In this document: positions 1-64,000 of the stretch, piece after piece
Position numbering within the stretch: the first letter of the stretch is position 1
Layout of the letters: every line of letters starts with the position of its first letter
Assembly (NCBI RefSeq): GCF_019904295.1
Contig: NZ_CP065359.1
Span: 2,691,001-2,755,000, forward strand
From: Ruegeria sp. SCSIO 43209
GTDB taxonomy: Bacteria; Pseudomonadota; Alphaproteobacteria; Rhodobacterales; Rhodobacteraceae
DNA: 64,000 bases
Direction of reading: 5' to 3'
Program-made: the position numbers and the translations under genes
Notes under the pieces: generated by a model
What the model saw: the letters and a program-made list of their open reading frames with translations, nothing else
The model's database searches: none
Told to the model about the DNA's origin: nothing

Positions 1-986
1 TCGAGGATGCTTGATACGTCGAAAGTGTCTATCGAACGCCTCAGCGCGATCGCAGTGTCCGGTGATGCAGAGGCCAACTGCATCTTGCACATGTCATCAA
101 TCTGCGCCGCCGACGCATCGGGCATAAACAACGTCGCATACGCCTTGCCAAAGGCACCGCTTGGCTTGCCCCAACCTTCTGATATGAGGTCAAGGAAAGT
201 ATTTGCCTGAACCGAGTTGGGTTCGGGCTCACGGACGGCGCGGCCCTGAACAAAACCACCGTACAAGACCATTCGGCTGACGCGCTCAGGATAGGCGGCC
301 GCGAATGCCAGTGACACAGGCACCCCCTGTGAAGTCGCCCAGATCGGAAAGCGTTCGAGTTCGGCGTCGTCGGCCACAGCAAGCATGTCCTCGACCAGCC
401 GTTCAAGCGCGAAATCCGTTGCGGAGGCTCCCGAAAGCCCGGTCCCCCTCTGATCGTATCGCGTCAGAGAAAAATGTGCGCCGAGGCGATCAAGCGTCGG
501 TCGCCTGACTTCACTCTCCCAATCCATATTCAGATGCGTCAGGAATTGCCCGGCCCTCATCAAAGGCGGACCTTCACCGCTGGTAGCGTAGGCGATGACA
601 GTGCCATCTGCGGATCGGGCAACTTTAGTGATCTGGCGATCAGAGCGTGGTGTCTGGGTATCAGGGCTTGTCGACGCGACGCTGGAGACTTCAACAGAGA
701 ACCGATACCCCCGCTTACTCAGCGTTTCGAGCATGCGGTTTGCACGATCGTTGTCGCCAATGGCCCGTCTGACCGCATTGATCCTGGTTGAAATAGTTGA
801 ATCTGAGACAATCCTGCCATCCCAAACATCTTCAATAAGGTCGTCGCGCGAGACTACTATTTCTGGATTTCGCAAGAAGTATGCCAACACGTCGAATACC
901 TGCGGCTCAAGACGTACGGATTTACCTGACTTCCAAAACATCTGCCGATCAGTATCGACAGCGCAATCTCCGAAAGTGACCTTCAT
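1..986 (-). CDS. Winged-helix regulator fused to alpha/beta hydrolase (3' end outside window)
   Basis: The reading frame enters from the left edge and is open for 328 codons from an ATG at 986, so the C-terminus is missing. Residues about 1-100 look like an OmpR/SARP-type winged helix (Trans_reg_C): 'RLEPQVFDVLAYFLRNP' followed by 'SKRGYRFSVEV'. From about residue 120 an alpha/beta-hydrolase fold follows, with an oxyanion-type 'RYDQRGTGLS' and a nucleophile elbow 'ATSQG' (alanine at the first small position of GxSxG). Fusions of this kind are known in proteobacteria as putative ligand-sensing regulators; substrate and targets are unknown. The start is the only ATG giving the full winged helix; a nearby upstream ATG is out of frame and stops after four codons. 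Confidence 0.8.
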   Translation of the reverse strand, partial: MKVTFGDCAVDTDRQMFWKSGKSVRLEPQVFDVLAYFLRNPEIVVSRDDLIEDVWDGRIVSDSTISTRINAVRRAIGDNDRANRMLETLSKRGYRFSVEVSSVASTSPDTQTPRSDRQITKVARSADGTVIAYATSGEGPPLMRAGQFLTHLNMDWESEVRRPTLDRLGAHFSLTRYDQRGTGLSGASATDFALERLVEDMLAVADDAELERFPIWATSQGVPVSLAFAAAYPERVSRMVLYGGFVQGRAVREPEPNSVQANTFLDLISEGWGKPSGAFGKAYATLFMPDASAAQIDDMCKMQLASASPDTAIALRRSIDTFDVSSIL

Positions 987-1590
987 AGACAAAGCATGAC
1001 TCAATGTAGGCAATCCGAGAAGGCCGAAAATTTCTCAAGAAAATCTGGATGCTCTATTCAAGTATTCGCCCACCCGCGAAGGCACTGTGTACACGTCGCA
1101 AAAGGAACAAACACATGCCAACTCCTAATTCTCAAATGCCTGACCTTCGCCAAATCGGTGCTGATTGTGCATTCGGTCGCAGCCAGCAGTGCGATTACAT
1201 ATTTACCGCCGTCCGTTCAGTGTTCATTCGACTTCGTCATTTTGTCATAAACACGCAAGACGACAGAACGCAAAAATAGGTTCCGACATCTTCTTCGCCG
1301 CGCCAGCACAAGGGTCTTACTTGGGTTCAGAGCTGGCCTCGGCGCTGTTGCAGCAAAGCCCCCTACCCCGCTGTCAGCTGATCACGCAGACGGACCAAAT
1401 CGGGCATTGGCAATGGCTTGATGACGCTACGGTGCAGCCCGCTGAAAGAGACTTTCGCTGCGGTTGCGAGTTACCCGGCCAGATGAGGTCATGCTCAGGG
1501 AAGACACCCTGCCGTCGCCCTAAGGTTCACAGGAGACCCGAGACAATGTAGATTTCTATGAAGATTTGACAGCAATAGGTGTGGATCAGA
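987..1590. other. Non-coding gap between divergent hydrolase-regulator and mmuM-like gene
   Basis: About 600 bases without a convincing gene. Open frames here have no recognisable domains and no ribosome-binding site. It must hold the divergent promoters of the two flanking genes. A degenerate copy of the dispersed intergenic repeat lies at about 1433-1463. I looked for a SAM, SAH or cobalamin riboswitch because the next gene makes methionine, and could not recognise one. Confidence 0.5.
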
Positions 1591-2502
1591 ATGGCGCGAC
1601 AGTTCCCACTCGAAGGTGACAAGACCTTTCTGGTTTATGCCGGCACTGGCACAGACCTGATATTTAATCATGGGGTTGAGCTACCCGGTTTCGCGTCGTT
1701 TCCATTGCTGGAAGAACCTGACACCAGGGCAATACTGGCTGGTCAAATGCAGGCACTTGTCGATCTCGCCCGTGAAATGAGTGTCGGATGCATCCTTGAT
1801 GCGCCCACATGGATGGCGAACGCCGACCGAGCAGGGCCCTTGGGGTACGATGCAGAACGGCTCGTTGAGGTGAATAAGGATGCGGTCAGTCTAGTCGAGG
1901 GCGTACGCCAAGCTGCCACTCGCGATGATGTACTGGTGTCAGCATGTATCGGCCCGCGTTATGATCCTTACGCCAACATTCCGCCGGTACCCGTCGAAGA
2001 TGCACGTCAATACCACACCGCTCAAATGCACAGCTTGAAAGACACAAGTGTCGACCTGGTCACCGCTTATACATTCAACCGCCCAAGCGAGGCAGCAGGA
2101 TGCATCCTCGCCGCGCGAGACGCTGATCTGCCGATCATCATGTCTCTGGTTGTTGAGACAGACGGGTGCCTGGCAGATGGAACCAAACTTGTGGACGGAA
2201 TTGACCATATCGACGGGGCAACCGACGCTGCAGCGCTGTTTTTTATGGTCAACTGCGCCCATCCGACCCATTTCGCCGGAGCGCTTGGCAACCACCCACG
2301 ACTTAAAGGTATGGTGGCGAACGCTTCTAGTTGCTCGCATGCGGAACTTGACGAAGCAGATGAGCTGGACGAAGGCGATCCAATTGAGCTTGGCAAACAA
2401 ATTGCCGCGATTGCGCAGCAGAATCCATCGATTCAAGTATTTGGAGGATGCTGCGGTACCGACATGCGCCATCTGAAGTCGATTGTCAGCGAATTGGCGT
2501 AG
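1591..2502 (+). CDS. Homocysteine S-methyltransferase family protein
   Basis: A 303-residue zinc-dependent methyltransferase of the MmuM/BHMT fold, expected to transfer a methyl group from S-methylmethionine, betaine or a related donor to homocysteine, giving methionine. The zinc-ligand cysteines of the family are visible as 'VNCAHP' in the middle third and 'GGCCGTD' near the C-terminus; the N-terminal TIM-barrel start 'YAGTGTDLIFN' also fits. I chose ATG 1591 over an in-frame GTG at 1579 because a weak AGG lies about 11 bases before the ATG and nothing precedes the GTG. The gene stands alone, so the methyl donor cannot be inferred from neighbours. Confidence 0.85.
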   Translation: MARQFPLEGDKTFLVYAGTGTDLIFNHGVELPGFASFPLLEEPDTRAILAGQMQALVDLAREMSVGCILDAPTWMANADRAGPLGYDAERLVEVNKDAVSLVEGVRQAATRDDVLVSACIGPRYDPYANIPPVPVEDARQYHTAQMHSLKDTSVDLVTAYTFNRPSEAAGCILAARDADLPIIMSLVVETDGCLADGTKLVDGIDHIDGATDAAALFFMVNCAHPTHFAGALGNHPRLKGMVANASSCSHAELDEADELDEGDPIELGKQIAAIAQQNPSIQVFGGCCGTDMRHLKSIVSELA

Positions 2503-3039
2503 CCAACTTGGCACAATCTGAGCGATAGCACTGATATTTAAGGTGATACCGTGATTTTTTTCCACAACTTGTTAGGAGTCGGCCTTAACCAGTCGTTGAC
2601 TACCACACTCGGCCGCTGCGGTCGCAGCCCGCTTTCCCGACATTCGCCGCGAGTGCGAAATCGATGGCCAGCTGAACCCACAGCCGGCACATCAAAGCCG
2701 TCATTCGCCCGTGAGTTTTGTCATCGCGAACTTTGCAATCCTCTCAACTGTTCCATTCGAAAACTAGCCAGAAGAAAATTCGCCAAAAAGTTCTGCGCAG
2801 GAATTTGACTATCGATGAAATCCTTAACCTTACAATGCCCATTGCCTTTGTGCCTGCAGTCCTAGCGGTTGATCCCGTCGGCCCGCGTAAGCACGCTGTA
2901 AAGCGGATAGCGTATTCGACAAAATGTCGCTCGGGTTGTTCGTTTTCGTAAGGTCGCGTGACGAGACTGCATCTGGAATAACACGCCGCTTGCAAACTGC
3001 AGACGGCGTGCTCTCCCTGAACGACTAGGTATTCGCGTT
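2503..3039. other. Intergenic region with dispersed repeat copy
   Basis: About 540 bases with no gene I can support. A copy of the dispersed intergenic repeat (reverse orientation) lies at about 2624-2650. A 99-codon minus-strand frame ends here but has the composition of chance translation (arginine/threonine rich, no domain). Confidence 0.5.
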
Positions 3040-3681
3040 TCAATAGCCTACGGTAAAGGCGGCGCGTAAAAACTTGGCCGATTGAGCCTCATCGACAATT
3101 GCCACAGCAAAATCTTCCATGGAAATTTTTGAGTTACCGGCGTCATCGACAATCAGGTTATCTGTGTCGGTTCTGAAGACACCCAGGCGCTCACCGGGCT
3201 GCAATAATGCGGATGGGCTGGCATAGGTCCAGTTTGCCGAGGCATCGGATGAACAGAGTTCCCACTGTGCCATGGATGCACGCGCGGTTGGAACAATGCT
3301 CTCGGGCAGAAAGTCGGGATCTGTCAAGACGGTGTGTGGGCTACCATCGGGTAGATGCAGACGCGCGGCACCGCCGACAATGATCACCCGAAGATCTGCA
3401 AGGGATGCGGCGTCCAAAATGGAACGGGTCAGAGCAACGACTTCGCCCTCACGCCCGGCTGGTGCGCGCACAGCGCTTACGGCCAGATCCTGACCAGCCA
3501 TGGCCGCGGCCAAAGCCGCAGGGTCCGCAACATTCGCAACAATCGGCTTGGCGCCTTTGGGCAGGTTTTCGATCCCTGCCTCGTTTCGAACTGCCGCGGT
3601 AACGTCATGGCCACGCGAGATCGCCTCAGTCACGACACGAGAACCGACATCGCCAGTTGCACCAAATACGACAAGTTTCAT
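3040..3681 (-). CDS. NAD(P)-binding (NmrA/SDR-like) protein
   Basis: 213 residues. The N-terminus 'MKLVVFGATGDVGSRVV' carries the GxxGxxG Rossmann motif of atypical short-chain dehydrogenase/NmrA-like proteins, which bind NAD(P) and act as reductases or redox sensors. ATG 3681 is preferred over ATG 3687 because an AGGAG lies seven bases upstream of 3681 but only one or two from 3687. The start overlaps the stop of the upstream EamA gene (ATGA), so the two are translationally coupled and share the MarR-controlled promoter. Substrate unknown. Confidence 0.85.
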   Translation of the reverse strand: MKLVVFGATGDVGSRVVTEAISRGHDVTAAVRNEAGIENLPKGAKPIVANVADPAALAAAMAGQDLAVSAVRAPAGREGEVVALTRSILDAASLADLRVIIVGGAARLHLPDGSPHTVLTDPDFLPESIVPTARASMAQWELCSSDASANWTYASPSALLQPGERLGVFRTDTDNLIVDDAGNSKISMEDFAVAIVDEAQSAKFLRAAFTVGY

Positions 3682-4586
3682 GAGCATTCTCCTTTTGGAT
3701 TGAGGTGTGTATGGGCAGTTTCTGAAAGAACGAGAGGGCTGATACGCCCGGCACGCTGCCCAAGCCAGATTGCCGTGAGCACCACTCCGGCTCCGGCGAT
3801 CTGGGTGGGCGTCAGAGCCTGGCCAAGAAGCATCCAGCCAATAACGACTGCGGAAAGCGGGCTGAGAAAACCAAGGGCTGAAACGGCGCCGGGCTCGATC
3901 CGGGAAACACCTCGGAACCATAAGATGTATGTCAGCGCAGCCCCGATCAGAGTGAGATAGGCGATTCCGGTGAAAAATTGCGATTTCAACGGCGGAAGCG
4001 CAGGCTCAAACAGATATGCCAGCGGCATCAGCAACAGCCCCCCTGCCGAAAGCTGCCAGGCCGCCAAGGTTAAAAGGGGCACGGGGGCTTGCCACTTCTG
4101 GGTCAGAACTGTGCCAGCTCCCATGGAGACTGCGCCGCCGATAGCTGCGAGTAACCCGATCGGATCAAGTGAAACCCCCGAACCAAGAACAAGAAGTCCA
4201 ACCCCAAAGATACCGATCAGTGCCGCGATCACCGCAGATAACTTGACCGTCGTACCAATCAGCATCGCAGCCAAGAATACGACAATCAAAGGCTGAACCG
4301 CCCCAACCGTTGCGGCTACACCACCAGGCAACCGGTACGCCGCCACAAATAGCAATGTCCAGAACACGGTGAAATTGAGCGCACCAAGAACGAAAGCGCG
4401 TATCCACCAGATACCCTGCGGCAGTTGCCGGGCCAGAACGAGCAATAGCAGGCCAGCAGGCAGCGCACGCAGGGCAGCCATTGTGATTGGATACCCAGCA
4501 GGAAGGAATTCAGTCGTAACGTAATACGTGCTGCCCCAGATCAGCGGCGCGATGGCAGTGAGCGCGATGTCGACATGATGTTTCAT
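3678..4586 (-). CDS. EamA/DMT-family transporter
   Basis: 302 residues with about ten hydrophobic helices in two EamA repeats; the N-terminus 'IAPLIWGSTYYVTTEFLP' is the typical DMT opening. Members export amino acids, metabolites or drugs across the inner membrane. It is the first gene of a two-gene minus-strand unit with the NAD(P)-binding protein and is divergent from a marR gene, with two palindromic operators in between. That arrangement suggests export of a toxic or signalling compound that the MarR protein senses. Substrate cannot be assigned. Confidence 0.85.
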   Translation of the reverse strand: MKHHVDIALTAIAPLIWGSTYYVTTEFLPAGYPITMAALRALPAGLLLLVLARQLPQGIWWIRAFVLGALNFTVFWTLLFVAAYRLPGGVAATVGAVQPLIVVFLAAMLIGTTVKLSAVIAALIGIFGVGLLVLGSGVSLDPIGLLAAIGGAVSMGAGTVLTQKWQAPVPLLTLAAWQLSAGGLLLMPLAYLFEPALPPLKSQFFTGIAYLTLIGAALTYILWFRGVSRIEPGAVSALGFLSPLSAVVIGWMLLGQALTPTQIAGAGVVLTAIWLGQRAGRISPLVLSETAHTHLNPKGECS

Positions 4587-4599
4587 GAGGGATCTCCAT

Positions 4600-4619
4600 A
4601 TATCTTGATGTCAAGATAT
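4600..4619. promoter_or_regulatory. Palindromic operator, probable MarR site 1
   Basis: Perfect inverted repeat with 9-bp arms, ATATCTTGA and TCAAGATAT, separated by TG, 14 bases upstream of the EamA start codon. Such near-symmetric sites in a marR divergent promoter are typical MarR-family operators; binding by this particular regulator is inferred. Confidence 0.75.
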
Positions 4620-4628
4620 CTTGTATTC

Positions 4629-4642
4629 TCTTGACGTCAAGA
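4629..4642. promoter_or_regulatory. Palindromic operator, probable MarR site 2
   Basis: A 14-bp perfect palindrome TCTTGACGTCAAGA, sharing the CTTGA/TCAAG arms with the site at 4600-4619 and lying 22 bases before the marR start. Two sites allow repression of both divergent transcripts. Confidence 0.7.
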
Positions 4643-4664
4643 TAAATCTTCGCAATATGCTTCT

Positions 4665-5159
4665 ATGGACCACATCGATCGTATCATTTCTCAATGGAAC
4701 AAAGCCCGCCCCGACCTCGATGTGGGACCGATGGAAACGATTGGACGTCTTTCCCGCCTGGCGGCTCAGCTCAGAAAAGAGATGGACAAAACCTGGAAGG
4801 TCTACGGGCTCAACCTCGCCAGCTTTGATGTGCTGGCGACCCTGCGCAGGTCCGGAAAGCCTGAAGGCCTGTCGCCGGGGGAATTGCTTGACCTGACCAT
4901 GGTGACATCGGGGACAATGACCAACCGAATTGACCAGCTCGTCAAGGCCGGCTTGGTCGAGCGCGCGCCAAATCCGGAAGACAAACGCGGCTTCTTGATC
5001 CGATTGACGAGGGACGGGTTCTCAAAAATCGAAAATGCCGTCTCAGATCACGTTGAAACACAACATCGGCTTATGAACGGTTTATCGCCCGAGCAGCGCG
5101 ATAACTTGAATGGACTGCTTAAAGCACTGGGCGAGGCGGTTGACGAAGATACGAAATAA
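4665..5159 (+). CDS. MarR-family transcriptional regulator
   Basis: 164 residues with a central winged helix: 'LSPGELLDLTMVTSGTMTNR' is the helix-turn-helix and 'GLVERAPNPEDKRGFLIRLT' is the wing with the family DxR signature. It is divergent from the EamA operon and two related palindromes separate them, so it most likely represses that operon and itself and is released by a ligand. No clear Shine-Dalgarno precedes ATG 4665; the message could be nearly leaderless. Ligand unknown. Confidence 0.9.
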   Translation: MDHIDRIISQWNKARPDLDVGPMETIGRLSRLAAQLRKEMDKTWKVYGLNLASFDVLATLRRSGKPEGLSPGELLDLTMVTSGTMTNRIDQLVKAGLVERAPNPEDKRGFLIRLTRDGFSKIENAVSDHVETQHRLMNGLSPEQRDNLNGLLKALGEAVDEDTK

Positions 5160-5337
5160 ATACTGATAAATTAAGCGCCTCCCAAGAAACCATCACATTT
5201 TCAGAACATGGCGCACCTTGGAAACAGGGCACCTGCAGTCGAGTAAAGCATTCGCGAAACACTGGTGAACTTTGCGCAACTCGATTGATATATAACTGTC
5301 CACCCTACGCAATAAAAACTGATTTGTTACGCACCCA

Positions 5338-5364
5338 TGTCACAAACTCCACGCCTGCCGCGTC
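5338..5364 (+). promoter_or_regulatory. ECF41-type promoter
   Basis: TGTCACA at 5338-5344, then 16 bases, then CGTC at 5361-5364, located 34 bases before the carboxymuconolactone-decarboxylase-like gene. This is the -35/-10 pattern I recall as the described target of ECF41 sigma factors, and an ECF41 gene follows directly downstream, so the sigma factor probably activates its own operon. Confidence 0.75.
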
Positions 5365-5397
5365 CTGTTTCTATACACCCGAATACAGGAGCACCTC

Positions 5398-5859
5398 ATG
5401 CAATCCCGCCTAAACCACTTCGCCGTTGCCCCGCAACTTATGCAGCCAATGCTCGACATGGAGGAATGCCTCAAAACATCCGGCCTTGAGCACAGTCTAA
5501 TCGAACTGGTAAAATTGCGCGTGTCGCAGATCAACGGCTGCGCTTTCTGCATTCACATGCACACCCATGACGCGCGTGCGCAGGGTGAGAGTGAAGACAG
5601 GCTTCACTTACTGAACGCGTGGCGAGAGTCGTCTCTTTATTCCGGGCGTGAACGCGCCGCTCTTGCCTGGGCCGAAACGCTGACCCGCATCGAGCAGAAT
5701 GGTGCACCGGATCACATCTATAAAGAGATGGCCGTTCAGTTTTCAGACCAGGAAAAGATCGCCCTGACGTTGGTGGTGACAACGATCAACGCATGGAACC
5801 GCATTGCTATTGGCTTTGCAACGCCACATCCTGCCGCCAAGGAGGCCTCGGCTGCATGA
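5398..5859 (+). CDS. Carboxymuconolactone decarboxylase/AhpD-like protein
   Basis: 153 residues of the alkylhydroperoxidase-D fold. The family CxxC-x3-H redox motif is seen in 'NGCAFCIHMHTHDA' at about residues 44-57. These proteins act as thiol peroxidase-like or decarboxylase-like enzymes. A good ribosome-binding site (AGGAG) precedes ATG 5398. Its stop overlaps the start of the ECF41 sigma gene, the standard ECF41 arrangement in which the target gene encodes a carboxymuconolactone decarboxylase, oxidoreductase or epimerase. Likely regulated by that sigma factor through the promoter at 5338-5364. Physiological substrate unknown. Confidence 0.9.
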   Translation: MQSRLNHFAVAPQLMQPMLDMEECLKTSGLEHSLIELVKLRVSQINGCAFCIHMHTHDARAQGESEDRLHLLNAWRESSLYSGRERAALAWAETLTRIEQNGAPDHIYKEMAVQFSDQEKIALTLVVTTINAWNRIAIGFATPHPAAKEASAA

Positions 5860-6761
5860 GCCATATGACTTCACTCGTCAATGGCCAGACATTTGTCGAT
5901 CTGCGACCGCGCTTGTTCGCGGTCGCCTATCGAATGCTGGGCACCGTTAGTGACGCAGAGGATGTAGTACAGGACGCATTTCTGCGTTGGCAGAAGGTTG
6001 ATCATAACAGTGTGCGGGACGCGACTGGGTTTCTGATCCGGACAGTCACGCGGTTATGTCTCGATCACATGCGGGCCGCGCATACTCGACGCGAAGCATA
6101 TCCCGGCGAGTGGTTGCCTGAACCACTAATCACAGATGATGCCACCGAGCAACTGGACCGTGACGTCTCGGTGGCACTCCTCCTGGCGCTGGAGCGGTTG
6201 ACACCTCTCGAGCGGGCAGCATTTCTGCTCCACGATGTGTTCGAGCAATCATATGACGAGCTGGCATCGGCACTGGAACGCACACCTGAATCCTGCCGCC
6301 AGCTTGTCAGCCGAGCGCGGAAACATGTGCAGCGCAGCAAACCTCGAACACAGGTTGAGCCACAACAAGGCGAAGCCATCGCCAAGGCATTTTTCATGGC
6401 CGCCAAAAGCGGCGACACCAACGTTCTTACCAAATTGCTTGCGCAAGACGTACGATTTGTTTCGGATGGCGGCGGCAAAGTGCTGGCGACACTCAATCCG
6501 ATTTTGGGCCGAGACAAGGTGATGCGGCTATTATCTGGACTGGCGCGAAAATACTCTGATCAACCAGTCCAGCAATGGCAATATTGCCACCTGAACAATC
6601 TGCCATCGATCCTCAGCCTTGAAGCGAGCGGCCTTTTGCAAACGATGTCGTTGGAGATCGAATACGACGTGATTACCGCTGTTTACGTTGTTCGCAATCC
6701 GGAAAAGACTCGTCATCTGTCGTTCGACGAACACACGCCCATTTATTGGCGGCCTATCTGA
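5856..6761 (+). CDS. ECF41-family RNA polymerase sigma factor (SigJ-like)
   Basis: 301 residues. Sigma region 2 is 'LFAVAYRMLGTVSDAEDVVQD' in parts and region 4 is around 'LTPLERAAFLLHDVFEQSYDE'. A C-terminal NTF2/SnoaL-like extension replaces a separate anti-sigma factor. The diagnostic ECF41 motifs are present: 'DGGGK' near residue 204 and 'NPEKT' near residue 281 (family NPDKL). ATG 5856 overlaps the preceding stop (ATGA) and AAGGAGG lies ten bases upstream. In this family the extension controls activity internally. An autoregulated promoter is present upstream of the operon. Confidence 0.93.
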   Translation: MSHMTSLVNGQTFVDLRPRLFAVAYRMLGTVSDAEDVVQDAFLRWQKVDHNSVRDATGFLIRTVTRLCLDHMRAAHTRREAYPGEWLPEPLITDDATEQLDRDVSVALLLALERLTPLERAAFLLHDVFEQSYDELASALERTPESCRQLVSRARKHVQRSKPRTQVEPQQGEAIAKAFFMAAKSGDTNVLTKLLAQDVRFVSDGGGKVLATLNPILGRDKVMRLLSGLARKYSDQPVQQWQYCHLNNLPSILSLEASGLLQTMSLEIEYDVITAVYVVRNPEKTRHLSFDEHTPIYWRPI

Positions 6762-7003
6762 CTAGGATGACTACATACAGAGAAAACACCGGCCCTAAGC
6801 GGACTCTAAAAATGCAATCCGTATGCAGCAAATGCACTCTAGAAAGCAGACATTAGTACCGTGCAACAGTCTGTAATCAGCCTCATGACAAAGGCCTGTC
6901 AAAACCGCCTAGGAATTGCCAAGGTTAATGTCAAATAACTTCTTGGTTTTAGGTCGCGTAGCGAGCTCAGTCACAAACCACCAGTTTTGACCAAACAGTT
7001 ACG
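6762..7003. other. Intergenic region after ECF41 gene
   Basis: About 240 bases, with two tiny doubtful frames following up to 7311 and a further 200 empty bases to 7509. I see no strong terminator or tRNA. A stretch near 6824-6855 (TGCAGCAAATGC followed by AGAAAGCAGAC) weakly resembles the dispersed intergenic repeat. Confidence 0.4.
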
Positions 7004-7108
7004 CTAACTTGCGCTATCCTTGATGTGCTCTTCCAACACGCCTGCATTTATCTCGCGCGGGTCGCCAACATTGTAATGCGTCGCGTCTCGCAGGATTTCG
7101 TGGCGCAT
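7004..7108 (-). CDS. Possible 34-residue peptide or gene remnant
   Basis: An ATG at 7108 opens a 34-codon frame beginning MRHEILRDATHY and ending EEHIKDSAS. The composition is protein-like (acidic, no arginine/serine excess of chance frames). It follows the 63-codon frame at 7120-7311 with only a stop between them. It could be a true small protein or the frayed end of a decayed gene. No family recognised. Confidence 0.25.
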   Translation of the reverse strand: MRHEILRDATHYNVGDPREINAGVLEEHIKDSAS

Positions 7109-7119
7109 ACTGCCGTCCA

Positions 7120-7311
7120 CTATTTTTGAATTTCATCGACAACGAAAATTAGATTCCAACCGTCTTCATCGGTGATCATCTTGGCTTCAAACGAATGGCT
7201 ATCAAACTTAAGTATTTTGCTTGTGTGCAAATGCGAATCTCCATCAAGTTCCACTAATTTTATTTGTCTTGTACTATCCCGACCACAACCTTCCGATATC
7301 ACCGCCCTCAT
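7120..7311 (-). CDS. Possible 63-residue protein or gene remnant
   Basis: A minus-strand frame whose last half (HSFEAKMITDEDGWNLIF and VVDEIQK) looks like real soluble protein. The frame remains open upstream of the ATG at 7311, so the N-terminus is uncertain. No domain recognised and no ribosome-binding site found. It lies between the ECF41 gene and the caspase locus and may be a relic of a longer gene. Confidence 0.25.
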   Translation of the reverse strand: MRAVISEGCGRDSTRQIKLVELDGDSHLHTSKILKFDSHSFEAKMITDEDGWNLIFVVDEIQK

Positions 7312-7509
7312 CGCAGGGTACGGAATTCTACAACAACATTTAACTACTTCAGGCGATTCAGTGGAAATTCTATTTTAAACGGCTCTCAAGCCGACGGCCG
7401 ACTTCGAAGTAGGAGAAATCGGTCTCTACAACTTTGGCACAATCGGCACGCTGCTTGGTATTCATGCCGCTCTTGTCAACCCTAGTCATCTTGCGAATTC
7501 CGTTGGAAG

Positions 7510-9207
7510 CTAGTTTGCACGCCTGACTAGGAAATTCAGGAAAAACTGGCCGTCAATACGTCGTGGCTCATACACGAGGCGTCGGTCGGGTTTCAGTCCT
7601 TGAGGCAACTTTACATCAATTCGAACCTTGTAGGGCGTCACCGGTGGACCAAAATGCGAACTTAGGGTGAAGCGGAGTTTCAGTTGACCGTTGTCATCCA
7701 ATGACCCCCGGAAATCCTTGAACCACGGACCACCTCCGGTAAACGCTTGGGCGGACACCAGAGTCACTTTGCTGCCTTTCCGGTTGATCCGCAATGACGC
7801 GAGTGGTTCGATTTTTCCGGGGTAATAGGATTCGTCGCCGCGGGTTGCAGTTTGCCAATAGTCATCATCCCATCTACGCCGAATGGAGATGACGTAATCG
7901 CCGTCAAAACCTACAGCAACCGCAACTTGCTTGCAGACGCGACCCTGTTCTTTCTTAAGCGCAATGAGGGTCTGTTGTTGGTTCAGACCTTCCGCCGGAA
8001 GCCCTAGGTTTTTTCGGGCGTTCCGGTATCTAGTATATGCCGCTCTTGTGCGAGGACCTACGACGCCGTCCGCCGCGCCCGCACTGCATCCGACGCGGTT
8101 CAATTCGCTCTGAATGTCACGGACAAGGCTGCGTGTTAGTGCTTTCTCAGTCGGCTTGTCCTGCGGAGCAACAAATGCGACTTCCGTGTCGTTCGTTTTA
8201 AGTTTGTTGTCATGAGCAGCTTGTAGCCTTGCCTTCTCACGCAGATCATCCCGAAGTGAAAGGGCAAGCGTTACCGCAAAGTGATCATTCTGTTCCTGAT
8301 AGCGGTTTAGAAAGGACTCGATTGCATCCAGCGTTCCGAGTGAACGAGCCAACTCAAAGTCAGCGTAGATTTCACGGTTTTCAGGCCCGACTCGCTTGGC
8401 TTTCGTCGGAACGGGCGCTGTGACCGGAACTAGGTAGATATCTTGGCTTGGTAAAGAACCGTAGGTAAAAGGTTCCTGAAACCCATCTGTCAATTTAAAC
8501 ACGGTGTCGCGGACCTTTCGGAACATCTTACCTAGTTCCAACCCAGGCTCTTCGATGTGCTTTAGCAGCGCTGTGGCATACGGGCTGTTACGCCCCTCTC
8601 CATCAAGAGCCAATGTTCCGCCCTTGGCTGCGTAGCTTACTAAAACTCCGCTAGGGTCAATACGACCCAAGCCGCGACCGATGGAGCGTGTGCCGCCATT
8701 TCTTTCCATCGTGCTCAGGAATGGGTTGTTCCGGCACGCATCGATCAAAACGACCTTTAATCCATCGGCACCCGACAAGGAACTGATAACAGAGTCCAGA
8801 CGTATCGCTTCAAATTCGACATCCTGATCGCTGCGCAGCTCAGAGTTTACAGGAATGAGGTAGTTTGTGTTTTCGATCTCAATCCCGTGACCCGCAAAAT
8901 AGATGATGGCCATATCCGCATCTTTCGCCGCTCGACCGAAGTCGCGCAACGCAATGCGAAGACCACGGTAGTCTAGATTCTGATTATGCCAAACCGTGAA
9001 ACCGATGCGTTGCAAGGCTTCGGCAAGATCCGAGGCATCATTGTCTGCATTTGGAAGATTGGCGACATGTTGATACTCAGCATTTCCAATCACCAATGCG
9101 ACCCGTTTGGTGTCCGCGTGCGCAATATGCGAAACAGAGAACCAAATCGCAAAGCCTATCAGCCATAAGAATGTCCTGAAAAGATATTGAAATGAACTGT
9201 AAAACAA
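7510..9207 (-). CDS. Exported caspase-family protease with peptidoglycan-binding-like domain (1 of 3)
   Basis: 565 residues. An N-terminal signal sequence (about residues 1-31, hydrophobic core ending HIAHA) precedes a caspase p20 fold opening with 'KRVALVIGNAEY'. The catalytic dyad is visible: His107 in 'YFAGHGIE' and Cys158 in 'VLIDACRNNPF'. A helical linker follows, then a PG_binding_1-like domain at about 363-421 ('DGVVGPRTRAAYTRYR') and a beta-rich C-terminal domain beginning 'GFDGDYVISIRRR' that recurs in the third paralogue. The start is a TTG with a G-rich stretch four bases upstream. Likely periplasmic; proteolytic activity and targets are inferred. Confidence 0.88.
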   Translation of the reverse strand: MFYSSFQYLFRTFLWLIGFAIWFSVSHIAHADTKRVALVIGNAEYQHVANLPNADNDASDLAEALQRIGFTVWHNQNLDYRGLRIALRDFGRAAKDADMAIIYFAGHGIEIENTNYLIPVNSELRSDQDVEFEAIRLDSVISSLSGADGLKVVLIDACRNNPFLSTMERNGGTRSIGRGLGRIDPSGVLVSYAAKGGTLALDGEGRNSPYATALLKHIEEPGLELGKMFRKVRDTVFKLTDGFQEPFTYGSLPSQDIYLVPVTAPVPTKAKRVGPENREIYADFELARSLGTLDAIESFLNRYQEQNDHFAVTLALSLRDDLREKARLQAAHDNKLKTNDTEVAFVAPQDKPTEKALTRSLVRDIQSELNRVGCSAGAADGVVGPRTRAAYTRYRNARKNLGLPAEGLNQQQTLIALKKEQGRVCKQVAVAVGFDGDYVISIRRRWDDDYWQTATRGDESYYPGKIEPLASLRINRKGSKVTLVSAQAFTGGGPWFKDFRGSLDDNGQLKLRFTLSSHFGPPVTPYKVRIDVKLPQGLKPDRRLVYEPRRIDGQFFLNFLVRRAN

Positions 9208-9344
9208 AGTGCCCCCGATCGGAACAAGTTGAGACGCCTTAACACTACCACAAAACCTTATTGAATCGAATATTCCGATCCGATTGCCAGCGTATCCTCA
9301 TAAAAAAACATACGGTTTCGCTGAAACCCCTTGGGCAGAGCGCG

Positions 9345-11165
9345 TTATTTCAGAGAGCCTTCCAAGACCACGGAACGCACATTCCATCCAGAGCCATCGA
9401 ACCATTTTGTCGGGGTCACATCGTCAAGATCGCGTCTCCCTCGCGCTTCGTACTGAAACTGCGCGAATGATTTACTGCCCTTGCCGTGGGTTTTGTTTGG
9501 CTTGGATGGCAACCAGTTGGTATAGGTCACGGGTTCTCCGCTGAACCATCGCCATCCGATGACGGCACCGTCTTCTTTGGGGTCCTTTCTGAACCCGAAA
9601 TAAGGTCCGGCCTTATAGCTGATTTTCGTTTTGCTGTCGTATCCCATTTCAAAGAAAGCCGGGTCGCTTGAAATCATCCTGACGATGAACGCATTCTCTG
9701 CAGCCGATGTGATTGCGGCCAAATCCAATCCACATTTTTGCGCCTCGCTGCGCGCACTCTGCACGCTGCCTGAATAGACCAGCGCAACGTAAAGGTTGCC
9801 ACGAAACGTGCCATAGACACTTTTACGTAGACCCAAACAACCAAGAATTTGCGTGACTTCTTCAGATTCACCTAACACCTTCAACTCGGAAATATTCTGT
9901 CGGACAGCGAAGGGATTGCTAATAAAACTCGCGCCATCCTGCGCCTGCGGCCTGATCCCAAGGCCGGAAAGGACGGCAAGATCGGCGTATCCGGATTGTT
10001 CCAACCCCAATTTGGCCTGAAGCGCCTTGATGCCTGATCGTGTCCGCGGCCCGAAAACTCCGTCGGGCACACCAACGTCGAAGCCTGCGCTGTTAAGATT
10101 TTGTTGTATTTCCTTTTTCTGAGTAGGGCTCGGCAAGAGCGCGGCTTCTATTTCATCGAACTGCCCACTCTTTCTGGTCCAGGCAGGTGTGATCTGGGCC
10201 ATCCGCTTCAGTACTTCGGGCTCGGATAACGTTGCTGTGCGATAGGATCTGGCAACCAAATCCCACCCCCTGACAGTGTTCACCTTCATAGCTGCGGCCA
10301 GCGCGTTCTTCTCAGTTGCCTGCGGTTGCACGCCTGATGCGTCAGGTTCTTTAGGGCCCAACAATGGCAATGCAGCTTGTTCTACCTTGGGTACCAAAAA
10401 AATGTCCTCGCCCGGAAGTGAGCCGTAAACAAAAGGCTCCTGATACCCGTCGGTCAGCGCGAACACGCGATCGCGCACCTTGCGGAACAATTTGCCAAGT
10501 TCCAGACCCGGTTGTTCAACATGTTCCAGAAACGCCTGCGCGTAAGGGCTGTTCCGACCGTCGCCATCTTGCGCCAGAGTCCCACCGCGGGCCGCGTATC
10601 CGACCACGACGCCTCCTGGTTCAACCGCGGCCAAACCGCGCCCGATCGAACGAGTGTTCGATGCCTTTTTCATCTGGGTTAAAAACGGGTTGTTTCGGCA
10701 TGCGTCGACAATCACGATATTTAGCGCGGATGAGCCAGCAATGGCATTCACGATAGCGTCCAGACGAATGGCTTCGAATTCGACGTCCCGGTCACTTTTC
10801 AGCGCTGCATTTACCGGTATCAGATAGTTTGTGTTCTCGATTTCGATTCCATGACCCGCGAAATACATAAGCGCCACTTTCGCATTGGCTGCGGCTTCGG
10901 CAAAGTCGCGCAATGCAATGCGCATATCGGTGTAACTCAGGTTTTGATGTTGTGTAACCTCAAACCCAACGCGCTGTAACGCCTTGGATATGTCCTCGGC
11001 ATCATTGGCCGGATTGCGCAGGTCCGGGACGTATTGATAGGCAGAGTTACCTATAACAAGAGCTACGCGCTCGCCCTTAGCCTCTGTCGCAAGCGGCAAG
11101 GTCAAGAGCAAACAAACCACCAACAAACACCAGGCACCGCTTCGCCATTTGATTTCAGGAATCAT
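9345..11165 (-). CDS. Exported caspase-family protease with PG-binding-like and C-type-lectin-like domains (2 of 3)
   Basis: 606 residues from ATG 11165 (an in-frame ATG at 11210 gives a poorer signal peptide). The signal sequence is followed by a caspase fold with His105 ('YFAGHGIE') and Cys156 ('VIVDACRNNPF'). A peptidoglycan-binding-like domain lies at about 348-410 ('DGVFGPRTRSGIKALQAK'). The C-terminus differs from the two paralogues: about residues 440-606 resemble a C-type lectin-like domain, with 'GWRWFSGEPVTYTNW' and a late 'KWFDGSGW' matching the family W-x-W...G...NW pattern. Thus the protease may be tethered to glycan or another surface ligand. Same strand and 137 bases upstream of paralogue 1. 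Confidence 0.87.
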   Translation of the reverse strand: MIPEIKWRSGAWCLLVVCLLLTLPLATEAKGERVALVIGNSAYQYVPDLRNPANDAEDISKALQRVGFEVTQHQNLSYTDMRIALRDFAEAAANAKVALMYFAGHGIEIENTNYLIPVNAALKSDRDVEFEAIRLDAIVNAIAGSSALNIVIVDACRNNPFLTQMKKASNTRSIGRGLAAVEPGGVVVGYAARGGTLAQDGDGRNSPYAQAFLEHVEQPGLELGKLFRKVRDRVFALTDGYQEPFVYGSLPGEDIFLVPKVEQAALPLLGPKEPDASGVQPQATEKNALAAAMKVNTVRGWDLVARSYRTATLSEPEVLKRMAQITPAWTRKSGQFDEIEAALLPSPTQKKEIQQNLNSAGFDVGVPDGVFGPRTRSGIKALQAKLGLEQSGYADLAVLSGLGIRPQAQDGASFISNPFAVRQNISELKVLGESEEVTQILGCLGLRKSVYGTFRGNLYVALVYSGSVQSARSEAQKCGLDLAAITSAAENAFIVRMISSDPAFFEMGYDSKTKISYKAGPYFGFRKDPKEDGAVIGWRWFSGEPVTYTNWLPSKPNKTHGKGSKSFAQFQYEARGRRDLDDVTPTKWFDGSGWNVRSVVLEGSLK

Positions 11166-11342
11166 AAGTACAGACTCAACTCTGAACCGAACAGTTCCTA
11201 ATATTAGCATAAAATTGCTTGATAACCGAGCTTAGGATCAGCTGAAGCGAGATAGAGCAGGAACTGGACTCAACGTAATTTCAAGCCTACGCTAAACCTT
11301 CAAAAAGCGGATTTATTTGCAATTTTCTTCGCGAGGCGTCTT
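11166..11342. promoter_or_regulatory. Divergent promoter region of caspase and DUF928-cyclase units
   Basis: 177 bases, locally AT-richer than the flanks, separating the leftward caspase genes from the rightward DUF928-cyclase pair. It must hold both promoters. I could not identify specific -35/-10 hexamers or an operator with confidence. Confidence 0.45.
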
Positions 11343-11993
11343 GTGTCGTGGAATTGGGTATCAATAGCTGTTTTTGTCTTCGTACTGGCTGCAGGCCTGT
11401 TTCCCAGCGGTTTTGCACTGGCTTCAGGCGATGAGAAAAACGCGGAAAAGTCCTCAGAAATTGTATTCATTCCTCCCGAAATCGGCACGCCAAAAGATCG
11501 AATGGGCGCTGGTACCCGGACTATACCTTCGGATGCCGCTTCTGACCTACTGCTACTGGTTCCAGCAGACGGTGGGTTAACAACTCTGGCCTTTCCGCCG
11601 TTGATCTGGCGGCTGACCCGCGGCCATCGAGGAAATGTAATCGTCAAGCTGAACCCAATCGGGACGACTGCAACAGAACTACACATTATGGGTCCTTTCC
11701 CGCCCGGCGATTATGGTCTGGACCTCAGTAGGTCAAGTTTTATGCTGGATACCGACCAGGTTTACCTTTGGCAACTTGAGCTGCTCGATCCAAACACCGA
11801 CGCGGTGGTCGAACGGTCGTCAGGGTTGATTGAGCGTTTGCCGGAAGAATTTAGATCAGACACTCCGGCCGCAGCTGGTCTGTGGTTCGATGCGCTCTCC
11901 GAACTTGTGGATATAGGCCTCAGCGGCCGAGTGCAGGCGACGAACCCAGCCGTACTCGAAAAATTTCTGAATTCAGCTGGCGTAGGTCCGTGA
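11343..11993 (+). CDS. DUF928-family exported protein
   Basis: 216 residues starting at a GTG, with CGAGG about six bases upstream. A signal peptide (hydrophobic 'SIAVFVFVLAAGLFPSGFAL') is followed by the DUF928 pattern: 'DRMGAGTRT', a central 'LLLLVPADGGLTTLAFPP', and near the end 'VYLWQLELLDP' then 'SGLIERLP'. The function of DUF928 is not known; most members I know of are cyanobacterial. The last codon overlaps the start of the CHASE2 cyclase gene (GTGA), so the two products probably work together on the periplasmic side of the membrane. Confidence 0.82.
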   Translation: MSWNWVSIAVFVFVLAAGLFPSGFALASGDEKNAEKSSEIVFIPPEIGTPKDRMGAGTRTIPSDAASDLLLLVPADGGLTTLAFPPLIWRLTRGHRGNVIVKLNPIGTTATELHIMGPFPPGDYGLDLSRSSFMLDTDQVYLWQLELLDPNTDAVVERSSGLIERLPEEFRSDTPAAAGLWFDALSELVDIGLSGRVQATNPAVLEKFLNSAGVGP

Positions 11994-13900
11994 AATTGAA
12001 GCGTCCAAGGCATGCATGGCAGAGAACGTCATCGCTCATGCCGATTTGGCAACGCTGGGTTTTGGTCTGTGTCATTTCACTGATTGTGGGCATACCTCTG
12101 ATCGAACTCCGAAAAAAAGGCATACTCGAACCACTTGAGCTTCTCCAATACGATTGGACGACATCAGCCTTTGCCGAAGATAAACCTATAGCAGACGTTT
12201 ATCTGGCTACCATCAATGACAAAGATTTGGGCGAATGGGGCTGGCCTGTCCCCGATCTGCAATTGGCGCAGATTGTAAGCAATTTGCTCGCCTCTGGTGC
12301 AACTACGGTGGGTGTAGACATTTACAGGGACGTTCCGGTAGGTGAAGGTCGGGACGCCTTGCTTGAGGTGCTGAGCGATCCCAGAGTTTTCGTGATCTCG
12401 AAACTACAGGACGGCGAGACTGCTGGCATTTCCGCGCCGCAGGACTCGCACACGGGGTTCGCTGATATTCCAATTGACCCTGATGGCGTTGCCCGACGCG
12501 CCTTGTTGTTAGTAAATACGCACGATGGTATTTCCCTGTCACTGCCTATGCATTTGGCCGCGACCCATACCGGGCAACCTGCATTGAAAAGCGCTCCCGA
12601 CAATCCGCGCTATTTGATGTTTGGCGATACAGTTGTAAAACCTTTGGCCACGGGTGCAAACCTGTTCCGCAACGTGGATACGTCAGGCTATCAAATCGTC
12701 ATTGATTACAAAAATACATTGCCGATCACTCGCAGTGTTCCCGCCGCAGAGATTCTGACTCAAACTGGGCTGGATCGCTTTAAAGGAAACGCTGTGATAA
12801 TCGGCGTTACCAGTCATTCCGTAAAAGATTACTTTTTAACACCACTCAACCGGTCAACCGGGTCAAATTTTACCTTTGGGGCCGAAATCCACGCCACGAT
12901 CGTTCAACAGTTGATAGACTACTTCAACGGCCAAGCCACTCCGCTGCGCGCCTTGGACGGCCAGATTCCTGCGTTCATCATCCTCGCTTCGGTCTTCTTA
13001 GGTGCCTGCGTGTCTGTTTTCGTCAGGGTTACCGGCAATGCGGTGTTGTTGGCTGGGATGGGTGGCCTCTTGCTAACGGTTGCGTTGTCCGTGTTTCAAC
13101 AGTTCGCTTTGTTAATGCCCGTCGCGCCATCTCTGTTGGGTTGGACTTTTGGATTTCTTTGCGGCTTTGGTATCATCTCAGGCTTTTCGCGCAACCAAAG
13201 GCGTGCCATCGCGCAGGTGTTTTCTTCTCATCTGTCCGAAGAGCTGGCAGCTGAGATTTGGAAACAACGCAAATATCTAATGTCGGGTGGAAAGCCCCGA
13301 TCTCGGCAACTGTTTGTCACGGCGCTGCTCGCGGATATTGAAGGATCGACCCTTGCTGGTAATTCGATGGATGCCGAAGCGTTCATGGCGTGGATCTCAC
13401 GCATACTGGATCGGCTAAGTGAAATTTCCCGCGCGCATAATGGGTTTGTCGAGAAATACACTGGCGACGGCATATTGGTTGTGTTTGGCGCGCCAATTCC
13501 CAGCGAAACGCACAAACAAAGACAATTTGACGCGCAGGCCGCATTGCGCTGCGCCCATGCCATGCGCAAAGCCGTTGCGACACTGAATGGAACACTTGAA
13601 AACCAACCTGCGTACAAGCTGCGCATTGCACTGAACAGCGGAGACGCAATTGGGGGCACCCTAGGCGTCAGAGGGTCCATGCATTACAACGTCATTGGCG
13701 ACACGATTAACATCGCCGCACGTCTGGAAAGCTGGATAAAGACTCTACCACCTGATAAGGACGGATGCCGTCCGATCTGCATGACGCTGGAAACTGCGCG
13801 GCTGACCGATCCGGACCGCAACTGGCCAGTCATACCGGGGCTTTTTCATGACGATGGCAGAACAGAGATTCAGGTGGTGAAAGCACCGCCAACAACGTGA
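11990..13900 (+). CDS. CHASE2-domain class III adenylate/guanylate cyclase
   Basis: About 636 residues. One N-terminal membrane helix ('WVLVCVISLIVGIPLIEL'), a periplasmic CHASE2 sensor (about 40-330, with 'GWPVPDLQLAQIVSNLLASG'), three closely spaced membrane helices (about 330-410), then a cytoplasmic class III cyclase domain from about 440. Catalytic features are intact: metal-binding Asp in 'LLADIEGST' and 'EKYTGDGILVVFG', and the Asn/Arg pair in 'INIAARLES'. It should make cAMP or cGMP on sensing a periplasmic signal. GTG 11990 (overlap GTGA) is preferred for coupling to the DUF928 gene; ATG 12038 is an alternative. Confidence 0.9.
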   Translation: MKLKRPRHAWQRTSSLMPIWQRWVLVCVISLIVGIPLIELRKKGILEPLELLQYDWTTSAFAEDKPIADVYLATINDKDLGEWGWPVPDLQLAQIVSNLLASGATTVGVDIYRDVPVGEGRDALLEVLSDPRVFVISKLQDGETAGISAPQDSHTGFADIPIDPDGVARRALLLVNTHDGISLSLPMHLAATHTGQPALKSAPDNPRYLMFGDTVVKPLATGANLFRNVDTSGYQIVIDYKNTLPITRSVPAAEILTQTGLDRFKGNAVIIGVTSHSVKDYFLTPLNRSTGSNFTFGAEIHATIVQQLIDYFNGQATPLRALDGQIPAFIILASVFLGACVSVFVRVTGNAVLLAGMGGLLLTVALSVFQQFALLMPVAPSLLGWTFGFLCGFGIISGFSRNQRRAIAQVFSSHLSEELAAEIWKQRKYLMSGGKPRSRQLFVTALLADIEGSTLAGNSMDAEAFMAWISRILDRLSEISRAHNGFVEKYTGDGILVVFGAPIPSETHKQRQFDAQAALRCAHAMRKAVATLNGTLENQPAYKLRIALNSGDAIGGTLGVRGSMHYNVIGDTINIAARLESWIKTLPPDKDGCRPICMTLETARLTDPDRNWPVIPGLFHDDGRTEIQVVKAPPTT

Positions 13901-13941
13901 GATCTGCGAAATTAGTTCTATCGTGGAATTGGTGGTGAATC

Positions 13942-15720
13942 CTATTTTCGCGTCACAACAACATCGACGTACCAATTCTTGTCAAATCGCCCCTGATTGC
14001 TGCGTATTGACGCGTTGGGTGCCAAAGTTGAAGGCAAGTCCAGCGTGACCGAGAAGGGTACTACATAAACGCTGTTGAACAGAAAATTCGTGCGTCCGGA
14101 AACTTTCAAACGCCCTTTGTCGGACAAAGATGCCCGATATTTCTTGGACCGGCTATCACCCCCTTTGGAGCGATCGACCGCATTTACTAGCGCGAATCCA
14201 GCATCGGTCTTGCGATATTTCAGCCAAAGCACCGTGTCGATCCCGGAACCGGCATCCGTGCCCAGCGGGTCCGGTCGCCGACGAATATTAACGACATACT
14301 CGCCGTTGAATCCAATCGCAGCAGAGGTCGCCGACGCCGCTTCCGGAGCAACCAGCGTCTGACCCCGACTTGTCTTTTGAACCGGTTCCTGGCGTTCCGG
14401 CTGAGGAATGCTGCTGAGAACTGCAACGCTTTCTGCAGTCAAATAGCCAGTCCTGGCCACGCCGTTCTTACTTTGAAATCTCTCAAGCGCGGCGCGCGAT
14501 CTGGGGCCGAAAATACCGTCTTCAGGTCCGGCAGCGAAGCCAAGAACATTCAGGCCGCGCTGAATGTTTCGGTAGTCGCCGCGGCTTAGATTCAAATTGG
14601 CTTCGGTATTCGATGTTGCACTTGACCGTGCAGCAGTCTTGTCCTCGGGCACGTCCTGCCGCAGCGGTTCTTCCGTTGTTTTTGGGGCAACATGCGTTGC
14701 CGGATTTCGGTTCGTGCTGCTGGCGGCATCCAAAACACCTTGCGCATATTGACCGGCGCGCGTGTCCGGGTAGAGCTGCGCAATCAATTTCAGCGCATTC
14801 TGTTTCGTGGTTTCGTCTGCCAGTGTCAGGGCTTCGCGCAAAACCCGCTCGGCCGAACTTTGACGCTCGTTCACGGGATCGGTCGCGACCTTCGAGGCTT
14901 CCTGCACGACCGACGGGGCACTCACCGCCGCCGGTACCAGATAGATATCACGCCCGGGCAATGAACCGTAGGTAAAAGGCTCCTGATAACCATCGGTAAG
15001 TTCAAAGACGGTGTCGCGTACTTTTCGAAACAGTTTGCCAAGTTCCAGCCCCGGCACCTCGATATGTTCAAGCAGGGCTTCGGCATAGGGGCTGTTTCGG
15101 CCATCACCGTCCAACGCCAGAGTTCCGCCGCGCGCGGAATAACCGACCAGAACACCTCCGGGATCAATACTGCCCAATCCCTGCCCGATGGACCGCGTTG
15201 CGGTTGTGCGCTCCATATCTGAAAGGAACGGATTGTTTCGGCAGGCGTCAATAAGAACAAGCTTGAGACCTTTCGCCGTAGATACCGCATTTAGCACCGA
15301 GTCCAGCCGTATAGCCTCGAATTCCACATCCTTATCGCTTTTGAGTTCCGCGTTGGTGGGAATCAGGTAATTGGTGTTGTCTATTTCGATGCCATGACCC
15401 GCGAAATAGACCAACACCACGTCAGCTTTCGCAGCCTTATCGGAAAAATCCCGAAGGGCCAGCCGCATTTGACGGTAGTCGAGATCGTATAGTTCGGTCA
15501 CATTAAAACTTATCCGACCAAGCGCGGCCGCTATATCCCGCGCATCATTTGCCGAGTTTGGAATATTTGTAACGTACTCATACTTCGAATTTCCTATGAC
15601 AAGCGCCATACGCCTGGCATCAGATATGTCCGCCAGTACAATTGCAGGTCCGAACATGACAATAGCAATGAAGCCAGACCTAAGTCGCGAAAAAACCAGA
15701 TAAACAAGGTGTACCAGCAT
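13942..15720 (-). CDS. Exported caspase-family protease with PG-binding-like domain (3 of 3)
   Basis: 592 residues from ATG 15720 (a GTG 45 bases upstream is possible). Signal sequence about 1-30, caspase fold with His109 ('YFAGHGIE') and Cys160 ('VLIDACRNNPF'), and a helical linker with 'QNALKLIAQLYPDT'. A peptidoglycan-binding-like domain lies at about 380-440 ('DGIFGPRSRAALERFQSK'), followed by the same beta-rich C-terminal domain as paralogue 1 ('GFNGEYVVNIRRR'). It is convergent with the CHASE2 cyclase gene, 41 bases apart. Paralogue 1 and this one are the closer pair in architecture. Confidence 0.88.
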   Translation of the reverse strand: MLVHLVYLVFSRLRSGFIAIVMFGPAIVLADISDARRMALVIGNSKYEYVTNIPNSANDARDIAAALGRISFNVTELYDLDYRQMRLALRDFSDKAAKADVVLVYFAGHGIEIDNTNYLIPTNAELKSDKDVEFEAIRLDSVLNAVSTAKGLKLVLIDACRNNPFLSDMERTTATRSIGQGLGSIDPGGVLVGYSARGGTLALDGDGRNSPYAEALLEHIEVPGLELGKLFRKVRDTVFELTDGYQEPFTYGSLPGRDIYLVPAAVSAPSVVQEASKVATDPVNERQSSAERVLREALTLADETTKQNALKLIAQLYPDTRAGQYAQGVLDAASSTNRNPATHVAPKTTEEPLRQDVPEDKTAARSSATSNTEANLNLSRGDYRNIQRGLNVLGFAAGPEDGIFGPRSRAALERFQSKNGVARTGYLTAESVAVLSSIPQPERQEPVQKTSRGQTLVAPEAASATSAAIGFNGEYVVNIRRRPDPLGTDAGSGIDTVLWLKYRKTDAGFALVNAVDRSKGGDSRSKKYRASLSDKGRLKVSGRTNFLFNSVYVVPFSVTLDLPSTLAPNASIRSNQGRFDKNWYVDVVVTRK

Positions 15721-16229
15721 TACAACTTCGTCCACAAAAGCCGTAGTTACTTTAACATAATCCACATCAAACCGCGATAAGGCTAAAATAATTTGCTGAG
15801 TGCGTCGCCGATTTCACCCCATTAACTGCGCTAAAACTTCCCGTTTCATAATTTAGTGTGAGTTCCAACTTGCTTTGACTACCCGATCCGCGTCAAACCA
15901 TCGTCAATCGGCACAAATTCTCCAAAACCGTCGGCCAGCTGGCTTAAGGGCATCCATTCAACATGTGATAGGGACACTAAGTAGTGTTCCGCTTTGTATG
16001 TCAGCATTTTTGTAACCGAATACCAAACCCTGCACCTGCAGCGAATGACTGCTTCCCGCCCAAACGACAAATGCTGCGCCCATAGCCTAAGTCTCCTTTG
16101 GGCTCCTTCGAGTCATTTGCCGCGTTCCGCCTAAATGTCTGGTTTTGAGTTCTCGGAGGGAAGGCCTTAGATAGAAGCCAATGGACATTGCTGAACGGGT
16201 GTTACGTGAACCACCTCCTAGTTGCATCG
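15721..16229. other. Intergenic region between caspase locus and transposition genes
   Basis: About 510 bases. A copy of the dispersed intergenic repeat lies at 16037-16066. A minus-strand frame of about 60 codons ending at 15879 partly overlaps that repeat and is probably not a gene. If the element is Tn7-like with cargo to the left, no end needs to lie here; I did not find convincing terminal repeats. Confidence 0.4.
16037..16066 (+). repeat. Dispersed intergenic repeat, copy
   Basis: TGCAGCGAATGACTGCTTC followed by CCGCCCAAACG. The first 13 bases are identical to the copy at 34721. All copies seen lie outside clear genes or at a doubtful gene start. Confidence 0.6.
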
Positions 16230-16580
16230 TCACCCATCTTTGTCCTCATCACTCCAGTGTCCAATCTCATAAACGCCCTGCTTTTTCATGCGACGTATGA
16301 ACGATAGGTAGTTAACTACGCGGTCGATCTCATCCAATTTTCCGGTGGCATAGGCGACCGCAATCATCTTGAATTGGGCCTCAAGATCTTCCGCAATTTT
16401 TTCGTCTCGTCGAGCGAGACCCTTTCCAGTCCCCAAAGAAGCAGTAGTTGTTTTGTCTTCGCTCCACATCTCATCGAGATAGGCCTTTAGATTAAGCGCG
16501 GGAGTATTCGCGCCCAGCTTGCCTACGGCCTCCCATATTGGTTGAAGCCGTTCAGTAAGATTTCTTCGACTGCTAGTCAT
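16230..16580 (-). CDS. Hypothetical protein downstream of tniQ
   Basis: 116 residues, hydrophilic and probably mostly helical, starting MTSSRRNLTERLQP, with a good ribosome-binding site (GAGGTGAAG) before ATG 16580. It lies 88 bases after the tniQ stop on the same strand and may be co-transcribed with the transposition genes or be the first cargo gene. No family recognised. Confidence 0.6.
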   Translation of the reverse strand: MTSSRRNLTERLQPIWEAVGKLGANTPALNLKAYLDEMWSEDKTTTASLGTGKGLARRDEKIAEDLEAQFKMIAVAYATGKLDEIDRVVNYLSFIRRMKKQGVYEIGHWSDEDKDG

Positions 16581-16668
16581 TTTTCTTCACCTCGCGGTAC
16601 AGCAATTCAACGTAGTTGCCCCAATCTATAGACCGCCACTATTTCTCATGAGAATGTGTGGCGGAGCA

Positions 16669-18549
16669 TCAACCTTGCTCCGCCGCCTGCTTATCTTGGT
16701 TCCAACTGTCGTGGAGACAATCTGTTTGGATCGAAGTTTTACCCCCCATCGTCATTTCCCGAACCACATCTCGTGTCTCGTTCGGGTAGGCACGAACAAA
16801 CCCAGCCTCGCAGGGGATAGTCTCAACTTCTCTGCGATCCAATGCCGGACCCAAATGGACCGCTGCTATCTCAAACTGCCGCGCCAATTGGCCCAGCGTT
16901 ACGTAATATTTTTCAAAAGCCTGAATACTCTCTTCAGTGATGTAGCAACGGTAGTGCTGCGTGTCCGGGTTTCGCATTTTTTTCTGCTTTAGGTATCCAC
17001 CATCCCGCAACCGCCGGATCGACCCGACACTAATTCTCAAGCGCGCCGCCGCATCCATCAGAGACAGATCGCCGGAAAACACGCGCTCCGATTTCTCCAA
17101 GATCTCAGCGCAGTCGATAAGAATTCCAGCCAACCCTTCCACGTCCGGATCTCTCCAAACGCCGGTCAGTCGGCCTGCTACCCAATCAGCGACAACGCGA
17201 GCCAGGGCCACCTTGCTCTGTCGGCTGTACTCCGAGAGGGGCAACCTATGACGTGCCCGAGAGGCAATGCGTAGGCCTTCAAGCCTAGTCAGCAAGGTCT
17301 GTACTGAGGACGATGGAACATAGCGCAGAGACGTTCCAAAACGATAGGCTTCCAGAACATTCTGTCGGATCAGCGCCTTCACCTGGACCGGATGGATATT
17401 GAGCTGGACCGCGGTGGATTTGATATTCCGCAACCCAGACCAGAAGTCGAGAACGGCGGCCAGATCCTCATGGCTGACATCTTTCATATCTGACAGGTCG
17501 CTAGCGGTTTGACCTCGAAGATGGGCGAGAATGCCTCGCACCCGAACCTCGCCGACCCCATGTAGCTCCCGCGCGCGTTCAAGCGTGATGAGTTTGGGTG
17601 CTGAGATTTCCGCACCCAGAACTTTCGCACCGGTCTGCAGCGGATAGTTTTCACTCACAAAATCCTGCACGCAAGCCCTGAGGACTGCTGTCGCCGGGTC
17701 CTCTTCAGCTTCTTTAAGCCAAGTGTAGAATTCGCCCATATCGGTCGTAAAATAAGACCGCTTTGAGGAAGACCGGCGCCTGGCACGCTCCAACTCAGAT
17801 TTCAGGGCTTCCGGCCCACTCTTCAGAACCTCGAAACCAGCCGACATGCAAGTACGCTCTTGTTCGAAGTCCAAATCCGAACGGCCGACGCCGCGGTCCA
17901 TGGCAATCGCCATACCAAATGTCAGAGCGGCCTGATGAAGATGCGTTAGCTCCAGCGAGTCCAACCAGTCATCAGCGACCCCAAACTCAATTCGGCGGCT
18001 CAGGTAGGTTTCAAACGAAGATCGCCCAAGCTTTGTTGCGTCTTGAGCGGCTTCAAAGATCAGATCCTGGTGACGCGTCACTTGCTCAACCACGTCGTAG
18101 GTGAGATGCGCATGCGACGCGTTGGGAAGCTGGATCAACGGTACGCTATGTTTGGCACAGGTCCCGATCGGCAGCACCAACCATTCAAGAAGTTGAAACG
18201 CGCTCTCAGGACCCGACCCATCAATGACATCCACAATACACTTCGGACAGATTCGGGTGGTAGCACGGCGGAACGAACCGGAGGTGGCAAAGGAATGCCC
18301 GACGCGGTACCGACAGGGGCCAACCAATCTGGCCGCCGCCAACTCCAACGCTTCAAGTGGCACCCCAGCCAGTTGCGACAGCCGCTCCAGCTGATCCGGA
18401 TGAGCCGAGCAGATATGGGGCCATCTCAGACCCAGATCTGAGCAGAATTCCCTCGTAACACTAAGATTGCGACGTGACAGCCGGGCGACATAGGAAGCAG
18501 GCGTCTCCATGTGATGATGAGGCAGAGTGAGAGCGAGTTGTCGTTTCAT
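16669..18549 (-). CDS. tniQ: TniQ/TnsD-like target-selection protein
   Basis: 626 residues, longer than Tn5053-type TniQ (about 400) and closer to Tn7 TnsD. The N-terminal TniQ domain has 'PASYVARLSRRN' and a zinc ribbon formed by 'RICPKC' and 'GTCAKH' (CxxC...CxxH). The C-terminal two thirds contain helix-turn-helix-like segments such as 'AVQLNIHPVQVKALIRQ' and 'DAAARLRISVGSIRRLRDGGY', expected to recognise a specific attachment sequence. ATG 18549 overlaps the tniB stop (ATGA) with GGAGGG upstream, so it is the last core gene of the four-gene operon. Confidence 0.88.
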   Translation of the reverse strand: MKRQLALTLPHHHMETPASYVARLSRRNLSVTREFCSDLGLRWPHICSAHPDQLERLSQLAGVPLEALELAAARLVGPCRYRVGHSFATSGSFRRATTRICPKCIVDVIDGSGPESAFQLLEWLVLPIGTCAKHSVPLIQLPNASHAHLTYDVVEQVTRHQDLIFEAAQDATKLGRSSFETYLSRRIEFGVADDWLDSLELTHLHQAALTFGMAIAMDRGVGRSDLDFEQERTCMSAGFEVLKSGPEALKSELERARRRSSSKRSYFTTDMGEFYTWLKEAEEDPATAVLRACVQDFVSENYPLQTGAKVLGAEISAPKLITLERARELHGVGEVRVRGILAHLRGQTASDLSDMKDVSHEDLAAVLDFWSGLRNIKSTAVQLNIHPVQVKALIRQNVLEAYRFGTSLRYVPSSSVQTLLTRLEGLRIASRARHRLPLSEYSRQSKVALARVVADWVAGRLTGVWRDPDVEGLAGILIDCAEILEKSERVFSGDLSLMDAAARLRISVGSIRRLRDGGYLKQKKMRNPDTQHYRCYITEESIQAFEKYYVTLGQLARQFEIAAVHLGPALDRREVETIPCEAGFVRAYPNETRDVVREMTMGGKTSIQTDCLHDSWNQDKQAAEQG

Positions 18550-19538
18550 TGCAACCCTCCGTCCAACGAGGGGTCGCCGTGATCCAACCAGCCCATGATG
18601 GTCCTAACATCTATGCTAATGTAGTCTTGGGCAAGAAATGGGTTGAAAGCAGGTATACAACCCGACTTGCGCCGGAATGCTTCTGCAAAATGTCCAAGTC
18701 GGAGCTGGGTTTCTCCGTCGTAGAGCGCCTCTTCTATCCCACTCAGACACATTTCGATGATCATTCCAAACTCATTGCCACCTGCGTGAACCAGCCGCTT
18801 GAGAAACTCTCTCTGTTGAAGTTCAATGGAAGGTGTCAGACCAGACTTCCGAACGAACTCAGTAAAGATCTCTGTGATCTCGGGTTCGTGGGATATCCAG
18901 CTCACTGCACCCAAGTGCACAACATCTATGCGCCTTTTGAGCTGAACATCAGAATTGATCATCTCGATCAGATCGGGCGTGCCAGACAGAACAAGACCAA
19001 CCGGCCAGTCCTTATCGTTCATAAGCGATTTCAGGGTGTTCACCACATCATTTCGGGTTTTGACGCCTTTGCTGATGTAGAGGTCCTGAGCCTCGTCCAG
19101 ATGCACAAACAGGGTCCTTCGCATTTGGAGAAACTGACGCACCTGCGTCCATATGATCCCAACCGATTTGTCCCGAGCGAGCGGATATCCCAAACCGGAC
19201 AGGATCGTCGTACCAACATTTTTTAGCGTCGCGGGTGACGGCACCAATAGCCGGATCACCTCCGCTACATCCTGGCCCGCCGTTGGTAGGATCAGGTCAG
19301 TGTGATTATCAAACAAGCGGTCTGCGGCGGTGGATTTCCCACTGCCAGACGCCCCGATCAGAGCAATACCGCGCGCCTCGCTGCGACTACCCAATCGGAT
19401 AGCCGCTCGTCTTCGGCGCAGATGACGATCAAAAACCAGTTTGAGATCGTGGAACACCTGATGTGAAACGAACATGTCTCGAAGACGCGCTATCTGGACG
19501 TCGATCTCATCAGACGGATCGCCAGGGAGATCAGTCAT
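18546..19538 (-). CDS. tniB: TniB/TnsC-like AAA+ ATPase
   Basis: 330 residues. Walker A 'GASGSGKSTAADRLF', Walker B 'LFVHLDEAQDLY' and sensor 'LVLSGTPDL' are all present. It is the ATP-dependent communicator that links the target selector to the transposase. ATG 19538 is preferred: GGAGG lies eight bases upstream and the start overlaps the tniA stop by eight bases, whereas the longer open frame would run 160 bases into tniA. Confidence 0.9.
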   Translation of the reverse strand: MTDLPGDPSDEIDVQIARLRDMFVSHQVFHDLKLVFDRHLRRRRAAIRLGSRSEARGIALIGASGSGKSTAADRLFDNHTDLILPTAGQDVAEVIRLLVPSPATLKNVGTTILSGLGYPLARDKSVGIIWTQVRQFLQMRRTLFVHLDEAQDLYISKGVKTRNDVVNTLKSLMNDKDWPVGLVLSGTPDLIEMINSDVQLKRRIDVVHLGAVSWISHEPEITEIFTEFVRKSGLTPSIELQQREFLKRLVHAGGNEFGMIIEMCLSGIEEALYDGETQLRLGHFAEAFRRKSGCIPAFNPFLAQDYISIDVRTIMGWLDHGDPSLDGGLQ

Positions 19539-21669
19539 TTTCAATCCTCCATTTCGAAGGTCTGGGACGATCCCCATTGGGGTTTTGCCCCTGGCCAGCT
19601 GTAACTTCGATGGTGTTTTCTCCTTCGTCCAATGACGGGATGACATGGCCGAATAGATCTGGCTCTGGCGGAAGGTCAAAGCCTTCAGGATCATCCGTTT
19701 CGATGCTCAAACCCTGGAACAGATCTTCCCTAGCTCGTCTAAGCCCAGCCGGTGTCTGACGCTTCAGGACAGCCCCGAACCGGCGCTCTTCTTCTGAGTT
19801 CTTTTGGATGATGGTATGCAATGCGTCAGAGACAGTCTTCTCCTGAAGCACGGCCTCGGCCTTGTATTTCAGCCGCAACTGACGCGCGGTCGCTTCCCAT
19901 TGTTCATAAGATACGGCGTCAAAGCACTTCTGCAGAGCGCGCGCCGCATACCACTTTTTCCCGATCTGAATCATGATCCAACCGAGATCGTTCAGGTCAA
20001 CTTTTAAATGAACGTGACGGCGACGGTCGTGCACATAGAACTCACGAAGTGCCTGGCAGGTGTAGTCAATGCTAAATAGCCTCACTCCTTTGCCAAAAAC
20101 ACGCCTGCGATACCTCACACCAAGGGCTTTGCGTCGGGTGGTTTCGGCGAGCTGGGGGACAATACCCATTTTCTCGGCGAGGCGTTTCCAGCAATTATTG
20201 GGGGTTTCGCCATTCAGCCCGCGGTGCGGGATGTTGTGATACACGTCCACAACGAACCTGATGAGGATTTCCATCAGCACGTCATCTGAAAGAGAGGCCA
20301 TCTCCTCCGAAGGATAGTCTCCTCGCTCTTTAGGATCGGAAAATGTGCGACCGGCGAGGAGCGGCATCAGGGCCGTCCCAAAGGTTCGAAAGATACGCTC
20401 CACGCGCCCGCGCAAACGCGGTAGCCCGCCGCGAGGCGTCTCAACAACTCCATGTGCATCAAAGACCGCACTTCGAAACTCATCATCCACAAAAGCAACG
20501 CCAAGATCGGTCACCAGGGAACTCACCCCGCCGTAGTGATGCCAGGTCGATTTGCAGCCAGCCGCAATCGCAAGGTCCGATTTGTCGCGTGTGATGTCAG
20601 ACAAAAGAGCCAGGGCGTCTTGGCAATTCGGCTTTTCCGCCAGTCTCATACCCACCACACATCGCGTGGCACAGTCGATCGCGAGGTAAAGCCAACGACG
20701 CCCACGATCCAGCTTGGCGAGCTCTTCGGGACTCAAATGATCCAGCGCGCCCCTTTCAGCAAGTATCGTTATTAGATCAACACACCATTCATCTATCTCA
20801 ACACGCTCCATTGGATAGCTGGCTGTGACACCTTCCTCATAGAGCGCGAACTTGCGATTGGCGTAGTCCACGCCGTGCCTTTGGACGCATGTGAAATACG
20901 GATCAAGCTCAGAAAGTGCGCGCTCAACTTTGCGCCGCGAAGGAATTGTGAGCTCCGGCTTACCCTCCACCACTCGTTGCTTGTTCACAGTTTTGAACCG
21001 GTCCCGGCACACGTCCGCGACGTTCTTCTTGGTTAGTCTTTTCCGGGTCAAATAGGCTTCGAGGCATTCGCCCAGCAATCTCGAAGCCTCGAGGCAGAAC
21101 CGCGCAGTTCGGTTGCCCGATCTATGTGTGCCCGGGATCAAAGCAAGCGGAGAGCCGCCTGCTTTCTCGTATCGTTTCACCCATTCTCTTAAGGTTCTTG
21201 GACTGGGTGGGTCCCGATAAACGTTCTTCTTTCCGGCCCTCGGATTCCGCCAATTGCTTTGGGCAGCCCGTGCCTGTTTGTTCACATGGGCCTCGATGGA
21301 AGGAATGACACTCTGTAGTGAGAAATCTGTCCGCTTCGCCTCATCGACACGCTCGAACTGGTAAAACCCGTCGACCCAGGAGAAGCGCCAGACTACTTCG
21401 GATCTCACGTCATCTGGCAAGCTTGCTATTGCTTCAACACCCGCACTCATTCGCAAGTCCTGGCGTTCAGGCAGAAAATACCCAGGATCAAAGGTCACAT
21501 CAGGCCTTTGAAGGAGGTCGGCAAATTCGTCGAATGTGAGAGACAGGTTCCGGCCAGTCTCATCAAAATCTTCGAAGTGGTAACCAAAGTCTGTTTTTCG
21601 GTCTAATTTGTACTTCCGGCCATCGATCGTCAGACGGCCAAAGACACTCACTCTGAAAGGCAGGTTCAT
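19531..21669 (-). CDS. tniA: TniA/TnsB-like DDE transposase
   Basis: 712 residues of the Mu/TnsB integrase superfamily. The order is an N-terminal winged-helix region, a basic DNA-binding part ('PSPRTLREWVKRYEKAGG'), the rve catalytic core and a Mu-C-like beta barrel. The DDE triad is likely in 'VEIDEWCVDLI', 'VTDLGVAFVDDEF' and 'RGRVERIFRTF'. It binds the element ends and performs strand transfer. ATG 21669 overlaps the tnsA stop (ATGA) with GGGAGGT six bases before. Presence of TnsA beside it predicts cut-and-paste movement. Confidence 0.9.
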   Translation of the reverse strand: MNLPFRVSVFGRLTIDGRKYKLDRKTDFGYHFEDFDETGRNLSLTFDEFADLLQRPDVTFDPGYFLPERQDLRMSAGVEAIASLPDDVRSEVVWRFSWVDGFYQFERVDEAKRTDFSLQSVIPSIEAHVNKQARAAQSNWRNPRAGKKNVYRDPPSPRTLREWVKRYEKAGGSPLALIPGTHRSGNRTARFCLEASRLLGECLEAYLTRKRLTKKNVADVCRDRFKTVNKQRVVEGKPELTIPSRRKVERALSELDPYFTCVQRHGVDYANRKFALYEEGVTASYPMERVEIDEWCVDLITILAERGALDHLSPEELAKLDRGRRWLYLAIDCATRCVVGMRLAEKPNCQDALALLSDITRDKSDLAIAAGCKSTWHHYGGVSSLVTDLGVAFVDDEFRSAVFDAHGVVETPRGGLPRLRGRVERIFRTFGTALMPLLAGRTFSDPKERGDYPSEEMASLSDDVLMEILIRFVVDVYHNIPHRGLNGETPNNCWKRLAEKMGIVPQLAETTRRKALGVRYRRRVFGKGVRLFSIDYTCQALREFYVHDRRRHVHLKVDLNDLGWIMIQIGKKWYAARALQKCFDAVSYEQWEATARQLRLKYKAEAVLQEKTVSDALHTIIQKNSEEERRFGAVLKRQTPAGLRRAREDLFQGLSIETDDPEGFDLPPEPDLFGHVIPSLDEGENTIEVTAGQGQNPNGDRPRPSKWRIEND

Positions 21670-22490
21670 TTTGCACCTCCCTTCGAAAGCAAAGTGTCGA
21701 GATCAATCAGATGCTTTCTGTCGGCCGTTAGAACGTTTTCAAAGACCGCGATCACGATGCTCCTGAACCCTGCGCCACCGAGCCCCAACAACCGGCACAT
21801 CTCGTCGACCGTGACCGGAAAACAGACGTCACGGGTGACGGACTTGAGATGAGCCTGATGCTCTGTATTTCGCGCCTTTGAGAACTCAACGAAACGTTGT
21901 GCGTTGAGGGCCTCTGCGCGGGTGAAATCGCGCTCTGTAACTAACACGATGTCATCGGCAAAATCCTTGCGCATCGCCACGCGGATCTGCTGAAGCTCAC
22001 GTAAGAAATTCTTCTCCAGCACCACCTTCCACGGCTTCACTGCTATAGCTAATCGGCGACCGTTTTTTAGCTCCGCCAAGAAGTCTATGAAGTGGGTTTT
22101 GCGATTGCCGGATTGATCGCGGTAGCTGATGAGTTGTGGCTGCTCCCAAACGTTAGCCACCGCAGGGTTAGCCAGTAGCAGAAACAACACTCGCTGTTCC
22201 AGTTTGCTTTCAAATTGAACGACCCTCGGGCGGTTTTGCCCAGGCAATTGCATGACAACTCCGCCTCTGGAGCTATGCGTCGATCTCCGGGGGATACCCC
22301 GTGTCGCACGGCTGGGCTCAGGCGACATCTCGCCCGTCAGTGTGAACTCTTCATCTTTCATGTCTGTGATTTGGAGCGCCGACCAGCTTGGGCTGATCGT
22401 GCCTCTCCACCCTCTTTTGGTGTTCTTTGGGCAAAGCCAAACCATCTCATCGCCAATAGGCGACGACGAAACAGTTGACTTTGAGATCAT
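21666..22490 (-). CDS. tnsA: TnsA-like endonuclease
   Basis: 274 residues. The restriction-endonuclease fold of TnsA is recognisable at about residues 88-160, with likely catalytic residues Glu94 in 'VQFESKLEQ', Asp136 in 'THFIDFLAE' and Lys152 in 'AIAVKPWKV'. It cuts the 5' ends of the element so that TnsB/TniA can move it without replication. A C-terminal segment resembles the TnsA winged-helix part that contacts TnsC. ATG 22490 lacks a clear ribosome-binding site; the first ~45 residues are weakly supported. Confidence 0.82.
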   Translation of the reverse strand: MISKSTVSSSPIGDEMVWLCPKNTKRGWRGTISPSWSALQITDMKDEEFTLTGEMSPEPSRATRGIPRRSTHSSRGGVVMQLPGQNRPRVVQFESKLEQRVLFLLLANPAVANVWEQPQLISYRDQSGNRKTHFIDFLAELKNGRRLAIAVKPWKVVLEKNFLRELQQIRVAMRKDFADDIVLVTERDFTRAEALNAQRFVEFSKARNTEHQAHLKSVTRDVCFPVTVDEMCRLLGLGGAGFRSIVIAVFENVLTADRKHLIDLDTLLSKGGAK

Positions 22491-22619
22491 GGCGGGGGAA
22501 GAAGGTGTATCGGTAAGCTATCGATACTGATTTCAAAGGCCTCGTGGGTTGCCGCCCTCGGGGCCTTACCCTTTCTTCTTATATGAATGCTGTTGCTAAT
22601 TCATCTGCAGGCACCTCCG

Positions 22620-22844
22620 TTATTCGTAACGTTCCGGCCACAGAGCCTCGGGCGTTGTCCCAAGCTTTTCTGCTATGGCTTTCTGGACGTAGTCAGAGCG
22701 CCTGTATCCTTGTGACACAGTAGACACTGAGCTGATGGAACGGCCGATATCTCGGCTCAGCTTAGCCAGTGAACTGCCTTTTAGCCGAAGGTCACACTTG
22801 ATCTGCTCATGTTTCGCGAGATCGACAATCAAATTCTCGGTCAT
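22620..22844 (-). CDS. Ner/Nlp-like helix-turn-helix regulator
   Basis: 74 residues matching the Ner/Nlp family of Mu-like phages and transposons: 'IKCDLRLKGSSLAKLSRDIG' is the helix-turn-helix and the family C-terminal signature appears as 'EALWPERY'. It is probably a repressor of its own and the transposition operon, being the gene immediately before tnsA on the same strand. A palindrome 40 bases upstream is a candidate operator. Confidence 0.8.
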   Translation of the reverse strand: MTENLIVDLAKHEQIKCDLRLKGSSLAKLSRDIGRSISSVSTVSQGYRRSDYVQKAIAEKLGTTPEALWPERYE

Positions 22845-22883
22845 GTCAAATGTTCCGACTGATTCCAGTTAACGAAACCTAAC

Positions 22884-22906
22884 AAATGACTTTACAGGTG
22901 TCATTT
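22884..22906. promoter_or_regulatory. Inverted repeat upstream of ner-like gene
   Basis: AAATGAC at 22884-22890 and GTCATTT at 22900-22906, perfect 7-bp arms nine bases apart, 40 bases before the Ner-like start. Could be the regulator's operator or a transposase binding site in the element end. Confidence 0.5.
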
Positions 22907-23001
22907 TTATTGTTTAATTTCTGATGTTTACGTATTTGCGCCTCAAAATTTCAATGCAATGTCGGAAGACAATCAGCTAAGTTGCTGTAACGCCGACGGC
23001 T

Positions 23002-23571
23002 TTGCGCCAAGAGACGCAAATAGAGGTATCTGACGTTGAAGAAACTGGGTTAGGCTTGAGCACAATAGTCGAAATAAAATGTGGCAGAGTTCCGACTATT
23101 TTCCTACGAGAGACGCCAAATGCGTGGCAGCCGTACCTGCGCCGCAAACTCCTCGCTTTGCTTAGACAAAGTAAAACCCATAAGGAATTTGCCACGCGGC
23201 TCGGAATTAGACCGTTGGTTGTGCGACGGCTCTTGGACTTGCTTGGCGTCGATTATGTTCAACGCCTCTATAGGCAATATAAAAAGGGAAAAACCTGCTC
23301 AGATATTGCCAACGCAAACGGGATGAAGCCTGCAACACTGTCCAAACTCTTTAGGGAACGAGGCTTTGAGGTACAGCGTGGGGTTCGCAGACCCAAAGTG
23401 CCAAAACATAAACTGCGCCGCATCTGGACAGAGACCCAAGTAATCAACAGGGTGGCGCGAAAACTCAAAATCCACTGGGAAACGGCGCTTCGTCTGCTCG
23501 AGGATGAAAAGCTGATCGTGGGTTACGAAGGTCGACCGAGAAAACTCTCAAAATCATCACGGCCGCCTTAG
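23002..23571 (+). CDS. Helix-turn-helix protein of unknown function
   Basis: Up to 189 residues; the frame is open from 22981, and TTG 23002 is the first plausible start. It contains at least two HTH-like segments, 'FATRLGIRPLVVRRLLDLLG' and 'CSDIANANGMKPATLSKLF', and a basic C-terminus (many Lys/Arg), so DNA binding is likely. It is divergent from the Ner-like gene and sits at the outer side of the transposition operon. No specific family recognised. A short inverted repeat TTTGCG/CGCAAA (23001-23020) overlaps the presumed start. Confidence 0.55.
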   Translation: MRQETQIEVSDVEETGLGLSTIVEIKCGRVPTIFLRETPNAWQPYLRRKLLALLRQSKTHKEFATRLGIRPLVVRRLLDLLGVDYVQRLYRQYKKGKTCSDIANANGMKPATLSKLFRERGFEVQRGVRRPKVPKHKLRRIWTETQVINRVARKLKIHWETALRLLEDEKLIVGYEGRPRKLSKSSRPP

Positions 23572-23710
23572 GCTCTTCATATACGCCTCAGGGGCATACT
23601 AGCAGACCTAGAAAACTCTTGGTTCGGCCCAAAGCCGACATTTAGAACGGAATCCAAATGCTGCAGAGGCATCTCGTTTTGTGGACATTCGCAACAATGG
23701 TGCCTGCTCT

Positions 23711-25075
23711 TCATTGGTCACTGATTCCAACAAGCCACGTTCTTGTCGCTTCAAGCCCTTCGCGCAAAACAGAAAACATCTTCTTAATTTCACTTTCGCT
23801 AATGATAAGGGGCGGTGAAAGAACACACATATTGATCACAGGTCGAACCAATAACCCACGTTTTTGGCATTCTATATCGATCTGGCCACCAATCTCGTAG
23901 TCGCGACCCAAATCGCTCTGAGGATCACCATCAACCGAGCATTGAACGCACCCCATCAAACCCATCCCGCGCACATCGGCAACGATGTCAACGTGACGCA
24001 ATTGCTGCAGTTGATCTTGAAATATCGGAGCGACTTTTCGAACGTGTTCGAGTAGCTTTTCTCGTTCAATAATCTCCATGCTTTTCAATCCGGCGGCCGC
24101 GCTAACCGGGTGACCAGAATAGGTGTAGCCATTTGAGAAGGTTGCACCTTTTCCTGCAACGTCTGCAATCAATCGGTCAGAGATTATCGCGGCACCCATC
24201 GGCGCGTACCCAGAGGTCATCCCTTTGGCGCAAGTGATTATGTCTGGTTGGATGCCGAAAACAGCCTCTGACGAAAACCAATGACCCAATCGCCCGAAAG
24301 CTGTCACCACTTCGTCGGAGATATACAGAACATCATACTTCCTGCAGATGTTTAAACAGCCTTCGTGATATCCTTTTGGCGGCACGATCACGCCACCAGA
24401 CGCCAGAACCGGTTCAGCGATAAAAGCGGCAACATTTTCTGGACCAAGCGCCACAATGGCATTTTCAAGGTCGGAAACTTTCTCGTTCAGAAAGCTCACT
24501 TCGCTTTGACCAGGTGCGCGGTAGAGCGGATTCACGTCCGGCAGGAAATGTGCGAGGTCATCGGCCTTGTCGAGCCAAAGCCTGTCACGCTCTTTTCCAC
24601 TGACGCTGGCCGCCAAGTAGGTGCTTCCATGATAGGCTTTTTGCCTTGAAATGATTTTCTTTTTCTCGGGGCGACCCAGAAGGTTGTTTCGAAAATGGAC
24701 AAATCGGATAGCCGTATCCACCGCAGTGGAACCACCGGTGGTAAAAAAGACGTTGTTCAAATCGCCGGGTGCACGTTTGGCGATTTCGCGTGCAAACCGG
24801 GCAGCGGTCGAGTTGGCGTTGTTGAAGGGCGAGAAATAGGCAAGGTTACGCGCTTGCTCGGCCATGGCCTCGGCCATCTCCTCTCGTCCATAACCGATCT
24901 GGGTGCACCACATGCCTCCCGGCCCGTCGATCAAGCGTTCGCCTTGTTCGTTCACCACATGGATGCCGCTGGCACCTTCGATAAATGTCCGGTCGTTCTC
25001 GCGCAAAGTTGCCATCCCTTCCCACGGGTGCAGGAAGTGATCGTTGTCCCATTGCTTGGCGTTTGAATTATCCAC
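23711..25075 (-). CDS. Class III (omega-type) pyridoxal-phosphate aminotransferase
   Basis: 454 residues. The fold-type I class III pattern is clear: 'FFTTGGSTAVDTAIRF', the cofactor-binding Asp in 'VLYISDEVVTAFGRLG' and the lysine in 'IITCAKGMTSGYAPMG'. Such enzymes move an amino group from omega-amino acids or polyamine-like compounds to pyruvate or 2-oxoglutarate. The start is a GTG overlapping the MttB-family stop by eight bases. It is the last gene of the eight-gene operon and may act on an amine left after demethylation. Its 3' end faces the Tn7-like element. Confidence 0.9.
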   Translation of the reverse strand: MDNSNAKQWDNDHFLHPWEGMATLRENDRTFIEGASGIHVVNEQGERLIDGPGGMWCTQIGYGREEMAEAMAEQARNLAYFSPFNNANSTAARFAREIAKRAPGDLNNVFFTTGGSTAVDTAIRFVHFRNNLLGRPEKKKIISRQKAYHGSTYLAASVSGKERDRLWLDKADDLAHFLPDVNPLYRAPGQSEVSFLNEKVSDLENAIVALGPENVAAFIAEPVLASGGVIVPPKGYHEGCLNICRKYDVLYISDEVVTAFGRLGHWFSSEAVFGIQPDIITCAKGMTSGYAPMGAAIISDRLIADVAGKGATFSNGYTYSGHPVSAAAGLKSMEIIEREKLLEHVRKVAPIFQDQLQQLRHVDIVADVRGMGLMGCVQCSVDGDPQSDLGRDYEIGGQIDIECQKRGLLVRPVINMCVLSPPLIISESEIKKMFSVLREGLEATRTWLVGISDQ

Positions 25076-26630
25076 GGCGGGCCATGCTTTCTGCGCTCAT
25101 CACAATTGGGAACTCTTCACGAACCTGAGCGTCTGAGGCACCGAAGTAGTTGGGGAAATGGTTGTCGAGAATGGAATTAGCCTTGTCACGGGCGCGGTCC
25201 ATCAGATCAGTTTTGCCTTCGTTTTCCCATGTATCTGTACGCTCACGATCCATAAGCCGCGGGTAGACGAACTCGCTGTTCATATAGTTCAGCGTGTGTG
25301 GGTTGCCGAGGAAGTGACCAGGATCGATGGCGCACTGGTGGATCACATCCACTGCCATGGTTTCATCCGTTACCTCTATTCCGCGTATCGATCGCAGGAT
25401 CATCCCGCCCGCTTCGTCATCGATAACCATGCTTTCAAAACTGCATCCCATGAGGCTGCCAATCATACCCCCGAACTCGCACAGACGGTTTGCACCAGCA
25501 TGGGCGGCAAGTGTGAAGGTCAGCGCCTTTTCCAACCCGTACTGCGCATCGGGAATTTTGGCGTCGGTCATGCCTGCGCCAACGGATGTGGGAAGGCCAT
25601 AGAAATTGCCCATCTGAATGGCTGCCGCCCCGATCAGGGCCTGTTCGCCGCTGCCTCCGGTGAACGACCCGCTGCGCAGATCGGTGATAAAGGGCCAGGC
25701 AGCAAAGCAGATAGGACAACCTGGTGTGATGAGGTTCACGATCGCAACACAGGCCAACGTTTCGGCCACGGTTTGAACCAGTGTTCCCGCAAGCGTCGCG
25801 GGGGCTGTAGCCCCGGCCTGCGGAGGCACAGCCAGATCGACTGTCAGGCCAAGTTTGGCGGTATCAATCAGGATTTCCATATTTTCCTTGCCGATCCGCA
25901 GCGGCGAAACCATGGGACAGCCGCCAAAAATGACGCTTGGCTTTTTCATAAAAGCCCCCTCGCCACCCTGAGCCAAATCAAACATGCGGATGGCATGGGG
26001 GATATGACTGCGGTCGCGAAAGGTCAGACAGGCGGGCTTTTGGCTGCCTGCGAGCATTGCATATATGGTGTTCATATCGTGGGCGAAATCATCGGTCACA
26101 TCGGTGGCCAAGACTGTGTCGCCCAGCATATGGATATTGTCCAAACGGTCCACCAGACGGGTGAAGTCATAGACATCACGCAGAACCGATGGGCGATAGG
26201 ACTTGGTGTGCGAGTCAAAGGTGGTGACGGCGGTTCCAGAGTTGGCGAAGTAAACGCTCTCTGCCGAGCAATGCATGTCGTCTTTGCCTTCACGCTCTCC
26301 GCGGGCATAGACGTAAAACTCCTTGGCAGCACCAGCCAGGATGTCTTCCATCAGGGCACGGGGGAAGCACAGCCGATTGAGGTCATTCATCACCGCGCCA
26401 TTGGGAAGCACCAGATCAAGCAGTTCCGGAAAATGGTCGGTAACGCCGGTGTTTTCCAGAACGGTCAGGGCCGCTTGGTGGATGTTCTCCATATCTGATT
26501 GGGTCAACGGCTTATAGCGTCCGCCACTTAGGCCTCCACGTACGGCCTCATTGCCCGTGGTCGCCTGTTGCACCTTTATGCGCGCGGCGCGCCCGCCACC
26601 ACCGCGACGGCGTGATTTTGCCTCAGCCAT
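25068..26630 (-). CDS. MttB-family (trimethylamine methyltransferase-like) protein
   Basis: 520 residues of the MttB superfamily, TIM-barrel methyltransferases that demethylate methylated amines to a corrinoid protein. There is no in-frame TAG, so it is a non-pyrrolysine member like the glycine-betaine methyltransferase group. A glycine/arginine-rich N-terminus ('RRRGGGGRAARIK') precedes the barrel; 'GAGMTDAKIPDAQYGLEKA' and 'GMIGSLMGCSFESMVIDDE' are family-typical. No corrinoid protein gene lies nearby, so its methyl acceptor is unclear. Overlaps the Rieske gene by eight bases. Confidence 0.88.
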   Translation of the reverse strand: MAEAKSRRRGGGGRAARIKVQQATTGNEAVRGGLSGGRYKPLTQSDMENIHQAALTVLENTGVTDHFPELLDLVLPNGAVMNDLNRLCFPRALMEDILAGAAKEFYVYARGEREGKDDMHCSAESVYFANSGTAVTTFDSHTKSYRPSVLRDVYDFTRLVDRLDNIHMLGDTVLATDVTDDFAHDMNTIYAMLAGSQKPACLTFRDRSHIPHAIRMFDLAQGGEGAFMKKPSVIFGGCPMVSPLRIGKENMEILIDTAKLGLTVDLAVPPQAGATAPATLAGTLVQTVAETLACVAIVNLITPGCPICFAAWPFITDLRSGSFTGGSGEQALIGAAAIQMGNFYGLPTSVGAGMTDAKIPDAQYGLEKALTFTLAAHAGANRLCEFGGMIGSLMGCSFESMVIDDEAGGMILRSIRGIEVTDETMAVDVIHQCAIDPGHFLGNPHTLNYMNSEFVYPRLMDRERTDTWENEGKTDLMDRARDKANSILDNHFPNYFGASDAQVREEFPIVMSAESMARRG

Positions 26631-27855
26631 GACCGGACATCCTTTGTTCTGGTTCCGGGCTGATCATGTTGAAATAGAAATCGTAGAAGTCCTGGATCGA
26701 GGTTTCCATCTCGCCCAAGGGGCCCGGTTGGAAGTATTGAGAATTTACGCCGGACTGGTTGTGGCGAATGATACGTTCGTCATCCATAGATGTGACACGC
26801 CAAAGCCAGGTCAGGTCTTCCATGTTGTAATCCTGGTCTTCTTCAGCATCAGCGCGAACCAGCCAGACCACCTGAATGTCGGTTTCCTGTAGACCACGTG
26901 GAATGAAACGGTAGCCGACCATGTGATCCGAATAGATCAGGAACCAGTTCAATGGACCAATGTCAAAGTCAGTTGCGCCACCGTCGAAACTTTTCAACGT
27001 TCCAAGCAATGGCGCAAGCGCCTCTCCCGATTTGCTGCCGGTTTTGTAGCCTGGATAAAGTGGATAGCGCCGATAGTACCCGCTGGTGAACGGGGTGGGC
27101 GCAGCGTCGCCGACAAGCGCCAACTCATCAGGTGACAGCCCGGCTTCCACAGCCTTTGCCTTTAGCGGTTCAACCAAACCAGCCATGTCTTGCGGGGATT
27201 TCAGGCTATGAGAACGGGAATACTCTTTGTGCGCTGGCCCGCAGTGATAGCACTCAAGATAGTTCTCAACCGCCAGTTTCCAATTCGCTGGAACGGGAAA
27301 TGACGCCGTATGCGCGATTTTCAGATCGTCAAAGCCATAGGGCTCGACAAGCGGCGAAAGCTGGTTGAGGACAGGCTCAAGCGATGGTGTGTTCGCATCG
27401 GCACAGACAAAGATCAGGCCCTTGAAGACACTCACCTGAACGGGAAAAAGCCCGAATTTGGATGGGTCAAAGTGTTCCCCCATATTGTGGCCCGCACGAA
27501 GTTTACCCGATAGCTCATATGTCCAGGCGTGGTAGGGGCAAACAAGAACGCGGGCGTTGCCGGACTGTTCGGTGCAAACGCGAGAACCCCGATGGCGGCA
27601 GACATTCAGATGGGCGCAAATTCCGCCCTCACGATCGCGAACAATGATGATACTCTCCGGGCCATAGTCAAACAGGAAATAGTCACCGGGGTTTGGGATT
27701 TGGCTGGCATGCCCCGCCCAAAGCCAGTTGCGGTTCCAGACCTGGGCGATGTCATAATTATATATGTCTTGCGAGGTATAGAAACCGCGCGGTAAGGCGT
27801 GGCCGTACTGGTGCGAGGCTATCAACGCATCCAACTCAAACGGTCGGCTGTTCAT
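26623..27855 (-). CDS. Rieske [2Fe-2S] oxygenase alpha subunit
   Basis: 410 residues. Rieske cluster ligands are in 'NVCRHRGSRVC' (CxH) and 'LVCPYHAWTYEL' (CxxH). The mononuclear iron site is in 'ENYLECYHCGPAHKEY', whose pattern resembles enzymes that demethylate glycine betaine, stachydrine or carnitine-like quaternary amines. ATG 27855 has GGAGG about eight bases upstream and overlaps the preceding stop (TGATGA). A reductase partner is not separately encoded; the neighbouring flavoprotein could supply electrons, though this is inference. Confidence 0.9.
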   Translation of the reverse strand: MNSRPFELDALIASHQYGHALPRGFYTSQDIYNYDIAQVWNRNWLWAGHASQIPNPGDYFLFDYGPESIIIVRDREGGICAHLNVCRHRGSRVCTEQSGNARVLVCPYHAWTYELSGKLRAGHNMGEHFDPSKFGLFPVQVSVFKGLIFVCADANTPSLEPVLNQLSPLVEPYGFDDLKIAHTASFPVPANWKLAVENYLECYHCGPAHKEYSRSHSLKSPQDMAGLVEPLKAKAVEAGLSPDELALVGDAAPTPFTSGYYRRYPLYPGYKTGSKSGEALAPLLGTLKSFDGGATDFDIGPLNWFLIYSDHMVGYRFIPRGLQETDIQVVWLVRADAEEDQDYNMEDLTWLWRVTSMDDERIIRHNQSGVNSQYFQPGPLGEMETSIQDFYDFYFNMISPEPEQRMSGHG

Positions 27856-29921
27856 CACGTTTCCTCCAAATCGATTATCTCGCGGCGAAACCAGTCCTTG
27901 TCTGCTTCTGCCTCGGGGCGTTCAAAGTCGCGGGCGGCACGGTGACCTGCGAAGACTGCGTCGACGATCAGTCCCGGAGAAGCGGCATCGCCAATAAGTT
28001 CAAGGGTCTTCAACCCGAGACCGCGCAAGCTGTCATAAAGCGCTGTCTCCCGATGGCGCTCGGTGACCAGAACTGTCGAGGCACACGGAATATCCGTTTC
28101 GCGACCGGTAAAGGCACAACCGATGCGTGCCATGCCACCTTCAACCGCCGTCAGCACCTGATTGCAGCGAATGTCTATGCCGAGCTCGATCAGGCGGGCC
28201 TGAATGCGCGGCTGCTCCAAAGTATTGACGGCGTAAGCTGAGACCAAACTCTCCGGCGTGACAAAAACCACCTGGTATCCCGCGGTTGCCAGTTTTTCGG
28301 CGATCACCCCTGCCAGATAGATGTGGTCATCATCATAGATCGTCACCGGCCCATCCGGAGGCAGAAGACCGTTCATGATGTCATCAGGCGTCAACACTTT
28401 GGCGCTTTGCTCGATCTGAGGCATACGGCGTTGTGTGCTACGGCCGATGCCGTCGGTGCGCCAATGGCTGCCGGTGGCCACAAAGACGTGTTCGACGCCT
28501 AGCTCTGCCACCTGATCGCCATCAAGTCTGCTGTCAGTGAACAGCTGAACGTTGCCGCGCTGCCTTAGGTCATTCAGGCGGTAGTCGACGACGCGGGACC
28601 AAGCTGCGAGGCCGGGAAGTCTGCTTTCCTTCGTAACCCGCCCGCCCAATTCGGCTGACGCCTCGGCCAAGGTTACTTGATATCCTCGCCTTGCCAACTG
28701 CGTAGCGCATTCAAGACCTGCAGGGCCACCGCCAATGACCAAAGTATCCGCGCTGCTCTTCTTCGGCGCGATGATCTCGGGGTGCCAACCGCGTCGCCAT
28801 TCCTCGCCCATCGTGGGGTTTTGAGTGCAGCGGATCGGGATGCCCAAATTGTCGGATGAAACGCAGATATTGCAGCCGATGCATTCGCGGATTTCGTCAA
28901 TGCGGCCCTCTTCAATCTTTTTCGGAATGAACGGGTCCGCGATGGAAGGTCGTGCGGCTCCGATAAGGTCGACAATTCCCTTTTTGACCATCGACAGCAT
29001 CATGTCGGGGGATGTCAGGCGCCCGACACCAACCACAGGTTTCCGGGTGATCTGTTTGACGTGTGACAGAAGCGCGTTCTGATATCCGTCTTCTGGCTGA
29101 AAACGGGTCGTCGCACTGTCATTGGACCAGTCGGCTACATTCACATCCCAGAGATCCGGGAGGTCAGACAAAAGCTCGACCACGGCGCGGCCTTCTTCCG
29201 CGGCCTGCATGCCGCTGACGCCCATCATCTCGTCAATGGCAAAGCGGAACGCCACGGCGCAGCTGTCACCCACCGCTTCGTGGGTGTCTTCCAGCAATTC
29301 GCGTGTCAGGCGCACACGATTTTCAAGCGACCCGCCGTATTCATCACTACGCTGGTTCATATGCGGCAACATAAAATGCTGCGCCAGTGTCATGTTGTGT
29401 CCGGCATAGATGTAAATGATGTCGAACCCTGCGTCTTTAGCGCGCAAGGCGGCGTCGCGGTGCCAACGGCGGAATTCGCGAATATCGGACTTATCCATGG
29501 CCTGCGCCTGCTTGGGATGCGTCGTATCGACGGACATCTCGGAAGGTGCAAGAACCGGCGCGCGGGTCAGCAGGTTTTGCGCATGGTTGCCATTGTGCAC
29601 CAGCTGGATGGCCGCCAGCGCACCATGCGCGTGTACCGCATCCGTCATCAACCGCAACGCGGGCACATCGCGACCGTCCCATAACCGTCCCTCGGCATAA
29701 GGAGACAAGTCTGAGGTTGGGTGGATCTCAGTTTCCTGATTTGAAACCACCGCCCACCCGCCTTCGGCCTTCATCCCACGAACGGCAGCATCCGCCCGTG
29801 GACGGAGGTGCCCCAGCCCAGTGCAATGGGGCACCTGATAGAAGCGGTTCCTGGCTGTCACGGGACCGATCTGGACCGGTTCAAAAAGCAGAGCATATGG
29901 GTTCGCGTCCAACATGTTCAC
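27855..29921 (-). CDS. FMN/[4Fe-4S]/FAD oxidoreductase of the trimethylamine dehydrogenase family
   Basis: 688 residues. An N-terminal Old-Yellow-Enzyme-type FMN barrel (to about 350) has 'HGALAAIQLVHNGNHA' and 'YGGSLENRVRLTRELLE'. A [4Fe-4S] motif 'CIGCNIC' with a later Cys in 'PIRCTQNP' is followed by an FAD/NAD(P)-binding half starting 'TLVIGGGPAGLECATQLARRG'. Relatives are dimethylamine/trimethylamine dehydrogenases, stachydrine and hydroxyproline-betaine demethylases and 2,4-dienoyl-CoA reductase. In this operon an N-demethylase role is most likely. GTG 29921 has AGG seven bases upstream; ATG 29915 is an alternative. Confidence 0.88.
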   Translation of the reverse strand: MNMLDANPYALLFEPVQIGPVTARNRFYQVPHCTGLGHLRPRADAAVRGMKAEGGWAVVSNQETEIHPTSDLSPYAEGRLWDGRDVPALRLMTDAVHAHGALAAIQLVHNGNHAQNLLTRAPVLAPSEMSVDTTHPKQAQAMDKSDIREFRRWHRDAALRAKDAGFDIIYIYAGHNMTLAQHFMLPHMNQRSDEYGGSLENRVRLTRELLEDTHEAVGDSCAVAFRFAIDEMMGVSGMQAAEEGRAVVELLSDLPDLWDVNVADWSNDSATTRFQPEDGYQNALLSHVKQITRKPVVGVGRLTSPDMMLSMVKKGIVDLIGAARPSIADPFIPKKIEEGRIDEIRECIGCNICVSSDNLGIPIRCTQNPTMGEEWRRGWHPEIIAPKKSSADTLVIGGGPAGLECATQLARRGYQVTLAEASAELGGRVTKESRLPGLAAWSRVVDYRLNDLRQRGNVQLFTDSRLDGDQVAELGVEHVFVATGSHWRTDGIGRSTQRRMPQIEQSAKVLTPDDIMNGLLPPDGPVTIYDDDHIYLAGVIAEKLATAGYQVVFVTPESLVSAYAVNTLEQPRIQARLIELGIDIRCNQVLTAVEGGMARIGCAFTGRETDIPCASTVLVTERHRETALYDSLRGLGLKTLELIGDAASPGLIVDAVFAGHRAARDFERPEAEADKDWFRREIIDLEET

Positions 29922-29975
29922 GCGTTATCCTGTATTTGGGATCCGGAACCGAAAGGCCCCGGAAATGGAGTTGTG

Positions 29976-31037
29976 TCAGAAGCCGGCTTTGATCCGTTCG
30001 AATTCAGACAGCATTTTCGCCTCAAGCTCGGGATTCACCGCATCAAAGAACAAGCTGCCTTCGAAGAAGCTTTTTGGATCCGAGAACCCATAGGCTTCGA
30101 TGTTGGCTTGATCGGCTATTTCGAACGCTTTTGCGTTGGAATGTGGGTAGCCCCAATTGTCGATGATGTACTGGCCGCTGGCAGGATCGGAGAGCGCGTT
30201 CAACAGATCGTAGACCTGATCGACAGGTGTCGTCGACGATTTCAGATGCACGTAGCCACACGCCCAGGTCGCGATACCTTTGTCGACGTCACGCATCATG
30301 GCGGCAGGCACTTCGTTCCAGATCAGGTTCAGTTCGGACTGGTTCCAGGCCCAGCCCAGTTCGATCTCACCACTGGTCATAGCCTGATCGAACTGACCCG
30401 CATCTGACCAGTAAAAGCGCATGTTCGGGTGGATCGAGCGCAGGAAATCAGATGCTTCCTTGAACTGTTCGTCACTCAGATTCGTGTAATTGTCGGCATT
30501 TCCAGTAGCCAGCGCTGCCAAGGCATATGCAGACGATGCAGCATCCGGGATGGCGATCTTGCCCGCATAGGCCGGATCAGCCAGCAGTTGCAGCGAGATG
30601 TCATCGCCTGAGATTTTGTCGGTGCGATAGATAAGGCCCGTGTTCCCCCACTCGAACGGCAACATGTAAAGCTGGCCGTCCAGTACGATGGCGTCCACTT
30701 CCTTGATCTCAGGCAGCACATCGGCCCAATTTGTCAGCTTGCTTTCGTCCAGCGGTTGGATCAAATCGGCCGCGACCCATTTCCGGACCGCGTCGGAACA
30801 AGGATGCGCCAGATCAGCTGTGAAACCCGAACTTAGTTTCGTAAAGGCTTCCTCCTGACTCCCGAAATAAGAATAGCTTGGCGCCTCATTCCCGTACTTT
30901 TCCATGTAGCTGGCAAAGAACCCGGGATCTTCATATCCCGACCAGTCAAAAACCGTAAGATCAGCGCCATTGGCACTGGCACTTCCCGTACTAATCGCCG
31001 TCGCACATGCGAAGGCCGCAATTCCCTTAAGTCTCAT
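29976..31037 (-). CDS. Periplasmic substrate-binding protein of a polyamine-type ABC importer
   Basis: 353 residues of the PotD/spermidine-putrescine binding family (SBP_bac_8). Signal peptide 'RLKGIAAFACATAISTGSASA', then 'LTVFDWSGYEDPGFFASYMEKYG' typical of the fold. ATG 31037 has GGAGG six bases before it; the longer frame lacks this. Lies between the transporter genes and the catabolic genes, so its ligand is probably the operon's substrate, likely a cationic methylated amine; the ligand is inferred only. Confidence 0.9.
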   Translation of the reverse strand: MRLKGIAAFACATAISTGSASANGADLTVFDWSGYEDPGFFASYMEKYGNEAPSYSYFGSQEEAFTKLSSGFTADLAHPCSDAVRKWVAADLIQPLDESKLTNWADVLPEIKEVDAIVLDGQLYMLPFEWGNTGLIYRTDKISGDDISLQLLADPAYAGKIAIPDAASSAYALAALATGNADNYTNLSDEQFKEASDFLRSIHPNMRFYWSDAGQFDQAMTSGEIELGWAWNQSELNLIWNEVPAAMMRDVDKGIATWACGYVHLKSSTTPVDQVYDLLNALSDPASGQYIIDNWGYPHSNAKAFEIADQANIEAYGFSDPKSFFEGSLFFDAVNPELEAKMLSEFERIKAGF

Positions 31038-31054
31038 TCTATCCTCCCACTGAT

Positions 31055-32152
31055 TTACTTTGTGTCTGTACCAAGATCGATTACGCTGGCCCCCTGAAGC
31101 CCCAGCCAAACAACGTCTCCGCGCTTGAAATCGACCGTGTGAAAATAGTTCGGAACAGATACCGAGATTGGTTTCTCAGCTCCCGCCACTTGAATGTGGT
31201 AATGAATGTTCTCGCCGTAGAAGGCGACGTTGCTGACAGTGCCTTGGACCGTTGACGGGTAGTCTTCGGGCTTTTCAGCAGAGATTTCCAATTGTTCCGG
31301 GCGAATACCGATGTTCATGTCTTTACTGCTGGTTACAACGTTGGGATTTTTCTCGATCTCAATCCGCCCGAAGGCGGCTGCGTCGATCGACAACATATCG
31401 CCGGTTTCACCCAGCAACTGAGCAGGCAGTATGTTCATTTCACCGATGAAACTGGCCACTTGCTGATCACAAGGACGGGCATAAAGCGTGGTTGGTGTGT
31501 CCACCTGCTTGAGCCGTCCGTTAAACATCACGCCAATACGATCTGACATGGTCATCGCCTCATATTGGTCGTGTGTGACCATCACAAAGGTGATACCAAG
31601 CGATTGCTGCAAATTGCGCATTTCAAACTGCATCTGTTCGCGCAACTTCTTGTCGAGCGCCGACAAGGGCTCATCCAGCAACAACACTTTGGGTCGCATG
31701 ATCAGCGCGCGCGCGAGCGCCACCCTTTGCCGCTGCCCACCCGACAACTCACTTGCGCCGCGATCCTGAAGGCCGCCCAGCTCGACCATTTCTAGGGCTT
31801 CTGCTACGCGCTGGTCGATCTCAGCCTTGGGTGCCTTGCCCCGTAGTCCATAGGCCACGTTGTTCCCAACGTTCAAGTGCGGGAAGATGGCGTAGCTTTG
31901 AAAGACCATGTTTGTTGGTCGGTTGTTGGCTGGGACACCTTCCATATCCTGACCATCGATCAGCACGGTGCCCTCGGTCGGTTCCTGGAATCCCGCGATC
32001 ATCCGCAATACCGTGGTTTTGCCACATCCCGATGGGCCGAGGAGTGAGAAAAACTCGCCCTCTTTGAGATCGAGATTGATCCCGCTAGCCGCTAGGAAAG
32101 TGCCATAGCGTTTCTCGACGCCCCTGAGTTCTATGATATTTCTGACTGTCAT
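31055..32152 (-). CDS. ABC transporter ATP-binding protein (PotA-like)
   Basis: 365 residues. Walker A 'GPSGCGKTTVLRMIAG', signature 'LSGGQRQRVALARAL', Walker B 'VLLLDEPLSALDKKLR' and H-loop 'MVTHDQYEAMTMSDR' are complete. A C-terminal TOBE-type regulatory domain from about residue 280 fits the PotA/PotG subfamily. Start overlaps the upstream permease stop (ATGA). Confidence 0.95.
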   Translation of the reverse strand: MTVRNIIELRGVEKRYGTFLAASGINLDLKEGEFFSLLGPSGCGKTTVLRMIAGFQEPTEGTVLIDGQDMEGVPANNRPTNMVFQSYAIFPHLNVGNNVAYGLRGKAPKAEIDQRVAEALEMVELGGLQDRGASELSGGQRQRVALARALIMRPKVLLLDEPLSALDKKLREQMQFEMRNLQQSLGITFVMVTHDQYEAMTMSDRIGVMFNGRLKQVDTPTTLYARPCDQQVASFIGEMNILPAQLLGETGDMLSIDAAAFGRIEIEKNPNVVTSSKDMNIGIRPEQLEISAEKPEDYPSTVQGTVSNVAFYGENIHYHIQVAGAEKPISVSVPNYFHTVDFKRGDVVWLGLQGASVIDLGTDTK

Positions 32153-32937
32153 CGGACCTCTGATGCAGATGAGCGGCGGCGGAAATACTCGGCCAATACC
32201 AAAAGCAGAACCGAGGTGAGCAGCAAGATGGAGCCAAGCGCCAGCACATTGGGAAGCTTGGCGGGGAAACGGATCTGGCTCCAGATATAGACCGGGAGGG
32301 TTGGCTGGTTGCCTGACAGGAAAAAGGCTAGGACGAACTCATCGAAGCTGACCGTAAAAGTGACCAGCATACTGGCTACGATACCGGGGGAAACGACTGG
32401 CAGCGTCACGCGGCGGAAGGTTTCGAACACGCCGACGCCCAGATCGTAAGATGCCTCTTCCAGCGATGCGTCAAAGTCATCAAAGGCAGATTTCAAGATC
32501 GAAACTGAAAACGGTAAGGCGAGGAACGTATGGCCCAGAACAACGGTCAGCAAAGACGGTTTGAGACCGAGAAACAGAAATAGGACCAGCATTGACGAGG
32601 CCACGATAATGCCCGGAATAACCAAAGGCAGCATCACCAGCCCTTCAGCCGCACGCTGACCCCTAAATCGATAGCGAACAAAGGCGCGAGCGGCAAAAAG
32701 CCCCATAGCCGTGGATAGAATTGCAACGACCGTGCCGACGCCAAGCGAATTCCAAAGGGCCTGGATCAACGTATCCTGCTCGCCCAGCTTGCGATACCAG
32801 TCCAGCGTCCAACCCTTGATCGGAAAGGCAACGATTGTGCCGCTGTTGAACGAGAACAACGGCAGGAAAAGGACCGGCAGGTACAAAAATACCAGGTAGA
32901 GGAAAGCGTAGGCTGTCAGGGTTGAAGGACGTCTCAT
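32149..32937 (-). CDS. ABC transporter permease (PotC-like)
   Basis: 262 residues with about six membrane helices and the EAA-type coupling motif around 'DASLEEASYDLGVGVFETFRRV'. It forms the second half of the inner-membrane channel with the upstream permease. ATGA overlaps on both sides place it in a tight operon. Confidence 0.93.
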   Translation of the reverse strand: MRRPSTLTAYAFLYLVFLYLPVLFLPLFSFNSGTIVAFPIKGWTLDWYRKLGEQDTLIQALWNSLGVGTVVAILSTAMGLFAARAFVRYRFRGQRAAEGLVMLPLVIPGIIVASSMLVLFLFLGLKPSLLTVVLGHTFLALPFSVSILKSAFDDFDASLEEASYDLGVGVFETFRRVTLPVVSPGIVASMLVTFTVSFDEFVLAFFLSGNQPTLPVYIWSQIRFPAKLPNVLALGSILLLTSVLLLVLAEYFRRRSSASEVR

Positions 32938-33794
32938 TTGATCCGCCTCCCAAGCCGGGTGGCGGTAATGACAAACACGATGGCGACAAAACCAACCGAC
33001 AGCATTGCGATCAGCGACAGCGTGGCGCCGAGGGGCCAGTTGTTGGCGGCGCCGAACTGCACCTGAATAAGATTGGCGATCATCTTCCCGTCCGATCCGC
33101 CGACGAGTGCCGGGGTCACATAGTCACCGACAGTGGGGATGAAGATGATCAGGCAAGCAGCAATTATCCCCGGGATCGTCAGCGGCAGCGTCACCCGCAT
33201 GAAGCGTTGCAAAGGGCTGTTGCCGAGGTCGGTGGCGGCCTCCAACAGGCTCGGATCGATCTTCTGCAACGAGACATAGATCGGCAGGATCGCAAAAGGT
33301 GCCCAGGCGTGGGCAAGCGTCAGTACGACAGCGAATTCATTATAGAGCAAGAAGTCGAGCGGTTCGTCGATCAGACCAAGCATCAGCAGCGCAGAATTCA
33401 TCACCCCGTTGAACCCAAGGATGAGTTTCCAGGCAAACACACGCAACAGATAGCTGGACCAGAACGGAATGGTGATGAGCAAAAGCCAGATGGTCTTTTT
33501 CCGGGCCTTCATCGCGATAAAGTACGCGATGGGATAGGCCAGTGCGACAGTGACTACCGTAACTGCTCCGGCAATCCAGATTGACCTTAGCATTAAGTGT
33601 CGAACCAGCGGATCAGCAAAAGCCTCGCTATAGTTTTTCAGCGTCGGTGACTTGTCGAGCGTTACGTAGGTTTGGGTCCAGAACGAATACGCAATCAAGA
33701 TCACTAAAGGCGCTGCCACCAGAAACCCCACGTAAGCCGTGGCCGGTGCGCTAAGGGTAAAACCCCGGGACGCTTCACTGCGAAAAATCACCAT
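32934..33794 (-). CDS. ABC transporter permease (PotB-like), first gene of operon
   Basis: 286 residues, about six membrane helices, EAA-type motif around 'DPSLLEAATDLGNSPLQRFMRV'. First gene of the eight-gene leftward operon running to 23711. The operator at 33822-33839 lies 27 bases upstream of its start, so transcription is probably repressed by the divergent TetR protein. Confidence 0.93.
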   Translation of the reverse strand: MVIFRSEASRGFTLSAPATAYVGFLVAAPLVILIAYSFWTQTYVTLDKSPTLKNYSEAFADPLVRHLMLRSIWIAGAVTVVTVALAYPIAYFIAMKARKKTIWLLLITIPFWSSYLLRVFAWKLILGFNGVMNSALLMLGLIDEPLDFLLYNEFAVVLTLAHAWAPFAILPIYVSLQKIDPSLLEAATDLGNSPLQRFMRVTLPLTIPGIIAACLIIFIPTVGDYVTPALVGGSDGKMIANLIQVQFGAANNWPLGATLSLIAMLSVGFVAIVFVITATRLGRRIK

Positions 33795-33821
33795 ATCCCC
33801 TTCTTGGATTTACGAGCCACT

Positions 33822-33839
33822 AATGGACGATCGTCCATT
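33822..33839. promoter_or_regulatory. Perfect 18-bp palindromic operator (TetR type)
   Basis: AATGGACGA followed immediately by TCGTCCATT, in the divergent gap between the ABC operon and the tetR-like gene. Spacerless 18-bp palindromes of this kind are typical TetR-family operators; binding by the adjacent regulator is inferred from position. Confidence 0.8.
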
Positions 33840-33910
33840 TAATGTTGCGCCAGAAAGGCCTTTCGTGTCAATCTTCCTGTGAACCGCCCGAATTAGAAGG
33901 CCCTAAGCTA

Positions 33911-34564
33911 ATGGAATCATTGAATAAGGCGACAGAGTTCAAAGGAAGAAAGCGTAGTTCGAAGCGTGACCCAGAGGCCAATAGGCAGCTTCTGATCATG
34001 GCAACATTGGACACTATTGCTGATATTGGAGTTACCGATACGTCGGTCAGCCGCATCTGCGAGCGTTCCGGTTTATCACGCGGAATGATCCATTTGCATT
34101 TTGGTGGGAAAGACAATTTGTTGACGGCGGCAGCCCAACATTTCAGCACCCAGTATTATGCTGAGATGGACAGATTGACCGATCTTGGCTTGGATGCATC
34201 GCCTGAAGACCGAGTGATGGCTGTTATCGAGGCGGACCTGTCCGAAGCTTTGCTGAATCCAAGAAGTACGAAAATCTGGCATGCTTTCCGAGGTATCGCA
34301 AGCTCACACCCAGGCATTGCCCGTTACAGCAGCACTCAGGATTACAGACTTGTTGAAACCTTGAGGCTTGCGTTTTTGGAGATAGCGCAACAAACCGGGC
34401 GTGACCCAAACTTGGTTGACGATGCTGCCAGCGGAACGCTGGCATTGCTGGAAGGTATGTGGGTGAACTATCTTACTGATATGCAGGGATTTTCGCGACG
34501 TCGCTCTGTTGATCTAATAAGAAGATTCTTGGGCGGGCTTTTCCCCGGAAAGTTCAAATTGTGA
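33911..34564 (+). CDS. TetR-family regulator (BetI-like)
   Basis: 217 residues. N-terminal helix-turn-helix 'VSRICERSGLSRGMIHLHFGGKDNLL' in parts matches BetI-type TetR repressors; the C-terminal ligand domain is helical. ATG 33911 is chosen because GAAGG lies about ten bases before it and the conserved domain starts soon after; the longer frame (from 33842) runs close to the operator. Divergent from the methylated-amine operon, which it presumably represses until substrate is present. Confidence 0.88.
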   Translation: MESLNKATEFKGRKRSSKRDPEANRQLLIMATLDTIADIGVTDTSVSRICERSGLSRGMIHLHFGGKDNLLTAAAQHFSTQYYAEMDRLTDLGLDASPEDRVMAVIEADLSEALLNPRSTKIWHAFRGIASSHPGIARYSSTQDYRLVETLRLAFLEIAQQTGRDPNLVDDAASGTLALLEGMWVNYLTDMQGFSRRRSVDLIRRFLGGLFPGKFKL

Positions 34565-35159
34565 ACCTTGGCGACGCTTAAGTTTTAGATAAACACGAAG
34601 CCTCTTCTTGGATAGCCGACCATTGGTTTTTGCGGGCCTCCTCGCGCCTAAGTGTTATCCACCCTGCCTTTGACGAAATTCAATGTCTGCTTTGTGCTGG
34701 AGAAAGCTCCCCATTGCAGATGCAGCGAATGACAGCTTTCCGTCCGTTTCGTTAGAATAACAACGCGTTCTTGCGCAAACAGTACTCGCGCAGCCTGCTC
34801 CGCTGCACCTGTTTTGGGGCAGCGGGATTTGGACAAGCCAGACGCCCCTGGCCATCAGGGGCAAGGCGCTGCCTTCCCCCTCGGGCAACCCTATTAGACA
34901 ACACCGTGTCCTCGGCTACGCCTGCGAGCCGCACCACTATTGTCGAATAGCATTGCCTCGCCCCCATCCGCGTTCGCCACGTGGCAGATCAGCAGGAACA
35001 GGCGCCTTCGGCGACTGATCTGCAAATCAGCCCTGATTTTCCCAATGGAGAAGTCAGGATCATTGAAACCGGTCTAGGTGCTGGATGGAAGGATGTGAGG
35101 CGAAAATGGAAAGGTTCTGTCGCTGGTGGCAGAACTATGTGTCGCCTGACAAGGAAACC
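34565..35159. other. Non-coding chromosomal stretch left of the integrated element
   Basis: About 600 bases without a supportable gene. It holds a dispersed intergenic repeat copy at 34721-34751. Short frames on either strand lack domains and ribosome-binding sites. The right boundary is the left attachment repeat at 35160. Confidence 0.5.
34721..34751 (+). repeat. Dispersed intergenic repeat, copy
   Basis: TGCAGCGAATGACAGCTTTC then CGTCCGTTTCG; first 13 bases identical to the copy at 16037. Intergenic. Confidence 0.6.
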
Positions 35160-35176
35160 AGTGGCGGACCGAGGAG
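35160..35176 (+). repeat. Left attachment site (att) of the tRNA-Arg element
   Basis: AGTGGCGGACCGAGGAG, identical to 47947-47963, which covers the last 15 bases of the tRNA-Arg gene plus two flanking bases. This is the target duplication expected when a tyrosine integrase inserts an element at a tRNA 3' end. The element therefore spans about 35.16-47.96 kb (12.8 kb). Confidence 0.9.
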
Positions 35177-35215
35177 CAACTATATATTTTTTTTAACTAT
35201 CTGTTAAATTTTGAT

Positions 35216-35257
35216 TAATATACCAAATATAAGACTCATACCACTAAATATACCACA
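35216..35257 (+). promoter_or_regulatory. Probable integrase arm-type sites, left end
   Basis: Three spaced repeats: TATACCAAAT, CATACCACTAAA and AAATATACCACA. The last is shared with 47813-47823 at the integrase end. Position just inside the attachment repeat and the shared AWATACCAC core fit arm sites of a tyrosine recombinase. Confidence 0.55.
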
Positions 35258-35346
35258 CTGCGCATAGGTTCTGGCGTTTCAAAGCCTCAGGTTCGAGTAT
35301 GACTGAACGACCGGTAAGACGTAATGTAACAGACGCTCGCGCAAAG

Positions 35347-35380
35347 TGCAGTAAACGACTGCTTCGAGCCCAAAGCGGTC
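35347..35380 (+). repeat. Dispersed intergenic repeat, copy
   Basis: TGCAGTAAACGACTGCTTCG then AGCCCAAAGCGGTC. Shares AAACGACYGCTTCG and CAAAGCG with the copy at 35624. Confidence 0.6.
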
Positions 35381-35623
35381 GGGCACTCAGAAGGCTTTTG
35401 GTCGCCAACGAAATGCACAAGTTTGCTCGCAAACACTCTTTGAATTAAGCTTCGTGGGATGAGCTTAGATTTGAAAGAAGTTGATTTAAGGGCCGTCAGC
35501 GCTTGCCATCAGGGCATAAAGCCGGGCCGCCTGCTAGGTGATCCAGAAGCGCGCCTACCCGAGTTGTAATGCGCCTGTTCTGCGGACGACGCCGCCGTTA
35601 GCCCCATCGCAGCACCTTTGGCC

Positions 35624-35653
35624 TGCATAAACGACCGCTTCGCGGACAAAGCG
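35624..35653 (+). repeat. Dispersed intergenic repeat, copy
   Basis: TGCATAAACGACCGCTTCG then CGGACAAAGCG; 270 bases from the copy at 35347 in the same orientation. Confidence 0.6.
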
Positions 35654-35758
35654 TGCATTCGACAATTTCCCTGGAAACTCTTCGGGGATTTCGCTCCTCG
35701 CGTTAGGGCTATCAGATTGCGCATATGCATCTGCTAAGCTGTTGAGAGTTTTTGGAAC

Positions 35759-38700
35759 TCAGACGAAATCAAAGGCGTCGGTTGCGCGAACAATTTCTAG
35801 AACGACATCCTCATAGTCTTGATCGCCGCCACCCGTGAGGTCTTCAAAACCCAAAATAATTGACTCACCACCCGGTGCCACGCCCGAAAGGGAATGTTGG
35901 ACTCCGTCTCGATTCATGTCAGCATCATAACTGTGGTAGACAATCTGGTCTGTTGTTGTACCGTTTATGGCCAAGAAGATATCTGCACCATCGTCCAATG
36001 TTGCAACTGCACCAGCTGAATTGACGAAGTTGAATTCATCGGCTTCTCCCAAGCCAGCCAACCAGTCTGCACCATCTTGGACAATAAAGAAGCCAAGCGT
36101 ATTCCCAGCGTCGATACCTTCAACAAGAATAGCATCTTCACCTGGATCATTGGCGTTGTCGAACAGCACGCGAGCGTTTATCAAAGTACCAGCTTCATCG
36201 ATCTCATATAGGCCAACGACGTTGTCGTATCCCGCAAACCCAAGATCGACGATGTCGATCTCAAATTGGGTGCCACCATTGGATGTCAGGAAGAGCTGAT
36301 TGATCACACCGTTAACAAAGCTTGGGTCCACTGCTTTCCCCTCAGCAAGTTCGGGCAGTAGGTTCTCAAATGTGATGGTAGTATCATCCTCAAATGCGAC
36401 AGCCATGAAATCACCGTCAGAGTAGTTCCCCTCTAGCGTGACCCGCGTATCAAAATCGCCGTCCTGATCAGAGTCGATGTCCAAAATTGCTGAGCCAAAC
36501 GTGACCAACACATCTTTTCTAGAAAAGGCGGAGTTTTCCACTACAAGCTTGTCAGATGTGTCAAAGTTCCTAAGGCTATCTCCGTCCAATTCTTCTGCAT
36601 TCCCTCGGACGGTCTCTTCGCCATCAGCTGAGTCTAGATCAAACTCTTCTACTTCTTCGGTCGCTTCAATTTCTTCTGGTGAATTGGCTTCCTCGACCCT
36701 CCAAGCTGGACCACCATCCCTGTACCCCAGTGTTTCAAGGACCGCGACATCGATCCCGGACAAAGTCTCATTCGGGCCTCCATATCCTGCAGTTATCAAC
36801 GAGTCAGTGCCGAAATACAGGTGCTTTTTGTCAAGTTCAGTACGAACGAGGGCTGTTCCCTCATTCGACTCGTCGGTCAACAGAAAATAACTTTCACCCT
36901 GACCCTGATCGTTCGTTTCTTCCTGAATATGAAAATCCCACGGGTACGACACTGTTCCGACTCCGAGGCCGTGCAAGATTTCATGTGTAAACACCGTAGC
37001 CATATCATAAGACGGTAGTTGCCGAGATGCTTCATTGGGACCACCTGCTCCACTGTACCAAGCTGGTACTTTAGTCGGATCAATAAGTATTCGCATGTCT
37101 GGATCGGCGGTATTTGTATTAGTCACATACTCGTAAAGGGCCTGAGGCACGAACCGCTCGCCAACGCCACCATTGATCGGACTTCTAATTTCAAGTCTCA
37201 CTGGACTATCGACCTGGTCTGCTTCGGCAATTGAATCTCCAGCTATGTCCGCAATGGTATAGACAAGTTCAATCTCCAGATCTGGAACATATGAGTTGGC
37301 TTCATAAACACGTGCGGCAGCAGCAAATAAATCATTCTCCAGATAACGCTCTAAGTCTTGATCAACTTGAAACCCATTACGTTCAAAAGTGATATTCGTC
37401 CTGCTGGTTTGGAGTGGGTCATTCCCGGAAGCATCATCATCGGTTATTGTTCCATAAACTAGATCAAAGACATCACCAGAAAACGGGTCGAGCACACTAC
37501 CGGGAAGAGCTTGTCCGGTTACGTCAAACTGTTCTAACTGTGCCGTTGATTCAGTAATATTGATTGCCAGACCAAATACGATTTCGGAGTCTGGTTCGAT
37601 TACGGGATCGTCTACGATTGGCACCCTGACCAATTCACTTAAAGTTTGTCCTGCCTGGATAGTGATTTTCCTGGTGGCCGTTTCGGCGGTTCGAAAATCC
37701 GACCACTCACTTATATCTCCAAGTGCGACGCCGCCATTCATCGCCGGCATTGATCCGTCATAGAGTTGGACTAGGTCCAGAACAAGAATACCGGTGTCAA
37801 AGGCGTCGCTGAGCTCTACATTGAACTCCAGAAATCCACTGGATTCATTGGCAACCTGATCGGCCATCGAAATGCTGATGAGTCCTTCCACACCTACAAA
37901 ATCAGAAAGAGTCAATTCGGATACTTCTTCGACGATTAACCTATGGTTCGCTTCGCCATTTCCGTTTGTGTCGATAAGGACATTCCAAGTAGTGCCAATT
38001 TCTGGATCAATCTCCAGTACCACTTCGCCCCGTTGCCCCGTAAAGCCGTCGGGTTTCAACGTGAAATTCTGATTTCCCGATTGAAAAGGCTGTGCGTCCC
38101 ACATGGACAAATCAATTTTGTCGCCGTCCTCGCGACTAAAGTCCTTAATTGTGTCGGTGCCGAATAGTTCATCGAATAGGCCTGTTCCGGGCGCTTCTTC
38201 TTCATAGGCCGCGAAGTGATCCGCGCCTAGTCCTCCGGTAAGTGTGTTCTCCCCGGTGCTTAGGAAAAGAAAATCATTTGATGAACTTCCAATAATAGTA
38301 TCGTTGCCTTCTTGCCCATAAAGATACCAGGGGATGGGTTCGGCGCTTGATGCATCTATGCGATCATTACCATCTCTGCCTCGAAACTCTTCATGGCCAA
38401 GCACTTCATATCTAATAAACTCTACCGCTGTTCCCAACCTGTAGTAGACGTCTCGAATGGATTGCGCTTGCTCTAGCGTGGGCAATGTGACGATGTCATT
38501 GAGATTGGTACCGGAGCGCCACGTAGTAGTCATTAATTGAGTATTCGTTGCGTTTGCAATTGAAGCAAAATCTACAACATTGTCACCAGTCTCAGGTGGC
38601 CGCACGATTTCAGGGAAGCCTTGGTATGGTTCGCCGGGTATATAGCTTTCGTCGCTTAGGACCCAGATATAGTCAGGTATGGAATTTGAAAAATTGTTCT

Positions 38701-39427
38701 GGTCAGGACCGGGAATCTGGGGTCCGTATATCATCAATAGACCATCGCGAACGGCACCTTGCACGGCGTCACCATTGGTAAGCCCGTTCGTACTACCAAG
38801 TTGGCGATATGTCTCGTTACCAAATTCCGCCGTCTCGCCGAATCTAGGAATAGAATAGGTAGGGGTTAGATCTGGTGCGAATGCGGTTGCGTCATGCTCT
38901 TCAGTTATCTGAGCAGAAACCACTACAGCGTTAACGGTTGAAACTACCTCGGTAATATCGTCGCCAAGGTCGCGATAATCGTTAATACGGTCGGAGGAAT
39001 AATAAAATTCTTGAAGCAGATTGTTGAAATCATCCACAGGCCCAAATAACCCTGCATTTACGACCCTATCAGAATAGGGAAGCTCTTCTGGGGAAAACCC
39101 GCTTAGCCCAGTACCATTAGCGTATCTAATCTCTTGAAAAGGTGTGAAAAACGTCTGTCCGTTGTAATCGATAGGAACTAGTTCTGAAATTAGCTCTCCA
39201 TCCCAACCCGTAGATGAAATTAACTCTCCCGTTTGATCATCAAAAACTTCAATTTTTTGATACGTTACACTTTCAAACGAATACTCAATCTTTATCCAAT
39301 TCGACACTTCGCACCCCACACACTCTTGACGCAAACAAACAGAAACAATCTGATCTTTGTAATCGAAGTAGGTTGCCACAAATATTAAAGCACGTCTACT
39401 TTGGGCTCGAAGCGGCCATCCGAGCAC
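35759..39427 (-). CDS. Giant secreted protein with zinc-protease motif and DUF4114 C-terminus
   Basis: Up to 1222 residues, very acidic, as in type I secreted calcium-binding proteins. Visible parts are RTX-like nonapeptides near 375-430 ('GRDGNDRID', 'GQEGNDTIIG', 'GGLGAD'), a Calx-beta-like region near 540-700 and a zinc-protease motif 'HEILHGLGVGTVSYPWDFH' near residue 814. A ~95-residue module shared with the M10 protease follows ('GSAILDIDSDQDG'), and then a DUF4114-like end ('GFEDLTGGGDQDYEDVVLE'). The start is uncertain: the GTG at 39427 lies inside a dispersed repeat and no in-frame ATG exists for a long way, so the 5' end may be altered. No type I exporter is encoded nearby. Confidence 0.75.
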   Translation of the reverse strand: MLGWPLRAQSRRALIFVATYFDYKDQIVSVCLRQECVGCEVSNWIKIEYSFESVTYQKIEVFDDQTGELISSTGWDGELISELVPIDYNGQTFFTPFQEIRYANGTGLSGFSPEELPYSDRVVNAGLFGPVDDFNNLLQEFYYSSDRINDYRDLGDDITEVVSTVNAVVVSAQITEEHDATAFAPDLTPTYSIPRFGETAEFGNETYRQLGSTNGLTNGDAVQGAVRDGLLMIYGPQIPGPDQNNFSNSIPDYIWVLSDESYIPGEPYQGFPEIVRPPETGDNVVDFASIANATNTQLMTTTWRSGTNLNDIVTLPTLEQAQSIRDVYYRLGTAVEFIRYEVLGHEEFRGRDGNDRIDASSAEPIPWYLYGQEGNDTIIGSSSNDFLFLSTGENTLTGGLGADHFAAYEEEAPGTGLFDELFGTDTIKDFSREDGDKIDLSMWDAQPFQSGNQNFTLKPDGFTGQRGEVVLEIDPEIGTTWNVLIDTNGNGEANHRLIVEEVSELTLSDFVGVEGLISISMADQVANESSGFLEFNVELSDAFDTGILVLDLVQLYDGSMPAMNGGVALGDISEWSDFRTAETATRKITIQAGQTLSELVRVPIVDDPVIEPDSEIVFGLAINITESTAQLEQFDVTGQALPGSVLDPFSGDVFDLVYGTITDDDASGNDPLQTSRTNITFERNGFQVDQDLERYLENDLFAAAARVYEANSYVPDLEIELVYTIADIAGDSIAEADQVDSPVRLEIRSPINGGVGERFVPQALYEYVTNTNTADPDMRILIDPTKVPAWYSGAGGPNEASRQLPSYDMATVFTHEILHGLGVGTVSYPWDFHIQEETNDQGQGESYFLLTDESNEGTALVRTELDKKHLYFGTDSLITAGYGGPNETLSGIDVAVLETLGYRDGGPAWRVEEANSPEEIEATEEVEEFDLDSADGEETVRGNAEELDGDSLRNFDTSDKLVVENSAFSRKDVLVTFGSAILDIDSDQDGDFDTRVTLEGNYSDGDFMAVAFEDDTTITFENLLPELAEGKAVDPSFVNGVINQLFLTSNGGTQFEIDIVDLGFAGYDNVVGLYEIDEAGTLINARVLFDNANDPGEDAILVEGIDAGNTLGFFIVQDGADWLAGLGEADEFNFVNSAGAVATLDDGADIFLAINGTTTDQIVYHSYDADMNRDGVQHSLSGVAPGGESIILGFEDLTGGGDQDYEDVVLEIVRATDAFDFV

Positions 39428-39449
39428 TTCGCTCGAATGACTGCTTTGC
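39398..39449 (-). repeat. Dispersed intergenic repeat, copy overlapping the doubtful start of the giant protein gene
   Basis: On the minus strand GGCCGCTTCGAGCCCAAAGT, closely matching the copy at 35347; a second block (GCGAATGACTGCTTTGC on the plus strand) follows. This and the copies at 35347 and 35624 flank the same gene. Confidence 0.55.
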
Positions 39450-39472
39450 CTTGCTTGCGAGGCAGTGCCTGG

Positions 39473-39751
39473 TCAGTCGATCAATTTCTGCAGTTCCCTG
39501 TCAGTGCGGATAAGTTCATTGATCGTCTTGCGCATTTCCTCGGTTCCTCTCGACCGTCCCCCATGTTTCCAAGACGGATGACTTGGCCCCGCAGCATGCC
39601 CTCCTCTAGCCCCATGCATGCGACACACACTCCAACCTTGAACTGCAGGCGCGCTGCAGCGTTGGCCGGTAGACTTTGCCGTTGCTGTGCATCTGGGTGC
39701 ATTATTGAGTCTTTTGGTAGGGTCCGTGAGGTTGTCGTCACTTTTTGTCAT
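39473..39751 (-). CDS. Small cysteine/histidine protein (HGGxSTG-like), duplicated copy
   Basis: 92 residues from ATG 39751. Four-cysteine/histidine pattern in 'PRCTATAKSTGQRCSAP' and 'GWSVCRMHGARGGHAAG' resembles the small HGGxSTG-type proteins found in phages and integrative elements. It is a near copy of the gene at 43330-43608 and lies in the ~400-bp duplication on the other side of the M10 protease gene. Confidence 0.65.
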   Translation of the reverse strand: MTKSDDNLTDPTKRLNNAPRCTATAKSTGQRCSAPAVQGWSVCRMHGARGGHAAGPSHPSWKHGGRSRGTEEMRKTINELIRTDRELQKLID

Positions 39752-39869
39752 CCGACCGCCCCCCGTTTTGAACATTGCCAACGATAGCCTGACCACCTTC
39801 TTTGACTTCAACGCGCTCGACACGGACGGTTTGATCCGACTTAGATCGATACCGTTTCAGGGTCTCAAC
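39738..39869 (-). pseudogene. Truncated 3' end of the 211-residue element gene
   Basis: Encodes the last 43 residues ('VETLKRYRSKSDQTVRVERV' onward to 'SDDKK') of the intact protein at 43595-44230, with unrelated sequence upstream. It is a by-product of the duplication; the open frame to 40001 is fused to non-homologous sequence and probably not expressed as a meaningful protein. Confidence 0.8.
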
Positions 39870-40084
39870 CTTACTAATCAAAGGAAGGAACGACTTGTTG
39901 TCTCCTTGAAGAGTTGCACTCGGACGTTGGGTGCAAATAAGTGATGTAGCTGGCCCGTTATCATGCACAATTTTGATGGATGAACCTGCTTGGATTGCCA
40001 ATTACGCATTGAAGCCCAAGTTACCAGCATTGCTAGCAATGTTGACAAAAACCACGAGTATTTCTTCGCAATCACCGCTCTTCG

Positions 40085-43078
40085 CTAAACCCACACAAAC
40101 GAGTCTTCACTCAGATCCATAAACGCAAGGTCCTCAACTAAGACTTTGGCACCACCTAATTTAAGCAGCACCCCGTCATCCAGATCCCGGTACTTAATGT
40201 CGGAGATATCGTCTGCAAATAGACTTGAGCCGATCCCAATCTGGTCAATCCCAACTTCGAAATCAGTGACGATGTCGAAGCCATCAAAAAAGTGAAACTC
40301 AAAAAGGTCAGCTCCCTCTCCACCAATAAGAACATCGCGACCGGGTCCGCCTCTCAGGATATCGGCGCTTTCCCCACCTTCCAATTTGTCTCTTCCGAAG
40401 CCTCCCTCCAGGATGTCAGCTCCATCCAAGCCCTTGATATGGTCTCGTCCCCACAACCCCCGAAGATAATCCTCGCCACCATCATCACCAACGAGAACAT
40501 CTCGTCTCCAGCTGCCCGAAAGCGATACGCCGTCGCCAAGAATGCTCACTGTGATTAAGGCCGTGGCCTCGGAAGTTCTGCCGAACGCGTCTTCAATTTC
40601 ATAATTGAATATCTGGATTACCTCGTCTCCGGGATCGGCCAAATCAAAAACATCTGAATCTGCTTCATAGGTAAACGAACCATCATCATTCAGCGTTAGT
40701 TGCCCCTCTTCCGGACCAGAAAGTAGGGATACGGTTAGTTCTCCGCCTGTGTACCAGTTGTCGTTCGCCAGGATGTTTCCAGCCATGAAATCGTCTTCGT
40801 CAACGTAGAAAAAATCGTCTTGTGCATTTGGTGGAAACGAAACAGTTATGGCTGTCGACCCATCGAGATCTACAACCGTAAATTCCGAACCGGAATAGTC
40901 GCCCTCCAGGACGATGGTTGTGTCGGCTAATCCGTCTTTGTCAGTGTCTATGTCCAAAATTGCGGAGCCCATATAGACACTCAGATCACTTCGATCAAAA
41001 CTGACGCCATTTAAAATTAATACGTCATCAGTCCCAAATCCAACGACAGTATCACCGTCGAGTTCAGTTGGCACACCCGTTATCCGATCTGCACCAGAAA
41101 CTAAGTTGAATATCTCAATATCTTCCGAAGCCTCGTACACATCATCCGTTGTGTCGTCATCAATGTTCATCTCAGTTCGAGATGGGCCGTAAATCGCTTG
41201 GATGTATTGCCTATCCAATTCTGAGAACGCCCCTGTACTGAATGGGTCATGCATAATGGAATTCGAGTCGTTAGTGTGCTCAAGCCCAATTGCATGACCA
41301 ATTTCATGTATTACCAAGCTTTCGAGAGTAGCGCCGCTAACGCTATCTTTAACTAGTATGTCTCCAAAATCAGCATCCCTCCTATTGTACGAGTTGAACG
41401 TGGCATTCGCACCATCCGACAAAAAGAATGCATCGTTGAAACCAATCGCCTCTCCATCCTTCCCACCTGACCAATTTGCTAGATAGATCCTGATATCAGC
41501 GCCTTGTGCATTATAGCCTAGATTTTGAAAGCTTATTCCGCCATTCCGCTGCCATGTTTCAAATCCAATAAATACTGCTTCTGATAATTCCGAAAATTTC
41601 TGTGAGTTAGGATGATTGGGGTCAAGTTGGCCTTGATCGTTGAGAACGGCTATAGTGGGTCCACCAGCAATGAATTGAGAGTTGAAACTTGGAAGGTTAT
41701 TTCCATCCACTATTATCGAATAAGTTACAGTGCCACCATAAGTACCAAGTTCATGGCTATTTCCCCATTTGTACGCGACATTCCGGATTTGCTCGCCCGT
41801 TCTGTCTGTCAGAAGAATACTTTCAATACCGTTAAGTGTGTCGTTGCCTTGGTGACCTTCGCTTACCACGCGGCGGTCCCTTAATTGAAAACCGTTGGAT
41901 GTGTAAACGATACTGAAATCACCCACACCACTATCGGCGTCGTAATACTCCGTGATGCCGGAGTACTCGGCAATGTCGATCCCGCCACCACCAGTAATCC
42001 TATCGTCGCCTTCTTCGCCAAAAATGTTTTCATCGCCCGGTCCGCCAATATAGACATCGTCACCCGGGCCTAGTAGCGCGTAGCCGCCCAGTCCCGTTTG
42101 TGTCACGTGATCATTTCCTCCCCTGGCAAACAGGTAACCAGAGTTCATCCAAACAACATCGTTGTAGTTGCTGGCATGTCCATTGATGACGTACGTGGAG
42201 AAAGTGTCGATCTCTCCATATTCGTCGATTGCGCTACGCCCAGCCACTGTCGCTCCCGCATGTGTTTGCTGGCTATCGCTCAAGTTCACGAAGACCCCAC
42301 CGAGTAAAGACTCTTCGTAAAAATATATTCCCTCTTGGAATTGGTCGTTCCCAGAACCACCGATCAGAAATGTAGTTTCATTTCCAATCAGAACGTCGTT
42401 ATCAGCACCACCGTAAAGAAAGTCAAAAAGAAACTCTGAATGTGCCGGCCCAGAGTATAAAGTATCATCGCCATCCTCTCCGTATATATAGTCAATTCCA
42501 CTGCCACCTGTGAAAGTATCATTACCGCCTCCGAGTCTGGCGATAGTATTTTGGGAGCCTCCCGTTACGGTGTCGTTGGCATCGCCTAAAGTCAGATTGA
42601 ATGAGTCTGATGGTGCAAGCAGAGAAAGATCAATATTATTTCCATTAAGGCTATCCTGGTACCCAAAGTTAATGTGAAGCACAGATTGGTCGCCAATCAA
42701 TTGGCTTATTGTTAGCCCCTCTATTTCTGAAAGCCGTATTCCAGTTGCTCCTGCCCCGGGGGAGTTGTCGTTGCTGTGAAGGCCAAGAAAAGAGAAATTC
42801 AAACGACTTATTAGGTGTTCTCGCGACAAACTTGCGTACATAGTTGAGCGATCTGCGTCGAGATACTCTACAACATGGTGTGTTGATTCAGGCAAAGCTT
42901 GAGAGGTTATTGTTGGTATCTCATCAAGCAGCCAGATGGTCCCAAGGCTTGATTGCAAATAAAATCTGTTAGACAGCGTATCGTATTGAAGTTGCACGCC
43001 AGCAATTGGGGTGTTGTAGACATCGCTCGCCGGAAAAACCCGACCACCTGGGCCACTGTAAATTGCGCTGAAAGACAT
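40085..43078 (-). CDS. Secreted M10 (serralysin-like) metalloprotease with RTX repeats
   Basis: 997 residues. RTX calcium-binding nonapeptides occur in an N-terminal block (about 170-380: 'GGGNDTFTGGSGIDYIYGED') and again at the C-terminus (about 890-950: 'GLDGADILEGGFGRDKL'). Between them is the metzincin catalytic domain with 'HEIGHAIGLEHTND' near residue 590 and the Met-turn 'SIMHDP'. A ~95-residue module shared with the neighbouring giant protein ('GSAILDIDTDKDG') and a cadherin/VCBS-like 'NAQDDFFYVDEDDFMAGNIL' follow. Probably exported by a type I system encoded elsewhere and active outside the cell. ATG 43078 has a G-rich ribosome-binding site. Confidence 0.9.
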   Translation of the reverse strand: MSFSAIYSGPGGRVFPASDVYNTPIAGVQLQYDTLSNRFYLQSSLGTIWLLDEIPTITSQALPESTHHVVEYLDADRSTMYASLSREHLISRLNFSFLGLHSNDNSPGAGATGIRLSEIEGLTISQLIGDQSVLHINFGYQDSLNGNNIDLSLLAPSDSFNLTLGDANDTVTGGSQNTIARLGGGNDTFTGGSGIDYIYGEDGDDTLYSGPAHSEFLFDFLYGGADNDVLIGNETTFLIGGSGNDQFQEGIYFYEESLLGGVFVNLSDSQQTHAGATVAGRSAIDEYGEIDTFSTYVINGHASNYNDVVWMNSGYLFARGGNDHVTQTGLGGYALLGPGDDVYIGGPGDENIFGEEGDDRITGGGGIDIAEYSGITEYYDADSGVGDFSIVYTSNGFQLRDRRVVSEGHQGNDTLNGIESILLTDRTGEQIRNVAYKWGNSHELGTYGGTVTYSIIVDGNNLPSFNSQFIAGGPTIAVLNDQGQLDPNHPNSQKFSELSEAVFIGFETWQRNGGISFQNLGYNAQGADIRIYLANWSGGKDGEAIGFNDAFFLSDGANATFNSYNRRDADFGDILVKDSVSGATLESLVIHEIGHAIGLEHTNDSNSIMHDPFSTGAFSELDRQYIQAIYGPSRTEMNIDDDTTDDVYEASEDIEIFNLVSGADRITGVPTELDGDTVVGFGTDDVLILNGVSFDRSDLSVYMGSAILDIDTDKDGLADTTIVLEGDYSGSEFTVVDLDGSTAITVSFPPNAQDDFFYVDEDDFMAGNILANDNWYTGGELTVSLLSGPEEGQLTLNDDGSFTYEADSDVFDLADPGDEVIQIFNYEIEDAFGRTSEATALITVSILGDGVSLSGSWRRDVLVGDDGGEDYLRGLWGRDHIKGLDGADILEGGFGRDKLEGGESADILRGGPGRDVLIGGEGADLFEFHFFDGFDIVTDFEVGIDQIGIGSSLFADDISDIKYRDLDDGVLLKLGGAKVLVEDLAFMDLSEDSFVWV

Positions 43079-43329
43079 TGATCACCCCCCAAAAAACAAA
43101 AAAAATATTGCCCAAGGTATCACAATTGCCAAAGTTCTCAAAACTGTGAGGAATAGAAACCGACAAGTCTGTACAACTCTGGGCGCACCGAAAACGGGAC
43201 TATCGCACTTAATTTTGTGCCTAACGAAAACTGCGCGAACCAGTATCCGGAACCTGGATACTATTAGTTAAGACTACCTAAACGACTGAAGACTTTTACT
43301 TATATTTTTTTTGCGATCATCAAAGGTAC

Positions 43330-43608
43330 TTACCCAATCAAATTCTGCAACTCCTTGTCGGCGCGGACAAGTTCATTGATGGTCCTGCGAGCTTCTTCAG
43401 CCTTTCGCGATCTTTCTCCGTGCTTCCATGACGGATGACCCGGCCCAGCAGCATGCCCACCTCTGGCACCATGCATGCGACACACACTCCAACCTTGAAC
43501 TGCAGGCGCGCTGCAGCGTCGGCCGGTAGACTTTGCCGTTGCTGTGCATCTGGGTGCATCATTGAGTCTTTTGGTAGGGTCCATGAGGTTGTCGTCACTT
43601 TTTATCAT
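43330..43608 (-). CDS. Small cysteine/histidine protein (HGGxSTG-like)
   Basis: 92 residues with 'PRCTATAKSTGRRCSAPAVQ' and 'CRMHGARGGHAAG'. ATG 43608 is inside the end of the 211-residue gene (14-base overlap) and is preceded by a G-rich stretch, so it is the last gene of the small-gene operon 45516-43330. Zinc binding is likely from the Cys/His spacing; role unknown. Parent copy of the duplicate at 39473. Confidence 0.7.
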   Translation of the reverse strand: MIKSDDNLMDPTKRLNDAPRCTATAKSTGRRCSAPAVQGWSVCRMHGARGGHAAGPGHPSWKHGERSRKAEEARRTINELVRADKELQNLIG

Positions 43609-43737
43609 CCGACCGCCCCCCGTTTTGAACATTGCCAACGATAGCCTGACCACCTTCTTTGACTTCAACGCGCTCGACACGGACGGTCTGATCTGCCTTG
43701 GAGCGGTACCTCTTCAGGGTTTCAACCTGACTGGTGA
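43330..43737. repeat. Direct duplication, copy B (matches 39473-39880)
   Basis: This copy sits in its intact operon context, so it is the likely original. Together with copy A it brackets the M10 protease gene. Confidence 0.9.
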
Positions 43738-44230
43738 AGGTCCGCGCAAGTTTGTTGAGCGCTCGTTCCGCAGAATCTTGCTGCGGGAGAGTTTTGACGT
43801 GGTTCAGGCGGCGCGCCATCATCATGGTGGCCTGATGGATCGCGCCCATCTGGATCGCAAGCATGGCTTCGATCTCGTCTTGCGGCTTAACTCCGGCAAC
43901 AACCGACATCACGAAGTTCGAAGCGGTCTCAGAAATCGAACTGTCCTGTTGTCCGAGTATGGCTACTTGATCCATGACGCCTTCGAAGAACCGATAGTCA
44001 ACGGTGCCGAGCTCATGCATCGCTAAGGCACAGGCTGCGTTTGGGTCTTTCCCTTTATGTCCAACCGTGAGCCTGCGTGTGTCTTCTTCGAAGTCCAACT
44101 TGATGTCCGGGGCCCGGACAAGTGACCTCTTCCGTTCCTTCAGATCCGCAATCGCATTGGTTTCCGCGTCGGTAAGTTCGGAGCCCTTTGTCCGAAGTTC
44201 GTTGCCACTGTCTTTCTGTGTCTTGCTCAT
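43595..44230 (-). CDS. Hypothetical protein of integrative element
   Basis: 211 residues, soluble, mostly helical, starting MSKTQKDSGNELRTKG, with a GAGG ribosome-binding site before ATG 44230. The middle ('MHELGTVDYRFFEGVMDQVA') and the basic C-terminal tail suggest a nucleic-acid-associated role, but I recognise no family. It follows the iteron-bearing HTH gene by 31 bases and its 3' end is duplicated at 39738. Confidence 0.75.
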   Translation of the reverse strand: MSKTQKDSGNELRTKGSELTDAETNAIADLKERKRSLVRAPDIKLDFEEDTRRLTVGHKGKDPNAACALAMHELGTVDYRFFEGVMDQVAILGQQDSSISETASNFVMSVVAGVKPQDEIEAMLAIQMGAIHQATMMMARRLNHVKTLPQQDSAERALNKLARTFTSQVETLKRYRSKADQTVRVERVEVKEGGQAIVGNVQNGGRSDDKK

Positions 44231-44261
44231 GTCCGCCTCGCTTAACAGGGAGTGGTTAGTA

Positions 44262-44789
44262 TTAGTGTTCCGTTTCAGAACCGACGGACCGGTGAGAAAC
44301 CGGCCTGACGGGTTCTGATTTGGAACCATGGGAGGTCTTTGGGTTCTCAAACGGAACCACAGAGGATGCTGACGGGTCCGTCTCAGAACCGCGTTTTGTT
44401 TTTTCGGGCTGCCAGAGCCGCCAGTCATTAGTGGCGGCTTTCTTACCGGACCGGGTCTGCGTCGCCTTAGTCGTCAATCGCCATTCATGGGCTTGGCGGT
44501 GATACCAGTTGCCTTCTTGCTCGAGCACAAGGAAGCCTTTGTCCTGCAGATCCTCGAAAGCCCGCTGAACCGTGGCCTTGCCTAGGCCAAGAATCTCTGC
44601 CGCCTCGTTCATCGACAGAAGAAGCTTGCCATTGTTGCTGCCATTGAAGCGGGCGTGAAGCTCCAGCCAGAGTTTCACTGCGGGTCCGGACAATGCCCGC
44701 CACGCCGGAGATTTGATCATGGCGTAGGGCAGAGGGACGTATTGACCCTCATCCGACCTTTTACCATTGGGAGATCGGCGCCTACTCAT
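44262..44789 (-). CDS. Helix-turn-helix protein, possible replication initiator
   Basis: 175 residues from ATG 44789, which overlaps the preceding gene by eight bases. The N-terminal half ('KSPAWRALSGPAVKLWLELH', 'LSMNEAAEILGLGKATVQRA') is a winged HTH resembling phage/plasmid replication or regulatory proteins. The C-terminal third is low-complexity because it encodes four 17-bp inverted-repeat iterons (44266-44390), giving peptides such as 'VPFENP', 'SKSEPV' and 'GSETD'. An initiator gene carrying its own origin iterons is known from lambda O; the analogy is my inference. Confidence 0.7.
   Translation of the reverse strand: MSRRRSPNGKRSDEGQYVPLPYAMIKSPAWRALSGPAVKLWLELHARFNGSNNGKLLLSMNEAAEILGLGKATVQRAFEDLQDKGFLVLEQEGNWYHRQAHEWRLTTKATQTRSGKKAATNDWRLWQPEKTKRGSETDPSASSVVPFENPKTSHGSKSEPVRPVSHRSVGSETEH
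44266..44390 (-). repeat. Array of four 17-bp iterons inside the HTH gene
   Basis: Pattern GGTTC-N7-GAACC at 44266-44282 (first base T), 44311-44327, 44342-44358 and 44374-44390 (GGGTC at one arm). Start-to-start spacings are 45, 31 and 32 bases, the latter two about three helical turns. A weaker GGTGAGAAACC lies in the larger gap. Candidate binding sites or origin. Confidence 0.75.
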
Positions 44790-45123
44790 CGCGACACCTC
44801 CGCTGGAATTGCGCGGGCAATGCATCCAGTTCGGGTAGGTCACAGCCGATATGCGCCCGGACGAGCCGGGTTAGGCCAGATTTGGACACACAGTACCCGA
44901 GCGTGTCCCAGGCCGCTCCCCCGGCCTGAAATTGGGGCCTCTGGCGCTGAAACAGCCATTGGATACTGTCCCGACAAACTGCGACGCGGTAAACACCATG
45001 GCGAAAGAGCTCGCCGCTGTAGTTCTCAGCAGTTTCCCGATGATCGGTTGGAGAAAGAGGGCCAGTGTCTGGCCCCCTGTCGTGACTCGTAATGTTCGGC
45101 TTGGAGAAGGTCATATCAGCCAT
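44782..45123 (-). CDS. Hypothetical protein of integrative element
   Basis: 113 residues, with a strong ribosome-binding site (AGGAAGGAT) before ATG 45123. Contains 'GVYRVAVCRDSIQWLFQRQR' and 'AWDTLGYCVSKSGLTRLVRA'. No family recognised. Overlaps both neighbours by eight bases, so it is part of the element operon 45516-43330. Confidence 0.65.
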   Translation of the reverse strand: MADMTFSKPNITSHDRGPDTGPLSPTDHRETAENYSGELFRHGVYRVAVCRDSIQWLFQRQRPQFQAGGAAWDTLGYCVSKSGLTRLVRAHIGCDLPELDALPAQFQRRCRDE

Positions 45124-45307
45124 GCTCGATCCTTCCTTTCCGAATGATCACCCGTTCGACAGAGTGGCTCAGTGGCGACCAGTAATACCGGCGCTCGTTT
45201 TGTCTTGTCGGCGCAGGGCATCCTGTGGCATCAACTGAACTTGCTAGGGTGGCAGTTGATGTCACTGGAAAAGCCCCATCTCCGCGCTTGGAGTTGGGGT
45301 TTTTCAT
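45116..45307 (-). CDS. Small hypothetical protein
   Basis: 63 residues starting MKNPNSKRGDGAF. Its ATG overlaps the excisionase stop (TAATG) and its stop overlaps the next start by eight bases, which supports a real gene, but its first codons are also a terminator-like hairpin (45274-45299) and no domain is seen. It may be read only when the hairpin is not formed. Confidence 0.4.
   Translation of the reverse strand: MKNPNSKRGDGAFPVTSTATLASSVDATGCPAPTRQNERRYYWSPLSHSVERVIIRKGRIEHG
45274..45299. terminator. Hairpin with flanking T-runs (terminator or attenuator)
   Basis: CCCC-AT-CTCC stem paired with GGAG-TT-GGGG, loop GCGCTT, followed by TTTTT on the plus strand and CTTTT on the minus strand. 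It lies directly after the excisionase gene and inside the start of the 63-residue frame. Confidence 0.65.
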
Positions 45308-45516
45308 TATGCAGCCTCATTGTTGGGATCGGTGCGTCGGGCCGCCAGCCAGGCGTTCAGATCGGCGCCATGATAGGCGATCCGCCGACCAATGCGAATA
45401 AAGGCCGGACCGCACATGCGGTGGCGCCATTGAGCCAGCTTCTCACGGTTTCCCAGCAATTGCATTTCAGGGTCTTCTGGGAAATAGACCCGGTCTTCAT
45501 TAAAGACGTTTGCCAT
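45307..45516 (-). CDS. AlpA-like excisionase/DNA-binding protein
   Basis: 69 residues with a MerR/AlpA-type winged helix: 'YFPEDPEMQLLGNREKLAQW' then 'GPAFIRIGRRIAYHGADLNAWL', the standard target-binding segment of excisionases. GAGG lies nine bases before ATG 45516. It probably directs excision with the integrase and/or activates the element operon that starts here. Confidence 0.8.
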   Translation of the reverse strand: MANVFNEDRVYFPEDPEMQLLGNREKLAQWRHRMCGPAFIRIGRRIAYHGADLNAWLAARRTDPNNEAA

Positions 45517-45627
45517 CGTTGAAATCCTCTTGGATCAGTTGCGATGGCTCCCAATTATCGGCAGCTTTCCCGAAGTGTCACCAGACTTTTTCTTGCGCTT
45601 AAGCGGCTTCCCGAAGTGAGAAAATGC

Positions 45628-46608
45628 TTAAGCGTTTTTCCTGAACACCGCTTCGTACCTTGATTTGAAAGGCTCTTCTGAACGCAACGCCGTTCCATAG
45701 TCCGCATGAGTTTTTCGCGATTTTGGGAAGTCCAGTTGTTTCTCAACTGACTTCTCCAAGGCTTGCTCGATTATTCGTTCTTCGCTGATCAAACCAACCG
45801 CGCCAGATAGTTGCTCGATTTCTTGCATCAGCAGTTCCAAGTTCTGAAGTCTGCGATCTCGGGATGCACGTGCCCCGGCTTCGCCAGCCTTTATTCGGGT
45901 GTTTGCTGCCAGAAATGCTGCAGCTTCAGTGCCTCCTGAGATAGCCTCAATTTCCTTGGTTACATAACCCGCTGTAAAGTCGTCGTTTGTCACGAACTGC
46001 GACAAGAATAGTTTCGCTGATAGACTAGCCAGAGACGAGTCAGGGAAGTGATTTAGACAAAACTCAAACTGTGCAACTGCTGACCAATTTTCACCGAAGG
46101 TATTTCTCATCCAAGCAACATGATCGTCGCCCAACCAATCGAGGACACTTGGTAGAGTAGTGTAGTCCTTTTTTGATATGACCCCCGCTTCGGCTAGCGC
46201 TTCGTAACAAACAAAATGAACTGCGTCGTGATCGCCAGATCCAAACATATATGACAGCATAGCGGCGGGGTCTAAGCCTCCAGTTCCAACTATTTCTTTA
46301 ATTCTCTTAGGAAAGCCAAAGTGGTCTCCGTAGGTCATCCCAACCGGCATAGAAGCTACAGCAGCTTCCGCTGCTTCCTCTGTTGCGAAATAGCTTAAAC
46401 CCACGACCTCTTTGTCTAGTCCTGTCCTAGTCGTTATCCAAACTTCCCAAACGGTGTCTCCGTCCCTTGTTTCGCTGAAATCATCGGTAAATGTGTTTCG
46501 AAGAGAGACTAGAGACGGCCCTGGGACCGCACCCACCACGACGGGGGATGCCTTGTGGCGTATAACCTCTGTAAACCGATTAGGTTTTGTCCATTTGCTA
46601 TGCGTCAT
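45628..46608 (-). CDS. Hypothetical protein, cargo of integrative element
   Basis: 326 residues, soluble. The N-terminal third contains 'DTVWEVWITTRTGLDKEVVG'; the last third is a predicted coiled helical region ('RDRRLQNLELLMQEIEQLSG'). No family recognised. It lies alone between the excisionase and integrase genes, a common place for accessory or defence genes in such elements, but nothing in the sequence proves such a role. ATG 46608 follows a weak GATGGA. Confidence 0.65.
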   Translation of the reverse strand: MTHSKWTKPNRFTEVIRHKASPVVVGAVPGPSLVSLRNTFTDDFSETRDGDTVWEVWITTRTGLDKEVVGLSYFATEEAAEAAVASMPVGMTYGDHFGFPKRIKEIVGTGGLDPAAMLSYMFGSGDHDAVHFVCYEALAEAGVISKKDYTTLPSVLDWLGDDHVAWMRNTFGENWSAVAQFEFCLNHFPDSSLASLSAKLFLSQFVTNDDFTAGYVTKEIEAISGGTEAAAFLAANTRIKAGEAGARASRDRRLQNLELLMQEIEQLSGAVGLISEERIIEQALEKSVEKQLDFPKSRKTHADYGTALRSEEPFKSRYEAVFRKNA

Positions 46609-46630
46609 CAAATCATATCCATCTAAATTG

Positions 46631-47800
46631 CTAACTCGAAACAGACTTGCACCACCGCTCGATCAAATCGCGGCGGCGTTCCAACAAATCCGACCGCGCA
46701 TAGGCGCGCTCAACATCCGAACCAACCTGATGGGCCAAGGCCGCCTCTGCCAGCTCGCGCGGTGCGTTTGCAGCCTCCGCCGCCCAATCCCGAAACGAAC
46801 TGCGAAAGCCATGCACGGTGACGCCATCCTGACGCATCCGGCGCAGCAACATTAGCATGGACATGTTTGACAGGGGCTGATGCCGCTTTTGACCCTCGAA
46901 CACATAGTCAGAGGCCAACGCGCGCAGCGGTTCCAGAATGGCCAGCATTTCGTCGGTGAGAGGAACACGATGGACCTGCCCGCCTTTCATGCGCTCCGCA
47001 GGTATGATCCAAAGTCTCGCATCGACATCGACCTCGGGCCATTTCATCTCCAGCACCTCTGAGGTCCGGCAAGCGGTCAGGATGGTGAACTGCAGCGCCT
47101 TGGCTGCCATGGCTGAACGGGTCTGTAGCTCGGCAAAGAACGCGGGCACCTCTTGCCACGGCATTGCGTCATGGTGCTGTACCTTTGCTTTGACGGTGGG
47201 CAGCACCTTGCCTTCACGGATAGCGGTCACCGGGTTCTCGCCTGAGCGGAAACCCTTGGATTTTGCCACGTCGAGTACCGTCTTGATCCGCTGAGACAGT
47301 CGCTTTGCGGTTTCGTGTTTCTCAGTCCAGATGGGGGACAGGCACATCAGCACTTCGGGCTGATCAATACTGTCGACTGGCATGCGTCCGATCTTTGGAA
47401 ACGCATAGTCGCGCAAGGTATTTAGCCACTGCTGGCCGTGCTTGGCGTTCTTCCATGTGGGCAGCCGGTCGATGTGAACCTGTCGGCTGAGTTCTTCGAA
47501 GGTCGGGATTTCACGCTGGGCATTGAATCGAGGGTTTAACCCGGCTTTCGCCATGCGTCGATATTCGAGGGCTCTTTCTCGAGCCTGGTTTAGTGTGACG
47601 ACATCAGCGCCACCTAACCCGAAATCCGTGCGCAGCGGAGCGCCCTTGCGGTTCTTCTGCCCTTTGACCGTCACGCGCACGATCCAGCGCCGGGCGCCCG
47701 AGGGATCAACAACAAGGTACAGGCCAGAACCGTCGCCATGTCGACCCGGGCCAAGATTCTCTACCAGTTTCTTTGTCAGCTTCCCGCTGAGCGCAGCCAT
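46631..47800 (-). CDS. int: Tyrosine recombinase/integrase
   Basis: 389 residues of the P4-type phage integrase group: N-terminal DUF4102-like domain ('SGLYLVVDPSGARRWIVRV'), core-binding domain, then the catalytic domain with Arg in 'TACRTSEVLEMKW', His-x-x-Arg in 'VHGFRSSFRDWAAE', His in 'ALAHQVGS' and the nucleophile Tyr in 'ERAYARSDLLERR'. ATG 47800 starts the conserved 'LSGKLTKKLVENL'. It lies 148 bases from the tRNA-Arg gene, which it uses as attachment site. Confidence 0.93.
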   Translation of the reverse strand: MAALSGKLTKKLVENLGPGRHGDGSGLYLVVDPSGARRWIVRVTVKGQKNRKGAPLRTDFGLGGADVVTLNQARERALEYRRMAKAGLNPRFNAQREIPTFEELSRQVHIDRLPTWKNAKHGQQWLNTLRDYAFPKIGRMPVDSIDQPEVLMCLSPIWTEKHETAKRLSQRIKTVLDVAKSKGFRSGENPVTAIREGKVLPTVKAKVQHHDAMPWQEVPAFFAELQTRSAMAAKALQFTILTACRTSEVLEMKWPEVDVDARLWIIPAERMKGGQVHRVPLTDEMLAILEPLRALASDYVFEGQKRHQPLSNMSMLMLLRRMRQDGVTVHGFRSSFRDWAAEAANAPRELAEAALAHQVGSDVERAYARSDLLERRRDLIERWCKSVSS

Positions 47801-47802
47801 GA

Positions 47803-47843
47803 AAATACCACAAAATATACCACTCAACGAAAGTATAGTGGTG
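47803..47843. promoter_or_regulatory. Probable integrase arm-type sites, right end
   Basis: AAATACCAC at 47803-47812, AAATATACCAC at 47813-47823 and the inverted AGTATAGTGG at about 47832-47841, upstream of the integrase start. The same motif occurs just inside the left attachment site. Confidence 0.5.
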
Positions 47844-47946
47844 TAATTGGATAAAATCCAATGAAACACGCCAGTGAGACTACAGCCATAAAACACAATG
47901 GTTTTAGCAGCCTAATATGGTTCGGCAAAATTGGAGAAAATTACCA

Positions 47947-47963
47947 AGTGGCGGACCGAGGAG
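47947..47963 (+). repeat. Right attachment site (att) at the tRNA-Arg 3' end
   Basis: AGTGGCGGACCGAGGAG, identical to 35160-35176. Here it is the end of the intact tRNA gene (positions 47949-47963). Confidence 0.9.
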
Positions 47964-48025
47964 GATTCGAACCCCCGACCCCTTGATTCGTAGTCAAGTA
48001 CTCTATCCAGCTGAGCTATCGGTCC
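47949..48025 (-). tRNA. tRNA-Arg (anticodon ACG)
   Basis: A 77-base cloverleaf read on the minus strand: acceptor GGACCGA pairing with TCGGTCC, D-arm GCTCAGCTGGATAGAGT, anticodon arm CTTGA-CTACGAA-TCAAG (anticodon ACG), T-arm GGGGG-TTCGAAT-CCTCC, discriminator G and an encoded CCA. It remains whole because the integrated element carries the same 3' end. Confidence 0.97.
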
Positions 48026-48089
48026 GCGTTGGTGAGGCGGTATTTAGACCTGAGGCCGAGGGCGCGCAAGTCGATTCTTCAAAAAAACT

Positions 48090-49472
48090 TCAAAAAGTCA
48101 TATCACCGCGTGGAAGCCTTATTTCAAAGGTGGTTCCATCAGGCCCTGTGTCTTTCAGAAACAGATCTCCGCCGTGACCCCGCACCAATTCTTGCGAAAT
48201 CGCGAGCCCAAGTCCCGAGCCGCCTTTGCGAACACCACCCTGAAATGGTGTAAACAGATTCTCTCGGGCCTTAGGAGGCAGGCCTGGACCTGTATCGCTG
48301 ATTTCGATGCACCAGTCGGCTTCAAGCTCAGATGCAGACACTGTTACGCGCCCCGCCTTACCAGAGACCAAAAGCGCCTGACGGGCGTTGCGCACAAGAT
48401 TCATGACAACCCTGAAAATCTGTTCCGGGTCGGCACGGATAACAAGATCTTCGGGTACGTCGTTCACAATCTCAACGCAGGCATCGGCAATGGCGAGTTG
48501 CTCGCTGGCGACAACATCTGCGGTAACGTCCCGCAAGCGCACCATGGTCAGGGTTGGGGCTGGTTCTTCGGCGCGTCCGAACGCCAAGGTGCTTTCGCAC
48601 AAGGAAACCGCCCGCGTGATCGAATTGACAAGTTTGGGTGCCATTCGCGCCACCAGGGGGTCATTGCTTGCCTCAATTCGATCGGTAAACAGCTGAGCAG
48701 ACGTCAGAATGTTGCGCAAATCGTGGCTGACCTTGGCCACCGCCCCGCCCAACTGGGCCAGACGTTCACGTTGTTTCAGGGCCTGGGTCAGATCGGTTTG
48801 AAGCATCTGCAGGGCCTCTTCGGCCTCGCGCAGTTCGGTCACCTTGGAATTGGGGGAGATGATGCCGCGCGCATCCTCAGGTGCGCTGGCATAGCGCTGC
48901 ATGTAGCCCACAACGCTTTTGATCGGACGCACCAGTACCACGCGCACAGCCAGAAACAGGAACGAGGCCGTTATGATTGAGATCACAAAGGACAGCCCAA
49001 GGATGCGGAGACCATAATCCGTCATGGCCATGCGCAAGGGCTCACTGTCCATTGTCACCTCGATCAACAGTCCTGCGTCTTTGACCGGCGCGCCAATCAC
49101 ACGAATGACCTCGTTTTCGGGGGTAAACAGCCTCGAGACCGCATCACGGATCAGCACCCAAGCCCTGGCATTACGCAAATCAAAGGTTTTGGTGATCTGG
49201 GTCGGGATCGGTGAAGACAGCATGAGCTGACGCACCTCGTCGCGGCGCAATACGACGTTATAGACCCCCGCATTTGACAGCAATTCCGCTTCAAGCTCAT
49301 CAGCCAGCATATCGTCGGCCAACAAAGCAAGCGAGGCGATCTGGGCGCGTTCCAGCCGGTTCAGCAGAAAATCTTCACGGAAGCGCGCGATCGAGGGCAC
49401 AAAGATCAGTACTTCGGCCAACATGACGAAGACCGTCGTCAGGATCAGAAATCGGCCCGACAGCGAGTTCAC
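48090..49472 (-). CDS. Membrane sensor histidine kinase
   Basis: 460 residues. Two membrane helices (about 8-30 and 165-190) enclose a periplasmic sensor; then a HAMP-like segment, H-box 'KVSHDLRNILTSAQLF', N-box 'NLVRNARQAL' and G-boxes 'DTGPGLPPKAREN' and 'GGSGLGLAIS'. The start is GTG 49472 with AAGGAGGAG seven bases upstream. It follows the FAD reductase gene by 18 bases on the same strand. No response regulator lies next to it, so its partner is unknown. Confidence 0.92.
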   Translation of the reverse strand: MNSLSGRFLILTTVFVMLAEVLIFVPSIARFREDFLLNRLERAQIASLALLADDMLADELEAELLSNAGVYNVVLRRDEVRQLMLSSPIPTQITKTFDLRNARAWVLIRDAVSRLFTPENEVIRVIGAPVKDAGLLIEVTMDSEPLRMAMTDYGLRILGLSFVISIITASFLFLAVRVVLVRPIKSVVGYMQRYASAPEDARGIISPNSKVTELREAEEALQMLQTDLTQALKQRERLAQLGGAVAKVSHDLRNILTSAQLFTDRIEASNDPLVARMAPKLVNSITRAVSLCESTLAFGRAEEPAPTLTMVRLRDVTADVVASEQLAIADACVEIVNDVPEDLVIRADPEQIFRVVMNLVRNARQALLVSGKAGRVTVSASELEADWCIEISDTGPGLPPKARENLFTPFQGGVRKGGSGLGLAISQELVRGHGGDLFLKDTGPDGTTFEIRLPRGDMTF

Positions 49473-49490
49473 TTTGCGCTCCTCCTTGGG

Positions 49491-50909
49491 TCAGGGAATC
49501 CAGCGCTGGACGAACCTGACCACTCTTTTAACCATTTGATTCTCAAACAGCCTTGGAGAGAAATAGGCCCCTGCCACACGTTTGTTAAGCTCTCCGACCG
49601 TTGGGTAAGGCGAAACCATCGCTGCGATCTGACCCATCTTGAGATTATTGGCCAGCGCCAGCGACCACAAGTTGATCAATTCTCCGGCCTGATATCCGAC
49701 GATTGTCGCGCCCACTGGTCGGCCCTTTACGACCATCACCTTGATGAACCCCTTGGTCTTGCGCTCGGAAACTGCACGGTCATTGTGGTGATAGTCGAAC
49801 CGGGCAACCTCCACCGCGTCGCCATGCTGTTCACGGGCTTGTGCCTCGGTCAGGCCGACCTGTGCCAGTTCGGGATCTGTATAGGTGGCCCATGGGATAT
49901 GAGCGGTCTTCGCTTTCGACGGAAGCCCAAATAAGGCAGAGCGGATGATGATCCCCGCATGATATCCGGCGACATGGGTAAATTGCAGCCCACCTGCAAC
50001 ATCACCAATGGCATAGACCTTGCGATTGCTCGTGCGTAAAGAGTCGTCCACCTTGATGCCTGCCCGCGTGCTGTCGATCCCGGCAGCGTCGAGGTTCAGA
50101 CGGTCGATATTGGCCTTGCGTCCGACGGCCAGCAACAGATGAGAGCCCGCGTAGACCTCATCATTCTCAGTGACCACCTCAATGGTGCCTGCATTTTCTC
50201 GGATCTGGGACACCATGGCGTTTTCATGGATTTCGACACCTTCAGTCCGAAGGCTGTCCAGCACGACGGCTGCAGCTTCAGGGTCGTCTTTGCCCAGCGC
50301 ACTAAGGCCCTCGATCACGGTCACTTTGCAGCCCAGCCGGATATGCGCCTGCGCCATTTCCATGCCGATGGGACCTCCGCCAATGATCAGCAGGTGCTCG
50401 GGCTTATCGCGCAGGTCGAATATGGTCTCGTTGGTGTAATACGGCACTTGATCCAGCCCGGGCAGCGGCGGCACCAAGGGCGATGAACCTGTGGCCACCA
50501 CGACGCGACGGGCGGTGATCAGATGATCTCCGGCCTGTACCTGCGTGGGTGAGATGAAGCGACCGTACTCCCGGATTACCTTGACGCCAAAGCCTTCAAA
50601 ACGCTCCTGACTATCCATGGGTTCGATCTGGGCGATAACACTCTGCACATGATCCTTGGCAGCTGCGTAATCCACTTGTGGCATCGCATCCGCGACGCCA
50701 AAAGCCGACGCGTGGGCCTGAGCATATGCAGCCTTGCCGCTGGCGATCAGAGCTTTGGATGGGACACAGCCGAAGTTTAGGCAATCCCCACCCATCTTGT
50801 GGCCTTCCAGCAGGATGACATCCGCACCCATCTGGCTGGCCCCGGCGGCTACAGACAACCCGCCTGACCCGGCCCCGATCACCAGGATATCGGTTTTCAA
50901 CTCTTGCAT
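49491..50909 (-). CDS. FAD-dependent pyridine nucleotide-disulfide oxidoreductase (mercuric reductase-like)
   Basis: 472 residues. FAD site 'ILVIGAGSGGLSVAAGASQMG', redox disulfide in 'GGDCLNFGCVPSKAL' (C-x4-C), NAD(P) site 'LLIIGGGPIGMEMAQAHIRLG' and the C-terminal dimerisation domain. Similar to dihydrolipoamide dehydrogenase and the catalytic part of MerA, but without the MerA N-terminal metal domain or the C-terminal Cys pair, so mercury reduction is unlikely. It follows a VTT-domain membrane protein by three bases, a pairing I recall in related bacteria. Confidence 0.88.
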   Translation of the reverse strand: MQELKTDILVIGAGSGGLSVAAGASQMGADVILLEGHKMGGDCLNFGCVPSKALIASGKAAYAQAHASAFGVADAMPQVDYAAAKDHVQSVIAQIEPMDSQERFEGFGVKVIREYGRFISPTQVQAGDHLITARRVVVATGSSPLVPPLPGLDQVPYYTNETIFDLRDKPEHLLIIGGGPIGMEMAQAHIRLGCKVTVIEGLSALGKDDPEAAAVVLDSLRTEGVEIHENAMVSQIRENAGTIEVVTENDEVYAGSHLLLAVGRKANIDRLNLDAAGIDSTRAGIKVDDSLRTSNRKVYAIGDVAGGLQFTHVAGYHAGIIIRSALFGLPSKAKTAHIPWATYTDPELAQVGLTEAQAREQHGDAVEVARFDYHHNDRAVSERKTKGFIKVMVVKGRPVGATIVGYQAGELINLWSLALANNLKMGQIAAMVSPYPTVGELNKRVAGAYFSPRLFENQMVKRVVRFVQRWIP

Positions 50910-50912
50910 GGA

Positions 50913-51671
50913 TCAGGAGCCCTTTCGACCACGGAGGGATTTGATGACAATCGGCAGCGCTGCCAGCGCGCACAAGCCAATAATTGGCCCGATCACGAAG
51001 GGTTCCCATAACAGCGAGACATCAGGGGTCTCGCCGCGATCAAAGACACCACCCAGCCCAACACCGATCCAGGTATAGACAATCCCACCAGGGATGATGC
51101 CCAGCGCCGTCGTGATCAGGAAGTTTCGGAACTTTACCCCAACCAATGCGGGCACCAGATTGGCAACGAAGAAGGGCACCACAGGTACAAGACGCAGCAG
51201 GAACAAAACCGAGATTTCATTCTCACGCAGCCCGTCCTTCAGTTTCTTGACCGTCCCTTCCGAGGCTTCAAGCTTGGCGGTCAGAGATTCACCCAAACCC
51301 CAGCGTGCGGCCAGAAAGATCGTCGAAGCGCCTATGGTTGCGGCAAAAACATTAAAAGCCGTTCCTGCAAGCAACCCGAATAGGAACCCACCGGTCATCG
51401 AAGCGACCGCAGCGCCAGGCAGCGAGAAGGCAACAATAATGATGTAAATCCCTACGAAAGCCGCAGCCATCGCCCAGTAGTTTGAATCGCGCCAGGCCAG
51501 CAGGGCCTCGCGATTGTCGCGCAGGGTTTCAAAGGTCAGATAGTCGCCCAGCGCAAAGAACCCCACAGCGGCAACGGCGAGAATCACCGCCAATGGGATA
51601 TGACGTGCCAGCCCGTTGCGCTGGATCTTGGTGGTTTCGTTCATCTGGGTAGCAGGTTCTTGTTCATTCAT
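50913..51671 (-). CDS. VTT-domain (TVP38/TMEM64, DedA-like) membrane protein
   Basis: 252 residues with about five or six membrane helices. The VTT core is recognisable: 'FSLPGAAVASMTGGFLFG' and 'FLLRLVPVVPFFVANLVPAL'. Members are implicated in lipid scrambling or small-molecule transport. ATG 51671 precedes the first hydrophobic segment by about 20 residues. First gene of a leftward three-gene unit with the FAD reductase and histidine kinase; divergent from rpmH. Confidence 0.88.
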   Translation of the reverse strand: MNEQEPATQMNETTKIQRNGLARHIPLAVILAVAAVGFFALGDYLTFETLRDNREALLAWRDSNYWAMAAAFVGIYIIIVAFSLPGAAVASMTGGFLFGLLAGTAFNVFAATIGASTIFLAARWGLGESLTAKLEASEGTVKKLKDGLRENEISVLFLLRLVPVVPFFVANLVPALVGVKFRNFLITTALGIIPGGIVYTWIGVGLGGVFDRGETPDVSLLWEPFVIGPIIGLCALAALPIVIKSLRGRKGS

Positions 51672-51939
51672 CTTGCCCACAACATGCGCCGCCCGCGCGC
51701 GCTGCAACAGAGGCCTCACGGGGCCTTGATGTTTATGGCACTTAATGTGAGGGATACGCGCTCTGAACCCGGTTTTTGAAATCTTTTGCCCGGACAGATT
51801 ACAGATTTGTTGCAAAACGCACCAAAACCCCCACCTAGGGGTTTGACTTACCCCCCGCTACCCAGTAGAGGACGGGCTTCGAACACTAGGGCCAGGCGAA
51901 TCCGCGCCGCACCCACCGCTATAGATTGGAGACGGAGCG
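51672..51939. other. Divergent promoter region between VTT protein gene and rpmH
   Basis: 268 bases that must hold promoters for both directions. Apart from the tentative rpmH promoter I see no clear operator. Confidence 0.4.
51843..51870 (+). promoter_or_regulatory. Possible rpmH promoter
   Basis: TTGACT at 51843-51848 and, 16 bases later, GTAGAG at 51865-51870, about 70 bases before rpmH. The -35 is good; the -10 is weak, so this is tentative. Confidence 0.3.
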
Positions 51940-52074
51940 ATGAAACGCACCTATCAGCCTTCGAACCTGGTTCGCAAACGCCGCCACGGTTTCCGCGCGC
52001 GCATGGCCACCAAAGCCGGCCGCAAAATCCTGAACGCACGTCGCGCACGCGGCCGCAAGTCGCTGAGCGCATAA
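51940..52074 (+). CDS. rpmH: Ribosomal protein bL34
   Basis: 44 residues, strongly basic: '[20 protein letters not shown]' and then '...[12 protein letters not shown]', the standard L34 sequence. GGAG lies four bases before ATG 51940. It is the first gene of the conserved rpmH-rnpA-yidD cluster. Confidence 0.98.
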
Positions 52075-52094
52075 ACCGCTCGACCTTTCGGGTT

Positions 52095-52526
52095 ATGAAC
52101 ATGACGCCGCCGGAGGCCCCTGAGGATGGTAATAACCAGCCGCGGGTGATGCCCCCGGCGGCGTCCGTTTGCGCATCTGAATCATTGACCGTACTGCAGA
52201 ATCGCTCGGACTTTCTGAAAGCCGCGCGGGCCAAACGGCAAGGCACTGCATCGATGATGGTGCAGGCGCGTAAACGTGGCGCTGATGAGGCTGCGGGCAT
52301 TCGCATCGGGTTCACCTGCTCAAAGAAGGTCGGCAATGCCGTCGCCCGCAACCGCGCCAAACGCCGCCTGCGTGAAGCCGCGCGAGCCGTATTAACTATT
52401 CATGGGCATGCGGGCTGGGACTACGTGTTGATCGGCCGCGCCGAGGTTACCGCTGCACGGCCCTTTGATGCGCTGAAAGACGATTTGCGCTATGCGCTGC
52501 GCAAAATTCATGGGGGTGGCAAGTGA
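52095..52526 (+). CDS. rnpA: Ribonuclease P protein component
   Basis: 143 residues from ATG 52095. The family signature is '[20 protein letters not shown]', followed by 'RLREAAR'. With the RNA subunit it removes 5' leaders from tRNA precursors. The start is not certain (ATG 52101 or 52149 are possible); the first ~20 residues are not conserved. Stop overlaps the yidD start (GTGA). Confidence 0.95.
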
Positions 52527-52756
52527 ACATATTTGCCCATCTCCTCGCCCTGCCCGTCCGGGCCTACCGGTTGATCTTCAGCCCCTGGGTCGGATTCAAC
52601 TGCCGCTATCAGCCGACTTGTTCGGCCTATGCGCTGGAAGCGCTTGAAAAACACGGCGCCATCAAGGGCGCATGGCTGGCGGCGCGCCGGATCGGGCGCT
52701 GTCATCCGTGGGGTGGCGACGGTTATGACCCTGTGCCCGAAGACGAACGACCCTGA
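52523..52756 (+). CDS. yidD: Membrane protein insertion efficiency factor YidD
   Basis: 77 residues with the conserved '[21 protein letters not shown]' in its core and '[15 protein letters not shown]'. It assists YidC-dependent insertion at the membrane. The start is GTG 52523 overlapping the rnpA stop, a coupled arrangement. Confidence 0.96.
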
Positions 52757-52794
52757 CCCTTGCCCGGCTCACCCAACTGCGATAGGCCCCGCCC

Positions 52795-53679
52795 ATGTTT
52801 GATGAAGCCGACGATATCCATCCGCTTTTTGCCGGTGCGCCTTCAACCACCGAGTTCAAGAAGCTGCGCAAGCGCATCGTGCGCCAGACGCGCGAGGCCA
52901 TTGAGCAGTACGGCATGGTGGACCGCACCGCCGAAGGTAAAACACCCCGCTGGTTGGTCTGCCTATCGGGCGGTAAGGACAGCTATACCCTTCTGGCGGT
53001 GCTCTACGAACTGAAATGGCGCGGTCTGCTGCCCGTGGATCTTCTGGCCTGCAATCTGGATCAGGGGCAACCGGGGTTCCCGGCAACAGTCCTGCCAGAA
53101 TTCCTAGACCGTATGGGGGTGCCACATCGGATTGAGTATCAGGACACCTATTCCGTTGTGATGGACAAAGTTCCGCAGGGCCGCACCTATTGTGCGCTGT
53201 GTTCACGCCTGCGTCGTGGCAACCTCTATCGTATCGCGCGCGAGGAAGGCTGTTCCGCAGTTGTGCTTGGCCATCACCGCGATGACATCCTTGAAACCTT
53301 TTTCATGAACCTGTTCCATGGCGGTCGTCTTGCAACCATGCCACCAAAACTGGTGAATGAAGAAGGTGATCTGTTCGTCTATCGCCCGCTGGCCCATGTG
53401 GCCGAGGCGGATTGCGAGAAATTCGCCAAAGCGATGAACTATCCCATCATACCCTGCGATCTGTGCGGCAGTCAGGACGGGCTGCAGCGCCAACAGGTCA
53501 AGCAGATCCTCGATCAGTGGGAAAAGAACAGCCCCGGCCGGCGGCAAGTGATGTTTCGGGCATTGACCAATGCGCGGCCTTCGCATCTTCTGGACCCAAA
53601 ACTGTTTGATTTCGCAAATCTTTCGATCGATCCGATTCAAAAAGACGAAAATTCAGACGATATTCCCCAGTTACGTTAA
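52795..53679 (+). CDS. ttcA: tRNA 2-thiocytidine biosynthesis protein TtcA
   Basis: 294 residues. PP-loop '[17 protein letters not shown]' activates cytidine-32 of certain tRNAs, and '[13 protein letters not shown]' plus a later 'CDLCGSQDG' supply the Fe-S cysteines. It follows yidD by 38 bases. Confidence 0.95.
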
Positions 53680-53749
53680 CGCCTGACTCAGATTGATTTC
53701 CTACGGTTGGCTTGCGCGATCCTAGCCCAAGCTGAAGGCCCTAAAACCT

Positions 53750-55291
53750 ATGCGGAAATTCCTCTTTGTCGACCGTTGTTCCGAAACGCTGCGGATATTT
53801 CTCACCGGACCGCAGGTTCTGGCATTTATTCCCGCGGCGTGTTTAGCCGCCTTCTGGTTGGGCGGTGAACGTGCACTTGTTACCACGGCTTTGGGTTTGC
53901 CCCTTGCTTTTGCCGTCATCGGAAATTGGGGAAGCCGTTCTTATACAGCCCGCAGTTCAGGTATGCGCCCCAGCGGCCTGGTTCCCTATGACGTTTTTCA
54001 ATCAGAGTTGGAGGCGTTGAGTGAATCGGTCAGCAAATCAGGTGAGAATGCCGCCTGTATTGCAATTGCTTTGGACGGCTATGCCGAGCTTCAGGATCTG
54101 CACGGTCAGGCTGCCGCCACTCATGTAAAGCAGCAATTCAGTGATCGTATCCTGTCGATCATCCGAAATCAGGACATCTTTTCGCAGATCGATCAGAACC
54201 GGTTTCTCATTGGCCTGCATCCCTCCCCACATCTTGATCTGGAAGCTTGCATTCAAATGTCCGGCCGCATCCAAAGCGCAGTCGAAGAGCCGCTTTTGTT
54301 GAATGGCACAGGAGTTTACCAATCCTGCTCGATCGGGTTCTGCCTGCATTCAGACCTGCGACAGGCCGAGGCTGATGAGTGGATTGGCGCCGCCACCGCT
54401 GCACTGTCCGAGGCGCAAAGAAGCGGTCCCTCGACCATACGCGCCTATTCAACCGCGACCCGTCGGCGATCCCTGGTCCGAGCCAATTTGAGAAAAGAGT
54501 TCGAGGCGGCATTGGACAATGGAGAGATTCGGCCCTGGTTTCAGCCTCAGGTTTCAACGGATAATGGGAACATCACAGGGTTCGAGGCTTTGGCAAGGTG
54601 GGAGCATCCAATAAAAGGTGTTCTCAGCCCGCAGGTATTCCTGCCCTTCGCCGAGCAAGCCGAACTGATGGAGCGGCTAGGTCAAATCATGCGTCACCAT
54701 GCTTTTGAAGCGATGCAAGCTTGGGATCGTGCAGCATGCGTTGTGCCCCGGATCGGTATCAATTTCTCATCCGATGAGTTGCGCAATCCCGGCTTGATCG
54801 ACCGCCTGAAATGGGAGTTGGATCAGTTTGATTTGACACCGGATCGGCTGGCGGTTGAGATTCTGGAAACCGTGTTCTCTCGCAGGCCGGATGACGTGAT
54901 CACCCGGAATGTAACCGGCATGGCTGCGCTTGGATGTTGTATCGACCTGGATGACTTTGGCACCGGACATGCTTCAATCGCCTCTATCAAGCGGTTTGAC
55001 GTCTCGCGGATTAAAATTGATCGGACGTTTGTCACCAAATCCGATCAGGATCCCAGCCAGCAGCAACTGGTCAGCGCCATTCTGACCATGGCTGAACGTC
55101 TGAACCTCGAGACGCTCGCCGAAGGCGTGGAAACGCCCGGCGAGCACGCGCTGATGGCGCAATTGGGCAGTAACCACGTTCAGGGGTTCGGAATTGCAGA
55201 GCCAATGCCATTTGAGCAGACCCTGGATTGGATCGCGGCGCATCGTGCCAAGATCAGGGGTGCATCCAAGATCGGTCGCAAAATGGGATGA
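53750..55291 (+). CDS. Membrane-anchored c-di-GMP phosphodiesterase with degenerate GGDEF
   Basis: 513 residues. Two N-terminal membrane segments (about 15-60), a GGDEF-like domain that lacks the GGDEF signature (the position reads near 'QIDQNRFLIGLH'), and a complete EAL domain from about 250. The EAL catalytic residues look intact: 'GFEALARWEHP', 'GINFSSDEL', 'VEILETVF', 'DLDDFGTGHAS', 'IKIDRTFV' and 'AEGVET'. Predicted to hydrolyse c-di-GMP. It is placed between ttcA and yidC. Confidence 0.9.
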   Translation: MRKFLFVDRCSETLRIFLTGPQVLAFIPAACLAAFWLGGERALVTTALGLPLAFAVIGNWGSRSYTARSSGMRPSGLVPYDVFQSELEALSESVSKSGENAACIAIALDGYAELQDLHGQAAATHVKQQFSDRILSIIRNQDIFSQIDQNRFLIGLHPSPHLDLEACIQMSGRIQSAVEEPLLLNGTGVYQSCSIGFCLHSDLRQAEADEWIGAATAALSEAQRSGPSTIRAYSTATRRRSLVRANLRKEFEAALDNGEIRPWFQPQVSTDNGNITGFEALARWEHPIKGVLSPQVFLPFAEQAELMERLGQIMRHHAFEAMQAWDRAACVVPRIGINFSSDELRNPGLIDRLKWELDQFDLTPDRLAVEILETVFSRRPDDVITRNVTGMAALGCCIDLDDFGTGHASIASIKRFDVSRIKIDRTFVTKSDQDPSQQQLVSAILTMAERLNLETLAEGVETPGEHALMAQLGSNHVQGFGIAEPMPFEQTLDWIAAHRAKIRGASKIGRKMG

Positions 55292-55417
55292 AATCTGCAA
55301 TTACGGTGCGCCAAATCCAGCGCTGGAGCGATTTGATGGGCGATTCCGCTTGACCTTTGGGGCTGCACTCTGTTGAACCCACCGGGTGTGTTTCACTGCT
55401 CAAGGTGGCTGTCCCCG

Positions 55418-57241
55418 ATGGACGATCAGAACAAAAATCTCATCCTTGCAACCGCGCTCAGCTTTCTGGTGATCCTTGTCTGGTTCGTGCTGTTCCCACC
55501 GCCGGAATCAACCACGACGCAGGACGCTGCAGAAATTGCAGCTCTGGAAGGCGACGAGGTGCAAACACCCAGCGCGACCAGCACCGTGGGTGAAGCCACA
55601 GCGACCGCCGAGGAAACACTGCCAGAGGAACAGGCCCCGCGCGTCAACATCGACACCCCCCGTCTGAAAGGCAGCCTGTCCCTGTCCGGCGGGCGGATCG
55701 ATGAGCTGTTTCTGAAAGATTATAAAGTCTCGATCGAAGAAGGCGCGCCTATTGTTGAGCTGCTGTCTCCGGTTGGTTCGGAATCGGCTTATTATGCCCT
55801 TTACGGCTGGGCACCGGGTACAGGAGTTGCAGGTGCGGATGTCCCGGGCCCCAACACGCTCTGGACATTGGAAGAGGGTGAGACGCTTGGCGTAGACAGC
55901 CCCATCACGCTGGCCTGGGACAATGGCAATGGCCTGACTTTCCGCCGCACCATCGCGGTCGACCAGGATTACATGTTCACAGTTACCCAATCGCTTGAAA
56001 ACGCGACCCAATCCGAGGTGGGCATGGCCCCCTATGGCATTCTTGCACGCCACGGTATTGGTGAAGATGGCGACCTTCCGGGCCTGAAAAACTTCTTCAT
56101 CCTGCATGAGGGTGTGATCGGCATGGCTGACGGCACGCTGTCCGAAGTTGACTATGGTGATGTCCGCGATTTTGACATCGACCCGAACGAACGGGCGCAG
56201 GCCGAGGTCTATCAGGTCAAGGAAGATGGCTGGATCGGCTTCACGGATCACTACTGGATGACCACGCTGATCCCAGAGCCGGGCTCGACCTTCAAAGCAG
56301 CCGCAAAATATGACTCGCGCCGCAAAATCTATCAAACCGAAACGGTGCTGCCGACGCTGACCGTAGCGCCGGGTGAGACTGCCGAAGTGACCACACGCCT
56401 GTTCGCTGGTGCCAAGGAATGGGAAGCCATTCGGGAATACCAGGCGGAAGGCGTACAGAAATTCATCGACAGCATCGACTGGGGCTGGTTCTTCTTCCTG
56501 ACCAAGCCGATCTTCTGGCTGCTGCACAACATCAATCTGCTGATCGGCAACATGGGCTGGTCCATCATCGGCCTGACCCTAATCATCAAGGCGATCCTGT
56601 TCCCGCTGGCGTTCAAATCCTACGTTTCGATGGCCAAGATGAAGGAACTGCAGCCCCAGATGGAGGCCTTGAAAGAGGCCGCAGGGGATGACCGCCAGAA
56701 GATGCAGCAAGGCATGATGGAGCTGTACAAGAAGGAAAAGGTTAACCCGGCCGCAGGCTGTTTGCCGATCCTGATGCAGATCCCCATCTTCTTCTCGCTG
56801 TACAAGGTGATTTTTGTCACCATCGAACTGCGTCAAGCCCCATGGTTTGGCCCGTTCCAGGACCTCAGCGCTCCGGATCCGACCTCAATCTTCAACTTCT
56901 TTGGCTGGCTGCCTTGGGCGGCACCGCAGCCTGAAAGCTTCATGGCGCTGATCTTTATCGGTATCCTGCCACTGCTGCTGGGTATCTCGATGTGGCTGCA
57001 GCAGAAACTGAACCCGGCACCGACCGATGCAACACAGGCGATGATCTTTGCCTGGATGCCATGGGTGTTTATGTTCATGCTGGGCGGATTTGCCAGCGGT
57101 TTGGTGGTCTACTGGATCGCGAACAACACGATCACATTTACCCAGCAATACCTGATAATGCGGAGCCAGGGCTATACGCCCGATGTATTCGGCAACATCA
57201 AATCAGGCTTCAAACGCACGCCAAAGACGGACGACAAATGA
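55418..57241 (+). CDS. yidC: Membrane protein insertase YidC
   Basis: 607 residues, the long Gram-negative form: N-terminal membrane anchor 'LILATALSFLVILVWFVLF', a large periplasmic domain (about 40-370) and the conserved five-helix core with 'GWSIIGLTLIIKAILFPLAF' and 'NPAAGCLPILMQIPIFFSLY'. ATG 55418 with AAGGTGG upstream is the family start. The stop overlaps the MOSC gene (ATGA). Confidence 0.97.
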   Translation: MDDQNKNLILATALSFLVILVWFVLFPPPESTTTQDAAEIAALEGDEVQTPSATSTVGEATATAEETLPEEQAPRVNIDTPRLKGSLSLSGGRIDELFLKDYKVSIEEGAPIVELLSPVGSESAYYALYGWAPGTGVAGADVPGPNTLWTLEEGETLGVDSPITLAWDNGNGLTFRRTIAVDQDYMFTVTQSLENATQSEVGMAPYGILARHGIGEDGDLPGLKNFFILHEGVIGMADGTLSEVDYGDVRDFDIDPNERAQAEVYQVKEDGWIGFTDHYWMTTLIPEPGSTFKAAAKYDSRRKIYQTETVLPTLTVAPGETAEVTTRLFAGAKEWEAIREYQAEGVQKFIDSIDWGWFFFLTKPIFWLLHNINLLIGNMGWSIIGLTLIIKAILFPLAFKSYVSMAKMKELQPQMEALKEAAGDDRQKMQQGMMELYKKEKVNPAAGCLPILMQIPIFFSLYKVIFVTIELRQAPWFGPFQDLSAPDPTSIFNFFGWLPWAAPQPESFMALIFIGILPLLLGISMWLQQKLNPAPTDATQAMIFAWMPWVFMFMLGGFASGLVVYWIANNTITFTQQYLIMRSQGYTPDVFGNIKSGFKRTPKTDDK

Positions 57242-57975
57242 GCGGTTCGGTCACCAGCATTTGGCGGCACCCGATCAAAAGTCACGGGCGTGAACGCCTT
57301 GATCGCATTACCATGATCCCCGGGCATACCATGCCCGGGGATCGTGTTTGGGCGGTTGCACATGAGGCGTCGAAAGCGGATGGATCGGAATGGGCACCCT
57401 GCGCCAATTTCAGCCGAGGCGCGAAGGCCCCTCAGTTGATGGCAATCTCGGCGCAGCTGCAAGGCGACTCGGTCACGCTGAGCCATCCCAATCGCCCCGA
57501 TCTAAGCTTTGAGCCCGACGTGCATCAGGATACCTTTCTGGACTGGGTCAAACCGCTGATGCCTGCAGATCGTGCTGCGTCTGCCCGCATTGTCCGCGCC
57601 GCTAATCGCGGCATGACGGACAGCGATTTTCCTTCGATCAGTTTGTGCAATATGTCGTCGCATCGGGCGGTCGAGCAGAAGCTAGGCAGGGATCTTTCTA
57701 TCGCTCGCTGGCGCGGAAATATCTGGTTCGATGGCCTGCCGCTGTGGAATGAGTTCGACTGGATTGGCCGCGACATCCGGATCGGCGAGGCCGTTTTTCA
57801 TGTGCGCGAACGCATCACGCGGTGTTTGGCGACAACCGCCAACCCTGAAACGGGTGAGCGGGATGCCGACACACTGGGTGCGCTGAGCAGCTGGGATCAT
57901 CAGGATTTTGGCGTTTATGCCGAAGTTCTGGAAGGCGGCACCATTCACACCGGTGACGAGGTTCAGGTTCTATGA
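57238..57975 (+). CDS. MOSC-domain protein
   Basis: 245 residues with an N-terminal beta-barrel ('GSVTSIWRHPIKSHGRERLD') and the MOSC domain, with the expected cysteine in 'ERITRCLATTANPETGERD'. MOSC proteins handle molybdenum-cofactor-linked sulfur chemistry. ATGA overlaps on both sides tie it to yidC and engB. A 13-bp perfect hairpin lies inside the gene (57315-57343). Confidence 0.9.
   Translation: MSGSVTSIWRHPIKSHGRERLDRITMIPGHTMPGDRVWAVAHEASKADGSEWAPCANFSRGAKAPQLMAISAQLQGDSVTLSHPNRPDLSFEPDVHQDTFLDWVKPLMPADRAASARIVRAANRGMTDSDFPSISLCNMSSHRAVEQKLGRDLSIARWRGNIWFDGLPLWNEFDWIGRDIRIGEAVFHVRERITRCLATTANPETGERDADTLGALSSWDHQDFGVYAEVLEGGTIHTGDEVQVL
57315..57343. repeat. Perfect 13-bp inverted repeat inside the MOSC gene
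   Basis: Arms GATCCCCGGGCAT and ATGCCCGGGGATC separated by ACC. Encodes 'MIPGHTMPGD'. Its inner CGGGCAT/ATGCCCG stem recurs after argB (59665-59682). Confidence 0.85.
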
Positions 57976-58625
57976 CCACACTTCCCTTTCCACTAGCTGA
58001 AACTCCAGATGAATTCGCAACGGAAACCGGTCGAAAGCTGTTTGCCGGGCCATCCGAATTCGTCAAAGGCGTCGTTGCGATGGATGGCCTGCCTGCGCCC
58101 GATCGGTTGGAGGTATGTTTCGCCGGGCGTTCGAATGTCGGTAAATCCAGCTTGATCAACGCGCTAACGGGCACCAAGGGGTTAGCACGTGCCTCGAACA
58201 CGCCGGGGCGTACACAAGAGATCAACTTTTTCACGCAAGGGCCTGAACTCTATTTGGTCGACCTGCCAGGGTACGGCTATGCGAACGCGCCGGTGAAGGT
58301 CGTGGAAAAATGGCAACGTCTGCTGAAACAGTATCTGAGTGGACGTCAGACCCTGCGCCGTGCCTTCGTCCTGATCGACTCGCGCCATGGGGTGAAACCT
58401 GTGGACGCCGAGATCATGAAGCTGCTGGATACCAGCGCAGTGACCTTTCAGTGCGTTCTGACAAAGGCCGACAAGGTCAAAGCAAAAGACCGGGAAAAAG
58501 TGCTGGACCAGGTGCGCGCCGCGCTTTCGAAACATCCTGCAGCCTTCCCCGAGATCGTGTTGACCTCATCCGAGAAGGGCGACGGCATTCCGACCCTGCG
58601 TTCGATCATTGCGCATCTGGAGTGA
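57972..58625 (+). CDS. engB: Ribosome-biogenesis GTPase EngB (YihA/YsxC)
   Basis: 217 residues. G1 'GRSNVGKSSLINALTG', G2/G3 'TPGRTQEINFF' and 'DLPGYGYANAP', G4 'TKADKVKAK' are complete. Needed for large ribosomal subunit assembly. Start overlaps the MOSC stop (ATGA). Confidence 0.96.
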   Translation: MTTLPFPLAETPDEFATETGRKLFAGPSEFVKGVVAMDGLPAPDRLEVCFAGRSNVGKSSLINALTGTKGLARASNTPGRTQEINFFTQGPELYLVDLPGYGYANAPVKVVEKWQRLLKQYLSGRQTLRRAFVLIDSRHGVKPVDAEIMKLLDTSAVTFQCVLTKADKVKAKDREKVLDQVRAALSKHPAAFPEIVLTSSEKGDGIPTLRSIIAHLE

Positions 58626-58772
58626 CGCTGTTCAGCAATATACAAGTCATGAGCTAAGGAAACCGGGTCGCGCCCATCGGGTACGGCCCGTTCAGATTGG
58701 CTGTTTCCGCGATCCGGTCTTGGCACCATCCTCCAAACGCCCTAACACAGGGTCCCAGAGGGACAATCAGCC

Positions 58773-59636
58773 ATGAAGACACGAGATATGAACCGGGATT
58801 GGATCGCCACCGCCGCCACATTGAACAGCGCCCTGCCCTATCTGCAGCGATACGACGGTGCGATTGTCGTCATCAAGCTAGGTGGCCACGCCATGGGCAG
58901 CGACGAAGCCATGGAAAGCTTTGCGCGCGATGTGGTGCTTATGCGTCAGGTTGGCGTAAACCCGGTCGTCGTGCACGGCGGTGGCCCAATGATCAATGCG
59001 ATGCTCGACAAACTGGATATCCAGTCCGAGTTTGTGGGTGGTAAACGCGTGACGGACAAAGCCACAGTCGAAGTGGTCGAAATGGTCCTGTCGGGCCTTG
59101 TGAACAAGCGGATCGTGCAGGCGATCAATGCGCAGGGTGGCATGGCTGTGGGTCTGTCGGGCAAGGATGCCCATTTGATGATGTGCGAACAGACCGACGC
59201 CTCGCTCGGGTTTGTCGGCACACCGTCCGAGATGAACCCCAAAGTCCTGCATGACCTGTTTGCGCATGATGTTATCCCTGTGATCGCGCCGCTGGGCGCA
59301 GGTCGGAATGGCGAAACCTTCAATGTGAATGGCGACACTGCAGCCGGGGCGATCGCCTCAGCTCTTAAGGCAGACCGCCTGCTGCTGCTGACCGATGTAG
59401 CGGGCGTCAAGAACGCAGCGGGCGATGTCGTGACCGAGCTCAAGGCTGGCCAAATTCGTGAGATGACGCGTGAAGGCACTATTGCGGGTGGGATGATTCC
59501 AAAGACCGAAACTGCGCTGGACGCGCTGCATAATGGCGTTCGGGCGGTCGTTATTCTGGACGGGCGCGCGCCAAATGCGGTGTTGCTCGAACTGTTTACG
59601 GAACACGGTGCCGGATCCTTGATCCGTCCTGATTAA
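58773..59636 (+). CDS. argB: Acetylglutamate kinase
   Basis: 287 residues. '[10 protein letters not shown]' (ATP site), '[13 protein letters not shown]' (substrate site) and '[21 protein letters not shown]' are diagnostic. It phosphorylates N-acetylglutamate in arginine biosynthesis. GAGGGAC precedes ATG 58773. The 147-base gap from engB suggests its own promoter. Confidence 0.97.
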
Positions 59637-59664
59637 CGCCATAGTGATCTTCAACATCTTGCAC

Positions 59665-59682
59665 CGGGCATTAACATGCCCG
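59665..59682. repeat. Short hairpin after argB
   Basis: CGGGCAT-TAAC-ATGCCCG, perfect 7-bp stem, 28 bases after the argB stop. No T-run follows, so it is not a classical terminator. It covers an ATG at 59676, which argues against that ATG as start of the next gene. Confidence 0.6.
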
Positions 59683-59693
59683 ATTGTGAATGT

Positions 59694-60485
59694 ATGGAGA
59701 ACGAGCCCCTATTTCGCCTAAGCGTGTTTTTGATCCTGTTTGTTGTGTTTGCGGCGGCAGAGACTATTGCGCCAAAACGCTTACGAACCTGTCCGCGAAA
59801 AAATCGGTGGCTAACCAATCTATCAATCACTGTTTTGAACACACTGATGCTCAGGACTATGGCGATTGGGTTGCCCTTATTGGCAGTTGGCGCTGCCATT
59901 GATGCCGGGAAAAATGGATTGGGCGTTTTTAATTGGCTCGCCTGGCCAGGGTGGGTTGAGCTTATTCTATGTGTGCTGATTCTGGACTTTGCAATCTGGC
60001 TACAGCATCTGATTACCCACAAGGTGCCAATCCTTTGGCGGCTACATCGTGTGCATCACGCCGACCGAGACATGGACGTCACTACTGCAGTCCGCTTTCA
60101 CCCTGTTGAAATCGCGTTGTCCATGATCCTGAAAATCGGGCTAATCTATCTGCTCGGCGCCAGCGCCCTGGCTGTGATCCTGTTCGAGATCCTTCTTAAT
60201 GGCACAGCGTTGTTCAATCATTCAAACTTGAAGCTCCCCCTTGCCGTTGACGCTGTTGTACGTAGGATTCTTGTGACACCCGATATGCATCGCGTACATC
60301 ATTCGGTATTCCGAACAGAGCATGACAGCAATTATGGCTTTGCACTGTCTATCTGGGACCGAATGCTGGGGACTTACATTGCACAACCTCGGGACGGGCA
60401 CGAACAAATGAGCGTGGGATTGGAATGGCAGGACGATCGACCAACAAAACTGGGCTGGAGCCTGGCTCTGCCCTTCCGCCGTTGA
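59694..60485 (+). CDS. Sterol desaturase/fatty acid hydroxylase family protein
   Basis: About 263 residues with four or five membrane helices and the di-iron histidine boxes 'HLITH', 'HRVHHAD' and 'HRVHHSVF' plus His residues in 'FHPVE' and 'FNHSN'. Members hydroxylate or desaturate lipids in the membrane. ATG 59694 is chosen because ATG 59676 lies in a hairpin; neither has a strong ribosome-binding site. The last base of its stop is the first base of the next start (TGATG). Confidence 0.88.
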   Translation: MENEPLFRLSVFLILFVVFAAAETIAPKRLRTCPRKNRWLTNLSITVLNTLMLRTMAIGLPLLAVGAAIDAGKNGLGVFNWLAWPGWVELILCVLILDFAIWLQHLITHKVPILWRLHRVHHADRDMDVTTAVRFHPVEIALSMILKIGLIYLLGASALAVILFEILLNGTALFNHSNLKLPLAVDAVVRRILVTPDMHRVHHSVFRTEHDSNYGFALSIWDRMLGTYIAQPRDGHEQMSVGLEWQDDRPTKLGWSLALPFRR

Positions 60486-61138
60486 TGACCTACGCCAATG
60501 TCGAACGAGCAGCCACTCAGGTTGGGCTGATAGTTATGGGTGCACTTCATCCAAGGCCCAGTGAAGCAAAGCAACTTAATGACGGAACCCTAATCCTTCT
60601 GGGGGCTGCGGGGGCATTCTGGCCTGCTCTGAAGGCCTCGGCTGAGTGGCAGGATGGCCAACCCGACCCGGTTGATCGCTGGTCCAGACGGGTGATCGGC
60701 CAGCTTGCGCGGGACATGAGGGGCACCGCCTACTATCCGTTCGGCGACCCACCATACGCACCCTTCATTGACTGGGCACTTAAGTCCGGTCGCACCTTCA
60801 GCAGTCCGGTCGGGGCCCTGGTGCACGATACGGTAGGGATGATGATGTCATTCCGTGGTGCGTTGCATTTTGCGGATGAGTTCTCAATTCCATCCGTTTC
60901 TCAATCGTCACCCTGCACAGAATGCCCCGCGCCATGTGCAACAACCTGTCCGGTTGGGGCATTGAACACCCACAGCTTCTATGACGTAGCAGCCTGTCAT
61001 GATCATCTCGATACCAAGACGGGACACAGCTGCATGAATAAAGGCTGCCTTGCCCGGCTCGCCTGCCCTCTCAGCGCCGGCGCAGAGCGCCAGCCAGAGC
61101 AATCTGCGCATCACATGAAAGCATTTCACCGATCATGA
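60485..61138 (+). CDS. 4Fe-4S ferredoxin-like protein
   Basis: 217 residues. Cysteine-rich segment 'CTECPAPCATTCPVGAL' and further Cys residues in 'HSCMNKGCLARLACP' can hold one or two [4Fe-4S] clusters; the arrangement resembles the C-terminal part of QueG-like proteins, though the N-terminus is not recognised. Overlaps both the desaturase (TGATG) and sixA-like genes (ATGA), so it may pass electrons to one of these or act in an unknown pathway. Confidence 0.75.
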   Translation: MTYANVERAATQVGLIVMGALHPRPSEAKQLNDGTLILLGAAGAFWPALKASAEWQDGQPDPVDRWSRRVIGQLARDMRGTAYYPFGDPPYAPFIDWALKSGRTFSSPVGALVHDTVGMMMSFRGALHFADEFSIPSVSQSSPCTECPAPCATTCPVGALNTHSFYDVAACHDHLDTKTGHSCMNKGCLARLACPLSAGAERQPEQSAHHMKAFHRS

Positions 61139-61632
61139 CCCGCACACTGATCCTAATGCGCCATGCCAAGTCCAGTTGGGGCGATCCCTTTGCCGAAGAT
61201 CACGACCGCCCGTTGAACAATCGAGGACGCAAATCGGCTCCCGCGATTGGGGCGTGGCTGCAAAGCAATGACTGGCTACCGGATGACGTTATCTGCTCAA
61301 GCGCCAAACGCACCCGGGAAACGTGGGACAGGCTGGGGCTGAGCACCCCGGAAATCCGCTTTACCCCCGCCTTGTATCTGACAGGCCCCGATGAGATGTT
61401 CGCCGAATTGGCCACAGCCACCGGCAATACCGTACTAATGCTGGGGCATAATCCCGGCATCGCTGCATTTGCAAATCGGCTGGTACGCAACCAGCCCGAT
61501 CATTCGAGATTCTACGACTATCCGACTTGTGCAACGACTGTAATCCGGTTCGATATCCCCGACTGGAATACACTCGAATGGCATCAGGGTGAGGTTCTGG
61601 GCTTCACGATCCCACGCGAGCTGCTGGAATAG
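61135..61632 (+). CDS. SixA-type histidine phosphatase
   Basis: 165 residues of the short histidine-phosphatase family: 'LILMRHAKSSWGDP' carries the RHx catalytic motif and 'VLMLGHNPGIAAFA' the second catalytic His. SixA proteins dephosphorylate phosphohistidine, for example on phosphotransfer proteins. ATGA overlap with the preceding gene; the last gene of this rightward unit. Confidence 0.9.
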   Translation: MTRTLILMRHAKSSWGDPFAEDHDRPLNNRGRKSAPAIGAWLQSNDWLPDDVICSSAKRTRETWDRLGLSTPEIRFTPALYLTGPDEMFAELATATGNTVLMLGHNPGIAAFANRLVRNQPDHSRFYDYPTCATTVIRFDIPDWNTLEWHQGEVLGFTIPRELLE

Positions 61633-61664
61633 AAAAAGGCGAGGTCGACACCCCGCCTTCTTGG
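61633..61664. terminator. Bidirectional intrinsic terminator
   Basis: Stem AAGGCG-A-GGT with ACC-C-CGCCTT, loop CGAC, between the convergent sixA-like and aapP genes. The minus strand ends in CTTTTTCT, a good tail for terminating the aap operon; the plus strand has a weaker TTGGTTTT. Confidence 0.8.
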
Positions 61665-61679
61665 TTTTCTGATCCGAAT

Positions 61680-62471
61680 TTAGTGTCCCAGAATCTGGCT
61701 GAGGAACAACTTGGTCCGTTCGCTCTGCGGGTTGTTGAAGAACTCTTCCGGTTCGTTCTGCTCCACAATCTGACCGGCATCCATAAAGATCACGCGGTTG
61801 GCGACCTGGCGGGCAAAGCCCATCTCGTGGGTCACACACAGCATGGTCATGCCTTCCTCGGCCAGCTCGATCATGGTGTCGAGCACCTCTTTGATCATCT
61901 CAGGGTCCAGCGCCGAGGTTGGCTCATCGAACAACATGATCCGCGGCATCATGCACAGCGAGCGGGCAATCGCCACACGCTGCTGCTGACCACCCGATAG
62001 CTGACCGGGATACTTGTCGGCCTGCTCAGGGATCTTCACCTTTTCCAGGAAATGCATCGCGCGCTCTTCGGCCTCTTTCTTGGGCGTCTTGCGCACCCAG
62101 ATCGGGGCCAGCGTGCAGTTTTCCAGAATGGTCAGGTGCGGGAACAGGTTGAAGTGCTGGAACACCATGCCAACCTCAGACCGGATCTTGTCGATGTTTT
62201 TCAGGTCATTCGACAGCTCGGTCCCATCCACAATGATCGTGCCCTGCTGGTGTTCCTCCAGCGCGTTCAGGCAGCGGATCAGGGTAGACTTGCCCGACCC
62301 CGACGGCCCCGCGATCACGATCCGCTCGCCTTGATTGACGGTCAGATTGATATCGCGCAGCACGTGGAAGGCCCCGTACCACTTGTTCATATTGGTGATT
62401 TCGATGGCGATTTCGTCGCTCACCTGCATTTTGGAGCGGTCGATTTCGCGTTCAATTGCAAGTTCAGACAT
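61680..62471 (-). CDS. aapP: General L-amino acid ABC transporter ATP-binding protein
   Basis: 263 residues. Walker A '[20 protein letters not shown]', signature '[15 protein letters not shown]', Walker B '[15 protein letters not shown]' and H-loop '[13 protein letters not shown]' match polar amino-acid importers. Powers the AapQ/AapM channel; last gene of the operon, 12 bases after aapM. Confidence 0.95.
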
Positions 62472-62483
62472 GTGTTGAACTCC

Positions 62484-63839
62484 TTAACGGTGGCCAGTCT
62501 GAAGCTTGCGCTCCAGGTACATGGAATAACGGGACATGGAGAAGCAAACCACGAAGAACAGAACGCCGATAAAGGCAAACAGTTCCCAGTAGACGCCGTT
62601 CCAGGCGGTATCGGCGCGGATGCCGTTGGTCAGGCCAATCACGTCGAACAGACCGATGATCGAGACCAAAGTCGTATCCTTGAAGATACCGATGAACGTG
62701 CTCACGATGCCCGGGATCGAGATTTTCAGCGCCTGTGGCATGATGATCAGCCGCTGCGCCTGCCAGTAGTTCAGGCCCAGACTGTCTGCGCCTTCGTACT
62801 GACCACGCGGCAGGGCAGCCAGACCACCCCGGATCACCTCGGCCATATAGGCAGCCGAAAACAGGGTCATCATGATCATCACCCGCAGGATGATGTCAAA
62901 ATTAGTGCCCGGCGGCAGGAACAGGTTCAGCAGCAGCGATGCCACGAACAGCAGCGTGATCAGTGGCACACCCCGGATGAACTCGATAAAGCCCACGCAC
63001 AGGTATTTGACGATCATCAGATCGGACTGACGACCCAGCGCCAGCACGATACCGATAGGAAGCGAAACACCAATGGCCACGACACCCAACAGGATCGCTA
63101 GCATAAAGCCACCAAAGTCGCGGCTTTCCACCGGCGCGATACCGATCGGAATGATTGCATTGATTGCGTCAGCCACGGAACCGGCAGCAAACAGCCACCA
63201 TAGTATGGGCAGCGCAATCGCAAGGATAATCGCGGCAAGAGACCCGGCAACCGGAAGCGCAAACTTGTACGCGAAATACCCGATGGCAAATCCAGCGGCG
63301 ACCATGAGCGGCCCCCAGATCGACCCACCCCACATCAGCCAAGGCAGCAGGAACGGATAAGCCGCCGTTACAATCAACAGCTTACGCGGCACCTTGGTGA
63401 ACAACACCGGCGCAATAGCAACCAACAACAGGATGAAGGTCAGGTTCGGTCGGAAATAGGCCGGCCAGCCGCCAGTTTCGGGCGGGTTAGACCACGTCGC
63501 GTCCGGATGGGCCGGATACGGCGGATAGAACCCATATAGCAGCTGTAGCCACCGGTCCTTGATCACACCCCAGCAGGCATGACCATGCGTATCGCCCCAG
63601 GTCGCCATCATGATCTCACGACATTCCGACAGCGAATTGGCGTTCCAAACGGATTCGAACGTCCAGGACAGGATGTTGGAGAGCACATAGTAGATGAAGA
63701 CCAGCGAGACGATTGTCAGGATGGCGTTCAGCCAGCTTGAAAACAGGTTATGCTTGATCCAGCCCAGTACACCGACCTCGGAGGCGGGTGGTGCCTGTTC
63801 CGGCAACATTTCCGTGCGGACAAATGAAACATCACTCAT
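62484..63839 (-). CDS. aapM: General L-amino acid ABC transporter permease
   Basis: 451 residues, the long form typical of AapM, with extra N-terminal membrane helices and a C-terminal BPD_transp_1 domain ('LPRGQYEGADSLGLNYWQAQ' is the coupling motif). ATG 63839 has GGAG eight bases upstream; the longer frame would overlap aapQ. One base separates it from the aapQ stop. Confidence 0.93.
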   Translation of the reverse strand: MSDVSFVRTEMLPEQAPPASEVGVLGWIKHNLFSSWLNAILTIVSLVFIYYVLSNILSWTFESVWNANSLSECREIMMATWGDTHGHACWGVIKDRWLQLLYGFYPPYPAHPDATWSNPPETGGWPAYFRPNLTFILLLVAIAPVLFTKVPRKLLIVTAAYPFLLPWLMWGGSIWGPLMVAAGFAIGYFAYKFALPVAGSLAAIILAIALPILWWLFAAGSVADAINAIIPIGIAPVESRDFGGFMLAILLGVVAIGVSLPIGIVLALGRQSDLMIVKYLCVGFIEFIRGVPLITLLFVASLLLNLFLPPGTNFDIILRVMIMMTLFSAAYMAEVIRGGLAALPRGQYEGADSLGLNYWQAQRLIIMPQALKISIPGIVSTFIGIFKDTTLVSIIGLFDVIGLTNGIRADTAWNGVYWELFAFIGVLFFVVCFSMSRYSMYLERKLQTGHR

Positions 63840-63840
63840 A

Positions 63841-64000
63841 TTACCGCTCCACCAGTTTGACACGGTTGTTGTACCAGTTCATCACCGCCGAAATGCTCAG
63901 CGAGATGGACAGGTAGACCAGCATCAGCAGCAGAACGCATTCCAGCTCGCGACCGGTCTGGTTCATGGTGATGCCACCCAGCGTACCCGTGATGTCCATA
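63841..64000 (-). CDS. aapQ: General L-amino acid ABC transporter permease, C-terminal end
   Basis: The frame enters from the right edge and gives the last 52 residues, with a membrane helix ('LLMLVYLSISLSISAVMNWY') and the tail 'NNRVKLVER'. Order and similarity to permease C-termini identify it as the AapQ partner of aapM. Confidence 0.85.
   Translation of the reverse strand, partial: MDITGTLGGITMNQTGRELECVLLLMLVYLSISLSISAVMNWYNNRVKLVER

What the first reader, a model, noticed from the sequence alone, without database searches (positions are those of the whole stretch)
7510..15720. Three exported caspase-fold proteases around a DUF928-CHASE2 cyclase pair: possible periplasmic protease/second-messenger system
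Seen: three paralogues with intact His (AGHG) and Cys (DACRNNPF) dyads, signal peptides and peptidoglycan-binding-like domains; between them a DUF928 protein whose stop overlaps the start of a CHASE2-class III cyclase with intact catalytic residues. Known: caspase-fold proteins in bacteria are often linked to stress or cell-death responses, and CHASE2 is an extracytoplasmic sensor. Inference: the proteases act in the envelope, and their products or the DUF928 protein inform the cyclase, converting envelope damage into cAMP/cGMP. I know of no described system with this composition, though caspase, CHASE2 and DUF928 genes do occur together in some cyanobacteria.
Basis: partly seen in the sequence, partly recalled or inferred. 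Interest (0 to 1): 0.8.

Follow-up and report, generated by a model that had tools for sequence, protein, structure and literature searches.

The report
Exported caspases paired with CHASE2 cyclase
A marine bacterium carries a set of genes for exported caspase-like enzymes, a small exported protein (DUF928) and a membrane cyclase; the set recurs in differing gene orders in related bacteria, and the small protein has an almost unvarying arginine motif, repeated several times in some cyanobacteria, that could be where these enzymes cut.

Summary
In detail: three C14 caspases with intact dyads and export-like N-termini flank a DUF928 protein whose stop overlaps (GTGA) the start of a CHASE2-class III cyclase. 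The grouping is not chance: all 6 intact loci found in this family (5 Ruegeria, 1 other genus) hold a CHASE2-cyclase and at least one C14 gene within 5 kb of DUF928, in three gene orders, without shared flanks. In 7 genomes of the cyanobacterial class, picked by me, DUF928 lies within 5 kb of CHASE2 in 34 of 58 cases (1.4 expected) and of CHAT, another caspase-fold family, in 28 (2.5 expected), but of C14 in none. New leads: caspase B resembles the Arg-specific paracaspase MALT1 most; an N-terminal DUF928 unit ends in a basic residue in 87 of 88 sequences and is repeated 5 and 7 times in two cyanobacterial proteins; the DUF928 model resembles MtxA, also followed by a CHASE2 cyclase. I propose that the protease cuts DUF928 after this Arg and the product acts on the CHASE2 receptor. 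The module is well supported; cleavage and signalling are inferred. Four other alphaproteobacterial loci show DUF928-CHASE2 without a detected protease nearby.

The parts
7510..9207 (-). caspase A (565 aa, TTG start): N-terminal hydrophobic stretch, C14 domain (34-250), PG-binding match below cut-off, C-terminal region similar to that of caspase C
9345..11210 (-). caspase B (621 aa; residue 16 is a Met at 11165): C14 domain (48-263) most like the MALT1 paracaspase, PG_binding_1 (366-414), C-terminal region with weak C-type-lectin matches
11343..11993 (+). DUF928 protein (216 aa): N-terminal hydrophobic stretch, Arg-ending unit, predicted Ig/FnIII-like beta-sandwich (about 66-169), C-terminal helices
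11466..11519 (+). codons 42-59 of DUF928: the unit FIPPEIGTPKDRMGAGTR; proposed cut after Arg59
   Evidence: for the motif and its conservation; the cut is inference
11990..11993 (+). GTGA overlap of the DUF928 stop with the likely cyclase start (translational coupling, inferred)
   Evidence: 4-base overlaps also in L010, L011 and L013
11990..13900 (+). CHASE2-class III nucleotidyl cyclase: one TM candidate, CHASE2, three TM candidates, cyclase domain
13942..15765 (-). caspase C (607 aa, GTG start; ATG at 15720 possible): N-terminal hydrophobic stretch, C14 (51-267), PG_binding_1 (395-449), C-terminal region similar to that of caspase A

Best explanation
The five genes form a travelling envelope-signalling module. 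Shown by sequence: dyad-intact caspases of paracaspase type with export-like N-termini; a DUF928 protein of the same kind overlapping a CHASE2-cyclase gene; the same combination in shuffled orders at unrelated genomic places; DUF928-CHASE2 recurring while the caspase-fold protease is C14 in this family and CHAT in the cyanobacterial genomes examined. Inferred: the proteases, held near the cell wall by PG-binding domains and triggered through their variable C-terminal regions (lectin-like in caspase B), cut after the conserved Arg at the end of the DUF928 N-terminal unit. The freed peptide, or the DUF928 core left behind, then acts on the CHASE2 domain and changes cyclase activity, probably cAMP. 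DUF928 would thus be both protease substrate and receptor ligand.
Against: Four of five other alphaproteobacterial loci (G148, G200, G292, G370) carry DUF928 and CHASE2-cyclase with no C14 or CHAT detected in the 7-20 kb fetched (the CHAT profile there was built from two sequences only), and the three of these that were aligned keep the Arg. 30 of 58 cyanobacterial-class DUF928 have no CHAT within 5 kb. The alignment printed stops before MALT1 Glu500, so that acid is untested; from recall of the MALT1 sequence I place a Leu there. The unit has middling model confidence (ten-residue means 88, 76, 70 from residue 41), so it may be packed or structural. Multi-unit arrays are not significantly enriched beside CHAT plus CHASE2 (4 of 5 against 19 of 53, p 0.07). 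The fused CHAT parts score low (40-64 bits) and their catalytic residues were not checked. No cleavage, localisation or cyclic-nucleotide data exist.
Confidence: 0.4

Rival explanations
1. Reverse flow: DUF928 plus CHASE2-cyclase senses a ligand and raises cAMP, and the caspases are downstream effectors that remodel or kill from the envelope (an induced cell-death or anti-competitor arm).
For: DUF928-CHASE2 occurs without a detected protease nearby in four alphaproteobacterial loci, so it can probably work alone; caspase number varies from one to three per locus.
Against: CHAT-CHASE2 fusions in one open frame suggest direct coupling; the near-invariant Arg unit would go unexplained.
Confidence: 0.22
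2. The Arg-ending unit is a docking or anchoring motif (for CHASE2, cell wall or an outer-membrane partner), not a cut site; the caspases process something else.
For: The unit is kept in DUF928 copies with no protease detected nearby; its first half has good model confidence; tandem repeats also fit a multivalent binding tag.
Against: The strictest residue of the unit is a basic one (87 of 88), the predicted P1 preference of the partner protease; each full repeat in L133 and L134 ends in Arg followed mostly by Gly or Asn.
Confidence: 0.25
3. The genes are co-inherited on a mobile cassette without working together.
For: The loci lie in unrelated contexts; a Tn7-like transposition module lies next door in the window.
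Against: Gene order shuffles while composition is kept; DUF928-CHASE2 adjacency recurs in cyanobacterial-class genomes at about 25 times expectation; overlapping genes. L010 has the cluster with no match to the Tn7-like proteins in its 20.6 kb.
Confidence: 0.08

Closest known systems
MALT1 paracaspase (subfamily C14B)
   Same: Best sequence and fold match of the caspase B domain, 46-275 aligned; His-Cys dyad; Asp365 and Asp462 of the S1 pocket match invariant Asp residues
   Different: MALT1 is a multi-domain animal protein with death and Ig domains (PMC4357240 passages); here export-like N-termini and PG-binding domains; Glu500 not tested. No metacaspase is among the 50 rows shown, which does not exclude them
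Bacterial orthocaspases and metacaspases (PMC3501461: passages and section 13 read; PMC6426788: passages and section 17 read)
   Same: Same family; the 2012 survey lists 11 sequences with a peptidoglycan-binding domain and one metacaspase-CHASE2 fusion (Trichodesmium)
   Different: 'DUF928' occurs 0 times in either text
TRADD-N/EACC1-type systems (PMC8195603, passages read)
   Same: One variable component can carry an extracellular CHASE2 domain, and caspases occur in such systems
   Different: The window's caspases score 55-64 bits against the 140-bit cut-off of the EACC1-caspase model; no DUF928 named in the passages
CHAT - DUF928 - CHASE2 clusters (seen here)
   Same: Same DUF928-CHASE2 pair and a caspase-fold protease; in alphaproteobacterial locus L023 TPR-CHAT sits between CHASE2-cyclase and DUF928
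   Different: CHAT instead of C14; L023 holds a ShlB-type gene and L014 a TPS-domain gene nearby
Magnetospirillum MtxA (PMC4439547: outline, passages, sections 15, 16 and 20 read)
Sinorhizobium NsrA - CHASE2 cyclase - Clr pathway (PMC13001267, passages read)
   Same: An envelope protein passes a protein signal to CHASE2 cyclases, raising cAMP
   Different: No caspase or DUF928 component is named in the passages read

Membership tests
Peptidase C14, paracaspase-like | Caspase fold with His-Cys dyad | tested here: met
Peptidase C14, paracaspase-like | Acidic S1 pocket for P1 Arg (MALT1 Asp365, Asp462, Glu500) | tested here: inconclusive
   equivalents of Asp365 and Asp462 are Asp in 37 of 37; Glu500 lies beyond the printed alignment
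Peptidase C14, paracaspase-like | Proteolytic activity after Arg | not testable with these tools
   needs an assay
DUF928 (PF06051) | Pfam score above gathering cut-off | tested here: met
   31.3 against 26 bits
CHASE2 class III cyclase | CHASE2 and cyclase domains above Pfam cut-off | tested here: met
   136.1 against 26.3 and 39.3 against 21.9 bits
CHASE2 class III cyclase | Catalytic residues; adenylate rather than guanylate specificity | tested here: inconclusive
   by eye both metal Asp, the Lys and the Asn/Arg are present, but the second specificity position is Asn; residue roles are recalled
EACC1-associated caspases (NF047832) | NCBIfam cut-off 140 bits | tested here: not met
   57.7, 63.6 and 55.0 bits
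Pycsar anti-phage system | Cyclase with a Pyc effector gene beside it | tested here: not met
   cyclase matches PycC models (best 45.5 bits) but none of the 6 other proteins scanned matches a Pyc effector model
Tn7-like transposon cargo | Cluster lies inside the element's ends or recurs with it | tested here: inconclusive
   no convincing ends found; four related TniA loci fetched show no caspase, DUF928 or CHASE2 match
MtxA | Same fold as the MtxA C-terminal domain | tested here: inconclusive

The most novel reading that the evidence does not exclude
A widespread, so far undescribed class of envelope signalling in bacteria: a caspase-fold protease (paracaspase or CHAT) cuts an exported DUF928 protein after Arg, in some cyanobacteria releasing a string of near-identical peptides of about 20 residues, and the products act as ligands of CHASE2 receptors whose inner output varies. 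MtxA of magnetic bacteria would be a distant member. This would give bacterial caspases a natural substrate and a job other than death.
Probability: 0.28. Interest if true: 0.92.

Novelty: new variant of a known kind. Interest (0 to 1): 0.72.

Why it matters
The jobs and natural substrates of bacterial caspase homologues are largely unknown. Here the genome itself names a candidate substrate with one predicted cut site, beside a receptor whose output can be measured. DUF928 was found in 49 of 59 genomes of the cyanobacterial class and in the full text of one paper of the open library searched, so a function would explain many genes at once. Coupling of a paracaspase-like protease to a receptor would also be a bacterial parallel to paracaspase signalling in animals.

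Tried and rejected
Considered and set aside: (1) cargo of the neighbouring Tn7-like element: no convincing ends by repeat search and no cluster match beside the four related TniA loci fetched, of 15 other genomes with a match. (2) Known defence system: PADLOC gave weak caspase (22-26 bits) and PycC (up to 45.5 bits) matches only. (3) EACC1 conflict systems: score far below cut-off. (4) Plasmid spread: the window's DUF928 has no match in the plasmid collection at E 0.01; a Geitlerinema DUF928 matches 21 plasmid records, all of cyanobacterial genus names, not followed up. (5) Sequence relatives of DUF928 in the PDB: none credible. (6) Fold of DUF928: Foldseek gave nothing at E 0.001 or better; MtxA is a lead only. 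(7) Multi-unit arrays beside CHAT plus CHASE2: not significant. Literature: searches listed no paper that I could see describing caspase or CHAT with DUF928 and CHASE2 (titles, abstract starts and the passages named were seen, not every text). PMC5587647 (passage) reports WD40, CHASE2 and DUF928 genes together in one cyanobacterium and cites an acid-stress response of a Synechocystis DUF928 protein. The library holds open-licence papers only.

Limits of the counts: the 7 cyanobacterial-class genomes were picked by me from those with several DUF928 matches (4 to 20 each); 58 of their 70 DUF928 matches were listed, so the 12 weakest were dropped. They are 'the class of G826', the genome of the Geitlerinema record L014; the tool names no kinship. 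Expectations assume random placement. Neighbouring DUF928 copies are not independent (58 genes are 49 clusters). The caspase search listed 120 of 5065 relatives. The 37-row alignment is a hand-picked subset. Set A1 is 30 of the 31 homologues found (the short P0009 was left out), many metagenomic. G148's DUF928 was not in the 11-row alignment. In one search at most 7 candidates per genome were scored for most genomes, so misses are possible. On rechecking, an earlier reading of mine that Asp365 of MALT1 aligns with Asp or Asn was wrong; it aligns with an invariant Asp.
Full report
What is there. On the minus strand lie caspases A (7510-9207) and B (9345-11210); on the plus strand DUF928 (11343-11993) and a CHASE2-class III cyclase (11990-13900), overlapping by GTGA; caspase C (13942-15765) is on the minus strand again. 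Pfam confirms the domains, except that the PG-binding match of caspase A falls short of its cut-off. Caspase B seems to end in a C-type-lectin-like domain: Lectin_C matches at the same place in four of four B-type caspases scanned, all below Pfam's cut-off (E 0.0014 to 0.24), a mannose-receptor chain at E 0.0023 in the PDB sequence search, and Lectin_C among the precomputed domains of several relatives. Each caspase and DUF928 has a hydrophobic stretch near the N-terminus and the cyclase four TM candidates (hydropathy only).

Is the grouping real? With an alignment of 30 DUF928 relatives (A1), 6 of 54 genomes of the genus and 3 of 394 genomes drawn across the family have a match. Merging duplicates gives seven loci: the window, L010, L011, L012, L013, L029 (G575, another genus) and a broken DUF928 in G801, a genome without a C14 match. 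All six intact loci hold a CHASE2-cyclase and one to three C14 caspases within 5 kb. Orders: DUF928 then CHASE2 with caspases on the other strand (window, L010, L011); CHASE2 then DUF928 then caspase(s) (L012, L013); DUF928 then caspase then CHASE2 (L029). L011 keeps caspase C plus short caspase-like remnants (best 52% over 65 residues to B) upstream of DUF928, where caspase B lies in the window. C14 is present in 18 of 54 genomes of the genus; all 5 with intact DUF928 are among them (p 0.003; p 0.013 if broken G801 is counted). Of 72 flanking ORFs from five loci, matches elsewhere were confined to ABC-ATPase-like and kinase or response-regulator-like ORFs (named by eye; up to 56% identity), none at corresponding places. 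Identities suggest reassortment: L013 shares caspases A and B with the window at 73% and 71% but CHASE2 and DUF928 at 40% and 36%. Indirect support: 11 of the 30 DUF928 relatives other than the window's own sit on contigs of exactly the same length as a contig holding a listed caspase relative, five of these contigs under 16 kb; one of the 11 is L011 (compared by eye).

Outside the family. In 385 Alphaproteobacteria the Pfam DUF928 model finds 6 genomes, the window's included; it scores the window's protein only just above cut-off (27.7 bits there), so this is a lower bound. The five others all have a CHASE2-cyclase within about 3 kb of DUF928. One (G007, L023) has TPR-CHAT between them and a ShlB-type gene nearby; for the other four no C14 or CHAT was detected in the 7-20 kb fetched (the CHAT profile was built from two sequences). 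In the class of G826, the genome of the Geitlerinema record L014, DUF928 is in 49 of 59 genomes. In seven of these chosen by me, of 58 listed DUF928 places CHASE2 lies within 5 kb of 34 (1.4 expected), CHAT of 28 (2.5 expected), both of 23, and C14 of none (0.6 expected). Leaving out CHAT fused to CHASE2, 26 of 58; counting merged clusters, unfused CHAT 25 of 49, CHASE2 31 of 49, both 21 of 49. Nine CHAT-CHASE2 neighbours report the same open-frame length in both searches, hence look like single fused proteins; their CHAT parts score low (40-64 bits). CHASE2 outputs vary: the L014 protein aligns poorly over the cyclase part and looks like a GGDEF protein (by eye). So DUF928-CHASE2 is the more constant pair, and a caspase-fold protease of one of two families is a frequent partner.

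Mechanism. I propose: a trigger sensed by the C-terminal regions (lectin-like in B) turns on the envelope-held protease; it cuts DUF928 after the unit's Arg; peptide or core acts on CHASE2; cyclase output changes. In Sinorhizobium meliloti, CHASE2 cyclases raise cAMP on sensing a protein through the outer-membrane protein NsrA (PMC13001267, passages), so protein-type signals for CHASE2 have a precedent. Shown: composition, conservation, predicted folds. Inferred: export, specificity, cleavage, direction of signalling. My confidence is about 0.9 that the genes work together and 0.4 in the full mechanism.

Novelty. In the open library 'DUF928' occurs in one paper, which notes WD40, CHASE2 and DUF928 genes together in one cyanobacterium. 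A metacaspase survey lists PG-binding domains and a CHASE2 fusion; 'DUF928' is absent from its text. Parts are known families; the module, the C14/CHAT exchange and the Arg-ending repeats were not seen described in the listings. I file it as a new variant of a known kind (protease-gated envelope signalling; caspase-fold protease with partner protein), since the mechanism that would make it a new kind is untested.

Noticed in passing
window 16669-22490 (-): Tn7-like transposition module directly beside the cluster: TniQ (16669-18549), TniB (18546-19694), transposase TniA/TnsB-like (19531-21669), TnsA-like endonuclease (21666-22490), with an HTH protein at 23002-23571. Ends not found; TniA relatives in 15 other genomes of 149 searched.
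   Followed up: partly
window 35759-48025: Probable second island: phage-type integrase (46631-47896) beside tRNA-Arg (47949-48025), and two large RTX-repeat proteins (35759-39427; 40085-43078, the latter with an M10 peptidase domain) in a lower-GC stretch.
   Followed up: partly
G805:C12, G796:C6, G788:C5, G797:C12: A different recurring trio of C14 genes within about 8 kb, the third on the opposite strand, in genomes of the genus without a DUF928 match: perhaps another multi-caspase system.
   Followed up: no
L051:9927-10639 (G801): DUF928 broken into pieces in several frames in a genome of the genus without a C14 match: the module may be decaying or lost there.
   Followed up: partly
L133, L134, L127: Tandem Arg-ending repeats of about 20 residues in DUF928 proteins of the cyanobacterial class.
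   Followed up: yes
L014 and L023: Two-partner-secretion genes (TPS domain, ShlB/POTRA) beside CHAT-DUF928-CHASE2 genes: a possible further partner.
   Followed up: no
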